Positions 1-57,208 are shown, counted from the stretch's first letter. The stretch: DNA of 57,208 bases from a virus (IMGVR_UViG_3300043313_001186:1-57208), one strand, 5' to 3'. Notes: generated from the letters alone by a model not told the origin. Made by a program: numbers and translations.

Positions 1-69
1 GGATAAGTACCAGGGGCTACGCCCGAAACTTGCCCCGTCTACGACGGAGTGATCAAGAGATTTCTACCA
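1..69. repeat. Terminal direct repeat, left copy
   Basis: Bases 1-69 are identical to 57140-57208. This is either an assembly overlap of a circular or circularly permuted genome or a very short physical terminal repeat. It lies in the non-coding gap between the small membrane gene (123-296) and the capsid gene, so no gene is broken by the ends. Confidence 0.95.
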
Positions 70-81
70 CGTTCGTGGCCA

Positions 82-96
82 GAAAGTTGGACTTTA
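82..96. repeat. Dispersed palindrome, degenerate copy
   Basis: GAAAGTTGGACTTTA; 3-nt spacer. In the gap before the capsid gene. Confidence 0.7.
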
Positions 97-122
97 TGGT
101 TTTTAGAGCGGTTTATCCGGGG

Positions 123-296
123 TCAGAAAAGCGCGATGAGCAGGCCGATAGCCGTGGCGACCGCGAAGACGAGTCCACCGATCACCATAATTGTGGCGTT
201 CCGCGCGGTGTCCGGCCGACGGCCCAGATACAGCGCACCGCCGACCACGAAGATGATCAGGCCGAGAAGCGCGGCCACTGTCAGCAGGAGTTCCAT
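123..296 (-). CDS. Small two-TM membrane protein (57 aa)
   Basis: Starts with ATG at 296, which overlaps by one base the TGA of the gene at 296-442 (TGATG). The product is almost wholly hydrophobic: a first membrane segment at about residues 3-24, a short basic turn (GRRPDTAR) and a second segment at about 33-56. It sits in the head operon between the MuF/protease fusion and the capsid gene. No family was recognised. It is too small and featureless to call a holin, especially as the lysin lies elsewhere. Confidence 0.75.
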   Translation of the reverse strand: MELLLTVAALLGLIIFVVGGALYLGRRPDTARNATIMVIGGLVFAVATAIGLLIALF

Positions 297-442
297 CACT
301 GTCTCCGATACGTGCCGTTGACGCGTTTGGCCGCGGCGGCCGCTTCGACCTCGGTCTTGTAGGTCATGCGCTCACCCGAGGGCTTGGTGACCACGTAGGT
401 CGTGTTGGTGGTGGTCTTGCTCTTGCCGCAGTTACAGGGCAT
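296..442 (-). CDS. Conserved-looking 48-aa head-operon protein
   Basis: ATG at 442 lies just after the stop of the protease fusion (445). The protein begins MPCNCGKSKTTT, a short Cys-containing Thr-rich start, then a charged stretch with YVVTKPSGERM and an Ala-rich helix. The two N-terminal cysteines (CNC) could bind metal. Coupling to the next gene by TGATG and its place between protease and capsid suggest a head-assembly accessory role; this is inference from position only. Confidence 0.7.
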   Translation of the reverse strand: MPCNCGKSKTTTNTTYVVTKPSGERMTYKTEVEAAAAAKRVNGTYRRQ

Positions 443-444
443 GA

Positions 445-2976
445 CTACTCCTTGATCTTGGAACGCAGGGCGATAATCCGCTTCTCGCGGAGGGACTGAC
501 GAAGAGGCGCAACGCGCTGGGCGCGCTGTTCGGCGTAGCGGTACTCGTCCACGGCGGTCCGGACGATCCCGGCAACGGTGTCAGCGTCCAGTCCGGATGC
601 CGTGACCGCGAGCGGTTCCTCGGGCAGAACGATACCGGCCGCGACGAGGGCGGTCTGCACCCCGTCCGCCGACGCAACCAGGGTGTGCGGGATCGGCAGG
701 CCGGGGACGTTCACGGCGAGGGCGGCAACCAGTTCCAGGTGCCCGCCGAGTTCACGCCAGTCGCCGGAGAGACGACCGGCCGCACGCAGGGCGTGCCGCT
801 GGTCGTCGGTCACGGTCTTGCGCAGGGCTCCGGAGAACCAGATGCCGAAGTCATCCTCGCCGACGGCCACGTCCGCCACTGCGGCACCGGTGTTGTCGTA
901 GTGCGCGGCGGCAACTTTCGCGGTGGCGCGCAGTGGGGCGTGCCCGGTGTCCATCGTGATCTGGCCGACCCGGACCGGGCCATTGTCGGTGTCGAGTGTC
1001 CCAGTCGCGTAGTACCAGTAGTCGGTCTGCGAGGGGGGTGCCTCAGTGCACACCCCGCTAATCCCGATGTGGCACACGCCCCACTGAGCCACGTAGCCGT
1101 AGATGTGGTCGCCCTCGACAACGACGCCGACCCGAGGGTCTTCGAGTTCCTGGCGCTGGAAGAGGTTCTTGTCGAAGATGTAGTTCGCCCCGGCGACCAG
1201 CGTGAACATCGGTGCCGGTTCGCCGGATGCGGCCAGCGAGTGTCCACGACGACGCTTGCCCGCGTGCGTGGCGGGCCAGATGCCCAGGGCCTCCTTATGC
1301 ATGTTGGCACATGCACCGGCCAGCCAAGACGGGTTCTTGATGTACTTGGCCAACTGCCGACGGCAACGGTTGAAGTCGCCGCCCTGCCCCCAGCGAATCT
1401 TCGCCGCGCCCTTGCCGTGCACCCAGTAGCGGCGGATGCGGCCGGTCGGGATCGGGTGGGTAATCCATCCCGGCCCATCGTGGGTTCCAGGGGCGAAGCC
1501 TGCCGCGATCAGTTCCTGGTCCGCCGCATCGAGCCATTCCTCGATCAGCGCCCAGCCGTCCGGAATCAGTTCCGGGTGGCCGAGAGCCCGAGCACGGCGC
1601 TTGATGTGCGCCTTGACCGCATCCGGGTTCTTCGCCCGACCGATGGACTGGATCGCGTTCTTGAGGTCCTGGACGTTGGCGATCGGGTAGGACCCATCCG
1701 GCATCGCCTGGTTCTTGTCGGCGAGGCGCTTGCGCTCGGCGGCCGGAACATCGCGGTACACGTCGTAGCCCACCTCGATGTCTTCGTTCTCATCCAGTTC
1801 GTCGTCAGGGCCTTCCTCGGCACAGGCGGCACAGGCGGCGAGCGCCTCCGGGCTGAGTTCATCGGCGAACTCGTGACCCAGGCCCATGAACGCTTCCTGG
1901 AAGGCGGGGATCGGGACGATCGTGACACCGGCGATCCGGGCGTGGGCGAAGACGGTGACCGGCAGGCGACCGGTCTGCTCGCCCACCGCGCCGTCCTCAC
2001 TGAGCGCCATGTCGATTTCGATGTCGTCCACGTCCACCGAGATGCCGCGCACGGTGCCGTCCAGGATGCCCTCGATGACCTCGCCGCTGTACTCCTTGCT
2101 CAGCACCAGTGCACCGCGGAAGCGCATCTCCGAGCCCTGCCGGAACACTTCGTCAATGCGGCCTACCGTTGCCGCGCCCCCATGACCGTCGCCCGAGACG
2201 GGCTGGTAGGCGATCGGCAACGGCAGGTCTCGGGTTGTCAGCCCGCCCTCGGCGAACATTCGGCCGTCGCCGGTGGCGACGCCCTCCGGCGCGAGGACGC
2301 CATGCACCGGTATCTCGGTGATTTCTTCCTCGTCGTCTTCGAGTTCATCCGTTGGGATGTCCTCGTCGTCCAGCGTCTCGACGGCTTCGTCAATCGCGAA
2401 GGTGGTGGTGCTCACGTTCAGGTCCCCTCTCCGTGCGGCGGGCTGAACCACACAGCGGCAGTTGATCCAGAGTTCTGGCGGCCCGACGGGCTCGCCGGGG
2501 TAGCGCATTTCGTATCCACCTACGTTGAATGGTGCCGCTATCGGGCGCACCTGTCCATCGGCCTGGTCGTGAACCTCTCGTACCGACCGGTCGTGCATGG
2601 TGGCCCAGCGCTTGTTCCGCACCCCGCGGGCAGACGCTCCCTGATAGGTGGCGTCGTTGATCGTGTAGGTGCCCACCCACCGCGTGACACGCGTCGTTTG
2701 TACCCTGTGATCAGGGGTTTCTGGCTGGTCGGTCTGGGCCAGCGAGCGACGCAGGGCCTCCTGGAATCGTTCCATCGCCCGCGTCGGATCGGCGTTCGGA
2801 GCCTCGGCGGCGTAGTGCTCCAGCCAGATCACCGAGGCATCTTCGATCAGTTCCTGATCCCAGTCCGCTTCGCCCAACCGGTACAGTTCCAGGGCTCGGG
2901 CCACGGAGGGCGCGAGGTCGGCATCCGCGCGCACGAAGTCGGCGCGGCGGCGTGCGGCGAACGCCTCCCCGTTCAC
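445..2976 (-). CDS. MuF-like minor head protein fused to capsid maturation protease (843 aa)
   Basis: The first ~190 residues resemble the phage Mu gpF/SPP1 gp7 minor head family: a W-T-x-HDRSVREVHDQADGQ region ends in the typical ELWINCRC motif. Residues of about 225-380 (VHGVLAPEGVATGDGRMF ... RGISVDVDD ... AGVTIVPIPAF) look like a prohead protease of the HK97 S78 class, which trims the capsid protein during maturation. A following MPDGSYPI ... GRAK ... KRRARALG block and a later YGYVAQWGVCHIGI/GEDDFGIWFSGALR/LELVAALAVN block are common to actinophage protease fusions. I chose GTG 2976, not GTG 2982: it gives a GTGA overlap with the portal stop and has GGAG five bases upstream. The last 50 residues form a basic helix. 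Confidence 0.85.
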   Translation of the reverse strand: MNGEAFAARRRADFVRADADLAPSVARALELYRLGEADWDQELIEDASVIWLEHYAAEAPNADPTRAMERFQEALRRSLAQTDQPETPDHRVQTTRVTRWVGTYTINDATYQGASARGVRNKRWATMHDRSVREVHDQADGQVRPIAAPFNVGGYEMRYPGEPVGPPELWINCRCVVQPAARRGDLNVSTTTFAIDEAVETLDDEDIPTDELEDDEEEITEIPVHGVLAPEGVATGDGRMFAEGGLTTRDLPLPIAYQPVSGDGHGGAATVGRIDEVFRQGSEMRFRGALVLSKEYSGEVIEGILDGTVRGISVDVDDIEIDMALSEDGAVGEQTGRLPVTVFAHARIAGVTIVPIPAFQEAFMGLGHEFADELSPEALAACAACAEEGPDDELDENEDIEVGYDVYRDVPAAERKRLADKNQAMPDGSYPIANVQDLKNAIQSIGRAKNPDAVKAHIKRRARALGHPELIPDGWALIEEWLDAADQELIAAGFAPGTHDGPGWITHPIPTGRIRRYWVHGKGAAKIRWGQGGDFNRCRRQLAKYIKNPSWLAGACANMHKEALGIWPATHAGKRRRGHSLAASGEPAPMFTLVAGANYIFDKNLFQRQELEDPRVGVVVEGDHIYGYVAQWGVCHIGISGVCTEAPPSQTDYWYYATGTLDTDNGPVRVGQITMDTGHAPLRATAKVAAAHYDNTGAAVADVAVGEDDFGIWFSGALRKTVTDDQRHALRAAGRLSGDWRELGGHLELVAALAVNVPGLPIPHTLVASADGVQTALVAAGIVLPEEPLAVTASGLDADTVAGIVRTAVDEYRYAEQRAQRVAPLRQSLREKRIIALRSKIKE

Positions 2977-4748
2977 GTCCACTCCTGGAGGAACGCCTGG
3001 AAAGTCCGACTTTCATGCGGGCGATTCGTCTCGATCAGGTCCCGCACGTAGCGATCCAGCGTGGAGGCCGGGATGGAGATGGGCGGCAGTGCGCCCAGAC
3101 AGGACCAGGCATCCATCAGCACGTCGTCCACCTGCTCCGGTGTCAGCCGCTGAGCAAAGCGGTACAGGGTATGCGGCGGCACGTTCTCCGCGCCCATCGA
3201 GATGGTGTCCTTGTACTTGCTCTTGATCCGGTTGCCCGCCCGCTCCAGAGCACGGAAGACGATGACCTCGGCGACGGCGGCCTCTTCGCTCCGACGGTGA
3301 CGACGCGCGTCCCGGTCCGGTGGCCCGAGGTCCGGGTGGTCGAGCAGGGTCGGAGTCTCGGCCTCGGGGTGCTCGCGCTGACTGATCGCGATGGTCGGCA
3401 GGTCGACGCCCAGCATCTGGAGTGCGGCGGCGACAAGTTCCGGCGTCGTCATGCCGCCCGCAACCTTGCGCTTGTAGAACTCCTGGCGGTCCCGGTCGTC
3501 CATCGCGTCAGAGGACGCGAAGCCGTTCTCGGTGAGCACGGCGTCCGACGACAGCACCGCCCGGTCGTACAGTTCCAGCGCCTCCTTGGACCGATCCGGC
3601 CGGAGCCGCATCTGCGACGTGTCCACCTGGAAGTGGTACTCGTGCAGTTCCTCGACGCTCATCCCGGTGGATTCCAGGTACGGCCAGAGGTAGCCCTCGG
3701 TCAGCGAGGACACGATGATCTGGAGAAGCGGCTCGGTGTGCGCCTTGATCGAGGCATCCTCGATCTGCCACGCGCCCCAGTGATTGACCTCGCCGGTGCC
3801 GGTGAGCACTTCGGGCGGCATGTCCATGCCCAGAGCCAGGCGGCGGATCGCCTCTTTGCGCAGTTCGATGGATTGCTCATCCAGCGGTGTCGAGAAGGTC
3901 AGGTGCCGCACCTTGTCCAGATACTCGCCGTTGGCTTGCAGGATGATCGGCACCAGGGCGGACGGGTCCTCGCGATTGCGGATCGCCGTCATCATCGTCA
4001 GCATCAGTTCTTCGAGGAACGGGTCCAGTGCCACGTTCTGGTTGCTGGTGTCACCGGCGGCGTCGATGGTGGTGGCCGAGGTCGTGGCGAAGGAGATGTT
4101 GTCCGGCAGGAGCAGGATGCCCGCACCCGCCAAGCGTGAGTCGATCTGCGCGGCGACGTGCTTGGTCAGCCCGTCGATTTCAGCGAGCACCGGCAGGACC
4201 GCCCGCGAGGGCGAGTCCGGGGCGTCGTTGACCCGAGGGTGTGGACGCCAGAGCCGGATGATCAGCGGGTCGTTGATTTCCTTCTTGCCGACCCGCCACT
4301 CACCCTCGGCCTTCTTGGTCAACTCCGATGCCGCGACGACCAACCACTTGTCACCGACATCATCCCCGCCGTCCTCGCCGACGATGTAGCCCTCTCCGGC
4401 CACGGTGAACTGTACGCCGAGTTGGCGGAACATCTCCTTCTGGCCTTCGGGTCCACCGAACAGGGAGTTCAGCGCCTCGAAGGCGTCACCGGATTCCTGC
4501 CGATCATCGCCGCGATAGACACGCAGAACCGCACGAGAGAGCACGTTGCCGACCCAGGCACACGCGAACCGGAACTCGCCGATCACGTCGTACCACTTCC
4601 AGGCCCGCTCCTGCCAGCCGACATCGGCGCGCGGTTTGCGGTTGCCGTCCTTGTTGCCGGATATCGCGATCTGACGAGCGGCGGCCACGATCGCCTTGCC
4701 CTGCGGCATGGCGATCACTCGGGACTCATATTGCGTTGCGCGTGGCAT
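2973..4748 (-). CDS. Portal protein (591 aa)
   Basis: Forms the dodecameric head vertex for DNA entry and tail attachment. The N-terminal half has portal features: WYDVIGEFRFACAWVGN then LSRAVLRVYRG near residue 60-80, and later a DEQSIELRKEAIRRLALGMDMPPEVLTG segment typical of actinophage portals, followed by a HWGAWQIEDASIKAH stretch. Length is usual for the family. It lies directly between TerL and the MuF/protease gene, the standard order. Its last codons contain a dispersed palindrome (3000-3014, coding ESRTF) that also lies just upstream of the next start. Confidence 0.9.
   Translation of the reverse strand: MPRATQYESRVIAMPQGKAIVAAARQIAISGNKDGNRKPRADVGWQERAWKWYDVIGEFRFACAWVGNVLSRAVLRVYRGDDRQESGDAFEALNSLFGGPEGQKEMFRQLGVQFTVAGEGYIVGEDGGDDVGDKWLVVAASELTKKAEGEWRVGKKEINDPLIIRLWRPHPRVNDAPDSPSRAVLPVLAEIDGLTKHVAAQIDSRLAGAGILLLPDNISFATTSATTIDAAGDTSNQNVALDPFLEELMLTMMTAIRNREDPSALVPIILQANGEYLDKVRHLTFSTPLDEQSIELRKEAIRRLALGMDMPPEVLTGTGEVNHWGAWQIEDASIKAHTEPLLQIIVSSLTEGYLWPYLESTGMSVEELHEYHFQVDTSQMRLRPDRSKEALELYDRAVLSSDAVLTENGFASSDAMDDRDRQEFYKRKVAGGMTTPELVAAALQMLGVDLPTIAISQREHPEAETPTLLDHPDLGPPDRDARRHRRSEEAAVAEVIVFRALERAGNRIKSKYKDTISMGAENVPPHTLYRFAQRLTPEQVDDVLMDAWSCLGALPPISIPASTLDRYVRDLIETNRPHESRTFQAFLQEWT
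3000..3014. repeat. Dispersed palindrome
   Basis: GAAAGTCCGACTTTC; 3-nt spacer. Inside the portal 3' end, 23 bp before the MuF/protease start. Confidence 0.9.
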
Positions 4749-4758
4749 GGCGGTCCCC

Positions 4759-5097
4759 TCAGTTGTTCGGCTCGTCGCGGACGATCAGCATTGTCGCGAG
4801 GTAGGACAGAGCCAGGCCACCCCAGAAAATCCACCAGGACCACAGGAAGAACTCATGCACGTCGATGAGTAGGAACCACCCGATGCAGACCAGTGCCACC
4901 CAAAAGGACAGGCACCACCAGCACAGGAACAGTTTCGCCCACGGACCGTCGTGGGTCCACTGGCCCCACTTGTCCCGCCACCACATCGCGGGCGGAAAGT
5001 CGTCGTGCACGATCACGCGCGTCAGCCTCGCCACGCCGACGATCGCGACGATAATGGCGAGGCTTGCGATCCAGATGTTGTCCAGCGCCGCGCTCAC
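4759..5097 (-). CDS. DUF1360-like membrane protein (112 aa)
   Basis: Three hydrophobic segments are visible, and the stretch ARLTRVIVHDDFPP ... FLCWWCLSFWVALV is typical of the DUF1360 family found in actinophages and bacilli. GTG 5097 is preferred over ATG 5115: it gives a GTGA overlap with the TerL stop and GGAGG sits at the right distance. It lies between TerL and portal. Function is unknown; membrane location is clear. Confidence 0.8.
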   Translation of the reverse strand: MSAALDNIWIASLAIIVAIVGVARLTRVIVHDDFPPAMWWRDKWGQWTHDGPWAKLFLCWWCLSFWVALVCIGWFLLIDVHEFFLWSWWIFWGGLALSYLATMLIVRDEPNN

Positions 5098-6566
5098 GCG
5101 GACCTCCGTCCCCATCGGGGATCATCGTCATCCCTGCGCCGCATCGTACCGCCGCGAGCACTGCGAATGCGACCAATGCTGGACGTGCTGATCAGTTCGT
5201 CCAGCGCCCAGACCAGGGCGTCCACCCGGTTCGGGCTCGGGCCGGTGCCGGGAATCCAGGTCAGCATCTCGTTCTCCAGTTCGGCCAGGTCGTTCCAGTG
5301 GAACACCCGGCTCTGCTCGTAGAGGTTCACGATCGGCTCAGCACGCAGGGCCTTGGAGCGCATCGCGGTCTTCACGATGATCCGCGGGTTCAGCCCCATC
5401 GCCTCGGCCTCGGTCTCGATCACCTTCTTCACCATGTCGCCACCGAAGTTGCGCTCGGCCACGATCGCGTCGGCCTCCAGGTCCCGATACACCGACAGCG
5501 CCATGCGCGCCCAGCCCTGCGGCGAGTACTTGCCCGAGGCATCGCGCAGGACGTGACCGAACTTGCCCTCCCGGCCGACGGCGACGATGCCGGTTTCGTC
5601 GGAGCGCTTGTTCTGCGATCCCGCAGGGTCGATCGCGACCACGATCCGGTCCATCGGTCCCGGCTCGTTGGTCGCACCCATGTGTTGCAGGTATTCCTCG
5701 CGCCAGAGCGAGCCCTCCACGTCCAGGAGCAGTTCGCCGTACAACTCCTGGCGACCCTTCCGGGTGCCCTCGTACTGGCTGACGACCTCTTCGCGGAAGT
5801 TCGGCGCGAGGTTGTCCAGATTCGCGTAGGTGGAGACGCGGACGACGCGGGTGTTGTGGCGGCCCTGAATCTCACGCACCCACTTGGTCGGAAGCGGCGT
5901 GGAGGTCAGCACGACGTGCGGACGCGCGCCGATCCGCAGGCCGAACATCAGGTTGGACCAGACTTCCTCGGCATTCGGGTAGTGCGCCGGTTCATCGAGC
6001 CAGGCGAAGCCGTGGTTCGGGCCACGGAGGCGGTCCGGCTCTTCGGCCGAGAAGGTGGTGGCGATACAGCCGTTGTCGAAGGTGATCCGGCGCTTGGAGG
6101 GCTCCCACTTCACGCCCTGCCCCGCGACGGCGCAGACATAGATGAGTCCGGACTCACCCTCGATCATGGTGTCGCGGACATCGGCACCGGTGGGGGCGAT
6201 CAGCGCCATGCGCCCGACGCGCTCGCTCATCCTTCGCGTGTACTCGGCTCCGGTGCGGGTCTTGCCGGAACCGCGCCCACCGCTCAGGAACCACGAGAAC
6301 CAGTCCGATCCTGCGGGCGGCCACTGGTCACCACGGGCATGTGGGTACGGATAGCCGGTATGCGGCTTCCCATCGCAGTCCCTTCCCGGATTCGCGCAGT
6401 ACCACGCCCTCCGACGCCCTTTCACGAGGTCTTCGACCATGTTTGCGGCCTGTGCACGCCCCTCGGGGGACCACTGCTCGGCCATGGCCTTGATTTCCGC
6501 CGCTGTGAGGCGGCGGGGCTCGTCATCGTCGGCAAAATCGGCGATCGGAGGGGTTGTGGTGGTCAT
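5094..6566 (-). CDS. terL: Terminase large subunit (490 aa)
   Basis: The packaging motor ATPase and nuclease. Walker A GGRGSGKT is at about residues 96-103, a Walker B-like GFAWLDEPAHY follows, and the C-terminal RNase H-type nuclease starts at VVAIDPAGSQNKRSDETG. ATG 6566 is chosen: it overlaps the upstream stop as ATGA and has GAGG upstream, whereas the longer TTG start at 6587 has no support. Length is normal for siphophage terminases. Confidence 0.93.
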   Translation of the reverse strand: MTTTTPPIADFADDDEPRRLTAAEIKAMAEQWSPEGRAQAANMVEDLVKGRRRAWYCANPGRDCDGKPHTGYPYPHARGDQWPPAGSDWFSWFLSGGRGSGKTRTGAEYTRRMSERVGRMALIAPTGADVRDTMIEGESGLIYVCAVAGQGVKWEPSKRRITFDNGCIATTFSAEEPDRLRGPNHGFAWLDEPAHYPNAEEVWSNLMFGLRIGARPHVVLTSTPLPTKWVREIQGRHNTRVVRVSTYANLDNLAPNFREEVVSQYEGTRKGRQELYGELLLDVEGSLWREEYLQHMGATNEPGPMDRIVVAIDPAGSQNKRSDETGIVAVGREGKFGHVLRDASGKYSPQGWARMALSVYRDLEADAIVAERNFGGDMVKKVIETEAEAMGLNPRIIVKTAMRSKALRAEPIVNLYEQSRVFHWNDLAELENEMLTWIPGTGPSPNRVDALVWALDELISTSSIGRIRSARGGTMRRRDDDDPRWGRRSA

Positions 6567-6877
6567 CTCAGCCTCACAATCTGCCAATCGCCGTGTTCTC
6601 GGCCCCGAAGACGGTCTTTGGCGTAGCCACCGCGCACCAGGTCGCTGATCGGCGGCTCTTTCTGGGTGATTTCAGCCCAATCGACCTCTCCGTGCGAGTC
6701 GAAGACGGCAAATGCCAGGGCCGCGCGCCCGACATACTCCCGGGTGATCATCCTGCGGTTGTATGCGGCGTCCTCAATCGCCTCGAAGGCGCTTCGGAAG
6801 GTGGAAAAGCGCGATGACAGCCGCGGTTCGGGCATCTGCTCGTGGATTTCCTGGCGGATGCGCTCGTTCACCGCCAT
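6563..6877 (-). CDS. Unknown 104-aa protein between terminase subunits
   Basis: Mostly helical, with a RRMITREYVGRAALAFAVFD core and a basic C-terminus. It overlaps TerL by ATGA and the TerS-like gene by a few bases, so it is co-translated with the packaging genes. The start could be ATG 6877 (GGAG eight bases upstream) or GTG 6871 (GTGA overlap). No recognised family; a packaging accessory role is inferred from position only. Confidence 0.7.
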   Translation of the reverse strand: MAVNERIRQEIHEQMPEPRLSSRFSTFRSAFEAIEDAAYNRRMITREYVGRAALAFAVFDSHGEVDWAEITQKEPPISDLVRGGYAKDRLRGREHGDWQIVRLR

Positions 6878-7449
6878 TCGCCGGACTCCGGGTCCTCATG
6901 GAGTTCGATGTCCTCGAACGGATCACCCTCCACCGGAGGCGTCGTGCCGTTGAACATGGCCACGGCGGCGACCCACTGATCCAGGTCGTCCTTGCTGGGC
7001 AGGCCCAACTGCACGTTGATCGGCGCATCGAGACCGAGCAGACGGGATTTGCGGTCCACGACCAGCATCGCGGCGCGCAGATAGGCCAACTGCTGGTCAT
7101 CCTTGGGGTCCAGAGCCCGATCCACGACCGATCGGAGGAAGGCATCCAGTTGCAGGGACACTCTCTGTCTCTGCTTGGTCTTGTCCTCGGAATCATCCAG
7201 CGAATCGGCCAGCACCCGCTCCACGGCCATCCGTGCGGTGGCGACGGAAACGCCGAACTCGTCCGCGATGTCCGGGTAGTTGGCTCCGCGGGTCCACAGT
7301 GCCATGATGCCGCGCGCCATGACCTCGCTCATCGTCTCGGCGTCGCGGAGGTCCTTGGCGGTGCCCACCCGCTTCTGGATGCGGCGGACGGAAAGGTCAG
7401 CGGGGATGCGCTCAATGTCGTCGCCGGGGTCACCTGCCGGTTCGGCCAC
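6868..7449 (-). CDS. Terminase small subunit-like HTH protein (193 aa)
   Basis: An N-terminal helix-turn-helix is visible in YPDIADEFGVSVATARMAVERV (about residues 58-79), followed by a long helical segment and the LLGLDAPINVQLG motif often seen in small terminases, which recognise the packaging site and recruit TerL. GTG 7449 has AGGGGG seven bases upstream. It is the gene just before TerL (with one small gene between), as expected. The identity is inferred from fold-like features and context. Confidence 0.75.
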   Translation of the reverse strand: MAEPAGDPGDDIERIPADLSVRRIQKRVGTAKDLRDAETMSEVMARGIMALWTRGANYPDIADEFGVSVATARMAVERVLADSLDDSEDKTKQRQRVSLQLDAFLRSVVDRALDPKDDQQLAYLRAAMLVVDRKSRLLGLDAPINVQLGLPSKDDLDQWVAAVAMFNGTTPPVEGDPFEDIELHEDPESGEWR

Positions 7450-7560
7450 GAACGCACCCCCTAGGTGTCTTTGCGGGACGGTCTCAGGATAGACCCGGCT
7501 CCCCCGGAAAGTCGGACTTTTCGCACTACGGAACTATTCTGTACCACGTATACTGGTATC
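7450..7560 (+). promoter_or_regulatory. Divergent regulatory gap with rightward -10 and palindrome
   Basis: Contains a dispersed palindrome at 7507-7522 and a -10-like TATACT at 7549-7554, six bases before the ATG of the HNH gene. This implies a leaderless or nearly leaderless transcript. A -35 is not obvious at 17 bp spacing (ctacgg), so the promoter may depend on an activator. Confidence 0.5.
7507..7522. repeat. Dispersed palindrome
   Basis: GAAAGTCGGACTTTTC; 3-nt spacer. Between TerS and HNH genes. Confidence 0.9.
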
Positions 7561-7869
7561 ATGACCCGCACCGCAGGCCCTCCGATGCGCCGCTTCTTCG
7601 AGAAGTTCCGCGTGCAGGACTACTCGGTCTGCTGGGAGTGGCAGGGCAGTCGGTATCCGACCGGCTATGGCAAGTTCCGCCCCTCCGGCCCTAAGCAGGG
7701 GTACGCCCATCGCTTTGCCTACGAGTTCTGGCACGGCCCGATTCCGGAAGGCATGTTGGTGATGCACTCCTGCGACAACCCGCCCTGCGTGAACCCTCAG
7801 CACCTGAGCGTCGGCACCTACTCCGACAACGCGCAGGACCGCGAGAACAAGGGACGCGGCAGATGGTGA
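7561..7869 (+). CDS. HNH endonuclease (102 aa), rightward in the leftward arm
   Basis: A small HNH_3-type nuclease: CWEWQGS at about residue 26, then RFAYEFWHGPIPEGMLVMHSCDN and PPCVNPQHL, giving the Cys/His zinc frame and the catalytic H of the beta-beta-alpha metal fold. It is on the opposite strand to all structural genes around it. HNH proteins beside terminases often assist cos or headful cleavage, but free-standing homing types also look like this; the strand switch fits the second reading better. A -10 box lies six bases before the ATG. Confidence 0.88.
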   Translation: MTRTAGPPMRRFFEKFRVQDYSVCWEWQGSRYPTGYGKFRPSGPKQGYAHRFAYEFWHGPIPEGMLVMHSCDNPPCVNPQHLSVGTYSDNAQDRENKGRGRW

Positions 7870-8039
7870 GACCTCCGATCGGTCCGACGACGATGCTCTA
7901 CACCGTCAAGTTCCGGCTCTCGGACACCGACCTGGAGGACCTGCGTTCCATTTCCAGTGGGGGCTCGCTCAGCGAGGCCCTGCGCCGACTGATCCAGGAC
8001 GAGAAGAAGCGCCAGGCGAAGCGGAAGGCGGACGACTAG
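7866..8039 (+). CDS. Ribbon-helix-helix DNA-binding protein (57 aa)
   Basis: Overlaps the HNH stop by GTGA (an ATG three bases upstream is in frame). The core MLYTVKFRLSDTDLEDL ... SLSEALRRLI is the pattern of Arc/MetJ/CopG ribbon-helix-helix proteins: a strand with alternating polar residues, then two helices, then a basic tail (KKRQAKRKADD). Such proteins are dimeric and bind palindromes. It is a candidate ligand for the GAAAGT-N3-ACTTTC sites, one of which lies 38 bp before the HNH start, so the pair could be autoregulated. That link is inference. Confidence 0.75.
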   Translation: MRPPIGPTTMLYTVKFRLSDTDLEDLRSISSGGSLSEALRRLIQDEKKRQAKRKADD

Positions 8040-8215
8040 TCGTTCCAGGCCAGGTGCGCTCGGGCGTCCTCGGCCAGTACCTCGCGCACCAGGTCCGCCG
8101 CTTGGACCGCACTGTATGGCTCGTGGTGCTCGTACTGTCCGTGCGGGATCGAGCAGAGCCAGGCATCGCGGGCAGAGAGCGCCTGCACGATGCGACTGGC
8201 GCGATCCAGGCTCAT
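8036..8215 (-). CDS. Unknown 59-aa protein
   Basis: ATG 8215 (MSLDRASRIVQAL) overlaps the upstream gene's stop by ATGA and is preceded by GGAAG. Acidic and helical with His-rich middle (HGQYEHHEPY). It converges with the RHH gene, overlapping its last bases. No family recognised. Confidence 0.65.
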   Translation of the reverse strand: MSLDRASRIVQALSARDAWLCSIPHGQYEHHEPYSAVQAADLVREVLAEDARAHLAWND

Positions 8216-8409
8216 ATCTTCCAGCCTAGGTCGATCCAAGAGCCCCACTCGTACTGGCCCTGGTCGGCCCACTTCGAGCAGAGGTAGACCAGCCGGTTCC
8301 GTGGAACACCCAGCACGGCGGCGGCGTCTCGCGGCCACCGGTACGGCGCTGGGGGCGGCCCGAAGGCCGCCCACAGTTCCGATTCGTCCGACCGGATCGG
8401 CATGTTCAC
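8212..8409 (-). CDS. Unknown 65-aa protein, possible HTH
   Basis: GTG 8409 has GGAG seven bases upstream; ATG 8403 is the alternative. The segment PRDAAAVLGVPRNRLVYLCSKWADQG has helix-turn-helix character, followed by a Trp-rich tail (YEWGSWIDLGW). It is coupled to the next gene by ATGA. The function is not known; a small DNA-binding role is possible. Confidence 0.65.
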   Translation of the reverse strand: MNMPIRSDESELWAAFGPPPAPYRWPRDAAAVLGVPRNRLVYLCSKWADQGQYEWGSWIDLGWKI

Positions 8410-8434
8410 CGATGGGCTCCGCTCATGGGATAGC

Positions 8435-8473
8435 GGGGGAGGGGGTGGGCCGACGAAAGTCCCCCCCTCCCCC
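8435..8473. terminator. GC-rich 11-bp hairpin between fibre gene and small genes
   Basis: GGGGGAGGGGG (8435-8445) pairs perfectly with CCCCCTCCCCC (8463-8473) around a 17-nt loop. It lies in the 70-bp gap after the stop of the tail-fibre gene on the minus strand. There is no T-run after it, so it is either a stability/attenuation hairpin or a weak terminator. Confidence 0.5.
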
Positions 8474-8479
8474 AGTCTG

Positions 8480-9820
8480 TTAGACCCAGCCCGCCGAGGG
8501 CACGAAGCCCGTCTCGCCGGTGTCGAAGGACGTGTCCGACTTCTTCTGGACGCCGTTGTGGCCGTAGACGTGCGCGGCCAGTTTGTTCGGGCTCAGCCCG
8601 GAGTTCAGGGTGACCTCCACTCCCTTGAAGTGCACGCCGATGGAGCCGCCACTGGGGTTGATGTTCCAGTGCTTGGTGTCGTTCCGGGCGTCGGTGCGCA
8701 TCGCGCCGCCCTCCCAGTACAACTCGAAGGAGTCTTCCTCTTCCTCCAGGTTGATGCCGACCTCACCGGCGTTGGTGGTCACGTCGAAGAAGTCGTTGCG
8801 GCCAGAGCACCGCCAGAACGTGATCATCCCGATGGTGTGCTTGCCGATGTCCATGTGGCGCGCCACGCCACCGGGCGAGCGGTTCCACATGATCGGGCTG
8901 GACGAGTACGCCGGGTCGGTGATGAACTTCACGTTCCGGAAGTCGTACCGGCCCTGCGTGGAGAGCCCGCCCGCCTCACCGTTCGGGATGCCCGCGAAGC
9001 CGTGCCAGCACTTGTCCAGCGTGACCCGGCTGACCGTGATGGTGCCCATCCGGCCGGACTTCTCCTTGCCTCCGGTGAGCCCGTTGTAGGCGATCGAACC
9101 GAAGTCGCGGGTACCCAGGATGAAGTTGGCGAAGATCGGCGACTCGTGCTCGGCCTCGATCAACTTGTTCTGAACGCCGACCATCTTGCCGGTGGTGCCG
9201 TCCTTGTAGTTCACGATCTGGTCGGTCTTGGGCTGACGGGCCAGTTTGCCGTCCGGGCCGCGCCACTTCCAGCCGCTGTCGGTGGGCTCCACGCGCACCG
9301 GGCCAAGGGCGACGATGCCGCGACGTGCCCGGGTCATGGCGAACCAGAGCCGGGTGTTGGACGAGTCGATCGGAGCCAGGCCGGTGACGATCTTCGAGCC
9401 GTAGCCCTTGCTGGCGTAGTCCTCGTCGCTGAGATACTCGGCGTTGACCACGTTCGCCGCGATGAAGCCCCTGGACGAGTCGAACCGGAACGGCTGGGTG
9501 CGGTTCGGCAGAACCAGCACGTCGTTCACGCCGAGGCCCTTGAAGATGGTCTCCAGGTCCTCGCCCATGCTGGCGGTCCAGTTTACGTAGTTCGCGTCGG
9601 TGGGCAGGTCCTGATCCTCGATCAGTTCGTCCACGTTGGCGTACACCTTCGGCGCATAGAGGTCGCCGGTGCTGGGCGGAGGCGTCGTTCCGCCGCCACC
9701 GTTTCCGGCCTCGCACTCGGCCAGGGCCGCTTCGAGTTCGGCGATCCGCTGATCCTTGCTGGATAACTGCTGGTCGTAGACCGCGTTGCTGGCGGCCTCT
9801 GCATCATCGTGAATGGTCAT
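8480..9820 (-). CDS. Tail fibre / receptor-binding protein with beta-helix character (446 aa)
   Basis: The N-terminus is a short coiled coil (QRIAELEAALAECEAG) then a Gly/Pro linker. From residue ~60 on the sequence has the short repeating strands and turns of a right-handed beta-helix or pectate-lyase-like fold (VLVLPNRTQPFRFDS, GTITVSRVTLDKCWHGFAG, YDFRNVKFI, HFKGVEVTLNSG). That architecture fits a trimeric fibre or depolymerase that binds the cell surface. It lies far from the other tail genes, just upstream of the packaging genes. No catalytic residues were identified. Confidence 0.65.
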   Translation of the reverse strand: MTIHDDAEAASNAVYDQQLSSKDQRIAELEAALAECEAGNGGGGTTPPPSTGDLYAPKVYANVDELIEDQDLPTDANYVNWTASMGEDLETIFKGLGVNDVLVLPNRTQPFRFDSSRGFIAANVVNAEYLSDEDYASKGYGSKIVTGLAPIDSSNTRLWFAMTRARRGIVALGPVRVEPTDSGWKWRGPDGKLARQPKTDQIVNYKDGTTGKMVGVQNKLIEAEHESPIFANFILGTRDFGSIAYNGLTGGKEKSGRMGTITVSRVTLDKCWHGFAGIPNGEAGGLSTQGRYDFRNVKFITDPAYSSSPIMWNRSPGGVARHMDIGKHTIGMITFWRCSGRNDFFDVTTNAGEVGINLEEEEDSFELYWEGGAMRTDARNDTKHWNINPSGGSIGVHFKGVEVTLNSGLSPNKLAAHVYGHNGVQKKSDTSFDTGETGFVPSAGWV

Positions 9821-10005
9821 TCTCCTTCTCCTTCGTTGTGGTCACGGGTGTTCAGGCGAGCGGCGGCACGGTCAGCCTCGCGCTTGGCATCGAACTCGAT
9901 AGGGTGGATGCGCTCCACACGGGCGTCGCCGTTGACGAGCGGCGCGACGAGAGCAACTGACCACGCCTGCGGGTTCGTCGGCGAGCCGATCACCTTCCAG
10001 ATCAT
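9817..10005 (-). CDS. Unknown 62-aa protein before the fibre gene
   Basis: ATG 10005 is chosen because it overlaps the upstream TGA as ATGA; GTG 10023 is longer but has no ribosome site. Starts MIWKVIGSPTNPQAWSVALV and ends in a charged tail rich in Asp, Arg and Glu. It overlaps the fibre gene by ATGA, so the two are co-translated. It could be a fibre chaperone by position; nothing in the sequence shows it. Confidence 0.6.
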   Translation of the reverse strand: MIWKVIGSPTNPQAWSVALVAPLVNGDARVERIHPIEFDAKREADRAAARLNTRDHNEGEGE

Positions 10006-10148
10006 GAGTCCCACCGTCCCCACGCCTGGCTCACCGCGTACCCGGCACGCTCCACGCCCTCCTTGAACCCGTTCAGCCAGGCACGACGGAGCCGATCCTC
10101 GATCGACTCTTCGGGTCCACTCTCTTGCAGGGGGCTGTCCTCGTCCAT
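10002..10148 (-). CDS. Unknown 48-aa protein
   Basis: ATG 10148 shares one base with the upstream stop (TGATG) and the stop overlaps the next ATG (ATGA). Acidic N-terminus (MDEDSPLQESGPEESIED) followed by an amphipathic RLRRAWLNGFKEGVERAGYAV helix. The helix resembles small phage proteins of unknown role. Confidence 0.6.
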   Translation of the reverse strand: MDEDSPLQESGPEESIEDRLRRAWLNGFKEGVERAGYAVSQAWGRWDS

Positions 10149-10294
10149 CACCACTCCGGTCTGCGGAACTCGCCGGTGCGCCGCGCCTCGTTCAGTTCTA
10201 CCCAGTCCGTGGAGCCGTCGTCGTGGGCGCGCCGATAGAACAGCACACCGAGTTGGTTCATGCAGATGTTCAGGTCCTCCGGGTCATAGATCAC
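10148..10294 (-). CDS. Unknown 48-aa protein
   Basis: GTG 10294 gives a GTGA overlap with the methyltransferase stop and has GGAGG five bases upstream. The sequence MIYDPEDLNICMNQLGVLFY ... ends with an Arg-rich tail. No recognised family. Confidence 0.65.
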   Translation of the reverse strand: MIYDPEDLNICMNQLGVLFYRRAHDDGSTDWVELNEARRTGEFRRPEW

Positions 10295-11037
10295 GACGCC
10301 TCCTTCACTCCGACATACGCGCGCAACTGCTCGCCGATGAACTGCGTGTACGCAGGCGGGATCGCCTCGCTCAACTCTCCGGCTGTCATCTTCCAGGTCA
10401 CTCCCATCAGTGCCGCACACACACCGCGATCCGGGGTGTAGCCACCGCCGAGGCGTTCGCGGTATTCCGGCCGCCAGCCACCACCGCTTCCGATCACGGA
10501 AGCGGTGAGCACTCCCTCGCGGTGCTGACAGCCCCCGGCACCCATCAGAACCTCGTTGGACTCGAACTGCCGGTGTCGGCGCAGTTGCAGGGGCTCGCCG
10601 TCGGTGTCCTCGGCCGTCAGGTCGAACTCAGAGCCGCAGAGCCGGACGTAGTTGCGCATCGGAGCACCGGGGACATTCTCGATCACCCAGAGCCCGCCCC
10701 ACTCTTCGAGCAAGGCTCGGGTCGGGGTGAGGAAGTCGCCATGCGCCTCGACGTTGCGGGCAAGCGACTGCATCACGGTGAACCGCTGGCACGGAGGCGA
10801 GGCGTGCACCGCGTCGATGTCGCTCATCCTCAGCCGGTGCGGCCCGAACTGTACGGTGTCGCCGTCCAGGAGAGAGCGCAGAAGAAGCAGGGCATCACCG
10901 ACCGCATACGGAAACGGGTAGCGCGGCTGAGGCTTGATGTCCACACCGAACACGTTGAACCCGGCACGGTAGTAGCCCACTCCCGCGCCCCCGGCACCGC
11001 AGTACAGGTCGAGCAATCGCGGCCGTCGGCCGGTCAC
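10291..11037 (-). CDS. C5-cytosine DNA methyltransferase (248 aa)
   Basis: S-adenosylmethionine-dependent cytosine-5 methylation of DNA. Motif I is LLDLYCGAGGAGVGYYRAGF at the N-terminus, motif IV contains the catalytic Cys in HASPPCQRF, and motif VI is WVIENVPG. A short target-recognition region precedes a C-terminal helix (SEAIPPAYTQFIGEQL, motif X-like). GTG 11037 is supported by GGAGG and a GTGA overlap. No restriction enzyme is nearby, so it probably protects phage DNA from host restriction. Confidence 0.9.
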   Translation of the reverse strand: MTGRRPRLLDLYCGAGGAGVGYYRAGFNVFGVDIKPQPRYPFPYAVGDALLLLRSLLDGDTVQFGPHRLRMSDIDAVHASPPCQRFTVMQSLARNVEAHGDFLTPTRALLEEWGGLWVIENVPGAPMRNYVRLCGSEFDLTAEDTDGEPLQLRRHRQFESNEVLMGAGGCQHREGVLTASVIGSGGGWRPEYRERLGGGYTPDRGVCAALMGVTWKMTAGELSEAIPPAYTQFIGEQLRAYVGVKEAS

Positions 11038-11288
11038 GACGCCTCCTGTTTCACGGGAAACATCTCCCGGCAGGTGTTGTAGTGGATGTCCCGGGAACCC
11101 GGCTCTTCCAGTTCCCAGTCGCCGGTCTTCTTGTCGAACCAACCGTGCCGGTGACCCTCCGGCACATCGTCGGCCGCGACCACGAAGTCGAAGGTGTAGC
11201 CGCCGTGCGCCCAGGCCCGGACCACTTCCAGCCCGGTCGCCCTGCTCAGTCGCCGGGTGCTCTTCTCGGACAGTCGCTGTGCGCTCAC
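11034..11288 (-). CDS. Unknown 84-aa protein upstream of the methyltransferase
   Basis: GTG 11288 (MSAQRLSEKSTRRLSRATGL) is chosen because GAGG lies just upstream; an ATG at 11354 is in frame but lacks a ribosome site. The protein is mixed, with WAHGGYTFDFVVAADD and WFDKKTGDWELEE strands. It is GTGA-coupled to the methyltransferase. No family recognised. Confidence 0.65.
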   Translation of the reverse strand: MSAQRLSEKSTRRLSRATGLEVVRAWAHGGYTFDFVVAADDVPEGHRHGWFDKKTGDWELEEPGSRDIHYNTCREMFPVKQEAS

Positions 11289-11380
11289 CGGTCCTCTTCC
11301 TCCGTTGTGTCCCACAGAAAGGATACATCGTGGTGGGGGTTTCGGTGGGACCATTCGTGCTCGGTCACCGGCTCCCCCGA

Positions 11381-11395
11381 GAAAGTCGAACTTTC
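11381..11395. repeat. Dispersed palindrome
   Basis: GAAAGTCGAACTTTC; 3-nt spacer. In the 136-bp gap upstream of the 84-aa minus gene. Confidence 0.9.
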
Positions 11396-11424
11396 TGGCT
11401 TCGGCTTCTGCCAGGGCCAGTGCA

Positions 11425-12003
11425 TCAGACCAGTTCCCCGGTCTCGGTGTTCACGAGTCCTTCACCGGTCCAGTCAACGTCGGGGTCCTGCTGGGCCTCG
11501 CGGTTCCAGGTCTTCCACGATCCCGAGTGCGCAATCTTCTTGTTGATCCGGTAGACGCCCTGCATGGTCCGAATGAGGATGTTCCGCTTCACCAGGCGCG
11601 AGACGTTCTTCGAGACGTTGTTGATATGGATGCCGAGGTCGCGGGCGATCACGCCGGAGGGGGCGACTATCTCGACCTCGTGGAAGGTGTCGCCCTCGCC
11701 ACCCTTGTCCGGCTTCTGGGCGCGGCCGATGATGTACGCCAGGATGCGGTACTCCGCCGCCGTCAACGTCAACTGGCTCAGGCTCAAGGTGTCCACCATC
11801 AGGTACACGGTGCCGTAGTTCCTTCCTCTGCCCCGCTGTCTGCGCGGCAACCTCTCGGGGGTGATCCGGATGATGTCTGCCATGCCGGTCTCTTCGTCAA
11901 CGACCTCCAGACGGACGCGTTCCCGCGATACCTTCTGAGCCAACGGCTCCTTCGGCGGCTTCTTTCGTCCGATACCCACGTTTGCCCACTTTCGTTGATC
12001 CAT
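11425..12003 (-). CDS. Winged-helix DNA-binding protein (192 aa), first gene of the leftward arm
   Basis: A MarR/RepL-like winged helix spans about residues 75-165: TAAEYRILAYIIGR, then PSGVIARDLGIHINNVSKNVSRLVKRNILI as the recognition helix region, then a wing and VYRINKKIAHSGSWKTWN, a tail shared with plasmid and phage RepL-type proteins. The basic N-terminus (GRKKPPKEPL) is probably flexible. As the first leftward gene next to the divergent control region it is a good candidate regulator or replication initiator; which one cannot be told from sequence. Confidence 0.75.
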   Translation of the reverse strand: MDQRKWANVGIGRKKPPKEPLAQKVSRERVRLEVVDEETGMADIIRITPERLPRRQRGRGRNYGTVYLMVDTLSLSQLTLTAAEYRILAYIIGRAQKPDKGGEGDTFHEVEIVAPSGVIARDLGIHINNVSKNVSRLVKRNILIRTMQGVYRINKKIAHSGSWKTWNREAQQDPDVDWTGEGLVNTETGELV

Positions 12004-12147
12004 TCAACCCTAGCGGATGTGCCCTTTCACGCAAAGGGATGGGTGGTTTCTGGTCCAAGAAACCGCTCCGACCAGGCTCTTTCCGGGCTGTCGGTCGCGA
12101 TTCTGCTCCCTATGTACTGTTCCCGCATCCTGTGCCAGCCTTCACCC
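12004..12147. other. Divergent control region, left part
   Basis: Non-coding start region of the leftward arm. The only promoter-like pair for the winged-helix gene is TTGCGT-16-TAGGGT on the minus strand (12007-12034), which sits too close to the ATG to be convincing. No palindrome copy is present. Confidence 0.4.
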
Positions 12148-12249
12148 ATGACCTTCCCCTGGTGGTTCTGGCTGTTCCCCGGTGGCATCTTCCTGATCGT
12201 GGTGGGCGTGCCGGTGTTCGGTGCGCTCGCCTCCCGGCGTCGGAAGTAG
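12148..12249 (+). CDS. Possible 33-aa single-TM protein
   Basis: Begins MTFPWWFWLFPGGIFLIVVG and ends SRRRK, a perfect small membrane protein with a positive C-terminus. There is no strong ribosome site. A palindrome (12252-12266) and a terminator (12268-12289) follow directly, so it would be a self-contained unit between the divergent arms. Confidence 0.45.
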   Translation: MTFPWWFWLFPGGIFLIVVGVPVFGALASRRRK

Positions 12250-12251
12250 CA

Positions 12252-12266
12252 AAAAGTCGGACTTTC
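12252..12266. repeat. Dispersed palindrome
   Basis: AAAAGTCGGACTTTC; 3-nt spacer. Abuts the terminator at 12268. Confidence 0.85.
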
Positions 12267-12267
12267 T

Positions 12268-12289
12268 GGACGGCCCTCAGGGGCCGTCC
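12268..12289 (+). terminator. Intrinsic terminator-like hairpin
   Basis: GGACGGCCC and GGGCCGTCC form a perfect 9-bp stem around TCAG, followed by TTCCTGCTTGT. It abuts the palindrome at 12252-12266 and closes the small plus-strand ORF. Confidence 0.6.
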
Positions 12290-12375
12290 TTCCTGCTTGT
12301 GTTCCGTGGGACCTAATGGCCCGGGGCATCCTAGCACAGGGTGGTGCCTAGCGATGAGAACGGGGCTGCGCCCGA

Positions 12376-12405
12376 TTGGGCGCGGGGGGCCCCCCCTGCT
12401 ATACT
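12376..12405 (+). promoter_or_regulatory. Candidate main rightward promoter
   Basis: TTGGGC (12376-12381), an 18-bp spacer, and TATACT (12400-12405) followed by GGTAGGAG, matching the -10 context of other promoters here. The spacer is unusual: a G6C7 palindrome. The first rightward gene starts 380 bp downstream, with three palindromes in between. Confidence 0.5.
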
Positions 12406-12435
12406 GGTAGGAGCGGCAAGGGGGCCGGGACGGAT

Positions 12436-12455
12436 CTGAAAGTCACGACTTTCAG
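12436..12455. repeat. Dispersed palindrome, extended 20-bp form
   Basis: CTGAAAGTCACGACTTTCAG; 4-nt spacer; first of nine consecutive 4-nt copies. Confidence 0.92.
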
Positions 12456-12472
12456 AATCTTGACCCGGTGCG

Positions 12473-12611
12473 CCCAAAAATACCGCCCCCGACTTGGGGA
12501 GAACTCTATCTACAGGAAGGATTTGCCAGCACCACACACCCACATAGGGTCTACTCGGAGTACCCAAAAACTCCGCACAGTCACTAGGGAGAACTCTCTC
12601 TAGGAATCAGA
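12473..12611. repeat. Imperfect tandem duplication, period 90 bp
   Basis: The stretch from 12473 (CCCAAAAATACCGC) to about 12515 recurs from 12563 (CCCAAAAACTCCGC). The core GGGAGAACTCT is exact in both, at 12497 and 12587. Each copy also has an A5 run 20-30 bp before the core. Confidence 0.65.
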
Positions 12612-12625
12612 AAGTGTCAACTTTC
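12610..12625. repeat. Dispersed palindrome
   Basis: GAAAGTGTCAACTTTC; 4-nt spacer. Early leader. Confidence 0.9.
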
Positions 12626-12686
12626 TGGCACGGCTCGCCGAATATGGCGCGCGCTAGATCACCGACATTCAACGATTCAACGCTCT

Positions 12687-12706
12687 CTGAAAGTCAAGAC
12701 TTTCAG
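12687..12706. repeat. Dispersed palindrome, extended 20-bp form
   Basis: CTGAAAGTCAAGACTTTCAG; 4-nt spacer. 79 bp before ATG 12786. Confidence 0.92.
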
Positions 12707-12712
12707 TGTCCC

Positions 12713-12743
12713 GGATACGGGTTGACTAGGTAGTCCATCCCTC
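12713..12743. repeat. Inverted repeat, left arm (31 bp)
   Basis: Matches the reverse complement of 13459-13489 at 28 of 31 positions. It starts GGATACGGGTTGACTAGG and ends CCATCCCTC. The TTGACT at 12722-12727 could serve as a -35 box for the gene at 12786. Confidence 0.85.
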
Positions 12744-12785
12744 ATTTACCGCCACGCACAATGTGGCAGAAATGAGAGGCCAATC

Positions 12786-13424
12786 ATGGCTAAGACCACC
12801 ATCACCGCCACCCGTTCGCTCGCGGAAATTGTTGACGAGTTCGTTCACATCACGGACTCCAGCAACCTGCGTTTCCACCAGTCCCGGCTGGCATTCGAGT
12901 ACATCGGCAACGCCGAGGGAAAGGACGCCGCCGACCTCAAGGAGACGTTCCGCAAGGAGGCCAACGAGGCGCTTCGTCGTGAAAACGAGGCACCCCTGTC
13001 GGTTCCCGGTGTCACCAACCTGGTGAACACCTGGAAGTACCTCCAGCGAGCGAACATCGTGACGGACCCCGACGCGAACCCGCATGTCATGGCTGTCGCC
13101 AAGGCCGCGTTCAACCTCGCCTCGCAGACGTTTGCGGGCAAGGACGTCAACTACGTCAACCCTGCGATCGAAGCGATCATCAACGGGCGTGACCCGCTCA
13201 AGACGTTCATCGACGCCAAGAACTCCCTCAAGGCCGACAAGGAAAAGGCCCAGAAGGACGCCGAGGCTCGGCGAGCCGAAAAGCAGGCCGACCCGAACGT
13301 CGTGTTCGACTCGATCGTCGCAACGCTCAACATGATCACCGCCGAGAACTTCGCGCGGCTCACTGACGAGCGCAAGTCCATCCTCCGTGACCTCGTGGCG
13401 AACGTCGCCAAGGTCGCCAAGTAA
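12786..13424 (+). CDS. First rightward-arm gene: unknown 212-aa helical protein
   Basis: ATG 12786 follows GAGAGG at seven bases. The protein is predicted largely helical, with a highly charged stretch at about residues 145-172 (DAKNSLKADKEKAQKDAEARR) that could form a coiled coil, and no cysteines or membrane segments. It is uniquely flanked by the two arms of a 31-bp inverted repeat and preceded by three palindromes, so it is probably strongly expressed and regulated. Its position as first gene suggests an early regulatory or host-takeover role; no family was recognised. Confidence 0.85.
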   Translation: MAKTTITATRSLAEIVDEFVHITDSSNLRFHQSRLAFEYIGNAEGKDAADLKETFRKEANEALRRENEAPLSVPGVTNLVNTWKYLQRANIVTDPDANPHVMAVAKAAFNLASQTFAGKDVNYVNPAIEAIINGRDPLKTFIDAKNSLKADKEKAQKDAEARRAEKQADPNVVFDSIVATLNMITAENFARLTDERKSILRDLVANVAKVAK

Positions 13425-13458
13425 CAACCCTCCGGCGCACTTCCGCGCCAAAAAACCC

Positions 13459-13489
13459 GAGGGATGGACTATCTAGCGAACCCGTATCC
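13459..13489. repeat. Inverted repeat, right arm (31 bp)
   Basis: Reverse-complement partner of 12713-12743 with three mismatches. Lies 35 bp after the stop of the 212-aa gene. Confidence 0.85.
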
Positions 13490-13530
13490 AAAGAATGAGT
13501 CAGTCGCTTAGCGACGGCATGCCTCACCCC

Positions 13531-13546
13531 GAAAGTCACAACTTTC
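13531..13546. repeat. Dispersed palindrome
   Basis: GAAAGTCACAACTTTC; 4-nt spacer. 15 bp before ATG 13562. Confidence 0.9.
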
Positions 13547-13561
13547 AGAGAGAGAGAAACC

Positions 13562-13711
13562 ATGCCTCAGCCCTTCGACCCGTCGCCCTCATCCATCACC
13601 GATGAGTGCCCGTGTGGCCGTACCCATTGGGTCACATTTGACGACTCCACATTCGCCATTGAATACATCTGTCCCGACTGCGGACAGCACTCACGCCTCA
13701 CCTTCAAGTAA
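13562..13711 (+). CDS. 49-aa zinc-ribbon protein
   Basis: ATG 13562 follows an AGAGAGAG purine tract 15 bp after a palindrome. Two Cys pairs, CPCG at about residue 16 and CPDCG at about 40, frame a small beta-ribbon. A zinc-binding early protein of unknown role. Confidence 0.75.
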   Translation: MPQPFDPSPSSITDECPCGRTHWVTFDDSTFAIEYICPDCGQHSRLTFK

Positions 13712-13744
13712 CCCTTGGCGTGCCGTCACTTGGCGACTGACTCT

Positions 13745-13760
13745 GAAAGTCCGAACTTTC
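13745..13760. repeat. Dispersed palindrome
   Basis: GAAAGTCCGAACTTTC; 4-nt spacer. 21 bp before ATG 13782. Confidence 0.9.
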
Positions 13761-13781
13761 CAGAAGAGAAAAGGAAGAGCC

Positions 13782-13886
13782 ATGTTCTTGGACTTCATCC
13801 AAGCGCTCAGCAACTTCTGCTTCGACCTCGGCTTTGTGCTCCCATGCTGGGACCTCATCGCCGAAGCGGGCGGAGTCTGTCGCTGA
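13782..13886 (+). CDS. 34-aa peptide
   Basis: ATG 13782 with GGAAGAG just upstream and a palindrome 21 bp before. The product MFLDFIQALSNFCFDLGFVL... is hydrophobic with three cysteines and may be membrane-associated. An intrinsic terminator follows, so it is a one-gene unit. Confidence 0.6.
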   Translation: MFLDFIQALSNFCFDLGFVLPCWDLIAEAGGVCR

Positions 13887-13892
13887 ACATCG

Positions 13893-13918
13893 GGCCGGAC
13901 CTTCGGGTCCGGCCTTTT
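13893..13918 (+). terminator. Intrinsic terminator
   Basis: GGCCGGAC (13893-13900), loop CTTCGG, GTCCGGCC (13907-13914), then TTTT. Located directly after the 34-aa gene. Confidence 0.85.
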
Positions 13919-13941
13919 GGCGACCCCAAAAATCGTCGCCA

Positions 13942-13957
13942 GAAAGTCTCGACTTTC
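13942..13957. repeat. Dispersed palindrome
   Basis: GAAAGTCTCGACTTTC; 4-nt spacer. First of two identical copies 105 bp apart before the 128-aa gene; nothing else is seen in between. Confidence 0.9.
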
Positions 13958-14046
13958 CACAACTTCACATCCCGCGCGTCGCCGAGTCGTCATCGAACGA
14001 ACGGCGACGCTACTCGTCGTCATTGAGCGGCGTTCCCGAACGTCCA

Positions 14047-14062
14047 GAAAGTCTCGACTTTC
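14047..14062. repeat. Dispersed palindrome
   Basis: GAAAGTCTCGACTTTC; 4-nt spacer. 28 bp before ATG 14091. Confidence 0.9.
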
Positions 14063-14090
14063 TGGGTCACCAAAAGAGAGAGAGAAAGCA

Positions 14091-14477
14091 ATGTCACTTG
14101 AACCACTGAACACGGAAGCGTACTGCGACGTGTGCGAGTCATGGACCGCGGTCACCGTCAGCGAGAACATCGCGACGGTCGAACTGGCCTGCGACTGGTG
14201 CGGCACCGTCATCCGGTACACCTTCCCGCGCTACATGGAGGCCGCGTCACGGATCGAGGCTGAAAGTCCCGACTTTCCGGCGCCGATGCCGGACCTGGAC
14301 CTGGTGGAACTGTCACCGCAACAGCCCTACGAGGACGAGGGCGGCTTCGATGACAACGGGTTCCGCATGGCGCCGATCATGGAGGGCGAACTATGCGCCG
14401 ACTGCGACAACCCCGCCGTCATCCGGCAGGTCGCTGGCATGGCGTCCTACGGCTTCTGCGCGGAGCACAAGCGATGA
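14091..14477 (+). CDS. Zinc-ribbon protein, 128 aa
   Basis: Two separate Cys-containing modules: CDVC ... CDWC at residues 12-37 and CADCDNP ... CAEH near the C-terminus, with an acidic middle. The CADC-x-CAEH tail is a common phage zinc-finger ending. ATG follows a GAGAGAGAGA tract. A palindrome at 14262-14277 is read here as ESPDF. Unknown function. Confidence 0.8.
   Translation: MSLEPLNTEAYCDVCESWTAVTVSENIATVELACDWCGTVIRYTFPRYMEAASRIEAESPDFPAPMPDLDLVELSPQQPYEDEGGFDDNGFRMAPIMEGELCADCDNPAVIRQVAGMASYGFCAEHKR
14262..14277. repeat. Dispersed palindrome, intragenic
   Basis: GAAAGTCCCGACTTTC; 4-nt spacer. In the 128-aa zinc-ribbon gene. Confidence 0.9.
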
Positions 14478-14557
14478 GCCTGCTCGTGCCCGCGATCATC
14501 ACGCTCGCCTTCGTGGCGATCTGGGCGCTCTGCGAGTACATCGGGTCACGACTGTGA
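14474..14557 (+). CDS. 27-aa single-TM peptide
   Basis: Coupled by ATGA to the zinc-ribbon gene and by GTGA to the next gene. MSLLVPAIITLAFVAIWALC is one membrane segment. Too short for family assignment, but the double overlap supports translation. Confidence 0.6.
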   Translation: MSLLVPAIITLAFVAIWALCEYIGSRL

Positions 14558-14694
14558 CCCTCATCGTGCACCAGTTCACGAACGCGCTCGATCACGAGTT
14601 GATCGAGACGCACAGGTTCCCGGACGAGGACGCCTTCCTGGCGTGGCTCGACTCGCAGGAGAGCACTGTCTTCATCGAGGTGGTCCCGCTATGA
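14554..14694 (+). CDS. Unknown 46-aa protein, paralogue of the next gene
   Basis: GTG 14554 gives a GTGA overlap. The pattern LIETHRFPDEDAFLAWLDSQE aligns with LIETLVFRDYAELGEWLDKQE of the following gene, so the two are probably a tandem duplication. Short beta-alpha protein, function unknown. Confidence 0.65.
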   Translation: MTLIVHQFTNALDHELIETHRFPDEDAFLAWLDSQESTVFIEVVPL

Positions 14695-14975
14695 CGCTCG
14701 CACCGATCGTCTGCTTCCACCACGACAAGCGGACCCACAACCTCATCGAGACGCTGGTCTTCCGGGACTACGCCGAACTCGGCGAGTGGCTGGACAAACA
14801 GGAGACCTACGTCGAACTCGTCTTCCAGCCGCGCGAGGAAGTGATCGACGTGCGCCACAGCATGGACCACTGCCCTGGCTGTGGCCTCAAGGTCCGCGAC
14901 TTCGAGGAAGGCGGCTTCGAGAACTCGACGGGTCAACGCGGCCATTTCGAGTGCGTGCCGCACCTGTACCCGTAG
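14691..14975 (+). CDS. Unknown 94-aa protein with Cys pair
   Basis: ATGA-coupled to the previous gene, whose sequence it extends. The N-terminal half matches the 46-aa paralogue; the C-terminal half adds HCPGCGLKVRDFEEG, a half zinc site. A hairpin-palindrome module follows its stop. Confidence 0.7.
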   Translation: MTLAPIVCFHHDKRTHNLIETLVFRDYAELGEWLDKQETYVELVFQPREEVIDVRHSMDHCPGCGLKVRDFEEGGFENSTGQRGHFECVPHLYP

Positions 14976-14978
14976 ACG

Positions 14979-15063
14979 GACACCGTGAGGGCCCCGACTT
15001 TCGCTGAAAGTCGGGACTTTCTCGGTTGCTGACTGCATCCGATCACAAGAGAGAGAGAACAAC
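14979..15063 (+). promoter_or_regulatory. Hairpin-palindrome-SD module, copy 1
   Basis: CCCGACTTTC-GCT-GAAAGTCGGG (14993-15015) is a 10-bp hairpin that overlaps the palindrome at 15006-15021, followed by a TCGGTTGC segment and an AAGAGAGAGAG purine tract before the ATG at 15064. The whole block recurs at 15808-15895. RNA could fold through either the hairpin or the palindrome, which are mutually exclusive. Confidence 0.6.
15006..15021. repeat. Dispersed palindrome
   Basis: GAAAGTCGGGACTTTC; 4-nt spacer; last of the 4-nt block. Confidence 0.9.
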
Positions 15064-15472
15064 ATGAGCAAGAACATCACCATCGGCCGCATCGCCACGC
15101 TCGGCATCGGCATCGCCCTCGGTGTCGGGAGCGTCGCCCTTCACGGCCGCGTGCCTACCGGACGAGCCGACGGCACCTGCGAGTGTCGAGACACCGGTCA
15201 CCGCACCGGAGGCGAGCACCGAGGCACCGAGTCTGCCCGAGGGCACGCTGGAGTGCGGCGAGGACGGCATCGCCACCGACAGCGACCCGGTGCACGGCAA
15301 CTGGGCGTACTGCGAGCCCGCTCTGGCTGGACTGGAGGGTCAGACCCTCTACCCCTGCCCCGTCGAGGACGCGCCGAACTGCTACTGGGACGCCGCGACG
15401 ATGGGCAACGGCACCGGTCGGTCGTTCGTGAACATCGACGGCACGTACTACTACGCCGAGGACACCAAGTGA
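15064..15472 (+). CDS. Lipoprotein with apparent frameshift near 15135
   Basis: From ATG 15064 the first frame encodes a signal peptide (MSKNITIGRIATLGIGIALG). The next frame carries a lipobox-like FTAAC, a Pro/Thr/Ala-rich linker and a Cys-containing domain (LECGEDGIATDSD ... CEPALAGLEGQTLYPCPVED ... NIDGTYYY) ending at 15472. Joining them needs a +1 shift at the CCC around 15134-15136. Reading on in the first frame instead gives Arg/Gly-rich nonsense-like sequence. So this is a surface lipoprotein, with either a sequencing indel, a real mutation or recoding. A superinfection role is possible but not shown. Confidence 0.65.
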
Positions 15473-15615
15473 GCGAGGCACTGCTCGGCATCCTGATCAC
15501 CCTGCTCCTGATCGCGGGCGGCCTCACGGTGAACTACTTCCTGATGAAGTGGGCCGTGCGCAACGGCACCATCGAGGCCAACTACTACGAGCGAGCACGC
15601 GAGGCACGGCAGTGA
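15469..15615 (+). CDS. 48-aa single-TM protein
   Basis: GTG 15469 overlaps the lipoprotein stop by GTGA. MSEALLGILITLLLIAGGL is a membrane segment followed by a charged cytoplasmic tail (NYYERAREARQ). Coupled to the following gene by GTGA. Confidence 0.7.
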   Translation: MSEALLGILITLLLIAGGLTVNYFLMKWAVRNGTIEANYYERAREARQ

Positions 15616-15803
15616 CAGCCCTGCTGATCACGGCGATGCTCACCGGCATCGCCTGCCACGTCTTCTACGCCGGTCGCAGGCGTAGAAAGCGTCGCCCTGT
15701 CCGCATGGCACGCTCCGGCTGGTACCCAGACCCTTGGCAGAAGGACTGCCTGCGGTACTGGAGCGGCCACCACTGGACGAAGTACACACACGTCATCGCT
15801 TGA
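15612..15803 (+). CDS. DUF2510 membrane protein (63 aa)
   Basis: An N-terminal TM segment (MTALLITAMLTGIACHVFY), a strongly basic RRRRKRR stretch, then GWYPDPW ... LRYWSGHHWT, which matches the DUF2510 domain found almost only in actinobacteria. This is the clearest single pointer to the host group. Function of the domain is unknown. Confidence 0.8.
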   Translation: MTALLITAMLTGIACHVFYAGRRRRKRRPVRMARSGWYPDPWQKDCLRYWSGHHWTKYTHVIA

Positions 15804-15807
15804 CGCG

Positions 15808-15895
15808 GAGACCGTGGGGGTCCGGCTTTCTCATCGAAAGTCGGACTTTCTCGGTTGCCGACCGGCACCGAATACAAGAGAGAAAGAGAGACACC
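15808..15895 (+). promoter_or_regulatory. Hairpin-palindrome-SD module, copy 2
   Basis: Repeats the 14979-15063 block: GTCCGGCTTTC pairs with GAAAGTCGGAC around TCATC, the palindrome 15836-15850 follows, then TCGGTTGC, then ACAAGAGAGAAAGAGAG before ATG 15896. The spacer is 3 nt here against 4 nt in copy 1. Confidence 0.6.
15836..15850. repeat. Dispersed palindrome
   Basis: GAAAGTCGGACTTTC; 3-nt spacer; first after the switch. Confidence 0.9.
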
Positions 15896-16402
15896 ATGCA
15901 CTGGTCACACCCGACCGATATCGAAGCCGTCAACGTGGGCGGGACGTTCTTCGTGAACGCCTGCTTCGCCGACGGCCGAGGAACCGAGACGCACAAGGCC
16001 GTCACCTGCAAGACCTGCAAGAGCCTGCTGGATCAGCCGCGCACATCCACACAGATGAGCGCACGCCTGGTCCAGACGGTGATGGAGTGGCAGGAGACGG
16101 GCATGGCCGAGAAGGACTACGACCAGATGTTCTACGTGACGTTGACCTGCAACGCATGCCCGAACGACCTGGACGTGTCCGACTGGTCATCGCGCGTAGA
16201 CCTGCACAACCTGGTCAACGACGGGCGGCACTTCCTGGAACACTGTGCGTACGAGCACATGGGGGGTGCGGAGCCGATGATCCGGCGCGAGTACTCGTTC
16301 GCCTCGGCGTACCAACTGAACCTGGCGCTGGGCAAGCCCGCCATGACCATGCACGAGGAAGCGTGGCGTGAGCGGCAAGGCGTGGACAAGCAGGTGTCGT
16401 GA
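15896..16402 (+). CDS. Unknown 168-aa Cys-rich protein
   Basis: Two Cys pairs (CKTCKSLLD and CNACPNDLD) plus HCAYEH suggest zinc binding. Otherwise a soluble mixed alpha/beta protein. ATG follows a long purine tract. No family recognised. Confidence 0.75.
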   Translation: MHWSHPTDIEAVNVGGTFFVNACFADGRGTETHKAVTCKTCKSLLDQPRTSTQMSARLVQTVMEWQETGMAEKDYDQMFYVTLTCNACPNDLDVSDWSSRVDLHNLVNDGRHFLEHCAYEHMGGAEPMIRREYSFASAYQLNLALGKPAMTMHEEAWRERQGVDKQVS

Positions 16403-16542
16403 CGACAGCCGCGCTCATCTTCCTCGCGCTCGTGACGATCGTCTCGCTCGCGATCGTGCCGATACTTCTGGTCCTGCTTGCCTGCGGGGTCGGATTTATC
16501 GGCGCGGTCCTGAGCGAACTGTTCTTCAAGTACGAGCGATGA
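16399..16542 (+). CDS. 47-aa membrane protein
   Basis: GTGA overlap with the upstream gene. One long or two short hydrophobic helices (LIFLALVTIVSLAIVPILLV and LACGVGFIGAVLSELFF) with a KYER tail. Confidence 0.7.
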   Translation: MTTAALIFLALVTIVSLAIVPILLVLLACGVGFIGAVLSELFFKYER

Positions 16543-16555
16543 ACAGGCTCACGAT

Positions 16556-16584
16556 TTGCCTAAGTCCTACTATTGTGGTAGACT
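16556..16584 (+). promoter_or_regulatory. SigA-like promoter
   Basis: TTGCCT (16556-16561), 17-bp spacer, TAGACT (16579-16584), then AGTAGTTAG, matching the discriminator of the promoters at 21.3 and 28.3 kb. It drives the structured leader and the gene at 16762. Confidence 0.75.
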
Positions 16585-16619
16585 AGTAGTTAGAAGGTTG
16601 AAGTAGGACCTTCGATCGT

Positions 16620-16635
16620 GAAAGTCCGACTTTTC
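16620..16635. repeat. Dispersed palindrome
   Basis: GAAAGTCCGACTTTTC; 36 bp downstream of the -10 at 16579-16584. Confidence 0.9.
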
Positions 16636-16720
16636 TTCATGGGGGTGAGAGTCGGACCTTCGCCATGCGCTGGGGCTCACCCGCATCTGTGTGGGGACGC
16701 ACGGGTGAGCCCCGGCCACC

Positions 16721-16736
16721 GAAAGTCGGACTTTTC
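16721..16736. repeat. Dispersed palindrome
   Basis: GAAAGTCGGACTTTTC; 25 bp before ATG 16762. Confidence 0.9.
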
Positions 16737-16761
16737 GTCCGACCCCCAGAGAAGGAGAGAA

Positions 16762-16938
16762 ATGGCAATAGCAAGCGATGCCTGGACCACGGACGATGAC
16801 GAGAGCAACATCTTCGTCACCCGGACGAGCGACGGAAGAGTTCTGCTCACCGTAGCAACGGTCACCGGGTCACAGGGCGTCACGCTGAACCTGCACGAGC
16901 AGAAGCGGCTCGCCGACTTCCTCACGGACGCCTCATGA
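16762..16938 (+). CDS. Unknown 58-aa protein
   Basis: ATG with GAAGGAGAG upstream. Acidic N-terminus, then VFVT/GRVLLTVATVTG strands and a LHEQKRLADFL helix: a small beta-beta-beta-alpha protein. ATGA-coupled to the next gene. Confidence 0.75.
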   Translation: MAIASDAWTTDDDESNIFVTRTSDGRVLLTVATVTGSQGVTLNLHEQKRLADFLTDAS

Positions 16939-17039
16939 AGCGTCTGCTGAAGAAGGTGCCCCCTGATGTGCCCCTGACGATCGCCACGATCGTCTCGCTG
17001 ACCTTCACCGGCTTCATCTTGTATTGGGGGACACGGTGA
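16935..17039 (+). CDS. 34-aa single-TM protein
   Basis: MKRLLKKVPPD basic start, then PLTIATIVSLTFTGFILYW as a membrane helix (N-in predicted). ATGA and GTGA overlaps on both sides support translation. Confidence 0.7.
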   Translation: MKRLLKKVPPDVPLTIATIVSLTFTGFILYWGTR

Positions 17040-17296
17040 CTGACTGGAAAGTCCGACTTTCGGGGGATCATGAACCGGTGATCCGACTCATGACTCCGCC
17101 ATGCATGCTGTGCCAGGAACCGAGCGTCGTGGAACTGACACGCGCCGAGTTCGCCGCCCTGAATGGCGGCGGCTACATCCAGGACGCGCTCCCCGAGCGC
17201 GACGCCGCGTTCCGGGAACTCGTGAAGACCGGAACGCATCCGAACTGCTGGGAAACGCTCACTCATCCAGAGGGCGTGGGATGGACGGACGAATGA
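17036..17296 (+). CDS. Unknown 86-aa Cys-containing protein
   Basis: GTG 17036 overlaps the previous stop by GTGA. The palindrome 17047-17061 is read as KVRLS near the start; a later ATG (17091, MTPPCMLCQEP) would place it upstream instead. CMLC plus HPNCWE suggests a zinc site. Unknown function. Confidence 0.65.
   Translation: MTDWKVRLSGDHEPVIRLMTPPCMLCQEPSVVELTRAEFAALNGGGYIQDALPERDAAFRELVKTGTHPNCWETLTHPEGVGWTDE
17047..17061. repeat. Dispersed palindrome, at gene start
   Basis: GAAAGTCCGACTTTC; codons 4-8 of the 86-aa gene or just upstream of its alternative start. Confidence 0.9.
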
Positions 17297-17595
17297 CCAC
17301 CTATCAAGAGGCTGTGCTCGCTGACATCGACAAACTGGCCGCTCAGGTCGGGCTACCGACGATGGTCGAGTATCGGTTCTCCAACGTGGGCCGAGTGCTC
17401 ATCGGGGAGCCGTCGCACATCGTCGTGACGATCGAGTTCGAGTTCTACAGCGGGGCCGCGAACAAGTTGCTGATCAACGGAGCCAAGCACGCCCCACCGG
17501 GACCGGACAACTACTACTACGCTGCCACGGACACCGAGCGGTACTCGGAGTTCATCGCGCGGGTCCGGGCCCTGCTCGAAGCCGAGAAAGTCTGA
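17293..17595 (+). CDS. Unknown 100-aa protein
   Basis: ATG 17293 gives an ATGA overlap (ATG 17281 also in frame). Soluble alpha/beta with a VVTIEFEFY strand and a C-terminal helix (YSEFIARVRALLEAEKV) whose last codons run into a palindrome. Confidence 0.75.
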   Translation: MTTYQEAVLADIDKLAAQVGLPTMVEYRFSNVGRVLIGEPSHIVVTIEFEFYSGAANKLLINGAKHAPPGPDNYYYAATDTERYSEFIARVRALLEAEKV

Positions 17596-17600
17596 CTTTC
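17586..17600. repeat. Dispersed palindrome
   Basis: GAAAGTCTGACTTTC; touches ATG 17601 and includes the previous stop. Confidence 0.9.
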
Positions 17601-17801
17601 ATGGCGTCAAGCAACATATTCGACGCCTGGGTGCTTCCCATGGCCGCCCTGCTCGCCGTCGTCGTCCTTGGATCGGTGCTGTGCACCTGGATCGGCTACC
17701 TGTACGGCGCGCAGGTCCTCGGCTGGTTCCTGAGCGTCGGGTGGGGCATTGCAATCGGCACGGACGTGAGTCGGTCGATATACCGGAGCCGACGTGGCTA
17801 G
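17601..17801 (+). CDS. 66-aa two-TM membrane protein
   Basis: The ATG is directly adjacent to a palindrome (17586-17600) with no ribosome site between. Two hydrophobic segments (LPMAALLAVVVLGSVLCTWI and VLGWFLSVGWGIAIG) and a basic tail RSIYRSRRG. Confidence 0.7.
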   Translation: MASSNIFDAWVLPMAALLAVVVLGSVLCTWIGYLYGAQVLGWFLSVGWGIAIGTDVSRSIYRSRRG

Positions 17802-18102
17802 GCATAACGTCTTCCGTGAGGACCGCGTGCATGTGTTGGCCGAGGAATGTGCGACGTGCATTTTTCGGCCGCACACGCGGCCTGTGAACGGCGAGCGAGT
17901 GGCCGGGATGGTCCGGGAGACGATCAACGATCCCGGTGCCACCGTGGTCTGCCACTCCACGCTGTATCGCGGCAAGCCGAAGCGGCACGCGATCTGCCGC
18001 GGCTGGTATGACCGACTCGCCGACCGCGACCCGATACTCGGGCTCGCTCAAGCAATGGGCATGATCGTCTTCGATCCTGTCCCGGACAAGGAGAAGCAGT
18101 GA
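17794..18102 (+). CDS. Unknown 102-aa protein
   Basis: GTG 17794 overlaps the previous gene by eight bases. CATCIFRP near residue 20 and two later Cys with His (VVCHSTLY, HAICRGWYDR) are compatible with a metal site. The pattern ECATCIFRPHTRP ... HAICRG recurs in actinophage small proteins of unknown role. Confidence 0.75.
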   Translation: MARHNVFREDRVHVLAEECATCIFRPHTRPVNGERVAGMVRETINDPGATVVCHSTLYRGKPKRHAICRGWYDRLADRDPILGLAQAMGMIVFDPVPDKEKQ

Positions 18103-18491
18103 CAGACATTGCAGTACATCAGAGCGAGCGGGACGCACTGGATGCGATCCTGCGCAGTGAGGGTCTGGACGATCACGGAGCGTCGCCGCACTCGTGGCGA
18201 TGCGAGTACCCGGATCGCTACCCGAACGCCTGCCACTGCGTCGAGTGGGTGCGGGAGGCGATCCTGCAAGGCAACTTCCGGTATGTGCCGGACGTTCCAC
18301 TGGCGATCGAGTCTGGGGAGGAAGAGATTCCGCCGCCGCCACCGATCGTGCCACGCACAGTGATGCTGGACGTGTGGCTGGCGCTTGGCTTGGACGGCAC
18401 CGAGTTCAACGAGTGGTACTCATCCAAGCCGGAGGTCGACGCCTGGCGCGAACTGCTCAACGGCATCCGTCAGGCGGTGCGCGATGCGTGA
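18099..18491 (+). CDS. Unknown 130-aa protein
   Basis: GTGA overlap. Has WRCEYPDRYPNACHCVEWVREAI, a Cys/His cluster of possible zinc-binding type, and a run of five prolines in the middle. The C-terminal half is helical and Trp-containing. Confidence 0.75.
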   Translation: MTDIAVHQSERDALDAILRSEGLDDHGASPHSWRCEYPDRYPNACHCVEWVREAILQGNFRYVPDVPLAIESGEEEIPPPPPIVPRTVMLDVWLALGLDGTEFNEWYSSKPEVDAWRELLNGIRQAVRDA

Positions 18492-18624
18492 CCGCGAAGA
18501 CTACCGAGCCTGGCAACTCCTGCGCGGAGCCTTCGCGATCTTGGTATTCATCCCGTACGTGCTCGTTCTGCTCCTGTTCTACCGCAAGGGGATCGAGCGA
18601 GACGAAGAGTTCTACAACGAATAA
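18484..18624 (+). CDS. 46-aa single-TM protein
   Basis: ATG 18484 within the end of the previous gene. RDREDYRAWQLLRG start, membrane helix AFAILVFIPYVLVLLLFY, acidic tail. Ends the coupled run that began at 16762. Confidence 0.7.
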   Translation: MRDREDYRAWQLLRGAFAILVFIPYVLVLLLFYRKGIERDEEFYNE

Positions 18625-18639
18625 GGAGGTTCTACCCTC

Positions 18640-18696
18640 GTCCGGTGAAGAGAGACACCGGACCACATCTGCCTGCCGTCAATGAAGACGGCAGGC
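18640..18696 (+). other. Two tandem hairpins after an orphan Shine-Dalgarno
   Basis: AAGGAGGT at 18623-18630 has no start codon at normal distance. GTCCGGTG/CACCGGAC (18640-18663) and GCCTGCCGTC/GACGGCAGGC (18671-18696) follow. A GTG at 18645 opens a 52-codon frame ending in ATGA overlap with the next gene, which may or may not be translated. Confidence 0.45.
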
Positions 18697-18770
18697 TACA
18701 CGCAACGCCCCTCATGGCCCGCTTCTCTCTCGGTGCCATGGGGGGTGTTGTGCTTTCTGCACATCACACG

Positions 18771-18785
18771 GAAAGTCGAACTTTC
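18771..18785. repeat. Dispersed palindrome
   Basis: GAAAGTCGAACTTTC; 14 bp before ATG 18800. Confidence 0.9.
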
Positions 18786-18799
18786 CAGGAGGGAATCGC

Positions 18800-19288
18800 A
18801 TGACAGTACGAGATTCATTCGCTCAGCACTTCGGCGAAGAGAACGCGCTCAGGGTCGAGGAAGCATCCGTCGGCCACATCAATGATCCGGGTGCTCAAGA
18901 GGTTCACGCGGACGATCAGTGGGGCACGGACCCGTTCCGGTACCACCTGATGAACTGCATCAGCCACGACTGCTTCACCACCTTCGCGGCATTCCACGGC
19001 TTCACCGACCTGACGGTCGAAGAGGTTCGGGCCTGGGCGGTCGAGCACGCCGACCTGCATGAGATGGACGGCGACATCCCGGACTACCTCGGGCTGTTCG
19101 CTGGCGCGTACCACCCGTGGATGAACTGGGCACGGATGGGGCAGGAGCGTCCGGCCTGGTCGCTCACTGCCGAGGCCAACATCGAGCGGTTCAAGGACCT
19201 GCCGCTGGATCAACTGATTGCAGAACTCAAGGCGCTCGCCGACGTGGGAACGCGCCTTCTGAACGAACACGAACGAGAGGAAAAGTAG
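18800..19288 (+). CDS. Unknown 162-aa protein
   Basis: ATG with GGAGGG six bases upstream and a palindrome 14 bp before. Acidic soluble protein; DCFTTFAAFHGFTDLTVEEVRAW and a C-terminal helical run. No family recognised. Its last codons carry a degenerate palindrome serving the next gene. Confidence 0.8.
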   Translation: MTVRDSFAQHFGEENALRVEEASVGHINDPGAQEVHADDQWGTDPFRYHLMNCISHDCFTTFAAFHGFTDLTVEEVRAWAVEHADLHEMDGDIPDYLGLFAGAYHPWMNWARMGQERPAWSLTAEANIERFKDLPLDQLIAELKALADVGTRLLNEHEREEK

Positions 19289-19295
19289 GACTTTC
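19281..19295. repeat. Dispersed palindrome, degenerate
   Basis: AAAAGTAGGACTTTC; contains a stop codon and the ribosome site for ATG 19298. Confidence 0.8.
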
Positions 19296-19297
19296 AG

Positions 19298-19828
19298 ATG
19301 AACGAAATGATTCAAGAGGCGCTGACGCAGTTTCTCAACATCGACGTGGCCTCCGGCGAGTGGGACGAACCACCGAGCCTGGTGCTCATCGTGCAGAACC
19401 GGGACGGGTCGGTCACGTTCGACCCGGTGCCGGTCGGTGAAGCGTGGGGTGCCGCACCGCCATACATGGTGATCGTGGCCGCCGGACAGAGCGCTCGGAA
19501 GGTCCACGAGATAACCGGCTGGTCACCGCTGGAGAAAGGCGAGAACCTGCTCGGCATCGCGCTGTTCTCCGAGGGCTGGGGGCTCAGTGCCGATGCCGCG
19601 GACGCCGATGCGTTGAAGGCGTGGGTCGAGGCCGGGAACAAGATCGAGGGCCACCCGAACCGGGTCGAGTTCAAGATGGTCACCGCCCTCTTGACGGACG
19701 AGAACACGATCATGCTCACGCACGAACGCGGCGGAAAGGTCGAGGTCATGAAGGAGGGAACGATGGAGGGTCGCATCCCGGAGTCGTTGCGGAGGGCGCT
19801 GAGCGACTTCCAGGAAGTGAGTCACTGA
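19298..19828 (+). CDS. Unknown 176-aa protein
   Basis: The ribosome site AGGA lies inside the palindrome 19281-19295, so anything bound there would block translation. Mixed alpha/beta protein with LVLIVQNRDGSVTFDPV and FKMVTALLTDENTIMLTHERGG strands. Unknown function. Confidence 0.8.
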   Translation: MNEMIQEALTQFLNIDVASGEWDEPPSLVLIVQNRDGSVTFDPVPVGEAWGAAPPYMVIVAAGQSARKVHEITGWSPLEKGENLLGIALFSEGWGLSADAADADALKAWVEAGNKIEGHPNRVEFKMVTALLTDENTIMLTHERGGKVEVMKEGTMEGRIPESLRRALSDFQEVSH

Positions 19829-20100
19829 TGGAACTCAGACTCACCTTCCTGCATGATCCGGACAAGGACTTCGCCGTTCGCATCTGCATGCCGGTGCGGC
19901 GCGGCACTTTGGTCGTCACCGGATCGGTGCAGAAGCCGTGCGAAGAGTGCGAGCAGATGGTCTGGTACAACACCGAGCAGGTGCTTCCCGAAGAGGCGCT
20001 TCTTCTTCCCGAGGTCGTGCTCTGCATGCGCTGTGCCACCCTGCACATGGAGATGGACGACGAGCCGCCGACCTTCTTCCGGGGAGGCGGCAATGCCTGA
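19828..20100 (+). CDS. 90-aa zinc-ribbon-like protein
   Basis: TGATG overlap with the upstream gene. CEECEQMVWYN and CMRCATLHME form a likely treble-clef or ribbon zinc site; the N-terminal third is strand-rich. Unknown role. Confidence 0.75.
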   Translation: MELRLTFLHDPDKDFAVRICMPVRRGTLVVTGSVQKPCEECEQMVWYNTEQVLPEEALLLPEVVLCMRCATLHMEMDDEPPTFFRGGGNA

Positions 20101-20638
20101 GAGCGAAGAGGGCGTCTTCTCCACGTCTGGGTTGCACCCGACCGAGTTCGACGTGACGACCGACCGGGTGCTGACCACCATCTATGCCGCGGGCACCACG
20201 AGCAAGCAGATTGTCGAGGCACAGGACTTCGTGTGTGACCTGCTCATGATGGTCGGCAAGAACCATCCGTCCATCCCGGAGGAAGAGACGATCGAGTGCC
20301 TGGACATCGCGTTCATCGGTCTGCTAGTGCACCGGCACATGCCGTACAAGGACGCAGAAACCGGCAGGCTGTTCCGGCCTGACATCGCTGACAACGACTA
20401 CGGGGTCACGCTGACGAACCTGGTCAACGTGATCATTCAGGGACTCGGCGTTGGCATCGAGCGCGTCGCCGAGGTCGTCACCGAGGGAGGCAATCGAGCG
20501 GTCCGGCACATGCGGCCGCCCGACTCCTTCGATGACGACGGTGTGGCCCTGCACGCCCAGGTTGTCGCCCTCTTTGTCATCGGCCTGCTCACGCACCGGC
20601 TGATGCCGACCACCCCATACCCACCGCAAGAGCAATAG
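20093..20638 (+). CDS. Unknown 181-aa helical protein
   Basis: ATG overlaps the previous gene by eight bases. Several long helices, including LVNVIIQGLGVGIERVAEVV and HAQVVALFVIGLLTHRLM. The hydrophobicity is moderate, so it is probably soluble. No family recognised. Confidence 0.75.
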   Translation: MPESEEGVFSTSGLHPTEFDVTTDRVLTTIYAAGTTSKQIVEAQDFVCDLLMMVGKNHPSIPEEETIECLDIAFIGLLVHRHMPYKDAETGRLFRPDIADNDYGVTLTNLVNVIIQGLGVGIERVAEVVTEGGNRAVRHMRPPDSFDDDGVALHAQVVALFVIGLLTHRLMPTTPYPPQEQ

Positions 20639-20650
20639 GAAGGAAGCAGT

Positions 20651-20986
20651 ATGCCAATGAGTGAGGAACTCCTGAAAGTCGAACTTTCTCCGGCCAGGGG
20701 TCAGTTGTTCGGCACGTTCACCGAGGGTCAGCCGGTCGCCGAGGCGATCGGCGCTGTCGTGGCGTTCCAGGTAGACGGGAAGGAGGGAGAGCGCACCCGT
20801 CGCTATGGCCGCGTGTCGGCGGTGCATGACGACCTCCTGAACATCGACAACAAGCGCGGATCGAGCGAGCAGGTGGTCGCGACGACCATCTTCTTCTTCG
20901 ACGCGCCGGAACTGGTCCTCAAGTGGCGACAGATCGCCGTCGCCGTGGCCGAGGTCGCCATGCAGACCTCGGGTGACGATGACTAG
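20651..20986 (+). CDS. Unknown 111-aa protein
   Basis: ATG with AAGGAAG upstream. The palindrome 20674-20688 lies in codons 9-13 as KVELS. Beta-rich middle (RRYGRVSAVHDDLLNID) and acidic C-terminus. Confidence 0.75.
   Translation: MPMSEELLKVELSPARGQLFGTFTEGQPVAEAIGAVVAFQVDGKEGERTRRYGRVSAVHDDLLNIDNKRGSSEQVVATTIFFFDAPELVLKWRQIAVAVAEVAMQTSGDDD
20674..20688. repeat. Dispersed palindrome, intragenic
   Basis: GAAAGTCGAACTTTC; codons 9-13 of the gene at 20651. Confidence 0.9.
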
Positions 20987-21350
20987 CCGCGAGCGGGTCG
21001 AAGAGGCGAGGCGCAGGGTGTCCGATGCGGAACGGCTGGCGCGGGCCGCCCTGGAGAATCTGGACAAGGCGACCGCGCGCCTGGCGGCGCTGGAGAACGA
21101 GCCTGACGAGCCCAAGGGAGGCTCGATCGTTCGGTTCGACGTGCAGTTCCTTCCGGACGGCACGTCGTACACCTACGTCGCGCTCCGAGCGCCGGACGGC
21201 AAGTGGTATCGCACCGGTTCAGCCAAGCCGCTGTCGTGGAGCGACCTGATCGGCTTCATGTACCAGGACGACACGACGCAGAAGCAGGGCGTTCGGTTCT
21301 TCCTGATGAACGGCAAGAAGGGCAGATGGGTCGGCCGAGGAATTGACTAA
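20979..21350 (+). CDS. Unknown 123-aa protein with coiled-coil start
   Basis: ATG 20979 overlaps the previous gene (GTG 20973 also in frame). Residues 3-40 are a charged coiled coil (RERVEEARRRVSDAERLARA), followed by a small beta domain (IVRFDVQFLPDGTSYTYVAL). Its last codons contain the -35 of the downstream promoter. Confidence 0.75.
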   Translation: MTSRERVEEARRRVSDAERLARAALENLDKATARLAALENEPDEPKGGSIVRFDVQFLPDGTSYTYVALRAPDGKWYRTGSAKPLSWSDLIGFMYQDDTTQKQGVRFFLMNGKKGRWVGRGID

Positions 21351-21371
21351 GAACCCCCTATCTGGTATAAT
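21343..21371 (+). promoter_or_regulatory. Strong SigA-type promoter for the AAA ATPase
   Basis: TTGACT (21343-21348), 17-bp spacer, TATAAT (21366-21371), then AGTAGTAGTAGG. The best match to consensus in the window. Confidence 0.9.
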
Positions 21372-21546
21372 AGTAGTAGTAGGTGAGAGAACCGGGTTAC
21401 CCCAGCCCTGGTGACTCACCGAAGGGGAAAAGTCCGACTTTCGGGGGGAAGTACGGACATCCCACAGGAGGGCCGGTGCGATGAGCACCGGTCCTCCGCT
21501 TATAGACTCCCGCCCACCGTGGGCGGGTAGATGGAAGGAACAACCA
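21372..21546 (+). promoter_or_regulatory. Structured leader of the AAA ATPase
   Basis: Palindrome at 21427-21442, then a 13-bp hairpin (21467-21479 with 21485-21497) whose stem contains AGGAGG and whose loop GATGA contains ATG 21481, then an 8-bp hairpin CCCGCCCA/TGGGCGGG (21509-21527). The GTG used by the gene follows GGAAGGA at 21534-21540. Confidence 0.65.
21427..21442. repeat. Dispersed palindrome
   Basis: GAAAAGTCCGACTTTC; in the AAA ATPase leader. Confidence 0.88.
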
Positions 21547-22956
21547 GTGGCACAAAAAGAGCAAGTCATCACCGGTGAAGAGGTTGAATTCCACGAAGGC
21601 AAGAAGATCAGCCTTCCTGTGGGCATGACCTACAAGCGTGCATACGCGATCCTCCAGCGACTCCAGGAGGAAGCGGACACGCCGACGCAGTTCGACCGGA
21701 CGTTCATGTACCGGCCGGACGACGGGGCTCACGCCACCTACCACTGCATGCGCGCACGGTGGGGCATGGCGCTGGGCAAGATCACGGAGACGTTCTTCGG
21801 GATTCGCCCCGCAGAAAGTCGGACTATCCAGGTCGGCTACGGCAAGACCATGCAGGTCCCCTGGGGCCGGATGGAAGTGCCGCACCTGGAAGGGCTGGAG
21901 TTCTTCATCATGGAGGATGTCCACGCCGAGTACGGCAAGGTCTTCAAGTTGTACGCACGAGGGCCGAAGAAGCACAAGGGCGAGGTCGAAGCGCTGTTCG
22001 ATGATGTGCAGGAATACCTCCAGACGAAGAGCATCTATCGGGGCCAGGCCCTGATCGGCTCGGACTCGCTGGACTTCCTGAACATGGACGTGGACCTCTC
22101 GAAGATCATCTTCTCGGACAAGGTGAACGAGGAACTCGGCGGCATGCTGTGGTCCTCGCTCCGGTACTCGGAGGCGATGCGTCGGGAGGGGCTCTCGCTC
22201 AAGCGGGCGATCCTGCTCCACGGCCCGTACGGTACGGGCAAGACGAGCATCGGTCTCATCACTGCCGGTGAGGCAACGAAGGCAGGATGGACGTTCCTCT
22301 CGGCCAAGCCGGGTCGGGACAAGGTGGAGAACGTCCTCCGCACGGCTCGTCTGTACGAGCCCGCGGTCGTGTTCGTTGAGGACATCGACAACCAGACCAG
22401 TGACGGCGAAGCCGATGCTGTGTCTCGTCTGCTCGATGCGTTCGACGGCATCACGAGCAAGGGTGGGGAACTCATGATCGTCCTCACCACGAACCACCTG
22501 GACCGCATCCACAAGGGGATGCTCCGTCCGGGACGGCTCGATGCGATCGTGGAAATCGCTGGCCTCGACCGTCATGGGGTCGAGCGTCTGATCAAGGCCG
22601 TCGTCCCGCAGGGGAAATTGGCCGACAGTGTGGACTACGACCTGGTGTACGGCTCGATGGACGGCTTCCTTCCGGCCTTCGTCCGCGAGACCATCAACCG
22701 GGCAGTCACCTTCGCCGTTGCGCGCATGCACGGCGAGGGGTCGTACGTCATCGACACCGACGACCTCGTTCACGCGGCGGAGTCACTGCACCCGCAGTTG
22801 GCCGCGCTGACCGATGCTGGCGAGGGCACGAAGCGCCCGACGCTGGACAAGTCGCTGGAGAACCTCGTCCTTGGGTCGCTCGCTCAGGCGAAGACCTTCG
22901 ACGGGCACACCGATGAGTACTACACCCTTGAAATCGAGGGTGTTCAGCAGAAGTAG
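21547..22956 (+). CDS. AAA+ ATPase of FtsH/CDC48 type (469 aa)
   Basis: A single classical AAA module: Walker A GPYGTGKT at about residues 226-233, Walker B VVFVEDID at 274-281, sensor Asn in TTN at about 316 and an RPGR arginine-finger motif at 327-330. The first ~200 residues form an unrecognised N-domain; there is no protease domain. GTG 21547 matches the phage's usual GGAACAACCA start context; ATG 21481 is in frame and has AGGAGG, but both sit in a hairpin. Likely remodels host or phage protein complexes early in infection; the target is unknown. A near-palindrome at 21824-21838 codes ESRTI. Confidence 0.88.
   Translation: MAQKEQVITGEEVEFHEGKKISLPVGMTYKRAYAILQRLQEEADTPTQFDRTFMYRPDDGAHATYHCMRARWGMALGKITETFFGIRPAESRTIQVGYGKTMQVPWGRMEVPHLEGLEFFIMEDVHAEYGKVFKLYARGPKKHKGEVEALFDDVQEYLQTKSIYRGQALIGSDSLDFLNMDVDLSKIIFSDKVNEELGGMLWSSLRYSEAMRREGLSLKRAILLHGPYGTGKTSIGLITAGEATKAGWTFLSAKPGRDKVENVLRTARLYEPAVVFVEDIDNQTSDGEADAVSRLLDAFDGITSKGGELMIVLTTNHLDRIHKGMLRPGRLDAIVEIAGLDRHGVERLIKAVVPQGKLADSVDYDLVYGSMDGFLPAFVRETINRAVTFAVARMHGEGSYVIDTDDLVHAAESLHPQLAALTDAGEGTKRPTLDKSLENLVLGSLAQAKTFDGHTDEYYTLEIEGVQQK
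21824..21838. repeat. Dispersed palindrome, degenerate, intragenic
   Basis: GAAAGTCGGACTATC; one mismatch; in the AAA ATPase gene. Confidence 0.7.
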
Positions 22957-22967
22957 TCCACTACGCA

Positions 22968-23000
22968 CAAGGGGGCACCGCATCCAGCGGTGTCCCCTTG
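22968..23000 (+). terminator. Intrinsic terminator-like hairpin
   Basis: CAAGGGGGCACCG (22968-22980) pairs with CGGTGTCCCCTTG (22988-23000), 13 bp with one G-U pair and a 7-nt loop, followed by TCGTCGTT. Closes the AAA ATPase unit. Confidence 0.7.
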
Positions 23001-23016
23001 TCGTCGTTATCCAGCA

Positions 23017-23031
23017 GAAAGTCCGACTTTC
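23017..23031. repeat. Dispersed palindrome
   Basis: GAAAGTCCGACTTTC; overlaps the -35 of the leaderless HNH-like gene. Confidence 0.9.
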
Positions 23032-23057
23032 CCGGTGACCTTCTAGTGTGGTATACT
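23029..23057 (+). promoter_or_regulatory. Promoter overlapped by a palindrome; leaderless gene
   Basis: TATACT at 23052-23057 is five bases from ATG 23063. The -35 position (TTCCCG, 23029-23034) overlaps the last bases of the palindrome 23017-23031, a classic operator arrangement. Confidence 0.6.
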
Positions 23058-23062
23058 AGACT

Positions 23063-23500
23063 ATGACCAGGCGGCCGATCACGTTTGACGAGAAGATCGA
23101 CGCCCGGTTCAAGCGCCGGTCACAGTCGGAGTGTTGGTGGTGGGAGGGCTCTCTCAAGGAGGGCCGTCCCGCTATCAACCTGCGGCATGTCACGCGGTAC
23201 ATCTACGAGCGGGAGATTGCTCCGATCCCACCGGGGATGCGACTGTACCGGACCGACCATGATCGGGATTGCAGGCCGAAGGCGCGTCAGTGCGTGCACT
23301 TCCGGTGCGTGAACCCGTGGCACCTGCGACCTGGCCCGGGAAAGGGCGGCATCTACGACCGTGAGGTCAGCCATGAGTTGACCGACTCGGAGCGTGTGGC
23401 CGACTACAAGCGGCGTGTCCGCCGCAACGCAAGAGACAAGGAGGACAGCAGTGGCGACAGAACCGAAGCCCCGCATCAGAAAGGTGTGGCTCCCCGCTGA
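23063..23500 (+). CDS. HNH-like protein (145 aa), leaderless
   Basis: CWWWEGSLKEGRPAINL near residue 24, YEREIAPIPPGMRLYRTDHD and CVHFRCVNPWHL follow the HNH_3 layout seen at 7.6 kb, with the catalytic His replaced or shifted (RTDHD). A basic C-terminus follows. It may be a DNase or a degenerate nuclease. It starts at the predicted transcription start. Confidence 0.7.
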   Translation: MTRRPITFDEKIDARFKRRSQSECWWWEGSLKEGRPAINLRHVTRYIYEREIAPIPPGMRLYRTDHDRDCRPKARQCVHFRCVNPWHLRPGPGKGGIYDREVSHELTDSERVADYKRRVRRNARDKEDSSGDRTEAPHQKGVAPR

Positions 23501-23819
23501 GATGAAGGTGGCGTTGCGTGAGTACTGCTGGCGACATCGCACGAAGCCGAGTCCGTTCGTGGTCGGCATCATCCAGGAAGTGATCGAGAGTCCGCACCAC
23601 TTCGAGGACTTCGAGATTCCGCCCGCTGGCCAGGACCATATGTCGCTCTACGTCTACGACGAGGTATGGGAGGCAGGGCTCAAGGCCGCTGAGGTCTACG
23701 GCGTCCACCTGAGCGCCATCATCCGGGCCGGTATCGCCCGCGAACTGGCGACCGAAGGTATTCCGTGGGCCGTATCTACCGTGCGCCCTCGTACGGATCG
23801 TATTCCGATACAAGAATAA
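23451..23819 (+). CDS. Tandem ribbon-helix-helix-like protein (122 aa)
   Basis: GTG 23451 follows AAGGAGG at seven bases. Two similar segments look like RHH units: KVWLPAEMKVALREYCWRH plus a following helix (residues ~11-45), and MSLYVYDEVWEAGLKAAEVY plus SAIIRAGIAREL (residues ~65-100). A pseudo-dimeric RHH protein would bind a palindrome as monomer or dimer. It overlaps the HNH-like gene and is preceded by the palindrome-controlled promoter, so it is a candidate regulator of the GAAAGT sites. Confidence 0.65.
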   Translation: MATEPKPRIRKVWLPAEMKVALREYCWRHRTKPSPFVVGIIQEVIESPHHFEDFEIPPAGQDHMSLYVYDEVWEAGLKAAEVYGVHLSAIIRAGIARELATEGIPWAVSTVRPRTDRIPIQE

Positions 23820-23833
23820 AAAGTCCGACTTTT
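23819..23833. repeat. Dispersed palindrome, degenerate
   Basis: AAAAGTCCGACTTTT; 10 bp before ATG 23844. Confidence 0.8.
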
Positions 23834-23843
23834 AGGAGACAGT

Positions 23844-24248
23844 ATGACCGATGACAAGCCGTGCTCTGGAGCAGGGCCGTTCGATTGCCACGCCTCGGCT
23901 GAGGACCACAAGTTCTTGCTTGAGGTCGATTACCAGTACACCGACCCGGATGCTCCGAAGGATGGAGACGATGCGCTACCGGGCAGTGCGTCCGTGCAGA
24001 CGCACATGCACAACATCAACAACCAGACCGTGGTGCAGACGCTGGTCCTCCTGGCACACAACATGCTCACCGACCACATGGCGCACACCACCTTCAAGGG
24101 CACCGGCAACCGGCACCTGGCGCACGCCATGGCGCATGCCGCCGCCACTGCCTACATGGCAGAACTCATCGCAGAAATGCCTGATCAAGTGGACATTGTG
24201 AGCACCCACATACCGAATGACATAAGCAGTCTCTTGGAAGGAGAGTAG
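23844..24248 (+). CDS. Unknown 134-aa His-rich protein
   Basis: ATG with AGGAG upstream and palindrome 10 bp before. The centre is rich in His and Met (THMHNINNQTVVQTLVLLAH, HLAHAMAHAAATAYM) in helical periodicity. Possible metal binding; no family recognised. Confidence 0.8.
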   Translation: MTDDKPCSGAGPFDCHASAEDHKFLLEVDYQYTDPDAPKDGDDALPGSASVQTHMHNINNQTVVQTLVLLAHNMLTDHMAHTTFKGTGNRHLAHAMAHAAATAYMAELIAEMPDQVDIVSTHIPNDISSLLEGE

Positions 24249-24250
24249 TC

Positions 24251-25165
24251 ATGGCCGGAACAACCAATGACAAGAAGCCCACACCGGGACAGAAGCCCAC
24301 ACCGGGACCGAAGCCCACGCCGAAGCCGACGCTGGTGGAGTATCCGCTGACAACTCAGATGATGGAAGTCACCCCTGAGTTGGCCGACGAGTGGCTCGCC
24401 ACCATGGCCCCGAACCGCCGCGTCTCCAGCGGGAACCTGGGGAATCTGATCCAGGCGATGGAGGAAGGTCGCTGGCACGACGACGGCTCGCCGATCCGGT
24501 TCAACCGGTCCGGTCAGTTGATCGACGGCCAGCACCGGCTGACCGCGATTCGCGCCGCCAGGACGCCGCAGACGCTCCTGGTGGTGTGGGGCGTGGAGGA
24601 CAGCGCAATGACGACGCTGGACACCGGCAAGAGCCGGACCCGCGCGGACATTCTGATGATCCACGACCCGCACCTGGTCAACGTGACGAACGTCGCCGCA
24701 GGGGTGGGCATGATGTTGCGCTGGTCGAAGGGCTATCGCAACCACTACATCCGGACGGCCGTGATCAGCAACGACGAGGTTGTGGCGTTCTACGACGCCA
24801 ATCGCGACGAGGTTCTGGATGCCACGAGACACGGCGCTCGGGTGGCGAAGGCCACCGGTGCTGGCTCGGGCATGGCGTTCGCGCTGTGCTACTGGCTGTT
24901 CACGAACATGGACGCGGAGGACGGCGAGTTCTTCTGGGACCGGCTGGTTGACGGGTCCGGTCTGGAGATAGGCAGTCCGATCTACGCACTGCGGGAACTG
25001 CTCGCTCGCGAGGCTCGCTCGTCCACTCGGGAGCGGCTCCGTGCGGACGTGCTGGTGGCCCTGATCATCAAGGCGTGGAACGCCTACCGGAAGGGCGAAG
25101 AGATACGTCTGCTGGCCTTCAAGACCGGTGGAGCGCACCCGGAGAAGTTCCCGGAGCCGGTCTGA
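24251..25165 (+). CDS. ParB-like protein with DGQHRL motif (304 aa)
   Basis: After a Pro/Lys/Thr-rich repeated tail (KPTPGQKPTPGPKPTPKPT) comes a ParB/sulfiredoxin-type fold: TPELADEWLATM, NLIQAMEEGRW, IRFNRSGQLIDGQHRLTAI (residues ~80-97). The DGQHRL motif is the hallmark of ParB-like nuclease/CTPase domains. The C-terminal half is helical. In phages such proteins may nick DNA or act in replication; here it precedes the helicase. Confidence 0.75.
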   Translation: MAGTTNDKKPTPGQKPTPGPKPTPKPTLVEYPLTTQMMEVTPELADEWLATMAPNRRVSSGNLGNLIQAMEEGRWHDDGSPIRFNRSGQLIDGQHRLTAIRAARTPQTLLVVWGVEDSAMTTLDTGKSRTRADILMIHDPHLVNVTNVAAGVGMMLRWSKGYRNHYIRTAVISNDEVVAFYDANRDEVLDATRHGARVAKATGAGSGMAFALCYWLFTNMDAEDGEFFWDRLVDGSGLEIGSPIYALRELLAREARSSTRERLRADVLVALIIKAWNAYRKGEEIRLLAFKTGGAHPEKFPEPV

Positions 25166-25177
25166 TCCAACACAGAG

Positions 25178-25218
25178 CGACCCCCCTGGCAACATTTGTG
25201 CAGTCACCAGGGGGGTCG
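25178..25218 (+). terminator. 12-bp hairpin after the ParB-like gene
   Basis: CGACCCCCCTGG pairs perfectly with CCAGGGGGGTCG around a 17-nt loop. There is no T-run after it. It may attenuate or protect the upstream mRNA. Confidence 0.6.
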
Positions 25219-25295
25219 TAGGATCGGGGTATCTCACACCACCGCGCCATTCCAGTCTATACATGGGCGGGCGCACCATCGCAAGGGAGCCCGCC

Positions 25296-25349
25296 ATGTT
25301 GTGCTGTTCGTTTTGTGCACCCGCTACATCTGGGTGCGTCCTCTCGTGA
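25296..25349 (+). CDS. Cys-rich 17-aa upstream peptide
   Basis: ATG 25296 with AAGGGAG eight bases upstream encodes MLCCSFCAPATSGCVLS and its TGA overlaps GTG 25346 as GTGA. It could be a leader peptide controlling translation of the next gene. An in-frame ATG at 25263 would lengthen it. Confidence 0.4.
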   Translation: MLCCSFCAPATSGCVLS

Positions 25350-25678
25350 CCGGCGAGTACAACCGCGGGTATGCCGCGGGTCGCGCCTCTCGTGACGCCG
25401 AGTTCGACGCGCTCCAGCGCGTAGCCGACTACTGGTACCTCCGCGCGTGCAACCCCGGCATGCCCTCGCCCGAAGCCAAGATGGTGAACAACCTCATCGC
25501 TGGCCAGGAGGCGAACGAAGAGCGTGCTCGGAAGTACGCCGAACTGGACGCGATCGAACAGGCCAAGTTCGCTGAGGCCGAGGCCCTCATTGCCGAGGGC
25601 TACGAAGACATTGACGTCGCCACGAAAGTCGGACTTTTCCTCGGCATCGTGCAGAACCTGAGAGCAGGGACGCTGTGA
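25346..25678 (+). CDS. Unknown 110-aa helical protein
   Basis: GTG 25346 is chosen because of the GTGA overlap; the earlier in-frame sequence has no ribosome site. YNRGYAAGRASRDAEFDALQ resembles small phage proteins with a GYxxGRA motif. A palindrome at 25624-25639 encodes KVGLF. It is GTGA-coupled to the helicase. Confidence 0.7.
   Translation: MTGEYNRGYAAGRASRDAEFDALQRVADYWYLRACNPGMPSPEAKMVNNLIAGQEANEERARKYAELDAIEQAKFAEAEALIAEGYEDIDVATKVGLFLGIVQNLRAGTL
25624..25639. repeat. Dispersed palindrome, intragenic
   Basis: GAAAGTCGGACTTTTC; near the 3' end of the gene before the helicase. Confidence 0.9.
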
Positions 25679-26961
25679 CCGAGAACACCGAGTGGCCGAA
25701 CATCTACGCCGAGGCCGGGAAGGTGGTGCACAACGACAACGAGGGGCTGATCGAGGCGGCACGACCGCACTACGCCTTCTGGCATTCACGGCCGGAGTTG
25801 CTCTCCATCTACGAGAACGCTCGGCGCACCATGATCGCGCCGTGGTCGGCGCTGGGGCTGGCTCTCTGCCGGTCGTTGGTGTCGATCCCCTGGTGGGTGC
25901 AGTACGAGTCCTTCATGGGCACAGCGCCGCTGAACATCGGCGTGGTAAACGTCGGGGACTCGGGTGGCGGCAAGAGCAAGGTGGCTGGACTGGTGGACGC
26001 CAGCCTCCCCTTCCTGGGTCGCGTCCCGAACTTCGCCGCCGTAGAGGTCGGCTCCGGGGAGGCGATCGCTGACGTGTACGCACACCCGGCAGAGAAAGAC
26101 GATCCGGCCAACAACGTCCGGCGCGGCGAGTTGATCTGGCACAACCACAGTCACGCTCGGCTGTTCGCCTTCGATGAGGTCGGTCGCATGTTCAAGATGG
26201 GCAACCGCGACTCGGGCTCCACGATCTTCGAGTACGTGAAGCAAGGTCTGTCCGGTGGTCCGCTCGGTCGGCATCTGGCGAAGGGTGCGGGAACGATGAT
26301 TGAACCGGCGACCTATCGCTTCGCGTTCGTGACGAACGCTCAGCCCTCTCGCTCCGGTGTCCTGCTCAGCCCGGATGAGGTCGAGGGTGGGTTCCCCGGA
26401 CGCCTTCTGTGGTTCGAGACTCGTGACCCTCGCGCCGTGGTCGAGCGTGACGACGCTCCGATCACCCCGCACGGAGTGAAGGAAATCGACTGGCAGTTCA
26501 AGCACACAGTGCTCGCCCTGCCGCAGATGGATGCCGCGCACCGGCGGGACCGGGAGTTGTACCACACGGACCAGCGGGACCCGATCGACGGACACCTGAA
26601 CCTGCTGAGGGCGAAGGTGGCCGTGGCCCTGATGCGTCTGAACGGGCGCACCTTCCTGAACGACGAAGACTGGGACCTCGCCGGTGTCGTGATGGAAGAG
26701 AGCGTCCGCGTGCGGCAATGGGTTCAGCAGGTGCTCGCGATGAAGGGACGTGATGCCGAGAAGGCACGCGGTGAATCGCTGGCTCGACAGAGTGCGGCGG
26801 CCGAGAGCGCAAAGGAGGCGCTGACGATGCGCCGAATCACGGACCTGCTTCGGTCCTTCGAGGCGAAGGGGATGCCGCAGAATCTGTGGCGGCGGAACCT
26901 GCCGGGAAGGGACCGGGAGTTCTACGAGGACGCTGTGGCCATACTGCGCGGCCAGGCGTAG
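25675..26961 (+). CDS. P-loop replicative helicase/primase-type protein, DUF3987-like (428 aa)
   Basis: Walker A GDSGGGKSK at residues 94-102 and a likely Walker B in RLFAFDEVGRMF. The region around it (YENARRTMIAPWSALGLALC before, KQGLSGGPLGRHLAKG and FAFVTNAQPSR after) resembles the DUF3987 helicase-like domain of phage and plasmid replication proteins. No primase domain is visible. It is the only replicative motor seen, so it should unwind DNA for host polymerase; the candidate origin follows immediately. Confidence 0.75.
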   Translation: MTENTEWPNIYAEAGKVVHNDNEGLIEAARPHYAFWHSRPELLSIYENARRTMIAPWSALGLALCRSLVSIPWWVQYESFMGTAPLNIGVVNVGDSGGGKSKVAGLVDASLPFLGRVPNFAAVEVGSGEAIADVYAHPAEKDDPANNVRRGELIWHNHSHARLFAFDEVGRMFKMGNRDSGSTIFEYVKQGLSGGPLGRHLAKGAGTMIEPATYRFAFVTNAQPSRSGVLLSPDEVEGGFPGRLLWFETRDPRAVVERDDAPITPHGVKEIDWQFKHTVLALPQMDAAHRRDRELYHTDQRDPIDGHLNLLRAKVAVALMRLNGRTFLNDEDWDLAGVVMEESVRVRQWVQQVLAMKGRDAEKARGESLARQSAAAESAKEALTMRRITDLLRSFEAKGMPQNLWRRNLPGRDREFYEDAVAILRGQA

Positions 26962-27194
26962 GACACGGTGTCCCACGATGTCCCAGGAACCCCGAAAAAA
27001 CCGCGGGATTTCAACGATTAGGACGGAGGACACGTTTGTCCCACCCCCATGAACGCCGATTCTTGCCGCTACGCGTGAACACTGTTCCTATGTGTTTTCT
27101 ATGAGCGAATACCCCAGCGTGTGGGCCTAGGACAAATCCGTCCTACGTCCTAATCGCCTACTAGAAAGTCAGACTTTCAGAGAGAGGAACAGCA
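26962..27194. other. Candidate replication origin
   Basis: A 230-bp gap without genes. It has an imperfect 27-bp inverted repeat (27015-27041 with 27130-27156, 23 of 27 matching), direct TGTCCCA motifs at about 26968, 26978 and 27037, and between the arms a comparatively AT-rich stretch (27080-27116). A palindrome copy at 27164-27178 precedes the next gene. Confidence 0.55.
27164..27178. repeat. Dispersed palindrome
   Basis: GAAAGTCAGACTTTC; 16 bp before GTG 27195, beside the candidate origin. Confidence 0.9.
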
Positions 27195-27437
27195 GTGGCA
27201 CACCGCACGAACCAGGAGTGGCTCGACCTGATCGACCAACTGGAGAGGTTGGCGAACGACCCCGAGGAAACCGTCGTCCGTCGGCACAAGGCGGAGGGCA
27301 TCCTGAACGACATCCTGCGGCCAGGAGGGATGACACCTGTCGCCGTCCTGGCCATGCGTGCAAACGTTCGCCGCAAAGACGGCGAGGACCGGGTGATCAC
27401 CGATCTGGAGTACGAGTACGGCGGAGATATCGTCTGA
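27195..27437 (+). CDS. Unknown 80-aa protein
   Basis: GTG with GAGAGGAACAGCA context. Helical start (NQEWLDLIDQLERLANDPEE) and a strand-turn C-terminus. TGATG overlap with the next gene. Confidence 0.75.
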   Translation: MAHRTNQEWLDLIDQLERLANDPEETVVRRHKAEGILNDILRPGGMTPVAVLAMRANVRRKDGEDRVITDLEYEYGGDIV

Positions 27438-27739
27438 TGCGCTGGGGAGGACCAGGGTGGCCACCGCGAGAGATGCGGATACCACCTTCACCGCGGGAGC
27501 GACTGGAGAAGTCGATCCGAAACGAGCGAAGAAACTTCTACTTCCAAGGCGGCGGGTCGATCTTCTATGCGTGCTTCACCGTGCTACAGGCGTGGGCGTT
27601 TCTTCAACACCCGGACTGGACGTGGATCACATTTGCGACGAACTTCGGCGTGACCTGTCTCTTCGTCTTCAACGCGCGGCGATCCCTAGATCGCCTGATC
27701 CAGTACGACGATCTAAGAAAGCGATGGGAGCGGTCATGA
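27437..27739 (+). CDS. 100-aa membrane protein
   Basis: Basic, Pro-rich N-terminus, then two membrane segments (GSIFYACFTVLQAWAFL and WITFATNFGVTCLFVF), then a basic RRSLDRLIQ tail. Coupled on both sides. Confidence 0.7.
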   Translation: MRWGGPGWPPREMRIPPSPRERLEKSIRNERRNFYFQGGGSIFYACFTVLQAWAFLQHPDWTWITFATNFGVTCLFVFNARRSLDRLIQYDDLRKRWERS

Positions 27740-27984
27740 AGTACGTCTGCGAGGTCTGCGGCATCGAGGCCGAACTGACCGAGGCAGAGGCGTACGAGAG
27801 CGGCTGGGACTACCCACCGTTCATCGGCGCGTGGGGAATCGTAAGCCCACGCACCTGCCCGAACTGCCCCATGACCGAGACAGCCTGGTGGTATCTGATC
27901 AAGAACGGAGGCGAAGACGTGCCAGAGAAGCACAGGAAGACGATCGAGCGCATCATCATCGAGCAACCGGAGGATCGGGCATGA
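27736..27984 (+). CDS. 82-aa zinc-ribbon protein
   Basis: CEVCGIEAELTEAEAYESGW and CPNCPMTE give two CxxC knuckles in a typical treble-clef spacing. ATGA overlaps with both neighbours. Confidence 0.75.
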   Translation: MKYVCEVCGIEAELTEAEAYESGWDYPPFIGAWGIVSPRTCPNCPMTETAWWYLIKNGGEDVPEKHRKTIERIIIEQPEDRA

Positions 27985-28337
27985 ACCTGTTCTGGGGCCG
28001 GGACAACAAGCCGCTGGAGACACTGGACTGGGCACGCAAGTTGGACGATGCCGAGTACCGGATCGTGGCGCTGGACTACGACAACGAGGAACTGGTGGTC
28101 TCGACCATCTGGGACGGGATACAGAGCCCGCCCACCCTGCACGTCACCGACGAGACGGCGCTGATCTTCGAGACGGCGATAGTGAACCGAGGACTGGTCG
28201 AAGAGAAGTTCCGCTGGCACAGCGAGGCCGAGGCTTTCGAGGGCCACGATCATGTGTGCATGACGACCCTCGGCCGTCATGCACGGCCCGAAGATCACTA
28301 CCGCGAACTCGTCATCGCGGCCGAAAGGGGACGGTAG
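27981..28337 (+). CDS. Unknown 118-aa protein
   Basis: Starts MNLFWGRDNKPLETLDWARK and has YRIVALDYDNEELVVSTIWD strands. Last gene before the SSB promoter. Unknown function. Confidence 0.75.
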   Translation: MNLFWGRDNKPLETLDWARKLDDAEYRIVALDYDNEELVVSTIWDGIQSPPTLHVTDETALIFETAIVNRGLVEEKFRWHSEAEAFEGHDHVCMTTLGRHARPEDHYRELVIAAERGR

Positions 28338-28340
28338 GAT

Positions 28341-28369
28341 TTGCATTATGTCCCACATTATGATATAAT
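28341..28369 (+). promoter_or_regulatory. SigA-like promoter of the recombination operon
   Basis: TTGCAT (28341-28346), 17 bp, TATAAT (28364-28369), then AGTAGTAAGAGG. The spacer contains TGTCCCAC (28349-28356), the same word as in the candidate origin. A palindrome follows at 28402-28416. Confidence 0.88.
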
Positions 28370-28401
28370 AGTAGTAAGAGGTTGAAATCCATCTAGAGCC
28401 A

Positions 28402-28416
28402 GAAAGTGAGACTTTC
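28402..28416. repeat. Dispersed palindrome
   Basis: GAAAGTGAGACTTTC; two bases before ssb ATG. Confidence 0.9.
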
Positions 28417-28418
28417 TC

Positions 28419-28877
28419 ATGGCAGGAATGACAACACAGGTGACCATCGCGGGCAACCTGACCAGGGACCCGGAGGTCCGGTTCGGTCAGGGCGGACAGG
28501 CGGTGACATCGTTCTCGGTGGCCAGCACTCCACGCTCCTGGAACCGGGAGACCAAGGAGTACGTGGACGGCGAGACGATCTTCACGAACTGCGTGATCTT
28601 CGGCAAGCCCGCGGAGAACTTGGGTGCCTCGCTCCGCAAGGGGTCCAGGGTGATCGCGACCGGCTCCTTCAAGTCGCGCACGTACCAGGCCAAGGACGGT
28701 GAGACGAAGACCTCCACCGAGTTGGTGGTGGACGAGATGGGTGCATCTCTGCTGTTCTCAGCGGTCGAAGTCCTCGGGCGTAGCAGTGTCCGCACCGTGG
28801 CTCCCGACGTGCCGATGTCCTATCCGGCGACAGGCGGACCCTCGCAGGTGCCGGACCAGGGCGACGTTCCCTGGTGA
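28419..28877 (+). CDS. ssb: Single-stranded DNA-binding protein (152 aa)
   Basis: OB-fold SSB: VTIAGNLTRDPEVRFGQGG, VASTPRSWNRET, FTNCVIFGKPAENLGASLRK and VIATGSFKSRTYQAKDGE are the conserved SSB blocks. The C-terminus ends GDVPW, an acidic-hydrophobic tip like the DIPF of bacterial SSB. There is no ribosome site: the palindrome ends two bases before ATG 28419 (ATG 28428 also possible). First gene of the recombination cluster. Confidence 0.93.
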   Translation: MAGMTTQVTIAGNLTRDPEVRFGQGGQAVTSFSVASTPRSWNRETKEYVDGETIFTNCVIFGKPAENLGASLRKGSRVIATGSFKSRTYQAKDGETKTSTELVVDEMGASLLFSAVEVLGRSSVRTVAPDVPMSYPATGGPSQVPDQGDVPW

Positions 28878-29242
28878 CCAGGAACCGTGCCTCGGCGAAG
28901 AAGGCAGGCTCGCACTTCGAGCGGATCATTGCCGACCACTTCGCCGACAAGGTGGACTCCGGTATCGACCGGGCGGTCAAGCGCGGGGCGCTGGACCGGG
29001 GTGACATAGCGGGCCTTTCCTTCCATGGCCACAAGGTGGCTGTCGAGTGCAAGGACACCGTGAAAGTCGAACTTTCCAAGTGGGCGGCCGAGGCTGAGGT
29101 CGAACGTCGGAACTTGGGTGCATTGTCGTCAGTGATCATTCACAAGCGGTACGGCAGGACCGCACCAGGCCAGCAGTGGGTCACGACCACGGTCGATGAC
29201 TTCATCGCTCTGATGAACCTGTCGCGAGAGGAACAGCCATGA
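28874..29242 (+). CDS. Holliday-junction-resolvase-like nuclease (122 aa)
   Basis: A PD-(D/E)XK layout of the Hjc/RecB type: GSHFERIIADHFA helix, RGDIAGL with the active Asp, then VAVECKDTVKVELSKW with the E-x-K. GTGA overlap with ssb. The palindrome 29062-29076 falls in the codons just after the ECKD active site (KVELS). Confidence 0.8.
   Translation: MTRNRASAKKAGSHFERIIADHFADKVDSGIDRAVKRGALDRGDIAGLSFHGHKVAVECKDTVKVELSKWAAEAEVERRNLGALSSVIIHKRYGRTAPGQQWVTTTVDDFIALMNLSREEQP
29062..29076. repeat. Dispersed palindrome, intragenic
   Basis: GAAAGTCGAACTTTC; in the resolvase-like gene. Confidence 0.9.
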
Positions 29243-29820
29243 CGGGACTCACCCGAGCGCAGATCGCTCGGCTCATGAAGGGCATAGACCCGAATCATGT
29301 GGACAAGAAACGGGGCCTGTCCTACATGGCTCAGCACGAGGTCCGGGCAGAACTGACGCGCATCTTCGGCTACGGCAACTGGGACAGCCAGGTCATCCAG
29401 ATGGAGTTGCTCTGGGAGGACACCTACGAGAAGGACGGCAAGACCTACTTCCGTGCCTGTTACCAGGCGGCGGTGCGGCTGAACATCCGCGACTACTGGG
29501 GCAACCCGGTGTGCTCGTTCGTGGAGTGGCACGCAGAGGCCAATAGCGGTCTGCCGGACCGCGGTGAGGCGTACGCCATGGCGATCACGTCGGTGGAGTC
29601 CTACGCCCTCCGCCGTGCGGCGATCGGGCTCGGTGACCGGCTCGGCCTGGGCCTCTACAACGACGGCCAGGTGACCCCGCTGGTGCGCGGCTCCTTGCAG
29701 ATGACGGACCCGGACTCGCCGCTGTTCGAGCAGAAGCCGGAGGTTCCGCCGCGTCCGTTGCAGGCTGTGGAGCGGTTGCAGGAGGCGACCAACGTGCGAG
29801 GTCCCGATGCTCAGCGATGA
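29239..29820 (+). CDS. Rad52-like single-strand annealing protein (193 aa)
   Basis: YMAQHEVRAELTRIFGYGNW, YFRACYQAAVRLNIRDYWG and EAYAMAITSVESYALRRAAIGLGD match the Rad52/22 family of phage annealases in order. The C-terminal tail is Pro-rich and flexible. It would pair ssDNA during recombination-dependent replication together with SSB and the Cas4-like exonuclease next door. Confidence 0.85.
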   Translation: MTGLTRAQIARLMKGIDPNHVDKKRGLSYMAQHEVRAELTRIFGYGNWDSQVIQMELLWEDTYEKDGKTYFRACYQAAVRLNIRDYWGNPVCSFVEWHAEANSGLPDRGEAYAMAITSVESYALRRAAIGLGDRLGLGLYNDGQVTPLVRGSLQMTDPDSPLFEQKPEVPPRPLQAVERLQEATNVRGPDAQR

Positions 29821-30706
29821 CCTTTTGCAAGCCCTCGTCGCCCACGAGAACGAGCGACCCCGGAGTCAGCAGATTCGGCTGGGACCGAGCGAACTAGGCT
29901 ACTGCCGGGAGTACATCAGGAACGTCATGGTGGGCGCTCCGCAACAGGACAATTCGGAGTGGCCAACGGCCGCAGTGGTGGGGACCCTGCTCGGTGAGCA
30001 TCTGGAAGAGACGGCGGCGCAGTACCTGGGTGCCCTCACTCAAGTTCCCGTCACCACAACCCTTCCGAACGGGCTGGTGGTATCAGGTCATGCGGATATG
30101 GTCTTCCCTGACCGCAACGCGCTTGCGGATGCCAAGTCGAAAGTCGGACTTTCTGAGGTACGGAAAGAGGGGCCGTCGTTGGAGCATCTGGTCCAGGTCA
30201 GCATCTACACGCTGGGGCTGGTCCAGGCGGGCACTCTGACCGAGGGTGCGACCGCGCACCTGATCTATGCCGATCGTGGTGGCACGGAGCAAGTGCTGTA
30301 CGAGGTCGAGTTGGACTGGGATCGCATCCAGTACTTCATCCAGGTCTGCGTGGACCGACTCGCCGATGTGCTGGACGCGCAGGAGCACATCGACCAGGGC
30401 GACGTGGAGTGGGCGAGGGCTCTCCGAGATAAGACCCCGCCGTTCTGCTACAGCCCTCGGGTTATGTGCCCCTTCCGGGACCTGTGCTGGGAGGGCTCGG
30501 AGTGGGCACCGCACGAGGTCATCGCTGATGCGGAGGTCCTCGATGCAGTGTCTCGCTTCGTGGTTGTTCGTGCTGAGTACAACGCGGCCGAAGAGGCGCG
30601 CCGACAACTGCGCGAGAAACTGCGCGGAGTATCCGGCATCACGCCTGATGGGTACAGCGTGAACTGGGCCACCGAGAACACCTTGTATGTGACCAAGGTG
30701 CGCTGA
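29807..30706 (+). CDS. Cas4/RecB-like exonuclease (299 aa)
   Basis: A PD-(D/E)XK nuclease: HADMVFPDRNALADAKSK carries the D and D-x-K active-site residues at about 98-112. LGYC near residue 33 and the YSPRVMCPFRDLC cluster near 218-230 supply the cysteines of a Cas4-type iron-sulfur site. It would resect DNA ends for the annealase. The palindrome 30139-30153 encodes KVGLS directly after the active-site Lys. Confidence 0.85.
   Translation: MLSDDLLQALVAHENERPRSQQIRLGPSELGYCREYIRNVMVGAPQQDNSEWPTAAVVGTLLGEHLEETAAQYLGALTQVPVTTTLPNGLVVSGHADMVFPDRNALADAKSKVGLSEVRKEGPSLEHLVQVSIYTLGLVQAGTLTEGATAHLIYADRGGTEQVLYEVELDWDRIQYFIQVCVDRLADVLDAQEHIDQGDVEWARALRDKTPPFCYSPRVMCPFRDLCWEGSEWAPHEVIADAEVLDAVSRFVVVRAEYNAAEEARRQLREKLRGVSGITPDGYSVNWATENTLYVTKVR
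30139..30153. repeat. Dispersed palindrome, intragenic
   Basis: GAAAGTCGGACTTTC; in the Cas4-like gene next to the active site. Confidence 0.9.
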
Positions 30707-31089
30707 TGGAGTCCGTTGCTCACCTCGTCGCTATGACGAATCGGCTCGATGAGCACCGGATCAAGGCGATAGCCGAGTCGTATCGACTCCACGGCTTGCC
30801 GCACAAACGCATGGCCCTTGCGGCGGCACGTCTGACTCACAGAGACGCGGAGGCACATCGCGCGGCGCGGGACGTATCGACCGGCGTGCACCTGATGAGC
30901 ATGGCCAACGGCCATGATCCGCTGGACGCAAGACTTGCGGCGCAGGCTGGCAGTAATGCTGGCTTCGCCGTTGCAACAGAAGACCTGATCGGCGTGGCGG
31001 GCTACTCCTGGAAGGAGTACGCCCTCCTGGTCGATCCGTGGTTCGCCGGATTCGCCGACGAGCCAGTACAGAGAAAGGAAGATGAATGA
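30706..31089 (+). CDS. Unknown 127-aa protein
   Basis: ATG shares a base with the exonuclease stop (TGATG). Helical with RMALAAARLTHRDAEAHRAA. Acidic C-terminus. No family recognised. Confidence 0.7.
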   Translation: MESVAHLVAMTNRLDEHRIKAIAESYRLHGLPHKRMALAAARLTHRDAEAHRAARDVSTGVHLMSMANGHDPLDARLAAQAGSNAGFAVATEDLIGVAGYSWKEYALLVDPWFAGFADEPVQRKEDE

Positions 31090-31367
31090 TCAAGATGGAG
31101 ATAGATGCCGAGTGCCCAGCGTGTGGCCACAAGGTGGATTCTGCCAGTGCCGCAGGGGAAACCGAGGCGACGGCGATCCCAGAACCGGGGGATTTCGCGC
31201 TCTGCATCAGGTGCGCGGAGCCAGGCGTTTACGCGGTGAATCCGGACGGCCAAACGCTCGGTCTTCGAGCGGCATCAGAGGCTGAGAAAGTCGCACTTTC
31301 TGAGCGCGAAGATGTGATCGGTGTACAGGCGGCGATCCGCGCCGTCAGTGGGAAGTGGCTGTCATGA
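31086..31367 (+). CDS. 93-aa zinc-ribbon protein
   Basis: CPACGHK and CIRCAEPGVY pairs. ATGA overlap upstream. A palindrome at 31286-31300 is read as KVALS. Confidence 0.75.
   Translation: MIKMEIDAECPACGHKVDSASAAGETEATAIPEPGDFALCIRCAEPGVYAVNPDGQTLGLRAASEAEKVALSEREDVIGVQAAIRAVSGKWLS
31286..31300. repeat. Dispersed palindrome, intragenic
   Basis: GAAAGTCGCACTTTC; in the 93-aa zinc-ribbon gene. Confidence 0.88.
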
Positions 31368-31395
31368 GACACGTCACAAATGATCGGAGAAGAGG

Positions 31396-32199
31396 GTGAC
31401 TACCAAAGCCATGAGCGAGCCACAAACGGCTCGGTTCGTGAAGTCCATGCAAGACCAGGGCGTTGGCGTCCTGCGCACCAAGAAAGGGCTCCTGCTCCGC
31501 CTACCGGACGGGTCCAGCACAGCAGTTCATTTCACCAACAGCGATGTCAGGGCAAAAGACAACCTGATCGCACGACTAAGGAGAGCCGGAGTGAGACACC
31601 CAGACGACCGCAAGGACATCGCCGCACTACCGCTGAACATCACATCGGGAAGCGTGGCACCTGCGACGAAGAGACGGATACAGGAGGCGGTAGCCGGGAT
31701 GAACTATCCCGACTCGGTTCAAGTGCAGAGGCTACGAGAACTGACCGGGCTTGAGCACATCACGGTGAGCAAGGGCCTCTACGCGCTCGGATTCACGCCA
31801 ACGCTCGGAAAGGGCAACAGCAGGGACTGGATGACGCCGCCTGACATGCTTGACCGGCGTACCACAGAACCCGAGCACGAGCCGGAGCCTGAGCCAGAAA
31901 GTCCGACTTTGCCGGACGAGCCCGAGCCGGATCGGCCGATGCCGATGGAGCCGCAGAGGTTCAGTGCTGGCCGTGACTTCGTGGACTTCCCGGACGTGTC
32001 CAGCAATGGGCACGGCGACCCGGCGACCATCCAGGTCCAGCAGTCCAGTGGCCGGGAGTTCATCGACAGCCACGACTCGTGGGTGGTCGACCTGACCGGC
32101 GTGCCCAAGGCCGTGAGCCGGTACATGCAGGTGCTTCGTGCGGCGGGTCTGTCGGCTGAGATTCGAGTCTGGCGTGACCGAGAGGGGGCGATCCTGTGA
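31396..32199 (+). CDS. Unknown 267-aa protein
   Basis: GTG 31396. The first ~65 residues (FVKSMQDQGVGVLRTKKGLL ... RAGVRHPDD) have a HicA/dsRBD-like strand-strand-helix pattern (weak). A middle helix-turn-helix-like segment (VQVQRLRELTGLEHITVSKG) and an acidic Glu/Pro linker with the palindrome 31897-31911 (ESPTL) precede a C-terminal region VVDLTGVPKAVSRYMQVLRA. Possibly a DNA- or RNA-binding regulator; not identified. Confidence 0.7.
   Translation: MTTKAMSEPQTARFVKSMQDQGVGVLRTKKGLLLRLPDGSSTAVHFTNSDVRAKDNLIARLRRAGVRHPDDRKDIAALPLNITSGSVAPATKRRIQEAVAGMNYPDSVQVQRLRELTGLEHITVSKGLYALGFTPTLGKGNSRDWMTPPDMLDRRTTEPEHEPEPEPESPTLPDEPEPDRPMPMEPQRFSAGRDFVDFPDVSSNGHGDPATIQVQQSSGREFIDSHDSWVVDLTGVPKAVSRYMQVLRAAGLSAEIRVWRDREGAIL
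31897..31911. repeat. Dispersed palindrome, intragenic, degenerate
   Basis: GAAAGTCCGACTTTG; last base differs. Confidence 0.8.
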
Positions 32200-32525
32200 C
32201 CGACAACGACATCATCCGCGAGGCGCGTGAGCGCTTCGGGAGCGAGCGGACCGACGACTACCTCCGCACGGCAAAGGCGATGCGCGCACTCATCCACATC
32301 TGGCATGAGTACATCAACGCGCCGTCTGACACACCGATCGAGGCGGTGCTGGACCGCGTGGTCGAGAAGATGATGGACGACTTGGCTGGCCGTCCAGAGC
32401 ATACAAAGTCGATGGTTGAGGCGCTGGTTGTCCTGATCGAGTACATGCGTCGTGGTGGCACATACGAGGACTGGTTCGAGAGCCTCGGCCTGAGCCCAGG
32501 CGTAGGCGGTGACGACGATGACTGA
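32196..32525 (+). CDS. Unknown 109-aa helical protein
   Basis: GTGA overlap. All-helical with a run of four C-terminal Asp. No family recognised. Confidence 0.75.
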   Translation: MTDNDIIREARERFGSERTDDYLRTAKAMRALIHIWHEYINAPSDTPIEAVLDRVVEKMMDDLAGRPEHTKSMVEALVVLIEYMRRGGTYEDWFESLGLSPGVGGDDDD

Positions 32526-32778
32526 CGCTGGCTATGAGCGGGGCATCCGTGATGCGATTGCGGCGGTGGGCGAAGTCGAGCGGACCTCGGCCTATCCGGG
32601 TGGACCGATGAACCTGATCCCGTACGACGAGGCCCAGCGGCACATCGCTCGGCTCTCGTCCCAGGACATCGAGGACCTCTGGGACAAGCCCGAGGACCCG
32701 AACATGGGGCCGACGGGCGGCATCGTGCCGCCCTACATCACTGATCGCTTAGGACGACACCGGGCCGACCAGGAGTAG
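32518..32778 (+). CDS. Unknown 86-aa protein
   Basis: ATG 32518 overlaps the previous gene by eight bases (GTG 32509 is in frame). Begins MTDAGYERGIRDAIAAVGEV, the GYxxGI pattern also seen at 25.3 kb. Ends the coupled run that starts at ssb. Confidence 0.7.
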   Translation: MTDAGYERGIRDAIAAVGEVERTSAYPGGPMNLIPYDEAQRHIARLSSQDIEDLWDKPEDPNMGPTGGIVPPYITDRLGRHRADQE

Positions 32779-32900
32779 GCCGACAACTGAATAACCCATT
32801 GACCCCCTCGGAGGGTGGTGCCGTTGCCCCCACAACGGTCTCCCGACCGCCCTTCGAGGGGCTATCCCGAAAGTCCGACTTTCCAGAGAGAGGCTCAGTA
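32779..32900 (+). promoter_or_regulatory. Regulatory gap with hairpin and palindrome
   Basis: CCGTTG-CCCCCA-CAACGG hairpin at 32821-32838 and a palindrome at 32869-32883, then GAGAGAGG before GTG 32901. No clear promoter. Confidence 0.5.
32869..32883. repeat. Dispersed palindrome
   Basis: GAAAGTCCGACTTTC; 17 bp before GTG 32901. Confidence 0.9.
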
Positions 32901-33800
32901 GTGAGCGCAAGGCAAGAAGCCGCAGTGCGGCGGTGGTACAAGATTGGCGCAAACCGAGAACGTGACCGGTGGAACTTCATCCCCAAGGTCGGCGACGTGT
33001 CCGGCCTCCAGTTCGGGAGCACCACGATCGAAGATTCGCAGGGCAATCAACTCGCGGTGATGGTTCGCGGTGCCCACACGGTGCCCTTCGAGAGCATGGT
33101 GCCATTCGACTTCCTGCCACCGCTGGTCCTGCTCCGTCTGCCAAACCCCCGGAGCATCGCGCGATACCGGCTGATCGCCAGGGTGGTGGAGGAAGAAGGC
33201 GGCCAGACCCTGACCGTGCCACAGCGACTTCTGGTCGCCGCCGACATCCACGCCCCATCCGTGTTCGTGCTGGACACCCAGAAGCGTCCACCAGTTTTCC
33301 GCGCACCGCACCAGTTGATCCGAGCCAAAGTGATGCCGGTGTTCATCCGAGCGAGGCCGCGGTTCTCGTACTTCCTGACCGGCTACGACCTGAACGAGCC
33401 GGGGCTGTCGTACTTCTTCTGTGAACTGCCGCCAGGTGCATCCCCGGCCACGATCGAAGAGGCGTACCAGGCGTTGAAGCCACGGTCTGTCGTGCTGGCC
33501 GAGCAACGCGGGCTTTCTGTGGAGCGGCAGGGGGACCTGTTCTTCATCCCCACGCGCAAGCCGCCGACGTTCGAGACGTTCGATGCGTTCGACAGCACCG
33601 CGTACAACGTGCATGACTACGTGTCCCTGCACGGCACGAACCACTTTGCGAAGATCGTCGCCACTCAAGGCACCCTCACCTACGTCATGGGCACGGTCGT
33701 ACACCGTCCAACCGGGCGTTCAAGGGATCACCACCCACTTCACCTGGGCTTCCGACACTGGTGGCTCTGTGTTCGGAACACCGTTCCGGTGGTTGGCTGA
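32901..33800 (+). CDS. Unknown 299-aa protein
   Basis: GTG 32901 after GAGAGAGG. The C-terminus ends RDHHPLHLGFRHWWLCVRNT, a pattern (DHxPL ... RNT) found in actinophage proteins of unknown role. The rest is beta-rich, with repeated VVLA/LVAAD strands and FFIPTRKPPTF. Not recognised. Confidence 0.8.
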   Translation: MSARQEAAVRRWYKIGANRERDRWNFIPKVGDVSGLQFGSTTIEDSQGNQLAVMVRGAHTVPFESMVPFDFLPPLVLLRLPNPRSIARYRLIARVVEEEGGQTLTVPQRLLVAADIHAPSVFVLDTQKRPPVFRAPHQLIRAKVMPVFIRARPRFSYFLTGYDLNEPGLSYFFCELPPGASPATIEEAYQALKPRSVVLAEQRGLSVERQGDLFFIPTRKPPTFETFDAFDSTAYNVHDYVSLHGTNHFAKIVATQGTLTYVMGTVVHRPTGRSRDHHPLHLGFRHWWLCVRNTVPVVG

Positions 33801-33802
33801 GG

Positions 33803-34273
33803 ATGCACGAAGTGGAGCGGTTCTGGTCGCACGTAGACCAAAGCGGTGGACCGGAGGCGTGCTGGCCGTGGACGAAGGGGCTCACGCCCCAGGGCTATGG
33901 AGACTTCCGCATCCCGACCGCGCACGTTCGAGCGAACCGGTACGCGCTGGCTGTGCACCTGGGCAGGCCGATCAAGTCAGGAATGCAGGCCCTGCACACC
34001 TGTGACAACCCGCCGTGCTGTAACCCGGCTCATTTGTACGAGGGCACCCCACGGCACAACGCCGACGACGCGAGGACCCGAGGCCGAACGGCGACTGGCG
34101 AGAAGAATGGTCGGCACGTCTTGACGGACGACCAGGTACGCGAACTGCGTGCAAGCGACGAGCCGCTCCGAAACCTGGCACAGCGCTACGGAGTATCCGT
34201 AGCGCAGGTGTCTGCAATACAGAGGGGCAAGCAACGCCTCTCGGCCGGTGGCCGTATCCGCGGCAACCGGTGA
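33803..34273 (+). CDS. HNH endonuclease with C-terminal HTH (156 aa)
   Basis: HNH_3 core: CWPWTKG, RYALAVHLG, MQALHTCDN and PPCCNPAHLYEGTPRHN, all expected Cys/His positions present. The tail LTDDQVRELRASDEPLRNLAQRYGVSVAQVSAI is a helix-turn-helix that would give DNA specificity. This is the typical composition of a free-standing homing nuclease. Confidence 0.9.
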   Translation: MHEVERFWSHVDQSGGPEACWPWTKGLTPQGYGDFRIPTAHVRANRYALAVHLGRPIKSGMQALHTCDNPPCCNPAHLYEGTPRHNADDARTRGRTATGEKNGRHVLTDDQVRELRASDEPLRNLAQRYGVSVAQVSAIQRGKQRLSAGGRIRGNR

Positions 34274-34294
34274 CCGAAAGAAAGGAAGAAGAAA

Positions 34295-34462
34295 GTGGCA
34301 TCAGGAACGCTGGAGCGCCAGACCGAGGTCATCGTTCCGAAGCAGGTTCCCACCGAGGCGGCCGTTGAGGCGGCCGCTCGGAACGAGAACCGTGCGCGGG
34401 TGTCCGGTTCCGGCTGGGTGGCCGAGTCGCGCGCCTGGAACTCGCAGGCTCAGATCGACTAG
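34295..34462 (+). CDS. Unknown 55-aa protein
   Basis: GTG after GGAAGAAG. Ala/Glu-rich helix (EAAVEAAARNENRARV). Followed by a hairpin terminator. Confidence 0.65.
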   Translation: MASGTLERQTEVIVPKQVPTEAAVEAAARNENRARVSGSGWVAESRAWNSQAQID

Positions 34463-34472
34463 TGCGTTCAAT

Positions 34473-34506
34473 GGGGGCTCCCTGCGGCACATCGCCGGGA
34501 GCCCCC
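34473..34506 (+). terminator. Hairpin terminator-like element
   Basis: GGGGGCTCCC pairs with GGGAGCCCCC around 14 nt. The palindrome 34511-34526 follows directly and its TTTT may act as the U-tract. Confidence 0.6.
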
Positions 34507-34510
34507 TCCC

Positions 34511-34526
34511 GAAAGTCCGACTTTTC
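34511..34526. repeat. Dispersed palindrome
   Basis: GAAAGTCCGACTTTTC; 16 bp before ATG 34543. Confidence 0.9.
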
Positions 34527-34542
34527 CCGAGAGGAACATTCT

Positions 34543-34830
34543 ATGAAGTTCAGAATCACCGTGCGCGGCGACGGGACGGAACTGCGCGGCTACATGGTCG
34601 CGCTGGACCACACCACCCTGAACGCATTCGCGGCAACCATGAAGCCCTACGGCATGGTGGTGGCCTCCATTGCCGATGACGACTACGACCCGTTTGCCGA
34701 CCAGCAGATGGTGGCGGCTGTGGCCGCCACTGTGGCTGACAACCTAGAGAAGAACTGGGAGCACGGTGACCTTGCCGGGTCCGTGCATAACGCAATCGCC
34801 TTTCTCCGGGAGGTTGCTCAGCGTGTCTGA
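34543..34830 (+). CDS. Unknown 95-aa protein
   Basis: ATG with GAGAGGAAC upstream, 16 bp after a palindrome. KFRITVRGDGTELRGYMVAL strand start and a helical Ala-rich rest. No family recognised. Confidence 0.75.
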   Translation: MKFRITVRGDGTELRGYMVALDHTTLNAFAATMKPYGMVVASIADDDYDPFADQQMVAAVAATVADNLEKNWEHGDLAGSVHNAIAFLREVAQRV

Positions 34831-35092
34831 CGGCGACATCCAGCCCAGCCTGGACCACATCATCGACGTGCTCCATCAGTGGGACAGCCCGACCCTGCCG
34901 GACCTGATCCGCTGGATGGCAACCATCCACATGATGCAGGCCGACGTGATCCAGGGCGAACGACGGCTCCGCGAGGATGCCGAAGCCGAACTGCGCGACC
35001 GAGAACTGCACCACTTCGAGGTCGAGCAGGAGAACGCGCGCCTCCAGGCTGAGGTCACCCAACTCAAGAATCTGCTGGGCTCCGATGAGTGA
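34823..35092 (+). CDS. 89-aa protein with C-terminal coiled coil
   Basis: Helical throughout; residues ~50-86 form a leucine-zipper-like coil (EQENARLQAEVTQLKNLLG). Probably a dimer. Overlaps both neighbours. Confidence 0.75.
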   Translation: MSDGDIQPSLDHIIDVLHQWDSPTLPDLIRWMATIHMMQADVIQGERRLREDAEAELRDRELHHFEVEQENARLQAEVTQLKNLLGSDE

Positions 35093-35318
35093 CGACGACA
35101 TCGGCACGGTGCGCTGGTTCGGAGAGTCCTGGGGTGCGCCGGTGAATGATCCGCGGGCCAAGATCGACACGCCGCTCGGCACACGCTGTCTGGAGTGCAT
35201 GCTATGGATCAAGAACGGTGACCAGGGCTTCCGGATCGACGGCGGGGAGAACCCCGGCTTCTCCTACTTCCACAAGAAGTGCTTCTTGGCGGCGATCGGA
35301 GCACCAGATGCGGACTGA
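35085..35318 (+). CDS. 77-aa zinc-site protein
   Basis: CLECMLWIKNGD and FHKKCFLAAIG give a LIM-like half site. ATGA-type overlap upstream. Confidence 0.7.
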   Translation: MSDDDIGTVRWFGESWGAPVNDPRAKIDTPLGTRCLECMLWIKNGDQGFRIDGGENPGFSYFHKKCFLAAIGAPDAD

Positions 35319-35499
35319 ACGCGTGGTCTACAGGCGCACTCGTTACTGGCCAGCCGGGGTGGAGTATTACGCCAGCGCCCGCATCGCGAAGTGGGGCGGC
35401 ACGTTCTTCACCACCGGGATGGGCCGCACCCCGGCCAAGGCACGGCTCGATCTGCTCTTCCAGCAAGGACGACGAAGGAACCCCCCTCATGACCGATAA
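35308..35499 (+). CDS. Unknown 63-aa basic protein
   Basis: ATG 35308 within the end of the previous gene. RTRYWPAGVEYYASARIAKW strands and GRTPAKARLDLLFQQ helix; very basic. Possible nucleic-acid binding. Confidence 0.65.
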   Translation: MRTERVVYRRTRYWPAGVEYYASARIAKWGGTFFTTGMGRTPAKARLDLLFQQGRRRNPPHDR

Positions 35500-35989
35500 A
35501 CCAGCCCTTCCGTACGCCGGTACGGAGGGGTACGCCGGGAGCGAGACGAGCAAGCAAGCGGCCCTGGATGCCGTGCTAGATGGAACCGCCAGCAAACGTC
35601 AGCGATACGTGCTGATTGTGGCTGGAAGGGCCCGAGAGCGCGGGATAACTGTGGCCGAACTGCGTGACGCCTCGCTCCACCACGGACGCGTCAGCGGGGC
35701 GCTGAGCGTCTTACACAGGACAGGGAAACTCGCTCGCTTGACCGAGACCCGCGGCCGGTGCAAGGTCTACGTGCTCCCGGCCTACGTGAACGGTCGGCGG
35801 ACCGAGAAGCACGGCGTGGTGCACAAGGCCGACAAGGAGACGCTGGCGGCCGCGGCGATGATCGAGTCTCGCCTCCAGAGGGACCAGGATGTGGATGCGC
35901 TGTTCGACATCAGTGCTGACTATCCGCTGGATGAATACACCGCCGCACTGTGGCGGCTGGTCAACTACGCACAAGGGAGGACCGAATGA
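35489..35989 (+). CDS. Winged-helix-like protein (166 aa)
   Basis: The middle segment ITVAELRDASLHHGRVSGAL plus VLHRTGKLARL ... VYVLPAYV has the order of a winged helix. A long helix (KETLAAAAMIESRLQRDQD) follows. Probably a transcription regulator of late early-arm genes; target unknown. Confidence 0.7.
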   Translation: MTDKPALPYAGTEGYAGSETSKQAALDAVLDGTASKRQRYVLIVAGRARERGITVAELRDASLHHGRVSGALSVLHRTGKLARLTETRGRCKVYVLPAYVNGRRTEKHGVVHKADKETLAAAAMIESRLQRDQDVDALFDISADYPLDEYTAALWRLVNYAQGRTE

Positions 35990-36096
35990 TCTGTGTGGGG
36001 TGCAAGCGAGACATCAACGCTCTTGGCCACGACAACATGAGCGAGACACCGGGCAAGCCGCTCTGTGAGGACTGCGCCTACTCGGTGCCGTCATGA
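35986..36096 (+). CDS. 36-aa zinc-finger peptide
   Basis: CVGCKRDINALG and CEDCAY form two CxxC knuckles. ATGA overlaps both neighbours. Confidence 0.7.
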   Translation: MICVGCKRDINALGHDNMSETPGKPLCEDCAYSVPS

Positions 36097-36250
36097 GCGA
36101 GCCGACGGTGGGCGATATTCTCCGTGCCGCCGAGGCGGCGGCACCAGGGTCGATCCGAGTGGGAGGTTACGTCGTGACCTACCAGGGAAAGTTCGACTTT
36201 TCATACCCCCTCGCAACCAGCGAGGGTCAGCAAGGAGAGGAACAACCATG
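36093..36250 (+). CDS. Unknown 52-aa protein
   Basis: ATG 36093 in ATGA overlap and its TGA overlaps ATG 36248. MSEPTVGDILRAAEAAAPGS start. The palindrome 36188-36202 is read as KFDFS. Confidence 0.65.
36188..36202. repeat. Dispersed palindrome, intragenic
   Basis: GAAAGTTCGACTTTT; in the 52-aa gene, 45 bp before ATG 36248. Confidence 0.85.
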
Positions 36251-36901
36251 ACAATGATCAGCGACGAGGCGTTCACCGAGGCGATGGAACGCGCCGTGGC
36301 GAAGCGTGGCGCTGAATGGCGGTATCCGTCGATACTGGAGAACCGGGAGTACCACCCGTTCGGGGCTCCGATCTACTCGACGCCGCAGGGTGAAGCCGCA
36401 TGCCTTATCGGTGCGGCGATGAAGGAAGCAGGCTTGCCTCTTCCGCACTGGAGCAACGCGGCCTCCGCGACCGGGGTGCTGGGTGGACTGGTCAGCCCGC
36501 TGGTGGCGAAGGCCGCTCGGATAGCCCAGCGCCACCAGGATGCGAACAAGCCGTGGGGCGAATGCCTTGCCCTGTTCCACACCGCGTATCGGATGATCCG
36601 CGATGGGGCGCAGACCTGGCACATGGAGGCGCTGTACTTCAACTGCGTTCTCGCGATGAAGGAAGAGGCGGCGCTTGACGCGATGGTCGGTGTTCCCGAG
36701 GCGCTCGCCAAGGCGGGCGAAGCCGTGGCGGCACTCGGGGAAGCGGTCAAGACGTGGGCTGGCATCCCGGTGGTGACGTACACCTACCCCGAGGTCACTG
36801 TGGCCAAGGGTGGGATCACCTTCAACCCCACCTGTACTCCGTCGTGGCTCGATGAGCCGGTGTTCATGCCCAAGCAGTCAGAGCACGCTCTGATCGCCTG
36901 A
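36248..36901 (+). CDS. Unknown 217-aa protein
   Basis: ATG after GAGAGGAACAACC. Contains GEAACLIGAAMKEAGLPL and an Ala-rich C-terminal half; resembles phage proteins of unknown role with an EFxxA/LIG pattern (weak). No catalytic motif seen. Confidence 0.8.
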   Translation: MTMISDEAFTEAMERAVAKRGAEWRYPSILENREYHPFGAPIYSTPQGEAACLIGAAMKEAGLPLPHWSNAASATGVLGGLVSPLVAKAARIAQRHQDANKPWGECLALFHTAYRMIRDGAQTWHMEALYFNCVLAMKEEAALDAMVGVPEALAKAGEAVAALGEAVKTWAGIPVVTYTYPEVTVAKGGITFNPTCTPSWLDEPVFMPKQSEHALIA

Positions 36902-36967
36902 GCACAGCGCGTTGGAGGCGTGGTACCGCCCGATGCCCGTAGTATCGCCGCACAGAAAGGATGTCGC

Positions 36968-37153
36968 ATGAACGAGCCGGTACCGATCCACCGCGATGTT
37001 CCCCTGCTCACGCTGGAGGAACAGATCACGCTGGACCGTGCACGGAACGCCCGGAGGATGGGGTGGGTCTTTGCCGGACTGATCGTGCTCATCGTTGCGG
37101 CGTTCCTGATTCCGCTGAGCGTCTTCCTCACCAGGTTGGCACTTGGAGGATGA
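36968..37153 (+). CDS. 61-aa single-TM protein
   Basis: ATG with AAAGGA at eight bases. Cytoplasmic N-terminus (EEQITLDRARNARRM) and membrane helix GWVFAGLIVLIVAAFLIPLS. ATGA overlap with the next gene. Confidence 0.75.
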   Translation: MNEPVPIHRDVPLLTLEEQITLDRARNARRMGWVFAGLIVLIVAAFLIPLSVFLTRLALGG

Positions 37154-37317
37154 ATGGAGTGATCCTGCCACACCGCCAGCGGAATCCCCGTTGGTGTAGC
37201 CAGTGCATCCACCCGTCCATCGGCCGACACACGAAGGCACGGTGGATATGGCGGAGACCTGGGTGGCCGGATGCCTACCTCTGCTTCGAGCACGCAGAGG
37301 AAGTGAAGTTGCTGTAG
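37150..37317 (+). CDS. 55-aa zinc-site protein
   Basis: CSQCIHPSIGRH and CFEHAEE give a Cys/His finger; basic Trp-rich middle (ARWIWRRPGW). Last gene before the first convergent terminator. Confidence 0.7.
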   Translation: MNGVILPHRQRNPRWCSQCIHPSIGRHTKARWIWRRPGWPDAYLCFEHAEEVKLL

Positions 37318-37327
37318 CACGTAAAGA

Positions 37328-37356
37328 GGGGGCGGACTTTTGTCCGCCCCCTTTTT
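37328..37356 (+). terminator. Intrinsic terminator of the rightward arm
   Basis: GGGGGCGGAC, TTTT loop, GTCCGCCCCC, then TTTTT. A strong canonical terminator. Confidence 0.92.
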
Positions 37357-37400
37357 CGGCGGAACAACCGTGACTCCAGCGTACCGGCACCGAAAGGCGA

Positions 37401-37415
37401 AAAAGTGGGACTTTC
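37401..37415. repeat. Dispersed palindrome, degenerate
   Basis: AAAAGTGGGACTTTC; includes GTG 37405. Confidence 0.8.
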
Positions 37416-37572
37416 TGACCCGTTCGAGAACGTCTGCGTCACCCTCTGCTTGGACGACTGGGCGGTGATCATCGCCGCACTGTCCAACCCGCTGGTGCCG
37501 GTGCCCGCACGCCACCGCATCAATGCAGAAATCTTCCGGTCAGCCGAACTGACCGAGCGTGCCCTGTCGTAG
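37405..37572 (+). CDS. 55-aa orphan protein between terminators
   Basis: GTG lies inside a palindrome copy (37401-37415), with AAAGG eight bases upstream. Sequence VTLCLDDWAVIIAALSNPLV ... then an amphipathic helix ending ERALS. It is bounded by terminators on both sides and has no obvious promoter of its own, so it may be read only by read-through or from a promoter not recognised. Confidence 0.6.
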   Translation: MGLSDPFENVCVTLCLDDWAVIIAALSNPLVPVPARHRINAEIFRSAELTERALS

Positions 37573-37596
37573 CCCTCTTCGGAGGGCTATTTTTTT
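37571..37596. terminator. Convergent terminator
   Basis: AGCCCTC, TTCG tetraloop, GAGGGCT, A, TTTTTTT. It overlaps the stop of the 55-aa gene and lies four bases from the last minus-strand stop. Confidence 0.92.
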
Positions 37597-37599
37597 GTC

Positions 37600-37785
37600 T
37601 CAGTGAGGCAGAAGGTACCTGACAGCAATCTCAGCCAACAGGATCAGCAGGACGATCCAGGGGAAGAGGCGCTGAAACGTACCGAGGCCACCGCGCGGCG
37701 AGTCCCTCGTGCCGTGCCGCTGGATACGCAACAGCCAGGTGAAGGACCAGTGCGGTCGCTCACCGCTGTCCGGTGGGCGGCTCAT
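37600..37785 (-). CDS. 61-aa C-terminal-anchor protein, lysis candidate
   Basis: ATG 37785 overlaps the lysin gene by 26 bases. Hydrophilic N-terminal half, basic RIQRHGTRDSPRGG, and one membrane helix (WIVLLILLAEIAVRYLL) at the very end. Being directly after the lysin, it may be a holin or lysis accessory. That is a positional guess. Confidence 0.65.
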   Translation of the reverse strand: MSRPPDSGERPHWSFTWLLRIQRHGTRDSPRGGLGTFQRLFPWIVLLILLAEIAVRYLLPH

Positions 37786-39658
37786 GGCCGAAGGCGCGGC
37801 TGAACTCTCCGTTGAGGCTGTACATGACGGGGTATCCGGCGGGGTCGAGGGGTCCCGGCTCGGGCTCGGGCTCGGGTTCTCCGTCGTAGATTTCCTGCGC
37901 ACGAGCCAGGAGCGCGTCCAGCCCTGCGATCTGGGCGTCACCGGGGCACTCCGTCCCTTCCTGCCCATCCAGTTCACGGTGCCCCATCACATGATCGCGG
38001 TCGATGGTGAACTCGACCGGAACGCCGTCGAGCACCTTCCCGTTGTACCGTGCCAACTCGGCGATGTTCTGCGCGTGCGCCTCCCACTGCTCGTCCGTGA
38101 AGTCCTCGCCGGGACCGGCCAGCGTCTCAATGGCGAACGTCCGCCAGTTCCAGTCCCCGCCCGCCGTCGCGGGCTTGGCACCGGGCCGGATCATCTCGCT
38201 CTGCGACCCATCCCGCCGCATGTAGAGGGTGGGGCAGGAGGTCCGGCTGTTGCAGTACGAGAACCAGTCCATCTGATCCACGGTCGTGCCGGTCCAGTGG
38301 ATGAGGTAGGTGTCGATCACGCCGTCCACCGGGATACCGCCAGCGATGTCGCGGGATGCCCGCTCCACCGGGTCGGCGCAGTCGGTGAAGCCGAGCGGCG
38401 CTTCCAGGCCCTGGAACGCGAACGGCCAGATCGGCTCGTACTCCACCAGCCCGCGGGGGTTGTCAACGGACCCCTGGCTCGGCGGGTTCGGTGTCGGCAC
38501 TTCGGGGATGCCGGTGTTCGAGGCGTCAGTGAAGCCGCCCGACCACATCCAGTCCCGGTCCGCCTTCCGCTCGAACCACACGTCGTTGCCGTCCACCGGC
38601 TCGCCGTGCGTCCAGCCGCTGAGTTCGATCGTGCTCCCGGCATTCGCCGATCCGATCACCGGCGAGGTCGTGTACGGCAGGTCGCGGATGTTGCAGGGGT
38701 TCGAGTTGACCGTGCGCGTGAGTGCGTTCTCCGGAGGCGGCGTGCCGGTGTTCAGGTCGGTCAGGTCATGCGTGCCTGTGTCCGTGAATCCGCCGGACCA
38801 GGACCAATCTCCGCCAGCGCCCTGGAACCACACATCGTTGCCGGACACTTCCTCGCCGTTTATCCAGCCCGAGTACGTCCCGAGGAAGCCCTCCGACAAG
38901 AAGCCGATAGAGGTCGCGGAGGACGACGGCTCCGAGCGCTGGTGGACACCATCGGGTCCGACGACACGCTGGTTGCCAGCAGGCGGCTGTGCCGGGTTCA
39001 GGTCGGCGAGGTCATGGGTCCCGGTGTCGGTGAAGCCACCCGACCAGAAGAAGTCACCCGAGAACTCGCCGCGGAACCAGACGTTGTTGCCGCTGACGAC
39101 CTCGCCGTTGATCCAGCCGTTGAAGTTGGCGAGCGTGCCGGGAGGCAGGGTCTGCGTCGGTGCGTTCGCGGTCGAGGGGTCGGAGCGACCGTTCGCTCCC
39201 CCCGTTCCCACGACTCGCTGTGTCGGACCAGGCTCGGAAGAGCCGACGTAGGCGTGGAAGTCGATGGTGCAGTTCGAGCAGAAGTCGTAGCCGTGGTAGT
39301 CCCACAGCGTCTGGTGGACGTGCGCGCCGTAGCCCCAGTCGCTTCCGTGGCCGGAAGCCCCGGTGATGCCCACCTGCTGTCCGGCGCTGACCCGGTTGCC
39401 GACGTTGACCCAGATTTCCGCCAGGTGAAGCGAGCGAGTGCGCCGACCATCGTCCATGTCGATGGTGAGGAACCGGCCGGTTGCACTGCCGTTGGAGGTC
39501 TTGAGGTCCACCACGGTGCCGTTGCCGGGGGCGTACAGCGGCGACCCGTAGGCGCTGGCGTAGTCAGTGCCTGGCTCGGACGAGGGAGGGTTCCTGTTCC
39601 GGTGATCCTGCCAGGAAGCGGAGATGTAGTCCGTGTTGGTCGGAAGTGCGTAGCCCAT
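37760..39658 (-). CDS. Endolysin: M23 peptidase, three SH3-like repeats, amidase_2 (632 aa)
   Basis: N-terminal M23-type fold: SEPGTDYASAYGSPLYAPGNG ... HLAEIW ... GAHVHQT, with the metal-binding Asp and HxH but Glu in place of the usual first His. Then three repeats each containing GWxxGExVxGNxVWF ... WSGGFTD (residues ~145-415), cell-wall binding. The C-terminal N-acetylmuramoyl-L-alanine amidase has LIHWTGTT, GHREL and ECPGD zinc ligands. ATG 39658 has GGAGGA. A virion-associated or lysis enzyme cutting two bond types. Confidence 0.88.
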   Translation of the reverse strand: MGYALPTNTDYISASWQDHRNRNPPSSEPGTDYASAYGSPLYAPGNGTVVDLKTSNGSATGRFLTIDMDDGRRTRSLHLAEIWVNVGNRVSAGQQVGITGASGHGSDWGYGAHVHQTLWDYHGYDFCSNCTIDFHAYVGSSEPGPTQRVVGTGGANGRSDPSTANAPTQTLPPGTLANFNGWINGEVVSGNNVWFRGEFSGDFFWSGGFTDTGTHDLADLNPAQPPAGNQRVVGPDGVHQRSEPSSSATSIGFLSEGFLGTYSGWINGEEVSGNDVWFQGAGGDWSWSGGFTDTGTHDLTDLNTGTPPPENALTRTVNSNPCNIRDLPYTTSPVIGSANAGSTIELSGWTHGEPVDGNDVWFERKADRDWMWSGGFTDASNTGIPEVPTPNPPSQGSVDNPRGLVEYEPIWPFAFQGLEAPLGFTDCADPVERASRDIAGGIPVDGVIDTYLIHWTGTTVDQMDWFSYCNSRTSCPTLYMRRDGSQSEMIRPGAKPATAGGDWNWRTFAIETLAGPGEDFTDEQWEAHAQNIAELARYNGKVLDGVPVEFTIDRDHVMGHRELDGQEGTECPGDAQIAGLDALLARAQEIYDGEPEPEPEPGPLDPAGYPVMYSLNGEFSRAFGHEPPTGQR

Positions 39659-39659
39659 C

Positions 39660-40010
39660 TCAGTCCTCCAGGCTCCGCTCGCCGAAGCGAGCCCGCAGTT
39701 CGTTGCCGTCCATGTCGATCACATCGCGGATGCGCTGAATGAACCCCTGCCTGCGCACGCCGTGAGGCAGTCGGCGGAGCATTGCCGCGATGATCACCAG
39801 TCGTCGGTCGTACTGCTGGATGATGCGCTCGGACCGCGAGTAGCCGAAGTTCTCGCTCTGGAACTCGCTCATCGCCTTGTCCGTCTCGTGCAGGACGAAC
39901 GGCTCAATGTCCTGGCGGCGATAATCGGGTGGCACCCGAACGATGTGCTCGCTGTGCCACTCGTCACCGTCCAGGGAAACGAGGATGCGCACAATCAGAC
40001 GGTCGTCCAT
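39660..40010 (-). CDS. Unknown 116-aa protein before the lysin
   Basis: ATG 40010 with AGGAGG six bases upstream. Helical, basic C-terminus (RIRDVIDMDGNELRARFGE). Stop and next start are adjacent. Unknown function. Confidence 0.75.
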   Translation of the reverse strand: MDDRLIVRILVSLDGDEWHSEHIVRVPPDYRRQDIEPFVLHETDKAMSEFQSENFGYSRSERIIQQYDRRLVIIAAMLRRLPHGVRRQGFIQRIRDVIDMDGNELRARFGERSLED

Positions 40011-40037
40011 CACAGACCTCCTGTCGTGGTCATTGTG

Positions 40038-40292
40038 TCACTCCATCGGCTGAACGGCGCTGAGGATCATCATGTCGGTGATAACCCCCTCATCGTCACC
40101 GGGGTTCTCGACTCCAGCGGCGAGCGCCGATTCCCACGCCGTTGCCCAGCCAGGAGTCGCCGCCAACTCCCAGATGTGCTCGGCCACCCAGTTGTCGTAG
40201 GGCCTGGTCTTCTGCTGTTCTGCGCTTGCGGCGGTGAGTCGCGGCCGCAGGTACGGATCGTTCGCGATCATCGAGATGGTCTTGTAGGTCAT
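40038..40292 (-). CDS. Unknown 84-aa protein
   Basis: ATG 40292 with AGGGAGAAC. ISMIANDPYLRPRLTAASAE and WAEHIWELAATPGW, an alpha-helical protein like others encoded near tail fibres in actinophages. No assignment. Confidence 0.7.
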   Translation of the reverse strand: MTYKTISMIANDPYLRPRLTAASAEQQKTRPYDNWVAEHIWELAATPGWATAWESALAAGVENPGDDEGVITDMMILSAVQPME

Positions 40293-40303
40293 GGGGTTCT
40301 CCC

Positions 40304-42124
40304 TCAGTACTGCCCGACGAAGGGCGGACGAAGATAGCGCACCACGAACTGCCCGCGCAGGCCCGTCGATGCGCCGTTGTGCAGGGTAAGCGCGCCGCTC
40401 AGCAAGGCGACGGTCAACACGGTTCCCTTCTCTGCGAAGGTGATCATCCGTCCCTCGGCGGGCGTCCAGAAACTCGCGGTCATCGGCATTCCGGTGAAGT
40501 TCCGGGTCCTGACCACCGTTCCAGCGGTCGTGACGCGCATCTGATACTCGGCGACACCGCTCCCCTGCGGCTGATTCGTCCACACAATGAACTCGTAGGT
40601 CCCCGACATATTGCAGGTAATGCTGGTGCTGTTGGCGGCCCAATAGGAACTCCCGCCGAAGTTCTTGATCGAACCCCAGCCACCGATCGTGGCACCAGCG
40701 CCCACCGCTATCGACCCGGTTGGTTCCATCCGCACTTCGGGGCCGGTGTCTACCGGATACCAGTCCGGTGCTACCGGAACGTTATTCAGCAGGGCTGGCG
40801 GGTAAATGAAGTCCGGGTTGTCGGCGCGCGCGTAGTACGACTCGACAAAGCCCTTCTGGGTGTTGAACCAGTAGACCTTCTTGTTGTGCAGGATCGATTC
40901 TTCTGCCGGAGTGGTCGGCAACGGATATGCCGCATTCCGCTGGACGTTGTCGCCCTTCTCCATGGAGCCAGCAGGACCGGCAGGACCTGCGGGACCCTCG
41001 GGACCAGCAGGCCCAGCGGGACCGGTCGCTCCAGTGGGACCTGCCGGACCCTGCGGGCCAGGGACGGTGCTGTCCGCACCAGCAGGACCCGTCGCGCCAG
41101 TCGGACCAGCGGGACCCGTCAGACCGGTAGCGCCGGTGTCGCCCTTCGGGCCTGTGGGACCCGCGGGGCCAGCGGGACCGGTTGGTCCAGGCACGGTGGA
41201 TGCTGGACCCGTCGGACCTGCCGGACCTGCCGGACCCGTCGCGCCGTCGTAACCCCTGGGGCCCTGGGGACCCTGCGAGCCCGTGGCTCCAGTCGCGCCA
41301 GTGTCACCCTTCGGACCTGCGGGACCTTCGGGGCCAGCCGGTCCGGGCACGGTTGAAGCAGGCCCTGTTGGGCCAACAGGGCCGGGGTCGCCAGGATCGC
41401 CCTTCGGGCCAGGCACCGTGCTGGCCGCACCCTCGGGACCGGTCGCTCCCGTAGGACCAGCGGGGCCCTGGGGACCCGCGGGCCCAGGCACCGTGCTGGC
41501 CGGACCCGTAGCGCCGGTTGCGCCAGTGTCACCCTTGGGACCGGTCGGTCCTGCCGGACCAGGGATGGTGCTCGCCGCGCCAGTGTCACCCTTGTCGCCC
41601 TTGGGTCCCTGCGGACCTTGCGGACCAGGCACGGTACTCGCCGCACCGGTCGCACCGGTGTCACCCTTCGGACCTTGCGGACCCTGAGGACCGGGCACAG
41701 TGCTGACTGGCCCGACCGGACCTATCGGGCCTGTCTCGCCAGTGGGGCCCGTGGCACCGGTCGGACCGGCAGGTCCAGTGGCTCCCGTCGCACCGGGATC
41801 ACCCTTCGGTCCAGCCGGACCTTGCGGACCGGTGGGGCCGGTCGCCCCTGCCGCAATCGCCCACTTCACACCGAGGGGCTGAGTACTGTCGGCGACCAGT
41901 GCCTGCCCATTCGCGCCGACGCCGATGCGAACCGGGGTGTCCGGTGCCGAGGCGACGATGATGTCGCCCTTGGCGTCCATGATCGCCTTGGGAATGTCGT
42001 CCCCCGTGCCGCCGCCGCCGCTGGTGCCGCCACTGATCGCCAGCCGACGCTCGACCAGCGTCAGCCTCCAGGAGTACTGCTCCAGGAGGCCCTCGAAGGT
42101 CTTCTTGATCGGAGGGAAGGCCAT
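40304..42124 (-). CDS. Collagen-like tail fibre (606 aa)
   Basis: N-terminal coiled coil ([17 protein letters not shown]) and the tail-associated [20 protein letters not shown] motif, then about 98 Gly-X-Y triplets (residues ~93-386, DNA ~40970-41850) with recurrent ASTVPGP breaks, then a ~215-residue C-terminal head (EWTPAEGR-type beta domain ending [20 protein letters not shown]). Trimeric fibre; the C-terminal head is likely receptor-binding. Confidence 0.88.
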
Positions 42125-42126
42125 GA

Positions 42127-42558
42127 CTACCGGATCGCCGCCCCGACCACAGCCCCGATCCATCCGCCCTGCAACATCCGCAGGACCAGCCAGTCGGTGT
42201 AGTTCACGACCGTCGAGAGAACCGGTGCCGCACCGCCAGACCACTTCACCGTGGACGGCCAGGTAACCGTGGAGCCAGCGACCCCCTGCTTGAGAGCGAG
42301 TTCGATGCGCGTTCCGGCCGCCACGGTCGGGAGGATGACGCTGGTCGCACTTGCGCCCAGCGTCACTTCGGCGAGCGCACCGGATGTCAGGGCCGACAGG
42401 TCAAGCGCACCGGGCGCCGACAGGGTGAACCCCGTATACGGCGAGGCGAGGCTGACGGTGAACGGTGCAGAGTTGTTGCCGGTTCCGCTGATCACCAAGC
42501 CGGGACCCGCCTGCAATACACAGGAGCAGGAGTTACCGGCACAGGAGCATCGAGGCAT
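42127..42558 (-). CDS. 143-aa minor tail protein, Cys-rich start
   Basis: ATG 42558 with GGAAG. Begins [20 protein letters not shown], then a Ser/Gly/Val-rich beta domain ([19 protein letters not shown]) typical of phage fibre-tip or adhesin segments. Probably packs with the collagen-like fibre. Confidence 0.75.
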
Positions 42559-42578
42559 GGTCACACTTCCTTTCGTGG

Positions 42579-43688
42579 TTAGGCCACGGGAGTTTCAGGG
42601 TCCGCGGTGGATGGGGTGAGCGTCACCTGCACCGTCTCGCCGTCCGGCGACTCGGTGACGGTAACGAGGTCCAACTTCTGCATCTGGCTCATCTGCCTCG
42701 CGTTCAGCGTAGCGAGCAGGGGCACCTGCGTCCCGGGGATCAGATCGTTGATGCCCAGCGTGTCGTCCAGGCGGATGCCGGAGTTGTCCGGCACCCGGAC
42801 CTCGACCGGCACCGGGTTGCGCCCCGCCAAGTTGCGCTCGGCTTGTGAGGTCAGTTCCTCTTGACCGGGAGCCTCGGTGCCTTCCTCGTTGTACGCCGTG
42901 AGGATATGGGTCCATGGACCGTAGTAGGGCGAAGGGCTCTCGGCGAACCCATACACGCCGTCCTCGCCGATGACATAGACCTTTGCCGCCATGTCCGCGC
43001 CGTACGCGGTGATGATGACCTCCGAGAGAAAGTCGGCCTCAGTCATCATCCGGGTCCGGCCCAGATGATCGTCCACGTCCCAGAAGTGGATCGCACGACC
43101 AACAACCACGAAGTCGATCCCGCCGTAGTGTGCCAAGTGCTGAATGTGCTCGCCGACGGTCATCTCGAACGGCTTCGTGACCGCGGTCGTCTTCGGCCCG
43201 GTGTCAGTCCGGTGGTACACCACGTACGGCATCACGTTGATGGGCGGGGTGAGCGCCTCCCAGACCGGCATCTCGGCATCCATGATGGTCTTCACCCGGT
43301 CGATCACCTGGCCGACGGCGGGATAGGCGTTCGAGTACGCCTTCGACAGCGGCGTGCCATGAACATAGGCCATGACGTCATGAGCGTAGATTTCCACGTA
43401 CGTCGAGTGCCACGAAACTCTCCAGACCGGACCCTCCCAGACCCGCTCGCTTCCGCGGTAGATGACGATTTCCGAGCGCTTCGGCTCAATCGCGGCGAGG
43501 ATGTCGGCCTGAAACGAGCAAGCCGATCCCTCGATCCGCACCTTCGCCTCGCTCACGCTGTCCCTGTTCCGCTCCCACCGCAGTTCGGACACATCGACAA
43601 TCTGGGCGACGCGGGTCTGGCCACCACGGTCGTAGATGTAGACGGTGTGCGCCTCGATGCACCGTCCGCCGAAGACCCCGGTCGCCAT
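42579..43688 (-). CDS. Tail hub / Gp37-like minor tail protein (369 aa)
   Basis: Resembles the ReqiPepy6 Gp37-like tail proteins: VSELRWERNRDSVSEAKVRI, VWEGPVWRVSWHSTYVEIYA, a FWDVDDHLGRT segment and LNARQMSQMQKLDLVTVTE. These form the baseplate hub or Tal-like N-domain. The palindrome 43690-43704 ends one base before the ATG and no Shine-Dalgarno is present. Confidence 0.8.
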   Translation of the reverse strand: MATGVFGGRCIEAHTVYIYDRGGQTRVAQIVDVSELRWERNRDSVSEAKVRIEGSACSFQADILAAIEPKRSEIVIYRGSERVWEGPVWRVSWHSTYVEIYAHDVMAYVHGTPLSKAYSNAYPAVGQVIDRVKTIMDAEMPVWEALTPPINVMPYVVYHRTDTGPKTTAVTKPFEMTVGEHIQHLAHYGGIDFVVVGRAIHFWDVDDHLGRTRMMTEADFLSEVIITAYGADMAAKVYVIGEDGVYGFAESPSPYYGPWTHILTAYNEEGTEAPGQEELTSQAERNLAGRNPVPVEVRVPDNSGIRLDDTLGINDLIPGTQVPLLATLNARQMSQMQKLDLVTVTESPDGETVQVTLTPSTADPETPVA

Positions 43689-43689
43689 G

Positions 43690-43704
43690 GAAAGTCCGAC
43701 TTTC
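43690..43704. repeat. Dispersed palindrome
   Basis: GAAAGTCCGACTTTC; exactly fills the gap between two minor tail genes. Confidence 0.9.
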
Positions 43705-45893
43705 TATCCGGTGCGCTGAGTCAGATAGACCCGCGGAGTGACGTTATCCTCCGGTGCATCCAGCGGCACGTCGAAGGAAACGAGGTAGGAGATTCCGCAG
43801 GACAACTGCGGCCAGGTTGCCGGTGTCCCGTTCGATCCGTAGAGCAGATGGTCGGCGCTCCGCGCCGGAGCGCCACTCACTTCCGCCCAGGCGCGCTGAG
43901 TCACCCCATCCAGGGTGAACAGAGTGGTCGGCGGGATGTACGAGATGATCTGCTCGGAGCACCAGTCGCTGGTATCGAGCAGGGCGCTGGAATACCCGAA
44001 CGGGTTGGCATACATCCGGATGCGGACCTGTCGCGCCGCATACGCCGCCGTCTCCAGTTCGAGCGTCGGGATGACGGTGAGCCAGTCCGAAACTTCGGTG
44101 GCCGGGATGGTAGCCCAGTATCTGCGCCACTCGCCGATGTCCACGATGCAGTCCGACGGCACCGTCGGCGGCCGAGGGGGCGCGGGAACCGTCTCGCAGT
44201 CGGGGTCAGCGAGCGGGTCGATCAGCGATGTGGTGCGCTGGGTGCGAGTCGATACCGAAGCATGCTCCGTACCCATCCACCCATAATCGAACTCGTTAGA
44301 GTCGGGGGTCGAGCCGTCGAAGTAGGGGAACAACTCGGTCAGGGTGATCATGGCCGCGTCGGCCATGATGCTGTCGCCACCGAGCCAAGGCGAGTGGCCG
44401 TCGCCCACCACATCGCGCCACACGACCGAGGCGTACTCGGCTCCGGCGGGAGCCACGCCGGTGACCATAAACCGCGTGAATGTTTCCGGCACAACGATCG
44501 CGGCAGTCCCCGGGGACTCCGACAAATACGCTCCGGCACTGGTGTACCACCCAAGAACCGCCTGGCCGCGCGTGGACTTCGATGGGTTCACATGGATGGA
44601 GCCCACGTAGGTAGCGCCAGGAGTCACGTCCGCCATGGAGGCAGGCGACATGCCAGCGCCGATCTGGTAACCGGGAACCGTCTGATCGGACCAGAAGATT
44701 GTGCGTGCGGCGAACCCGCCCGAGACTCCACCGGTGACCTGCGACACGATACCGGTCGCACCGGTGGTGACATTTCCGATCGAGAACGGCACCCACCCCA
44801 CCAACGCCCGTCCCCTGGCCTGCGATATGGAGCCGTTGACGATTCCGGTCCACGAGTAGGTCTGGTCCGGCGTCGCCGGGGTCGATCCATCGAAGTATTG
44901 GCCGGGGGTGGTGTTCGGGCTGGGCTGTCGCAGTGCAAGCCACCCCGTCGAGGGGCTCTGGTACGAGCCGATAAAGGCGGAGGCCCGCCACTCGTACGTG
45001 GTGCCAGGCGTCAGTCCAGTGACGACATACGGCGAGTTCGGCGCGGAGTACTTGGTGATCGTTGACGATCCCTGGACGCGGCGCTCGATGGTGTACGAGG
45101 TCACGCCGGTGACACCGCCAGGCGGCGTCAATACCACCGTGGCGCTGACGCCCGAAGGCGAGGCGCTGACCGCCATGCCTGGCGCAACGGCAGGAAGCGT
45201 GGTCTGGCTGACTGTGTTCGACCAGCCCGACCATCCGTAGGGCGACGCCTCCGACCGTGCCCGAACGTAGTACAGCCTTCCCGGCGTCAGAACGACACCG
45301 GCTCCAGCGGGCTCGGAATAGCCACTGGCGCGGGTCTTGATGTTGTCGGTCCAGACGACCTGGCTGAACCCGGGGTCGGTGGCCCACTGCACCTGGGTCT
45401 GGGTGATTACCGCGCCGTTCTCCAGGCCCACCGTGTACGGAACCCGGAAGGAGGAAGTCGTGACGTTGGTCGGCGTTCCGAGCGACGGCGCGTTCGGGGG
45501 CTTGGGGATACGGTCGGTGTAGAGGATCGCGGCAGGCGGATCGGCGTTGCCGATCACCTGGGGCGCGGTGTTGTGCCAGGCGTCCACCCAGAAACTGAGG
45601 TTGCCATTGGCATCGTGCCCGTACCAGTCGGTGACGCCCGAGGCCAGAGTGATCCGGTCGATTCCACTGCGGAAGTCCAGATTGTGGCACCCGCTCCACG
45701 ACTGATAGGCGATGCCGACCTGCCACGGCTTGCAGTCCAGCCCCCAGGAGATGGGGCCGCTGTTGCGCCGAGCGTACAGTTCCCAGGCATACTGCGATGA
45801 GTTGCCGCTGACGGCGTTGCGCCGCACATACAGATGCAGGGTGTGGTTGGGTCGACCCGAGTAGGCCCCGACAATCTCGATGTTGTACGCCAT
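43704..45893 (-). CDS. Minor tail protein with fibronectin-III-like and carbohydrate-binding domains (729 aa)
   Basis: N-terminal ~120 residues are lectin-like (LHLYVRRNAVSGNSSQYAWEL). Fn3-like units follow (PPNAPSLGTPTNVTTSSFRV ... TPGRLYYVRARSEA; then SYTIERR ... TPGTTYEWRASAF), then two jelly-roll-type binding modules each introduced by YFDGSTP. ATG has AGGAGG. A host-surface adhesin of the tail tip. Confidence 0.85.
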   Translation of the reverse strand: MAYNIEIVGAYSGRPNHTLHLYVRRNAVSGNSSQYAWELYARRNSGPISWGLDCKPWQVGIAYQSWSGCHNLDFRSGIDRITLASGVTDWYGHDANGNLSFWVDAWHNTAPQVIGNADPPAAILYTDRIPKPPNAPSLGTPTNVTTSSFRVPYTVGLENGAVITQTQVQWATDPGFSQVVWTDNIKTRASGYSEPAGAGVVLTPGRLYYVRARSEASPYGWSGWSNTVSQTTLPAVAPGMAVSASPSGVSATVVLTPPGGVTGVTSYTIERRVQGSSTITKYSAPNSPYVVTGLTPGTTYEWRASAFIGSYQSPSTGWLALRQPSPNTTPGQYFDGSTPATPDQTYSWTGIVNGSISQARGRALVGWVPFSIGNVTTGATGIVSQVTGGVSGGFAARTIFWSDQTVPGYQIGAGMSPASMADVTPGATYVGSIHVNPSKSTRGQAVLGWYTSAGAYLSESPGTAAIVVPETFTRFMVTGVAPAGAEYASVVWRDVVGDGHSPWLGGDSIMADAAMITLTELFPYFDGSTPDSNEFDYGWMGTEHASVSTRTQRTTSLIDPLADPDCETVPAPPRPPTVPSDCIVDIGEWRRYWATIPATEVSDWLTVIPTLELETAAYAARQVRIRMYANPFGYSSALLDTSDWCSEQIISYIPPTTLFTLDGVTQRAWAEVSGAPARSADHLLYGSNGTPATWPQLSCGISYLVSFDVPLDAPEDNVTPRVYLTQRTG

Positions 45894-45902
45894 GATCGCC
45901 TC

Positions 45903-47255
45903 CTACGGGACCGTGACCGAGGATGCGTCCGCATACATCCGGATATCCGAGTTATTGGCGGGCGTGGATGACGAGGACCACTTGACGGCGATGCGCGCGA
46001 TGACGCGAAGGTTGTCCGTGCCTGCCGGGACGAGAATCGACCGGGCTGAATAGACCCGACCGCTATAGTCCGACGGAGCGGCCGTTCCGATCACGGTCTC
46101 GCTGATAGTCGATGTGCCCGACCGGAACTGCACGACCACAGTGATCCCGTTGATTGCAGAGCCAGACGCACCTGCCGCGATGAGGGCGGCAACCCAGATA
46201 TTGAACGACATGCGGGTGTTGGGGGCCAGGCCCGGTACGGTCATCGTGTTCATGAGGCTCACCTGAGCGGTCTCGTTGGTGTACGTTCCGGTCGCAGGGT
46301 TTCCGAGCAGTTGTCCGCGATAGGACCCCGCGCCGTGCACGAACAGTTCCGTGGAGCGGCCGTAGGTAAGAAAGGGGGTCGGAGCGACTGTGCTCGGCGA
46401 GAGCGGCCCCGACGCATTGACCCAGTTCGTAGCCGCGTTTTCGACCGACGGGTTGATCGAGTAGTTGGTGGAGACGACCACCGTGCCCGAAGTGAGTTCC
46501 GCCGAGGGATACGGGATCAGGTTGAACGGCACGTCCTGGATCACCGTGGGCAGTGTCTTCTGGAGTTCGACCTCGGTGGTGTTCGAGAACACCCACGGCG
46601 TTCCGGCCGCGAGGGTGAACTCCACAATGTAGCCGAAGGTGGAGCCGCGCTGAATCTTCTGCTCGATGATCGGACCGGAGATGCAGGTCACGTTGTGCAG
46701 ACGACGCTGGAGGTCGTTCAGCGTCTGCTGGTACGTCGCCTCATCGGTCGCGCCCTCAGCGCCCGGAACGGGCGGACACGCCACGAAGAAGCAGACATCC
46801 ACCGCACCACAGGCATTGCCGTGCATCCCACACTCGTCCGGCTGGAGGGCCGCATCCAGCCACGAGAAGCCAGCGTCGAGGGCGTCCTCGCCGCGAGCGC
46901 TCAGCAGAGCCCGCACCCGAACCTGCCGCACTGCGTGACGGACGTTGCCGACGACACCGCCGTCGGCAATCCCCTCGGCGATAGAGGCCGTCCGCGTTGA
47001 GTCCGGCAGGCCCTCCACACTGAGGGCGTGCACTCCATAGAATCGCCACGTCGTCGGGTCTTCCGCGTCATACCAGGGTGCCTGGCTGATGTTGTCCACG
47101 ACGTAGGGCTGATCCTCCAGAGCCGCCTGGAGTCCCGGACAGGGCGGACAGACGATCCAGGTGATCGGACAGTCGGGCGCGGTCTCGGTGTAGCCGACCG
47201 TGCGCGCCGAGTTGATAATCTCGTTGCCGCCGAACTCAAGGTAACCCTCGTACAC
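45903..47255 (-). CDS. Distal tail / minor tail protein (450 aa)
   Basis: First half is the actinophage Dit-like minor tail protein: YLEFGGNEIINSARTVGY, then CPITWIVCPPCPG, a Cys-rich block CGMHGNACGAVDVCFFVACP, LNDLQRRLHNVTCISGP and VVEFTLAAGTPWVFS. The second half (residues ~285-450) is a carbohydrate-binding jelly roll. GTG 47255 follows AGGGGA. It comes right after the tape measure, as Dit genes do. Confidence 0.85.
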   Translation of the reverse strand: MYEGYLEFGGNEIINSARTVGYTETAPDCPITWIVCPPCPGLQAALEDQPYVVDNISQAPWYDAEDPTTWRFYGVHALSVEGLPDSTRTASIAEGIADGGVVGNVRHAVRQVRVRALLSARGEDALDAGFSWLDAALQPDECGMHGNACGAVDVCFFVACPPVPGAEGATDEATYQQTLNDLQRRLHNVTCISGPIIEQKIQRGSTFGYIVEFTLAAGTPWVFSNTTEVELQKTLPTVIQDVPFNLIPYPSAELTSGTVVVSTNYSINPSVENAATNWVNASGPLSPSTVAPTPFLTYGRSTELFVHGAGSYRGQLLGNPATGTYTNETAQVSLMNTMTVPGLAPNTRMSFNIWVAALIAAGASGSAINGITVVVQFRSGTSTISETVIGTAAPSDYSGRVYSARSILVPAGTDNLRVIARIAVKWSSSSTPANNSDIRMYADASSVTVP

Positions 47256-47266
47256 CGTTGGGTCCC

Positions 47267-50200
47267 CTAACTCGCGACACGTTCAGAGATGCGGTTGACC
47301 ACAGATACGGCCGCTCTCTCGGGGTTCAGCACTCCCGAGACAACAATGGCACCGGGGCTGATGTTCACGATACGCTGTGCGCCCGGTGCGCCCTGGCCCG
47401 AAAAGTCCGACTTTCCCTGGGCGACGGCCGACAGCCCGCGCACGGCGGGGTTGACCATGCTGAGCGGACGGTTCAGCGGGACGATCGCCTCCGGTCCAGC
47501 CTCGCCGGTGAGGATGCGCCGAGGTCCGAGGATGAGCGCACCGGCCTTCGCACCACCACCACCGCCACCACCGCCGGGACCCTTCATGTTGAACAGCGAC
47601 TGAACCCGACCGATCGCATCGGCGATCGGTCCGAACAGGCGTTGCACGATCCCGATGATGGTGGACACCGCACTGGACACCGGTCCGGCCAGTCCACTCC
47701 AGAAGCGAGTCCATCCGCCGGTGATGCCGGACACGCCGCTGATGAACATGCCGCCCAGTTGAGCCAGCCAGCCCTGAACGATGCCGAGGATGGTGCTAAT
47801 CGCGCCCTGCGGATCACGAGTCAGGTTGTTCCAGAAGATGCCCCAGGTGGTGGCGATACTGCCGGTCCTTGCGGAGAACGTCGTCCACAGGGTCGAGAGG
47901 AAGGTGGTAGTGGTGGACTGAACGGTCGACGTGCCGCCCGCCATTGCTCCGGGCAAGTTGTTCCAGAAGGTGCCCCACGTACTCGCGATCGTGAGCGTGG
48001 TCGAGCCGAAGGTTTCGATCAGCCCTGCGGCCCAAGTGCCGACCGAATCGGCGATCGTGAACCAGAACTCCGGAGTGTGCATGGCGGTCCACATGGTGGC
48101 CCAGTCCGTCTGGATGGTCGCCAGTTTGGTCTGCCAGTCGAGGATGAAGGTGTCCATCCCGATCTGGATGAGGTCCCATGCGGTCTGGAAGTCAGTGGGG
48201 AGGTTCGTCAGGAAGGTGCCAGGGTCCGTGACCGGATCGGCGATCATGGCCAAGGTGCGTTCAAACGGGTTGTCGCTGGTCTTCCATTCCTCCGGAACCA
48301 GGCCCGCGAACCAGGATGCGAGCGCTCCCTGCACCCCACCCAGCGGGCCCGACGTGATCGTGAAGAGGATGCCGTTGCCGACATCGTTGAAGGATGCCTC
48401 GAAGTCGGTGAACAGCGACGTGATGACGCCGATGCCCGCACCGATGATGATTCCCCAGCCGCCGAACATGGCACCGAACCCGGCACCGGTGAGCGCGTTC
48501 TGGGAGACGTGGCTCTCCATGTCGAACTGCTCCCAGAATGAGTCCGGGATCAGTGTTGCCGCGGCGATCAGACCGATGCCCGCGATGCCACTGGCGATCT
48601 TGCCCAACTTCGCGGTGTCGAACTTGCGGATGACCTCGCCGCCGGTGCCGACCGACGTGCTGAACAGGAGCAGGTCCGTCGCAATGGTGGCGATCTTCAC
48701 GGCCTTCACCGCCGCGAATCCCGCACCAATCAGAAGCAGAGCATCGGCCACTTCCTTCGGGTGCGCCTTCACGAAGTCGGCGATCCCCTGAACGAACGGG
48801 GCAAGCGCCTTCGCCACATCCCGAATGATCGGGGCGAGGGTGTCGATGCCCGACTTCACCACGGCGTTCAGGCCCTCGGCGAGTTCGATCATCGGCGGAC
48901 CGAGCGGCTCCAGCGCATCGCCAAAGTCAGCGAGATACTTCGCGAGCAGGCCGAAGATGTCCAGTTCCCCGAAGAAGTTCAGGATGTCGGCCCCCGGGCC
49001 GCTGACGAACCGCTCGATGTTGCCGATGAAGTCCACCAGGCGGTCGATGGACTCCTTGGTCACCAGGTCGTTGAGCACCTGGCCCACAGTGTCCAGCAGG
49101 CTTCCGAACGCACCGAAGACCCGGCGGCCATTCTCCAGCCACTCATCGAAGCCAGGACTGCGGACGAAGGCGTCGAAGCGGCGACCGAGGGTGTCCAGCC
49201 AGCCGATCATTTCCTGGATCGAGCGCTGGAAGTTGGGGTTGTTGAACGCTTCGAGCAGGGTCGCCCCGAACCGGCCGATGATGCCCATGACGGTCCGGAA
49301 GATAGGACCGGACTTCTCGATCAGGCCGGACAGGTTCTCGAACGCCTCGGTCCCCGGCGCAATGGACGAGGCGAGGTCCTCGAAGACGCCACGGATGCTC
49401 CTGCCCAGCGTCCGGACCGGACCCTGCAATCCCTTGAGGGTGGCTCCGAAGGACTTCCATACCGCCTCGGTGTCCTCGAACACCGATACCGACAGGACCT
49501 CCTGGAGTTCCTTGGCCGACTTGCCGAACTCATCGAACGCCTTGCGCGAGGACCGGAGCGCCCGGGGCACCTTCTCAAGATCGCCGATGAAGGGGCCGAA
49601 GGCCGCGATCATGCCGATCGCGCCCACCGCTACCGCCGTGATGCCCCCAGCCAAGACGAACAGACCGGAACCCGCCGCGGACCCGAGCCCTGCCAGTTCC
49701 TGCATGGACGAGATGACGGCACCGATGATGAGCGTCCACTGCCGGGTGTTGGCTGAGAGCCGCTTCCACGCACTGCCATTGCGGCCAAGGGCGCGGCCGT
49801 TGCCGTCCAGGCCGTCGTTCATCATGCCGAAGAAGTTCTTGATGCCACCGCCCATGCGGCCGCCGAACCCGCCGATGGTCCTGGCAAGGTCACGCCAGGA
49901 CCTCCGGTTCTTCTCGACCTTCTGGGTCGTCTCATCCACGGAGGACGAGCCGGACTCCAGTTCACGCCACAGGATCGTGAATCCCTTGCTGGCGTTCTGG
50001 GCGCTGTCGCCCGCATCGTCAAAGACCTGGCGCAGTTCCCCGATGTCTTCGAGCAGACCGGGACCGATCGCCAGGCGGCCCATGTCGTTGCCGATGCCCT
50101 CGAACACCTGTCCGAAGCGGCCCATGTCGTCAGCCCAGCGGCCGAAGTCCACATCGCGGGCACTCCTGGCGATGTCCTGGGTCTGACGGACGACATCCTT

Positions 50201-50509
50201 GCTCACCTTGTCGAACGTCATGGTGAAGGACTTCATCGAGTCCTGGAAGCCTGCGGTGAACGAGTCGCCGATGTCCTTGCCGCCGCGGTTGAACATCCGG
50301 CCCCAGATGCCCCGGAACCAGCCGCCAATGCGGCCGAAGGTAGTGCGCATGCCGTCGCGGAGGCGCTCACTGAACGAGCGGTTGAACGCATCGCCCATCG
50401 TGGTGCCGCCGATAGCACCCGCCCTTTCGGCGAGGGCCCGGACCTGACGAGGAAGCGCCGTCCCGTCAACATCGACTTGGATTTCAGCGCGGCCCCAGGT
50501 TGCGGCCAT
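47267..50509 (-). CDS. Tape measure protein (1080 aa)
   Basis: Sets tail length and is ejected with DNA. Long helical protein with MGDAFNRSFSERLRDGM start, hydrophobic segments at about residues 265-310 and 555-690, repeated TFWNNLPG/WGIFWNNLTRD units and a Gly8 stretch (GPGGGGGGGGAK). At 1080 aa the tail would be roughly 160 nm by the usual rule of 0.15 nm per residue. The palindrome 47400-47415 codes KSDFS near its C-terminus. Confidence 0.95.
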   Translation of the reverse strand: MAATWGRAEIQVDVDGTALPRQVRALAERAGAIGGTTMGDAFNRSFSERLRDGMRTTFGRIGGWFRGIWGRMFNRGGKDIGDSFTAGFQDSMKSFTMTFDKVSKDVVRQTQDIARSARDVDFGRWADDMGRFGQVFEGIGNDMGRLAIGPGLLEDIGELRQVFDDAGDSAQNASKGFTILWRELESGSSSVDETTQKVEKNRRSWRDLARTIGGFGGRMGGGIKNFFGMMNDGLDGNGRALGRNGSAWKRLSANTRQWTLIIGAVISSMQELAGLGSAAGSGLFVLAGGITAVAVGAIGMIAAFGPFIGDLEKVPRALRSSRKAFDEFGKSAKELQEVLSVSVFEDTEAVWKSFGATLKGLQGPVRTLGRSIRGVFEDLASSIAPGTEAFENLSGLIEKSGPIFRTVMGIIGRFGATLLEAFNNPNFQRSIQEMIGWLDTLGRRFDAFVRSPGFDEWLENGRRVFGAFGSLLDTVGQVLNDLVTKESIDRLVDFIGNIERFVSGPGADILNFFGELDIFGLLAKYLADFGDALEPLGPPMIELAEGLNAVVKSGIDTLAPIIRDVAKALAPFVQGIADFVKAHPKEVADALLLIGAGFAAVKAVKIATIATDLLLFSTSVGTGGEVIRKFDTAKLGKIASGIAGIGLIAAATLIPDSFWEQFDMESHVSQNALTGAGFGAMFGGWGIIIGAGIGVITSLFTDFEASFNDVGNGILFTITSGPLGGVQGALASWFAGLVPEEWKTSDNPFERTLAMIADPVTDPGTFLTNLPTDFQTAWDLIQIGMDTFILDWQTKLATIQTDWATMWTAMHTPEFWFTIADSVGTWAAGLIETFGSTTLTIASTWGTFWNNLPGAMAGGTSTVQSTTTTFLSTLWTTFSARTGSIATTWGIFWNNLTRDPQGAISTILGIVQGWLAQLGGMFISGVSGITGGWTRFWSGLAGPVSSAVSTIIGIVQRLFGPIADAIGRVQSLFNMKGPGGGGGGGGAKAGALILGPRRILTGEAGPEAIVPLNRPLSMVNPAVRGLSAVAQGKSDFSGQGAPGAQRIVNISPGAIVVSGVLNPERAAVSVVNRISERVAS
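47400..47415. repeat. Dispersed palindrome, intragenic
   Basis: GAAAAGTCCGACTTTC; in the 3' part of the tape measure gene. Confidence 0.85.
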
Positions 50510-50511
50510 GG

Positions 50512-51188
50512 CTACCCTCCAAGCACTTTGGACTGGCTCGCGAAGGCGGCGAAGAGCGCCATTTCCTCGGCGGCTACCGACGGGTCCACGCTATCGGCAT
50601 CCTGACCGGGGCGCAGGAGGGGTGAGAAGATTTCGGCCTCGACGGACTCCCACTGGTCAGGGTGCGTGTGGTCCCTGGCCCACGAGAGGATCAGGTTCAG
50701 GAAGCGGGTGAGTCCGTAGTCGAGCGGGTCGAACCCGGCCCACGCACACGCCCCGTCGATTTCGGTCCAGTAGCGACCGGCGAGTTGGAAGAGCCGGACG
50801 CAGGCTCCGTAGGAAAAGAGGACCACTCGCCCATCAGCCAGAACATCACGTCCTGGAGCATGCCCAGGTCCACGTCGTCGTTCGGGTCCTTGATCCGCTC
50901 CCGCAGGACGCGATACTCGGCGGGCGGGAGTGAGTCCCGGAAGACTTCCACGACAGCGGCGGCCTCCGCCGCCCCACCGGCGTCCTCGTCGCCCGCCATG
51001 GCCGCGATCAAGAAGAGCCGCTCGTCGGTCGGCTTCGTTGCATGGAACACGTCGGAGCGAATGACCTTCTCCGGGTCCTCGTCGTCCACCCAGTCCAGCG
51101 TGAACGCTACGACCGGCTGTTCCACCACGCCCTTCTTCTTCTCCGCCACCGACCGGCGGAAGGAACGGGCGCTGACGGGTGTGCTCAT
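50512..51188 (-). CDS. Tail assembly chaperone, frameshifted GT product (about 225 aa)
   Basis: The reading frame that ends at 50512 (TEIDGACAWAGFDPLDYGLT, LILSWARDHTHPDQW) has no start of its own and joins to the G gene by a -1 shift at the CTCTTTTCC run (T4 at 50814-50817). G and GT chaperone the tape measure before tube assembly, as in lambda. Confidence 0.8.
50697..51188 (-). CDS. Tail assembly chaperone G (163 aa)
   Basis: ATG 51188 with GGAG seven bases upstream. KPTDERLFLIAAMA and VVEVFRDSLPPAEYRVLRER are typical of actinophage tail chaperones. Beyond the slip site the zero frame turns to low-complexity Ser/Thr/Pro sequence until its stop. Confidence 0.85.
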   Translation of the reverse strand: MSTPVSARSFRRSVAEKKKGVVEQPVVAFTLDWVDDEDPEKVIRSDVFHATKPTDERLFLIAAMAGDEDAGGAAEAAAVVEVFRDSLPPAEYRVLRERIKDPNDDVDLGMLQDVMFWLMGEWSSFPTEPASGSSNSPVATGPKSTGRVRGPGSTRSTTDSPAS

Positions 51189-51224
51189 GAAGGGCTCCGA
51201 TCTGTCCTACCGAAAGGATAGATG

Positions 51225-51239
51225 GAAAGTTGGACTTTT
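51225..51239. repeat. Dispersed palindrome, degenerate
   Basis: GAAAGTTGGACTTTT; 36 bp before the tail chaperone start. Confidence 0.8.
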
Positions 51240-51251
51240 TGGCCGACATAA

Positions 51252-51665
51252 TCACAGCAGGTTCTCCGCGATGAAGGTCGGCGTGATCGTCTCTTCGAGC
51301 CAGTTCTTCGACTTATACCCGGCCACCACCATGCGCGGCGTGTAGCGCGTGTAGTACGAGAACGGCTTGGGCCGCACCCACATGAACACGCCCCTACTGG
51401 GCCAAATCTCCGGGCCGGTGTCACGCAGGGTGTACTCGGCATAGGGAACGTTGACCCGCACCGTGTACCGCCAGGTGAGGCGGCCTCCCGGCGTGAGTCT
51501 GGCGTCCATCGTCTGCTTGAGCAATCCGGTGCGAACCGGTGCGCGCTCCTGGGCTATCTCCAGATGGATTTCCGCGACGCTCTCCACGTTGGCCCGCACT
51601 GATCCCCGCCACCAGGTCTGCTCGATCTGAGCCTGGTAGACCGTGACCTTGGTGCGGGTTGCCAC
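51252..51665 (-). CDS. HK97 gp10-like tail completion protein (137 aa)
   Basis: EIAQERAPVRTGLLKQTMDA and YTVRVNVPYAEYTLRDTGP are hallmark segments of the gp10/neck family. GTG 51665 with GGGAG; stop-start overlap with upstream gene. Confidence 0.85.
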   Translation of the reverse strand: MATRTKVTVYQAQIEQTWWRGSVRANVESVAEIHLEIAQERAPVRTGLLKQTMDARLTPGGRLTWRYTVRVNVPYAEYTLRDTGPEIWPSRGVFMWVRPKPFSYYTRYTPRMVVAGYKSKNWLEETITPTFIAENLL

Positions 51666-52186
51666 TATGTCTCCCGGACGAACACGGTGAAGGTGCCGCC
51701 GAGACAGTCGGCGTCCCCGGCGAGCGGCTGGTACGAGCCGAGGATGTAGTCGGTGTCACCGTCGGCGAAACAGCACAGCACAGCACGGCGCATCGCACCA
51801 ACGTCGGCCGTCTGGAGCCGCAGTGCCTCCACGTTCTGCTCAAGGCTGGGCGGCGTGTAGCCACGCAGGTTGGAGTTGGTGCCGGTGGGCTTGCACCGGA
51901 CGATCCCGATTTCCAACTGGAACGCCAGTGGCGCGGAGCAGTTCTGCGACGCCAGGAGCGGCGAGGGGAAGTCGATCGACGGGAACACCTGCACCAGCCG
52001 AACCCACGCCTGGCCACCGCACTTGCCGTCCATGCAGGTCGAGCAGTAGTCCAGCACCAGCGAGCCGATCATCGGGCCACAGGAGCACGGCGTCGGCAGG
52101 CCGGACCGCTCAATCTCTCCACACAGGCACGCCGAGAGGTCGATCATCGTCGGGTAGACGATTGTGTCCTCCCGGAATTCCACCAT
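51665..52186 (-). CDS. Head-tail joining / tail terminator-like protein (173 aa)
   Basis: Cys-rich (ACLCGEIERSGLPTPCSCGP, CSTCMDGKCGGQ) with LAFQLEIGIVRCKP and VGAMRRAVLCCFADG, the pattern of actinophage head-to-tail connector proteins. Starts as the upstream connector ends. Confidence 0.75.
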   Translation of the reverse strand: MVEFREDTIVYPTMIDLSACLCGEIERSGLPTPCSCGPMIGSLVLDYCSTCMDGKCGGQAWVRLVQVFPSIDFPSPLLASQNCSAPLAFQLEIGIVRCKPTGTNSNLRGYTPPSLEQNVEALRLQTADVGAMRRAVLCCFADGDTDYILGSYQPLAGDADCLGGTFTVFVRET

Positions 52187-52968
52187 CAGTGTCCCCAGGT
52201 CTGAACGCGCCCCTGCGTGCGGTCAGGACTGAACACCCGCGGCGGAGCCTTCAATACAAACGGGTTATATGTACGGATCACGGCGTCTACCCCCGCGATG
52301 CCAGTCATTCCTCCGGGGAACGAGCCGCCCTCGATGGTGATGCTCATGCCGTTGCGGGCGACCGACGTGACGCCGCTCGGAAGCCGACACTCTGCCCCGG
52401 TGCATGCCTTGTAGTACTCGGCGGCGAGCAAGCCCGCGGCGTACGCGGTCATCTCGTTGGGCGCGAGGCCGGGGTAGTACGACACGAGAAAAGAGCCGAC
52501 CTCGGCGGCGGATGCGGTCATATCCTGGCAGATCGGCCAGCAGTCGCCGTCGGTACGAACCAGGCGGTGTCCGTTGTCCACGCGGTAGGCGGTCGGGTCC
52601 AGCGTCACGCCGTCCAGGCTGACGCTCTCGATGCCACCGACCTCGCGGGGCAGGAGGACCTCGCACAGTCGGGTGCACGAGCAATCCTGCGTCCGACACC
52701 CACAGCCGTTGTACCAATGACCACCGGAGATGTACGGCATGTACAGGCCACCGATTACCGGCGCTTCGTCCCACGTCGTGGTGTAGCACCGCGCCAGGCA
52801 CGGCCGAATCAGCACCGGGCAGAGGGACAGGCGGAAGCCGAGCAGTGCGTTGAGGGTATTCCAGGCGAGCGCTTCGGCGCGCGCCTTGAAGGCGGGGTCC
52901 ATTGAGGCGATGTCGTCGCTGGAGCCGAAGCAGGACCAGTCGGTAGTCTCCGGAACGCACATGGTCAT
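52186..52968 (-). CDS. Head-to-tail adaptor-like protein (260 aa)
   Basis: WNTLNALLGFRLSLCPVLIRPC, PREVGGIESVSLDGVTLDPT and YRVDNGHRLVRTDG match the adaptor family (gp6/gp15-like) of actinophages. Many paired Cys (CGCRTQDCSC). Function: connects portal to the neck. Confidence 0.78.
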   Translation of the reverse strand: MTMCVPETTDWSCFGSSDDIASMDPAFKARAEALAWNTLNALLGFRLSLCPVLIRPCLARCYTTTWDEAPVIGGLYMPYISGGHWYNGCGCRTQDCSCTRLCEVLLPREVGGIESVSLDGVTLDPTAYRVDNGHRLVRTDGDCWPICQDMTASAAEVGSFLVSYYPGLAPNEMTAYAAGLLAAEYYKACTGAECRLPSGVTSVARNGMSITIEGGSFPGGMTGIAGVDAVIRTYNPFVLKAPPRVFSPDRTQGRVQTWGH

Positions 52969-53039
52969 GACGGTACCCCCTCTCTTGAGCCCCTACGGCC
53001 TGGAGCCGTAGGGGCCGTGACCTGAGTCACCCGAGGCGG

Positions 53040-53987
53040 CTACGGTCCTGCCGTGACGGGTGTCGTGATCCAGGTTCCGTTGTTCGATGCCCGCACCTGG
53101 TACGTGCCAGCGGTGTCGTAGACGTGGGTGGTGTCACCGGGTGCGTCCACGTAGTCCCACGTTCCGTCGCCGAAGTCCCACTGGACCGGACCAGCCGAAG
53201 GCGGGGTAACCGTGAGCGCGGCACTGAGTCCAGTGACCGTCGCGGCGGCCGACGTGATCGGCGTGATGCTCGGGTCCAGGAGGGGGCGTGCGCCACAAGC
53301 GGCCTCGGGCGGAGCCAGGTCCGTGACGATGGTGCGCAGGGCAATCGACGTGCTGACCGGCGTGGCCATGGGGCCAGGTGCCGGAGTCGCCGAGTTGTCG
53401 AGCATGATGTCGTCGTACGGACCGACGCCCCAGGAGTTGCCCTCGGACGTGTTCGCGCCGGTGAGCGTGAACGTGACCGCACCGTTCTCCACGGTGAAGT
53501 CGCCCAGGATGCCGCCCTTGAGGAAGGGCAGGAGCAGGTAGCCATAGGCACCCTGCGCACCCTCCGTGGAGCAGGCGTCCCCGGTCGGCGAACCGGCCCA
53601 GAGTTCCAGGGCGAAGTTCGAGTTGTCCAGGCTGATCTTGGTGTCCACGTCGAAGCCGATCACCGTGTTGCCGTCCGCACCGAGAACCACCGGCTGGCCG
53701 GTGACGAGCGCGAACAGTTCCGGGTCAACCTCACAGAACGCGATTTCCAGACCGTAGCCGACGAGCGACGTGACCGCCGCCTCGTAGACGCAGGTCTCAC
53801 CCGCCGCGTTCGTGACGTTGATTTCGTCGGACTCCGTGGTGTTCGCCGTGAAGGCGACGCTGATGAAGCCCTTCGAGACGACCTGGGAGTCATCCCCGTA
53901 GATAGGCCGACCGCACGAGTCAAGTCGGGTCACGCGAATGCGGCGGCCCTTGACCAGCGACAGGCACTTGGTAGCGTGCGTTGCCAT
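53040..53987 (-). CDS. Major tail protein candidate with C-terminal PKD domain (315 aa)
   Basis: ATG 53987 with AAGGAGG and TAATG overlap. The first ~230 residues (RIRVTRLDSCGRPIYGD, VSKGFISVAFT, VDPELFALVTGQPVV, FALELWAGSPTGDAC) resemble tail-tube proteins. Residues ~255-315 are a PKD/Ig-like domain (WDFGDGTWDYVDAPGDTTHV) that would decorate the tail surface. Its place before the connectors is unusual. Confidence 0.75.
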   Translation of the reverse strand: MATHATKCLSLVKGRRIRVTRLDSCGRPIYGDDSQVVSKGFISVAFTANTTESDEINVTNAAGETCVYEAAVTSLVGYGLEIAFCEVDPELFALVTGQPVVLGADGNTVIGFDVDTKISLDNSNFALELWAGSPTGDACSTEGAQGAYGYLLLPFLKGGILGDFTVENGAVTFTLTGANTSEGNSWGVGPYDDIMLDNSATPAPGPMATPVSTSIALRTIVTDLAPPEAACGARPLLDPSITPITSAAATVTGLSAALTVTPPSAGPVQWDFGDGTWDYVDAPGDTTHVYDTAGTYQVRASNNGTWITTPVTAGP

Positions 53988-54391
53988 TATTCCTCCTTGG
54001 TGTCTGCGCTGTTGATCGCGGCGAGCAGGTCGGTCTTGCTTGTTGCGTCGCCCACATCGACCCCGTTCGTGTTGGCCCACGACCGAATGTCGCCGACCTT
54101 CCACGTCTTGTCCGGGCGGTCACCCTCGGAAAGTTCGACTTTTTCGTCGCCCTCTTCATCGAGGTCGTACTCGTCGGGCTCGATTTCCTCGGCCTCAGAG
54201 ACTTCGCCCTGCTGGGTCTGACCCTTGCCTTCGTACTGGCGGACGGCTTCGTCGGGTGCGATGTAGCCACCGGTCACGGTGCGGACCAGGGCGGCGTCCA
54301 CTCCCGCGGCTTCGGCCGCGGCGAGGATCGCCTTCGCTGTTTCGCGACTGCGGCCTGCCACGAAGCCGTAGCCGTCGGGAATGTTCGTCAT
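53987..54391 (-). CDS. 134-aa protein with SAP/HeH-like C-terminus
   Basis: ATG with AGGAG. Acidic middle (EEIEPDEYDLDEEGDEKVELS, partly encoded by palindrome 54129-54143), then TWKVGDIRSWANTNGVDVGD ... LLAAI, a HeH/LEM-like small helical domain. Structural operon; role unknown. Confidence 0.75.
   Translation of the reverse strand: MTNIPDGYGFVAGRSRETAKAILAAAEAAGVDAALVRTVTGGYIAPDEAVRQYEGKGQTQQGEVSEAEEIEPDEYDLDEEGDEKVELSEGDRPDKTWKVGDIRSWANTNGVDVGDATSKTDLLAAINSADTKEE
54129..54143. repeat. Dispersed palindrome, intragenic
   Basis: GAAAGTTCGACTTTT; in the 134-aa structural gene. Confidence 0.85.
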
Positions 54392-54399
54392 GGTGTCTC

Positions 54400-54567
54400 C
54401 TACTTGGGCTCGGACTTGTTGTGCCCGGGTGCGTTCTCGCTGTTGCCAGGACCGGCCTCATCGTGACCGGGGGACTCGCCCTTCGGCGGCTTCGGCTCCT
54501 TCGGGAGCGTGTTGTCGACTTCGGGTTCCTCGGGAAGCGACTGGTCCGGGTAGTCGGGGGTGCTCAT
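54400..54567 (-). CDS. 55-aa acidic Pro-rich protein
   Basis: ATG 54567 with AAGGAGA. Predicted disordered (Pro, Glu, Lys, Gly, His). Possibly an assembly factor or decoration peptide; position only. Confidence 0.7.
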   Translation of the reverse strand: MSTPDYPDQSLPEEPEVDNTLPKEPKPPKGESPGHDEAGPGNSENAPGHNKSEPK

Positions 54568-54586
54568 GGTGTTCTCCTTCTGTGAT

Positions 54587-55333
54587 TTATGCGGTGGCGG
54601 GGACGGTGAATCCAGCGACCAGTGCGCAGTCCACGGCAATCGCGTAGACCCGCTCAGCAATCGCCATGTCGAGGTTCTGCCGGGGGTCAACGACCCGCGT
54701 GACGGTCTCGTCACTCCGGTACACCGTTGGCCACCCCATTACGAAGATCGAGGCGTCGCTTGCGGCGGCCGAGGCGATTGCCGGAGTTCCGTTTGCTGTC
54801 CAGAGCGTGCCGTCCCAGGCGTTGCCGCCAAAGAGTGCACCCTCGGCACGAGCCCGGACAGCGTTCAGACGAGACATCATCAGCACCGGCTCGCCGACGT
54901 AGTAGGAGTCGGCAAACTCGTCTGCCTGACCAACCGCGTTGACGATGCTGGTGGCGGCGATGGGGGCCCCGGCTGTGGTGTTCGCCCACTCCCAGAGCAC
55001 TTCCTCAACGCCACGCGCCTCGCCCTCATCGAGCAGTTTGCGAGCACGCCGATCGAAGTCAGCGTCCGGACCGGCGTAGCACTGGACCCCGGCGTAGAGC
55101 CCGAAGATCGGGCCGGAGCCGGTGTCGATACCAGAGAAGGTCTTGTCTTCGGTGATCGGGTTCGGGACGTAGCAGAGTCCGGGTGCGGCCTTCGGAAGAT
55201 CGCATCCCTCGGAAATCCACTCGACCGATGCACCGATCGGGAGCCGGTCCACCGAGACGAACTCGCCGATGACCGACTTGAGGCCGCCCTTACGAGGATT
55301 GCGACGCGGAGGTTCGACGAAGATGTTCGGCAT
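54587..55333 (-). CDS. Structural protein following capsid (248 aa)
   Basis: ATG with GGAGGG. Contains FSGIDTGSGPIFGLYAGVQC and RARKLLDEGEARGVEEVLWE, then VNAVGQADEFADSYYVGEPV; this arrangement is like the encapsulin/HK97-related second head proteins of some actinophages. Could be a minor capsid or penton-like protein. Not certain. Confidence 0.7.
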   Translation of the reverse strand: MPNIFVEPPRRNPRKGGLKSVIGEFVSVDRLPIGASVEWISEGCDLPKAAPGLCYVPNPITEDKTFSGIDTGSGPIFGLYAGVQCYAGPDADFDRRARKLLDEGEARGVEEVLWEWANTTAGAPIAATSIVNAVGQADEFADSYYVGEPVLMMSRLNAVRARAEGALFGGNAWDGTLWTANGTPAIASAAASDASIFVMGWPTVYRSDETVTRVVDPRQNLDMAIAERVYAIAVDCALVAGFTVPATA

Positions 55334-55401
55334 GTGTCCGCCCTCCCTTCATGAGTGGTTCCCCTGGGGGCGACTGGGCCAGCCGCCCCCAAGGGTCGAA
55401 C

Positions 55402-57114
55402 TCACGGGGTGACGGCGCAGGCTACGTCAGCGGCACCGGTGTTGCCCGCGAGGCAAGCAACGTCGATCGTGACCTTGACGCCGGAGCCACAGGTGTTGGC
55501 GACGGCGAAGCCTTCCTCGAAGAACGCGGCGGTGTACTGGTTCTGCGTCAGCATGTCGTGGTCGTACACGGTGTCCAGGTCGATCACGTCGTTGGTGAGA
55601 CGGACGAACGAACCGGCCGGGTACAGCAGAGCCTCCAGCGTGTCCGGGAAGGAGGTCCAGCCCGCGGTGCTGGTGGTGTTGAACGGCTGGTAGTCGTACA
55701 CCCACTGCACGGACAGGTTGCGCGCCCCGAAGTAGGCGTTGATCTGCTGGTCGCTGACGGCGAGCAGGTCCACACCGGTACGGCGGGAGAGGTCGGAGCG
55801 GACGATTTCCTTGGCCCAGACCGGAAGCACGACCTCGATCGTCGCGTTCGGGTCCATCGTGTAGATGGTCCGGAGGCGCGTCGCCTGGAGGGACAGGGCG
55901 TCCAGCACATCGCTGGTGGTCGCACCGATTTCGGCGTGGTCAACGGTGGCACCGATCATGGTGCTGATCCGCTGGAGCGTCGCCGCGTTCAGGCGGCGAG
56001 CGTGACCGACGACGGCCAGTTCGAGGATGCGGCGGACCAGTTCGGGGTAGGCCGCGTTGGTGAGCAGACCTGCCGTGATGCAGAAGCCGATCACGTCCAG
56101 ACGGACTTCCTCGAACGGCGGGCACTCGACGGAGTAGCAGGGCTTGATCGCGCCAGCCTCGACCTGCGCCTCGGTGAACGTGAAGCCGAAGTCGGCGTCA
56201 GCCATGAGCGCGGCGAAGTCGGGTCCCTTGGTGAAGTTGATGCCACCGCGGCGAGCCGTGACCTCGGGGATGGAGAGCAGACCGGTGCTGGTTTCCAGCG
56301 AGCAGAAGTCGTAGAGAGTCTCCGACGGCGCACACCAGCCACCGGCCGCGACGAGCGATCCACCCGGAAGACGCGATTCCTTCGCGGCGTCCATGATGGT
56401 GCGGAACTGGTCTTCGAGCGGGGCATCCATGCCAGTGGTGAACTGGTTCTCCGGCTTCTGGATGCGGGCGACGCCGTAGCGCTGGGCCTTGGCACTGAGG
56501 CCGTAGACGCCAGGGTTCATCTGCTTCTGGCCGCCCATCTTGCCTCCGGTGAAGGAGCGAGCGCGGGCGAGGAAGGCTTCGGCCACCTGGTCGAACGAGT
56601 CCAGTTCCTGGCTGTTCGAGAATCCGGGAACGTCGGCCGCGGCGACCAGGACTGCTCCCGGCGTCTTCGGGACGACGACATCCGGGGCGTTGCGCTGAGC
56701 GATAGCCACGGTACGACGGGCGGGCTTCGGTGCCGGGGCGGAGGCCACGACGACCTCCTTTCGGTTCTGGGTGGGGTCGGACTCGTCGTCCTCGTCACCG
56801 GCGGGGTCCTCGTCGGGGTCCTCGGCGGGGTCCTGTCCAGGAACCGGCTCCGTCTCCGGGTTGGGTCGTGCGGCCTGGCTACGAAGGCCAGCAATGCGTG
56901 CGGCTCGTTCGGCGTCGGCAGTCTCGCGGGCTTCGGCCTCGGCGTCGAGCGCGGCGGAGTTGCCCATCAGGGTCTCGGCGCGCGTGATGTCTTCGTCCGT
57001 GAGGTCGGCGTCGTCCTTCGCCATGAGGGCGCTCGCCTCTTCCATCGCCTGCTCACTGAGAGCGCGAAGGGCGTCGAGGTCAAGACCCTCGAACGTCGCG
57101 GGCATCTCGAACAT
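55402..57114 (-). CDS. Major capsid protein with N-terminal scaffold-like domain (570 aa)
   Basis: HK97 fold. Residues 1-~135 are helical and acidic (delta/scaffold domain, probably cut off by the protease). The shell domain starts about residue 200 and shows GGWCAPSETLYDFCSLETST, EVRLDVIGFCITAGLLTNAA and AVVGHARRLNAATLQRIST. ATG has AGGAG seven bases upstream. Two conserved-looking Cys pairs may form disulfides. Confidence 0.92.
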   Translation of the reverse strand: MFEMPATFEGLDLDALRALSEQAMEEASALMAKDDADLTDEDITRAETLMGNSAALDAEAEARETADAERAARIAGLRSQAARPNPETEPVPGQDPAEDPDEDPAGDEDDESDPTQNRKEVVVASAPAPKPARRTVAIAQRNAPDVVVPKTPGAVLVAAADVPGFSNSQELDSFDQVAEAFLARARSFTGGKMGGQKQMNPGVYGLSAKAQRYGVARIQKPENQFTTGMDAPLEDQFRTIMDAAKESRLPGGSLVAAGGWCAPSETLYDFCSLETSTGLLSIPEVTARRGGINFTKGPDFAALMADADFGFTFTEAQVEAGAIKPCYSVECPPFEEVRLDVIGFCITAGLLTNAAYPELVRRILELAVVGHARRLNAATLQRISTMIGATVDHAEIGATTSDVLDALSLQATRLRTIYTMDPNATIEVVLPVWAKEIVRSDLSRRTGVDLLAVSDQQINAYFGARNLSVQWVYDYQPFNTTSTAGWTSFPDTLEALLYPAGSFVRLTNDVIDLDTVYDHDMLTQNQYTAAFFEEGFAVANTCGSGVKVTIDVACLAGNTGAADVACAVTP

Positions 57115-57139
57115 GGTGTCACTCCTAGAGGGTCGTGAG

Positions 57140-57208
57140 GGATAAGTACCAGGGGCTACGCCCGAAACTTGCCCCGTCTACGACGGAGTGATCAAGAGAT
57201 TTCTACCA
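57140..57208. repeat. Terminal direct repeat, right copy
   Basis: Exact second copy of bases 1-69. Removing one copy gives a unit of about 57,139 bp. Confidence 0.95.

Follow-up and report, generated by a model that had tools for sequence, protein, structure and literature searches.

Dispersed palindromes have been described repeatedly in lytic actinophages. Microbacterium phages of cluster EG carry an 18-bp inverted repeat, GATCAACC-NN-GGTTGATC, and neither an integrase nor a repressor has been reported in this cluster (PMC7302621, PMC9224216). Cluster O mycobacteriophages have a 17-bp repeat, TGTTCGG-N3-CCGAACA, with 34 copies in Corndog (PMC4351075). The SAS and ESAS of cluster K are short conserved motifs located just upstream of the starts of non-structural genes, the ESAS being inverted repeats with spacers mostly of 4-13 bp, for which no position classes were reported (PMC3203893).

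We analysed a virus record of IMG/VR, 57.2 kb in length (the whole of this stretch is referred to as the window), that is, the genome of a virus of an actinobacterial host in which a single palindromic DNA signal recurs about 40 times. The packaging and structural genes are directed leftward, and the early genes rightward from approximately 12.1 kb; protein matches include the portal, the terminase, and Rad52-like and exonuclease-like proteins. Since no integrase was found among the window proteins scanned, the phage is likely lytic. The terminase shares ~45-52% identity with its counterparts in Microbacterium phages of cluster EG (Gillianvirus, Squashvirus) and in Curtobacterium and Arthrobacter phages, and the phage belongs to a superfamily of probably lytic actinophages that includes these groups. 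The early region features considered below are:

11425-12003, minus strand: g19, divergent winged-HTH protein (RepL/MarR-like)
12252-12266, plus strand: N3 palindrome AAAAGTCGGACTTTC with one outer-base departure, upstream of the putative early promoter
12376-12405, plus strand: putative early promoter TTGGGC-N18-TATACT (manual reading and conservation)
12438-12453, plus strand: N4 palindrome GAAAGTCACGACTTTC, 33 bp after the -10 region of the putative early promoter
12610-12625, plus strand: N4 palindrome, early leader (exact scan)
12689-12704, plus strand: N4 palindrome, early leader (exact scan)
12786-13424, plus strand: g21, the first large gene of the early region, encoding an orphan protein of 212 aa with an all-helical model
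13531-13546, plus strand: N4 palindrome followed by a small Zn-ribbon-like ORF (exact scan)
13745-13760, plus strand: N4 palindrome, 21 bp upstream of the g22 start (exact scan)
13942-13957, plus strand: N4 palindrome, intergenic (exact scan)
14047-14062, plus strand: N4 palindrome, 28 bp upstream of the g23 start (exact scan)
14262-14277, plus strand: N4 palindrome within g23 (exact scan)
15006-15021, plus strand: last N4 palindrome, centre CGGG, duplicated leader
15836-15850, plus strand: N3 palindrome, centre CGG, in the paralogous counterpart of the leader at 15006
15836-37415, plus strand: N3 palindromes scattered through the early region at approximately one per kb

An exact scan for GAAAGT-N4-ACTTTC yielded nine copies, all within 12438-15021; hence, the nine consecutive four-base spacers claimed by an earlier, sequence-only reading were confirmed, although the first copy starts at 12438 rather than at 12436. 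GAAAGT-N3-ACTTTC with exact outer bases occurs at 15 sites, all of them outside the N4 block. If the outer base is relaxed ([GA]AAAGT-spacer-ACTTT[CT]), the window contains 38 sites (N3, n = 29; N4, n = 9), and spacers of 0-2 and 5-30 bases gave no site in it, so that all copies elsewhere, including the flanking ones at 12252 and 15836, indeed have a three-base spacer, with no third class. The number of N3-type matches with at most three mismatches is 42, compared to 8.6 expected from shuffles. With the spacer labels shuffled, the probability that all nine N4 sites are contiguous among the 38 is 1.8e-7, and the rank test for promoter-proximal location of N4 sites in the window yields p = 4.8e-6.

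The sites are predominantly intergenic (27 of 38 in a genome that is 89% coding, P = 7e-18), and 20 of 38 have a start codon at most 60 bp downstream (P = 3e-11); both statistics rest on gene calls from a simple purpose-written finder, and for this reason individual gene starts may be wrong (the start of g10 was taken at 7863, whereas the finder called 7893). The early region holds 31 of the 38 sites, and the palindrome is usually situated upstream of a purine-rich AGAGAG stretch. The spacing of the sites is more even than random: neighbouring sites are about 1 kb apart in the early region, and those of the late region about 3.9 kb if the two ends of the record join; even spacing of genes may be a partial cause. 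In the extended form, the dyads are GAAAGTC-S-GACTTTC for N3 and GAAAGTC-NN-GACTTTC for N4, hence their centres are of one and two base pairs, respectively. The half-sites are invariant except for the outer base, where A or G is tolerated on either side. Perfect 7-bp halves are slightly more common in N4 (17 of 25) than in N3 sites (28 of 64; p = 0.059). Within the block, the N4 sites have differing centres and unrelated flanks.

Dispersed sites are also known for several DNA-binding proteins. Cluster A stoperators (L5) and the conserved inverted repeats of phiC31 are numerous repressor-binding sites of temperate phages with known repressors, and we know of no spacer classes among them; the stoperators are asymmetric 13-bp sites oriented with transcription, whereas the window sites are symmetric. 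KorB, a ParB-family protein of plasmid RK2, has a dozen operators; these are dispersed palindromes with an odd base at the centre, and they act on promoters at differing distances. The EG repeat is probably the direct counterpart of the window palindromes: in these related phages (terminase ~50% identical), palindromes are likewise dispersed, associated with gene starts in early leaders, and present in many intergenic copies. However, the half-site is GAAAGTC in the window and GATCAACC in EG, and the window mixes N3 and N4, while N2 is found at every site of the EG phages Pepe25, AluminumJesus and Marcie. The cluster O repeat is similar in being dispersed, symmetric, often intergenic, with a 3-bp centre and a suggested role of a dimeric binding site, but it has a different half-site and was described with one spacer class and no positional sub-class (PMC4351075). 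SAS are 13-bp asymmetric motifs at the ribosome-binding site, unlike the symmetric window sites upstream of the AGAGAG stretch (PMC3203893). As dispersed start-associated palindromes have been published for EG and cluster O, the repeat family is of a known kind. What is new is that the class of the dyad centre depends on the position in the operon; the papers cited above on such palindromes describe no division into two spacer classes by operon position.

Scanning IMG/VR, we observed both N3 and N4 GAAAGT sites in L007, L008 and the 61-kb contig G001 (L021, L016, L006 and others), and only N3 sites in L046, L047 and L048. In all four genomes with N4 sites, including the window, these occupy one syntenic place just past g19 and across g21 (the L007 contig ends inside g21), and the g21 proteins are 48-79% identical; thus, the spacer class does follow the gene block in related phages, which supports that part of the sequence-only reading. 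The distal boundary of the block varies: in G001 it stops before the g29 equivalent, and in L008 it extends past g29 and includes one interleaved N3. Upstream of g29, the window and G001 have an N3 site and L008 an N4 site. Proximal rank tests, which outside the window are exploratory since the survey followed discovery of the pattern, gave p = 7.9e-5 for G001 and p = 0.36 for the short L008 contig. The off-register sites of this clade are +1 only, never -1. A genome scan with the g21 family revealed no prophage or host copies.

All seven genomes have a recognisably homologous g19-g21 leader, the homology being clearest in the window, L007, L046, L047 and L048. The -10 region of the putative early promoter is conserved in relatives (TAGACT); a consensus scanner found no sigma-70-type promoter in 11900-16800, TTGGGC-N18-TATACT being missed as well. 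The site upstream of the putative promoter (12252) is N3 in every genome possessing it. The site approximately 30 bp past the -10 region is N4 in the window (12438), L007 (5317), L008 (5561) and L021 (11347), and N3 in L046 (9644), L047 and L048, being degenerate in two of these three. Similarly, the site at 12610 corresponds to N4 in L007 (5453) and to N3 in L046 (9815) and L048 (3988), and the one at 12689, to N4 in L007 (5530) and N3 in L048 (4052). Such differences in the same sense at several leader sites would not be expected from random one-base changes. The N3-only genomes form one clade in the g21 tree, and therefore a single historical switch could suffice. At the other end of the block, a leader is present in duplicate, and its two copies carry the sites at 15006 (N4) and 15836 (N3), which are distinguished by one central G; hence, the class boundary here is a one-base difference between paralogous copies.

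De novo palindrome counts in named relatives demonstrated that the half-site is lineage-specific, and wherever spacers mix (GAAAGT, GTCTAG, GCCGGT), both classes use the lineage's own half-site. EG phages have ATCAACC-N2; Tank, Rizwana, AWGoat, SilentRX and BruhMoment, GGTCGG-N4 (equivalently, GGGTCG-N6); Kithara, GTTCAG-N4. The most proximal site of Kithara has a deviant centre. No palindrome stood out in Nicole72, and neither Nicole72 nor Pepe25 has GAAAGT sites. Off-register spacers were absent from the surveyed EG, Tank-type and Kithara phages. Sunfish has twelve GTCTAG N3 sites and one N4 (+1), which is the most promoter-proximal of the 13 (exploratory p = 0.077). Beagle, Pointis, Odyssey395, Pureglobe5 and MellowYellow have GCCGGT N2 sites plus N1 or N3. 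In MellowYellow, all seven off-register sites are in the proximal 2 kb, with -1 and +1 side by side, and all 18 distal sites are N2 (p = 4.6e-5, likewise exploratory); in Beagle and Pointis, such sites are few and less clustered, and the exploratory test for proximal enrichment in Beagle is not significant (p = 0.21). Among five Arthrobacter phages, the site adjoining the first gene is N3 in five of five and another proximal site is N1 in five of five, while other orthologous sites flip between N1 and N2, one site at a time.

Several explanations of the block may be considered. Hairpin formation in RNA, with loops of 3 or 4 nt close to the start codons, would agree with the position of sites just upstream of the starts, but some sites lie inside genes, no Rfam family was matched, and among asymmetric outer pairs the pair-breaking A..C (n = 17) outnumber the pair-keeping G..T (n = 8), so that G-U pairing is not favoured and hairpins are hardly credible. 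It is also quite improbable that recombination, an origin of the block put forward in the sequence-only reading, imported the segment from an all-N4 phage: such phages are mosaic, and single-gene trees for g21 and packaging disagree, but a search of IMG/VR for an all-N4 genome or contig found none, the leader flanks are homologous between the N4 and N3 genomes, the upstream N3 site is common to both groups, and the distal boundary differs among the window, L008 and G001, falling in the window between duplicated leader copies; thus, import alone is unlikely to account for the block. If the spacer were neutral, a single tolerant protein would bind both classes, and the block would be a functionless product of common descent, drift and duplication of the leader. 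The single-G difference between the duplicated copies, the one-site flips in Arthrobacter phages and the N3 inside the L008 block are in line with this, but the block sites differ in their centres and flanks, the block has been retained across divergent genomes, with about 30 sites elsewhere in the window and in G001 remaining N3, and proximal enrichment recurs in MellowYellow with a different half-site, which makes neutrality doubtful.

The remaining alternative is that two regulators, either paralogs or two dimer forms, share a common half-site, one acting at N3 sites genome-wide and the other at N4 sites of immediate-early genes. It is consistent with the sharp block, solely N4 inside in the window, with its retention in four genomes despite the divergence of g21, and with the concerted difference at three homologous leader sites; the restriction of the window clade to +1 would also be predicted by a second protein with fixed spacing. 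However, the half-sites are wholly different between lineages yet common to both spacers, so that at every such change two proteins would have had to shift their specificity in parallel. The neighbouring -1 and +1 sites in MellowYellow also argue against two regulators, as do the lack of paralogous DNA-binding proteins in the window and the closeness of the g19 HTH between L008 (N4) and L048 (N3-only). We consider two regulators unlikely, and the same degree of doubt applies to a spacer code, in which proteins or dimer forms would discriminate the operators of the immediate-early segment from the rest by one central base pair. The proposal that the two classes bind different proteins or dimer forms is not supported as the best reading, as both share one half-site and orthologous sites of close Arthrobacter relatives change spacer one by one, the outcome that the sequence-only reading had itself named as a refutation.

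The candidate binders include a small gene near a further site:

7507-7521, plus strand: N3 palindrome with one outer mismatch, between g8 and the HNH gene/g10
7863-8039, plus strand: g10, CopG/Arc-type ribbon-helix-helix candidate regulator

An N3 site upstream of g10 is present in the window and five relatives (L007, L008, L046, L047, L048), which would fit autoregulation of g10. The match of the g10 family to RHH_1 (18.7 bits, in L046) is below the cut-off of 20.5, and the g10 model, of modest quality, has two helices after an unassigned strand segment and no clear PDB match; the strand residues are identical in L045, a genome without GAAAGT sites. As a spacer-specific factor, g19 was rejected: besides the similarity of its HTH in L008 and L048, it was undetected in the N3 genomes L046 and L047 and is 73% identical in L045. 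The product of g21 was rejected as the binder, its all-helical model having no fold match and homology with the first early genes of the named relatives being undetectable, and so was the ParB-like g49, whose homologues are widespread, with no link to the sites found.

The explanation we favour, at approximately even probability, is one phage-encoded dimeric DNA-binding protein, as yet putative, that tolerates a change of one base pair and for which promoter-proximal operators are kept off-register, tuning occupancy. The sites, the block and its conservation in four genomes, the N3 state of its counterparts in three relatives and the comparable tendency at unrelated half-sites are observations; we infer that a protein binds, that it is a single one, which way the affinity changes and what follows for regulation. 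The symmetry, the invariant half-sites, the A/G tolerance at the outer base and the absence of a G-U preference suggest that a symmetric protein recognises the GAAAGT palindromes as operators in double-stranded DNA; a single DNA-binding domain is the simplest assumption, as both spacer classes share the lineage's half-site. This putative dimer would occupy many start-associated sites across the probably lytic genome, and it probably accommodates a dyad centre longer or shorter by one base pair, given the mixture of -1 and +1 sites and the flips at orthologous ones. Since off-register sites gather promoter-proximally both in the window clade and, with an unrelated half-site, in MellowYellow, they most likely serve to tune occupancy: N4 near the early promoter and first early genes would alter occupancy there, most likely weakening it, and the immediate-early segment would then respond to another level of the protein, or at another time, than the rest. 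The slightly higher perfection of half-sites in N4 would fit compensation for weaker binding.

The named sites and the cultured relatives (MellowYellow and Pointis, infecting Arthrobacter; Sunfish, Curtobacterium) make this a bench-testable question. The dispersed palindromes of lytic actinophages have been described repeatedly, each time with no binder or function assigned; the position-dependent centre, which recurs with unrelated half-sites, suggests that they are graded operators of early genes rather than passive repeats.

The operator candidates are GAAAGT palindromes with a spacer of three bases (N3 sites) or four before ACTTTC. In relatives an N3 site lies immediately 5' of g10, a gene for a candidate regulator of the CopG/Arc ribbon-helix-helix (RHH) type, whereas in the window one further gene intervenes:

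7561-7869, HNH gene g9, with the conserved N3 site on one side and the candidate RHH gene g10 on the other

Two more HNH-like genes of the window, g46 and g64, are both related to g9. Elsewhere, positions 17790-18000 share 72% identity over about 210 bp with Microbacterium phage Nicole72, and the GAAAGT repeats were not found in the part of the Nicole72 genome examined.

The leader preceding the first large early gene (12460-12770) contains the strongly conserved stretches GGGTCTACTCGGAGTACCC, GGGAGAACTCTCTCTAGG and GGATACGGGTTGACTAGGTAGTCC, common to relatives; it may be structured or contain a second promoter.

The relative L045, where the divergent winged-HTH gene g19 is 73% identical to that of the window, has no GAAAGT sites in positions 1-7023. 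The same region carries ten copies of GGGCCC, several of the form AGGGCCCT and adjoining gene starts, and these possibly form an operator set of its own.

In BruhMoment, whose half-site, as in Tank, is GGTCGG-N4, each of three proximal palindromes (13005, 13672, 13775) encloses a second one, GGGTCCGACCC. In Tank (24773-26761), most GGTCGG-N4 sites close to the first early gene have TTAC at their centre, and most of those farther from it have TTGC or GTGC, which is perhaps a proximal/distal split of the window's kind, expressed in sequence form.
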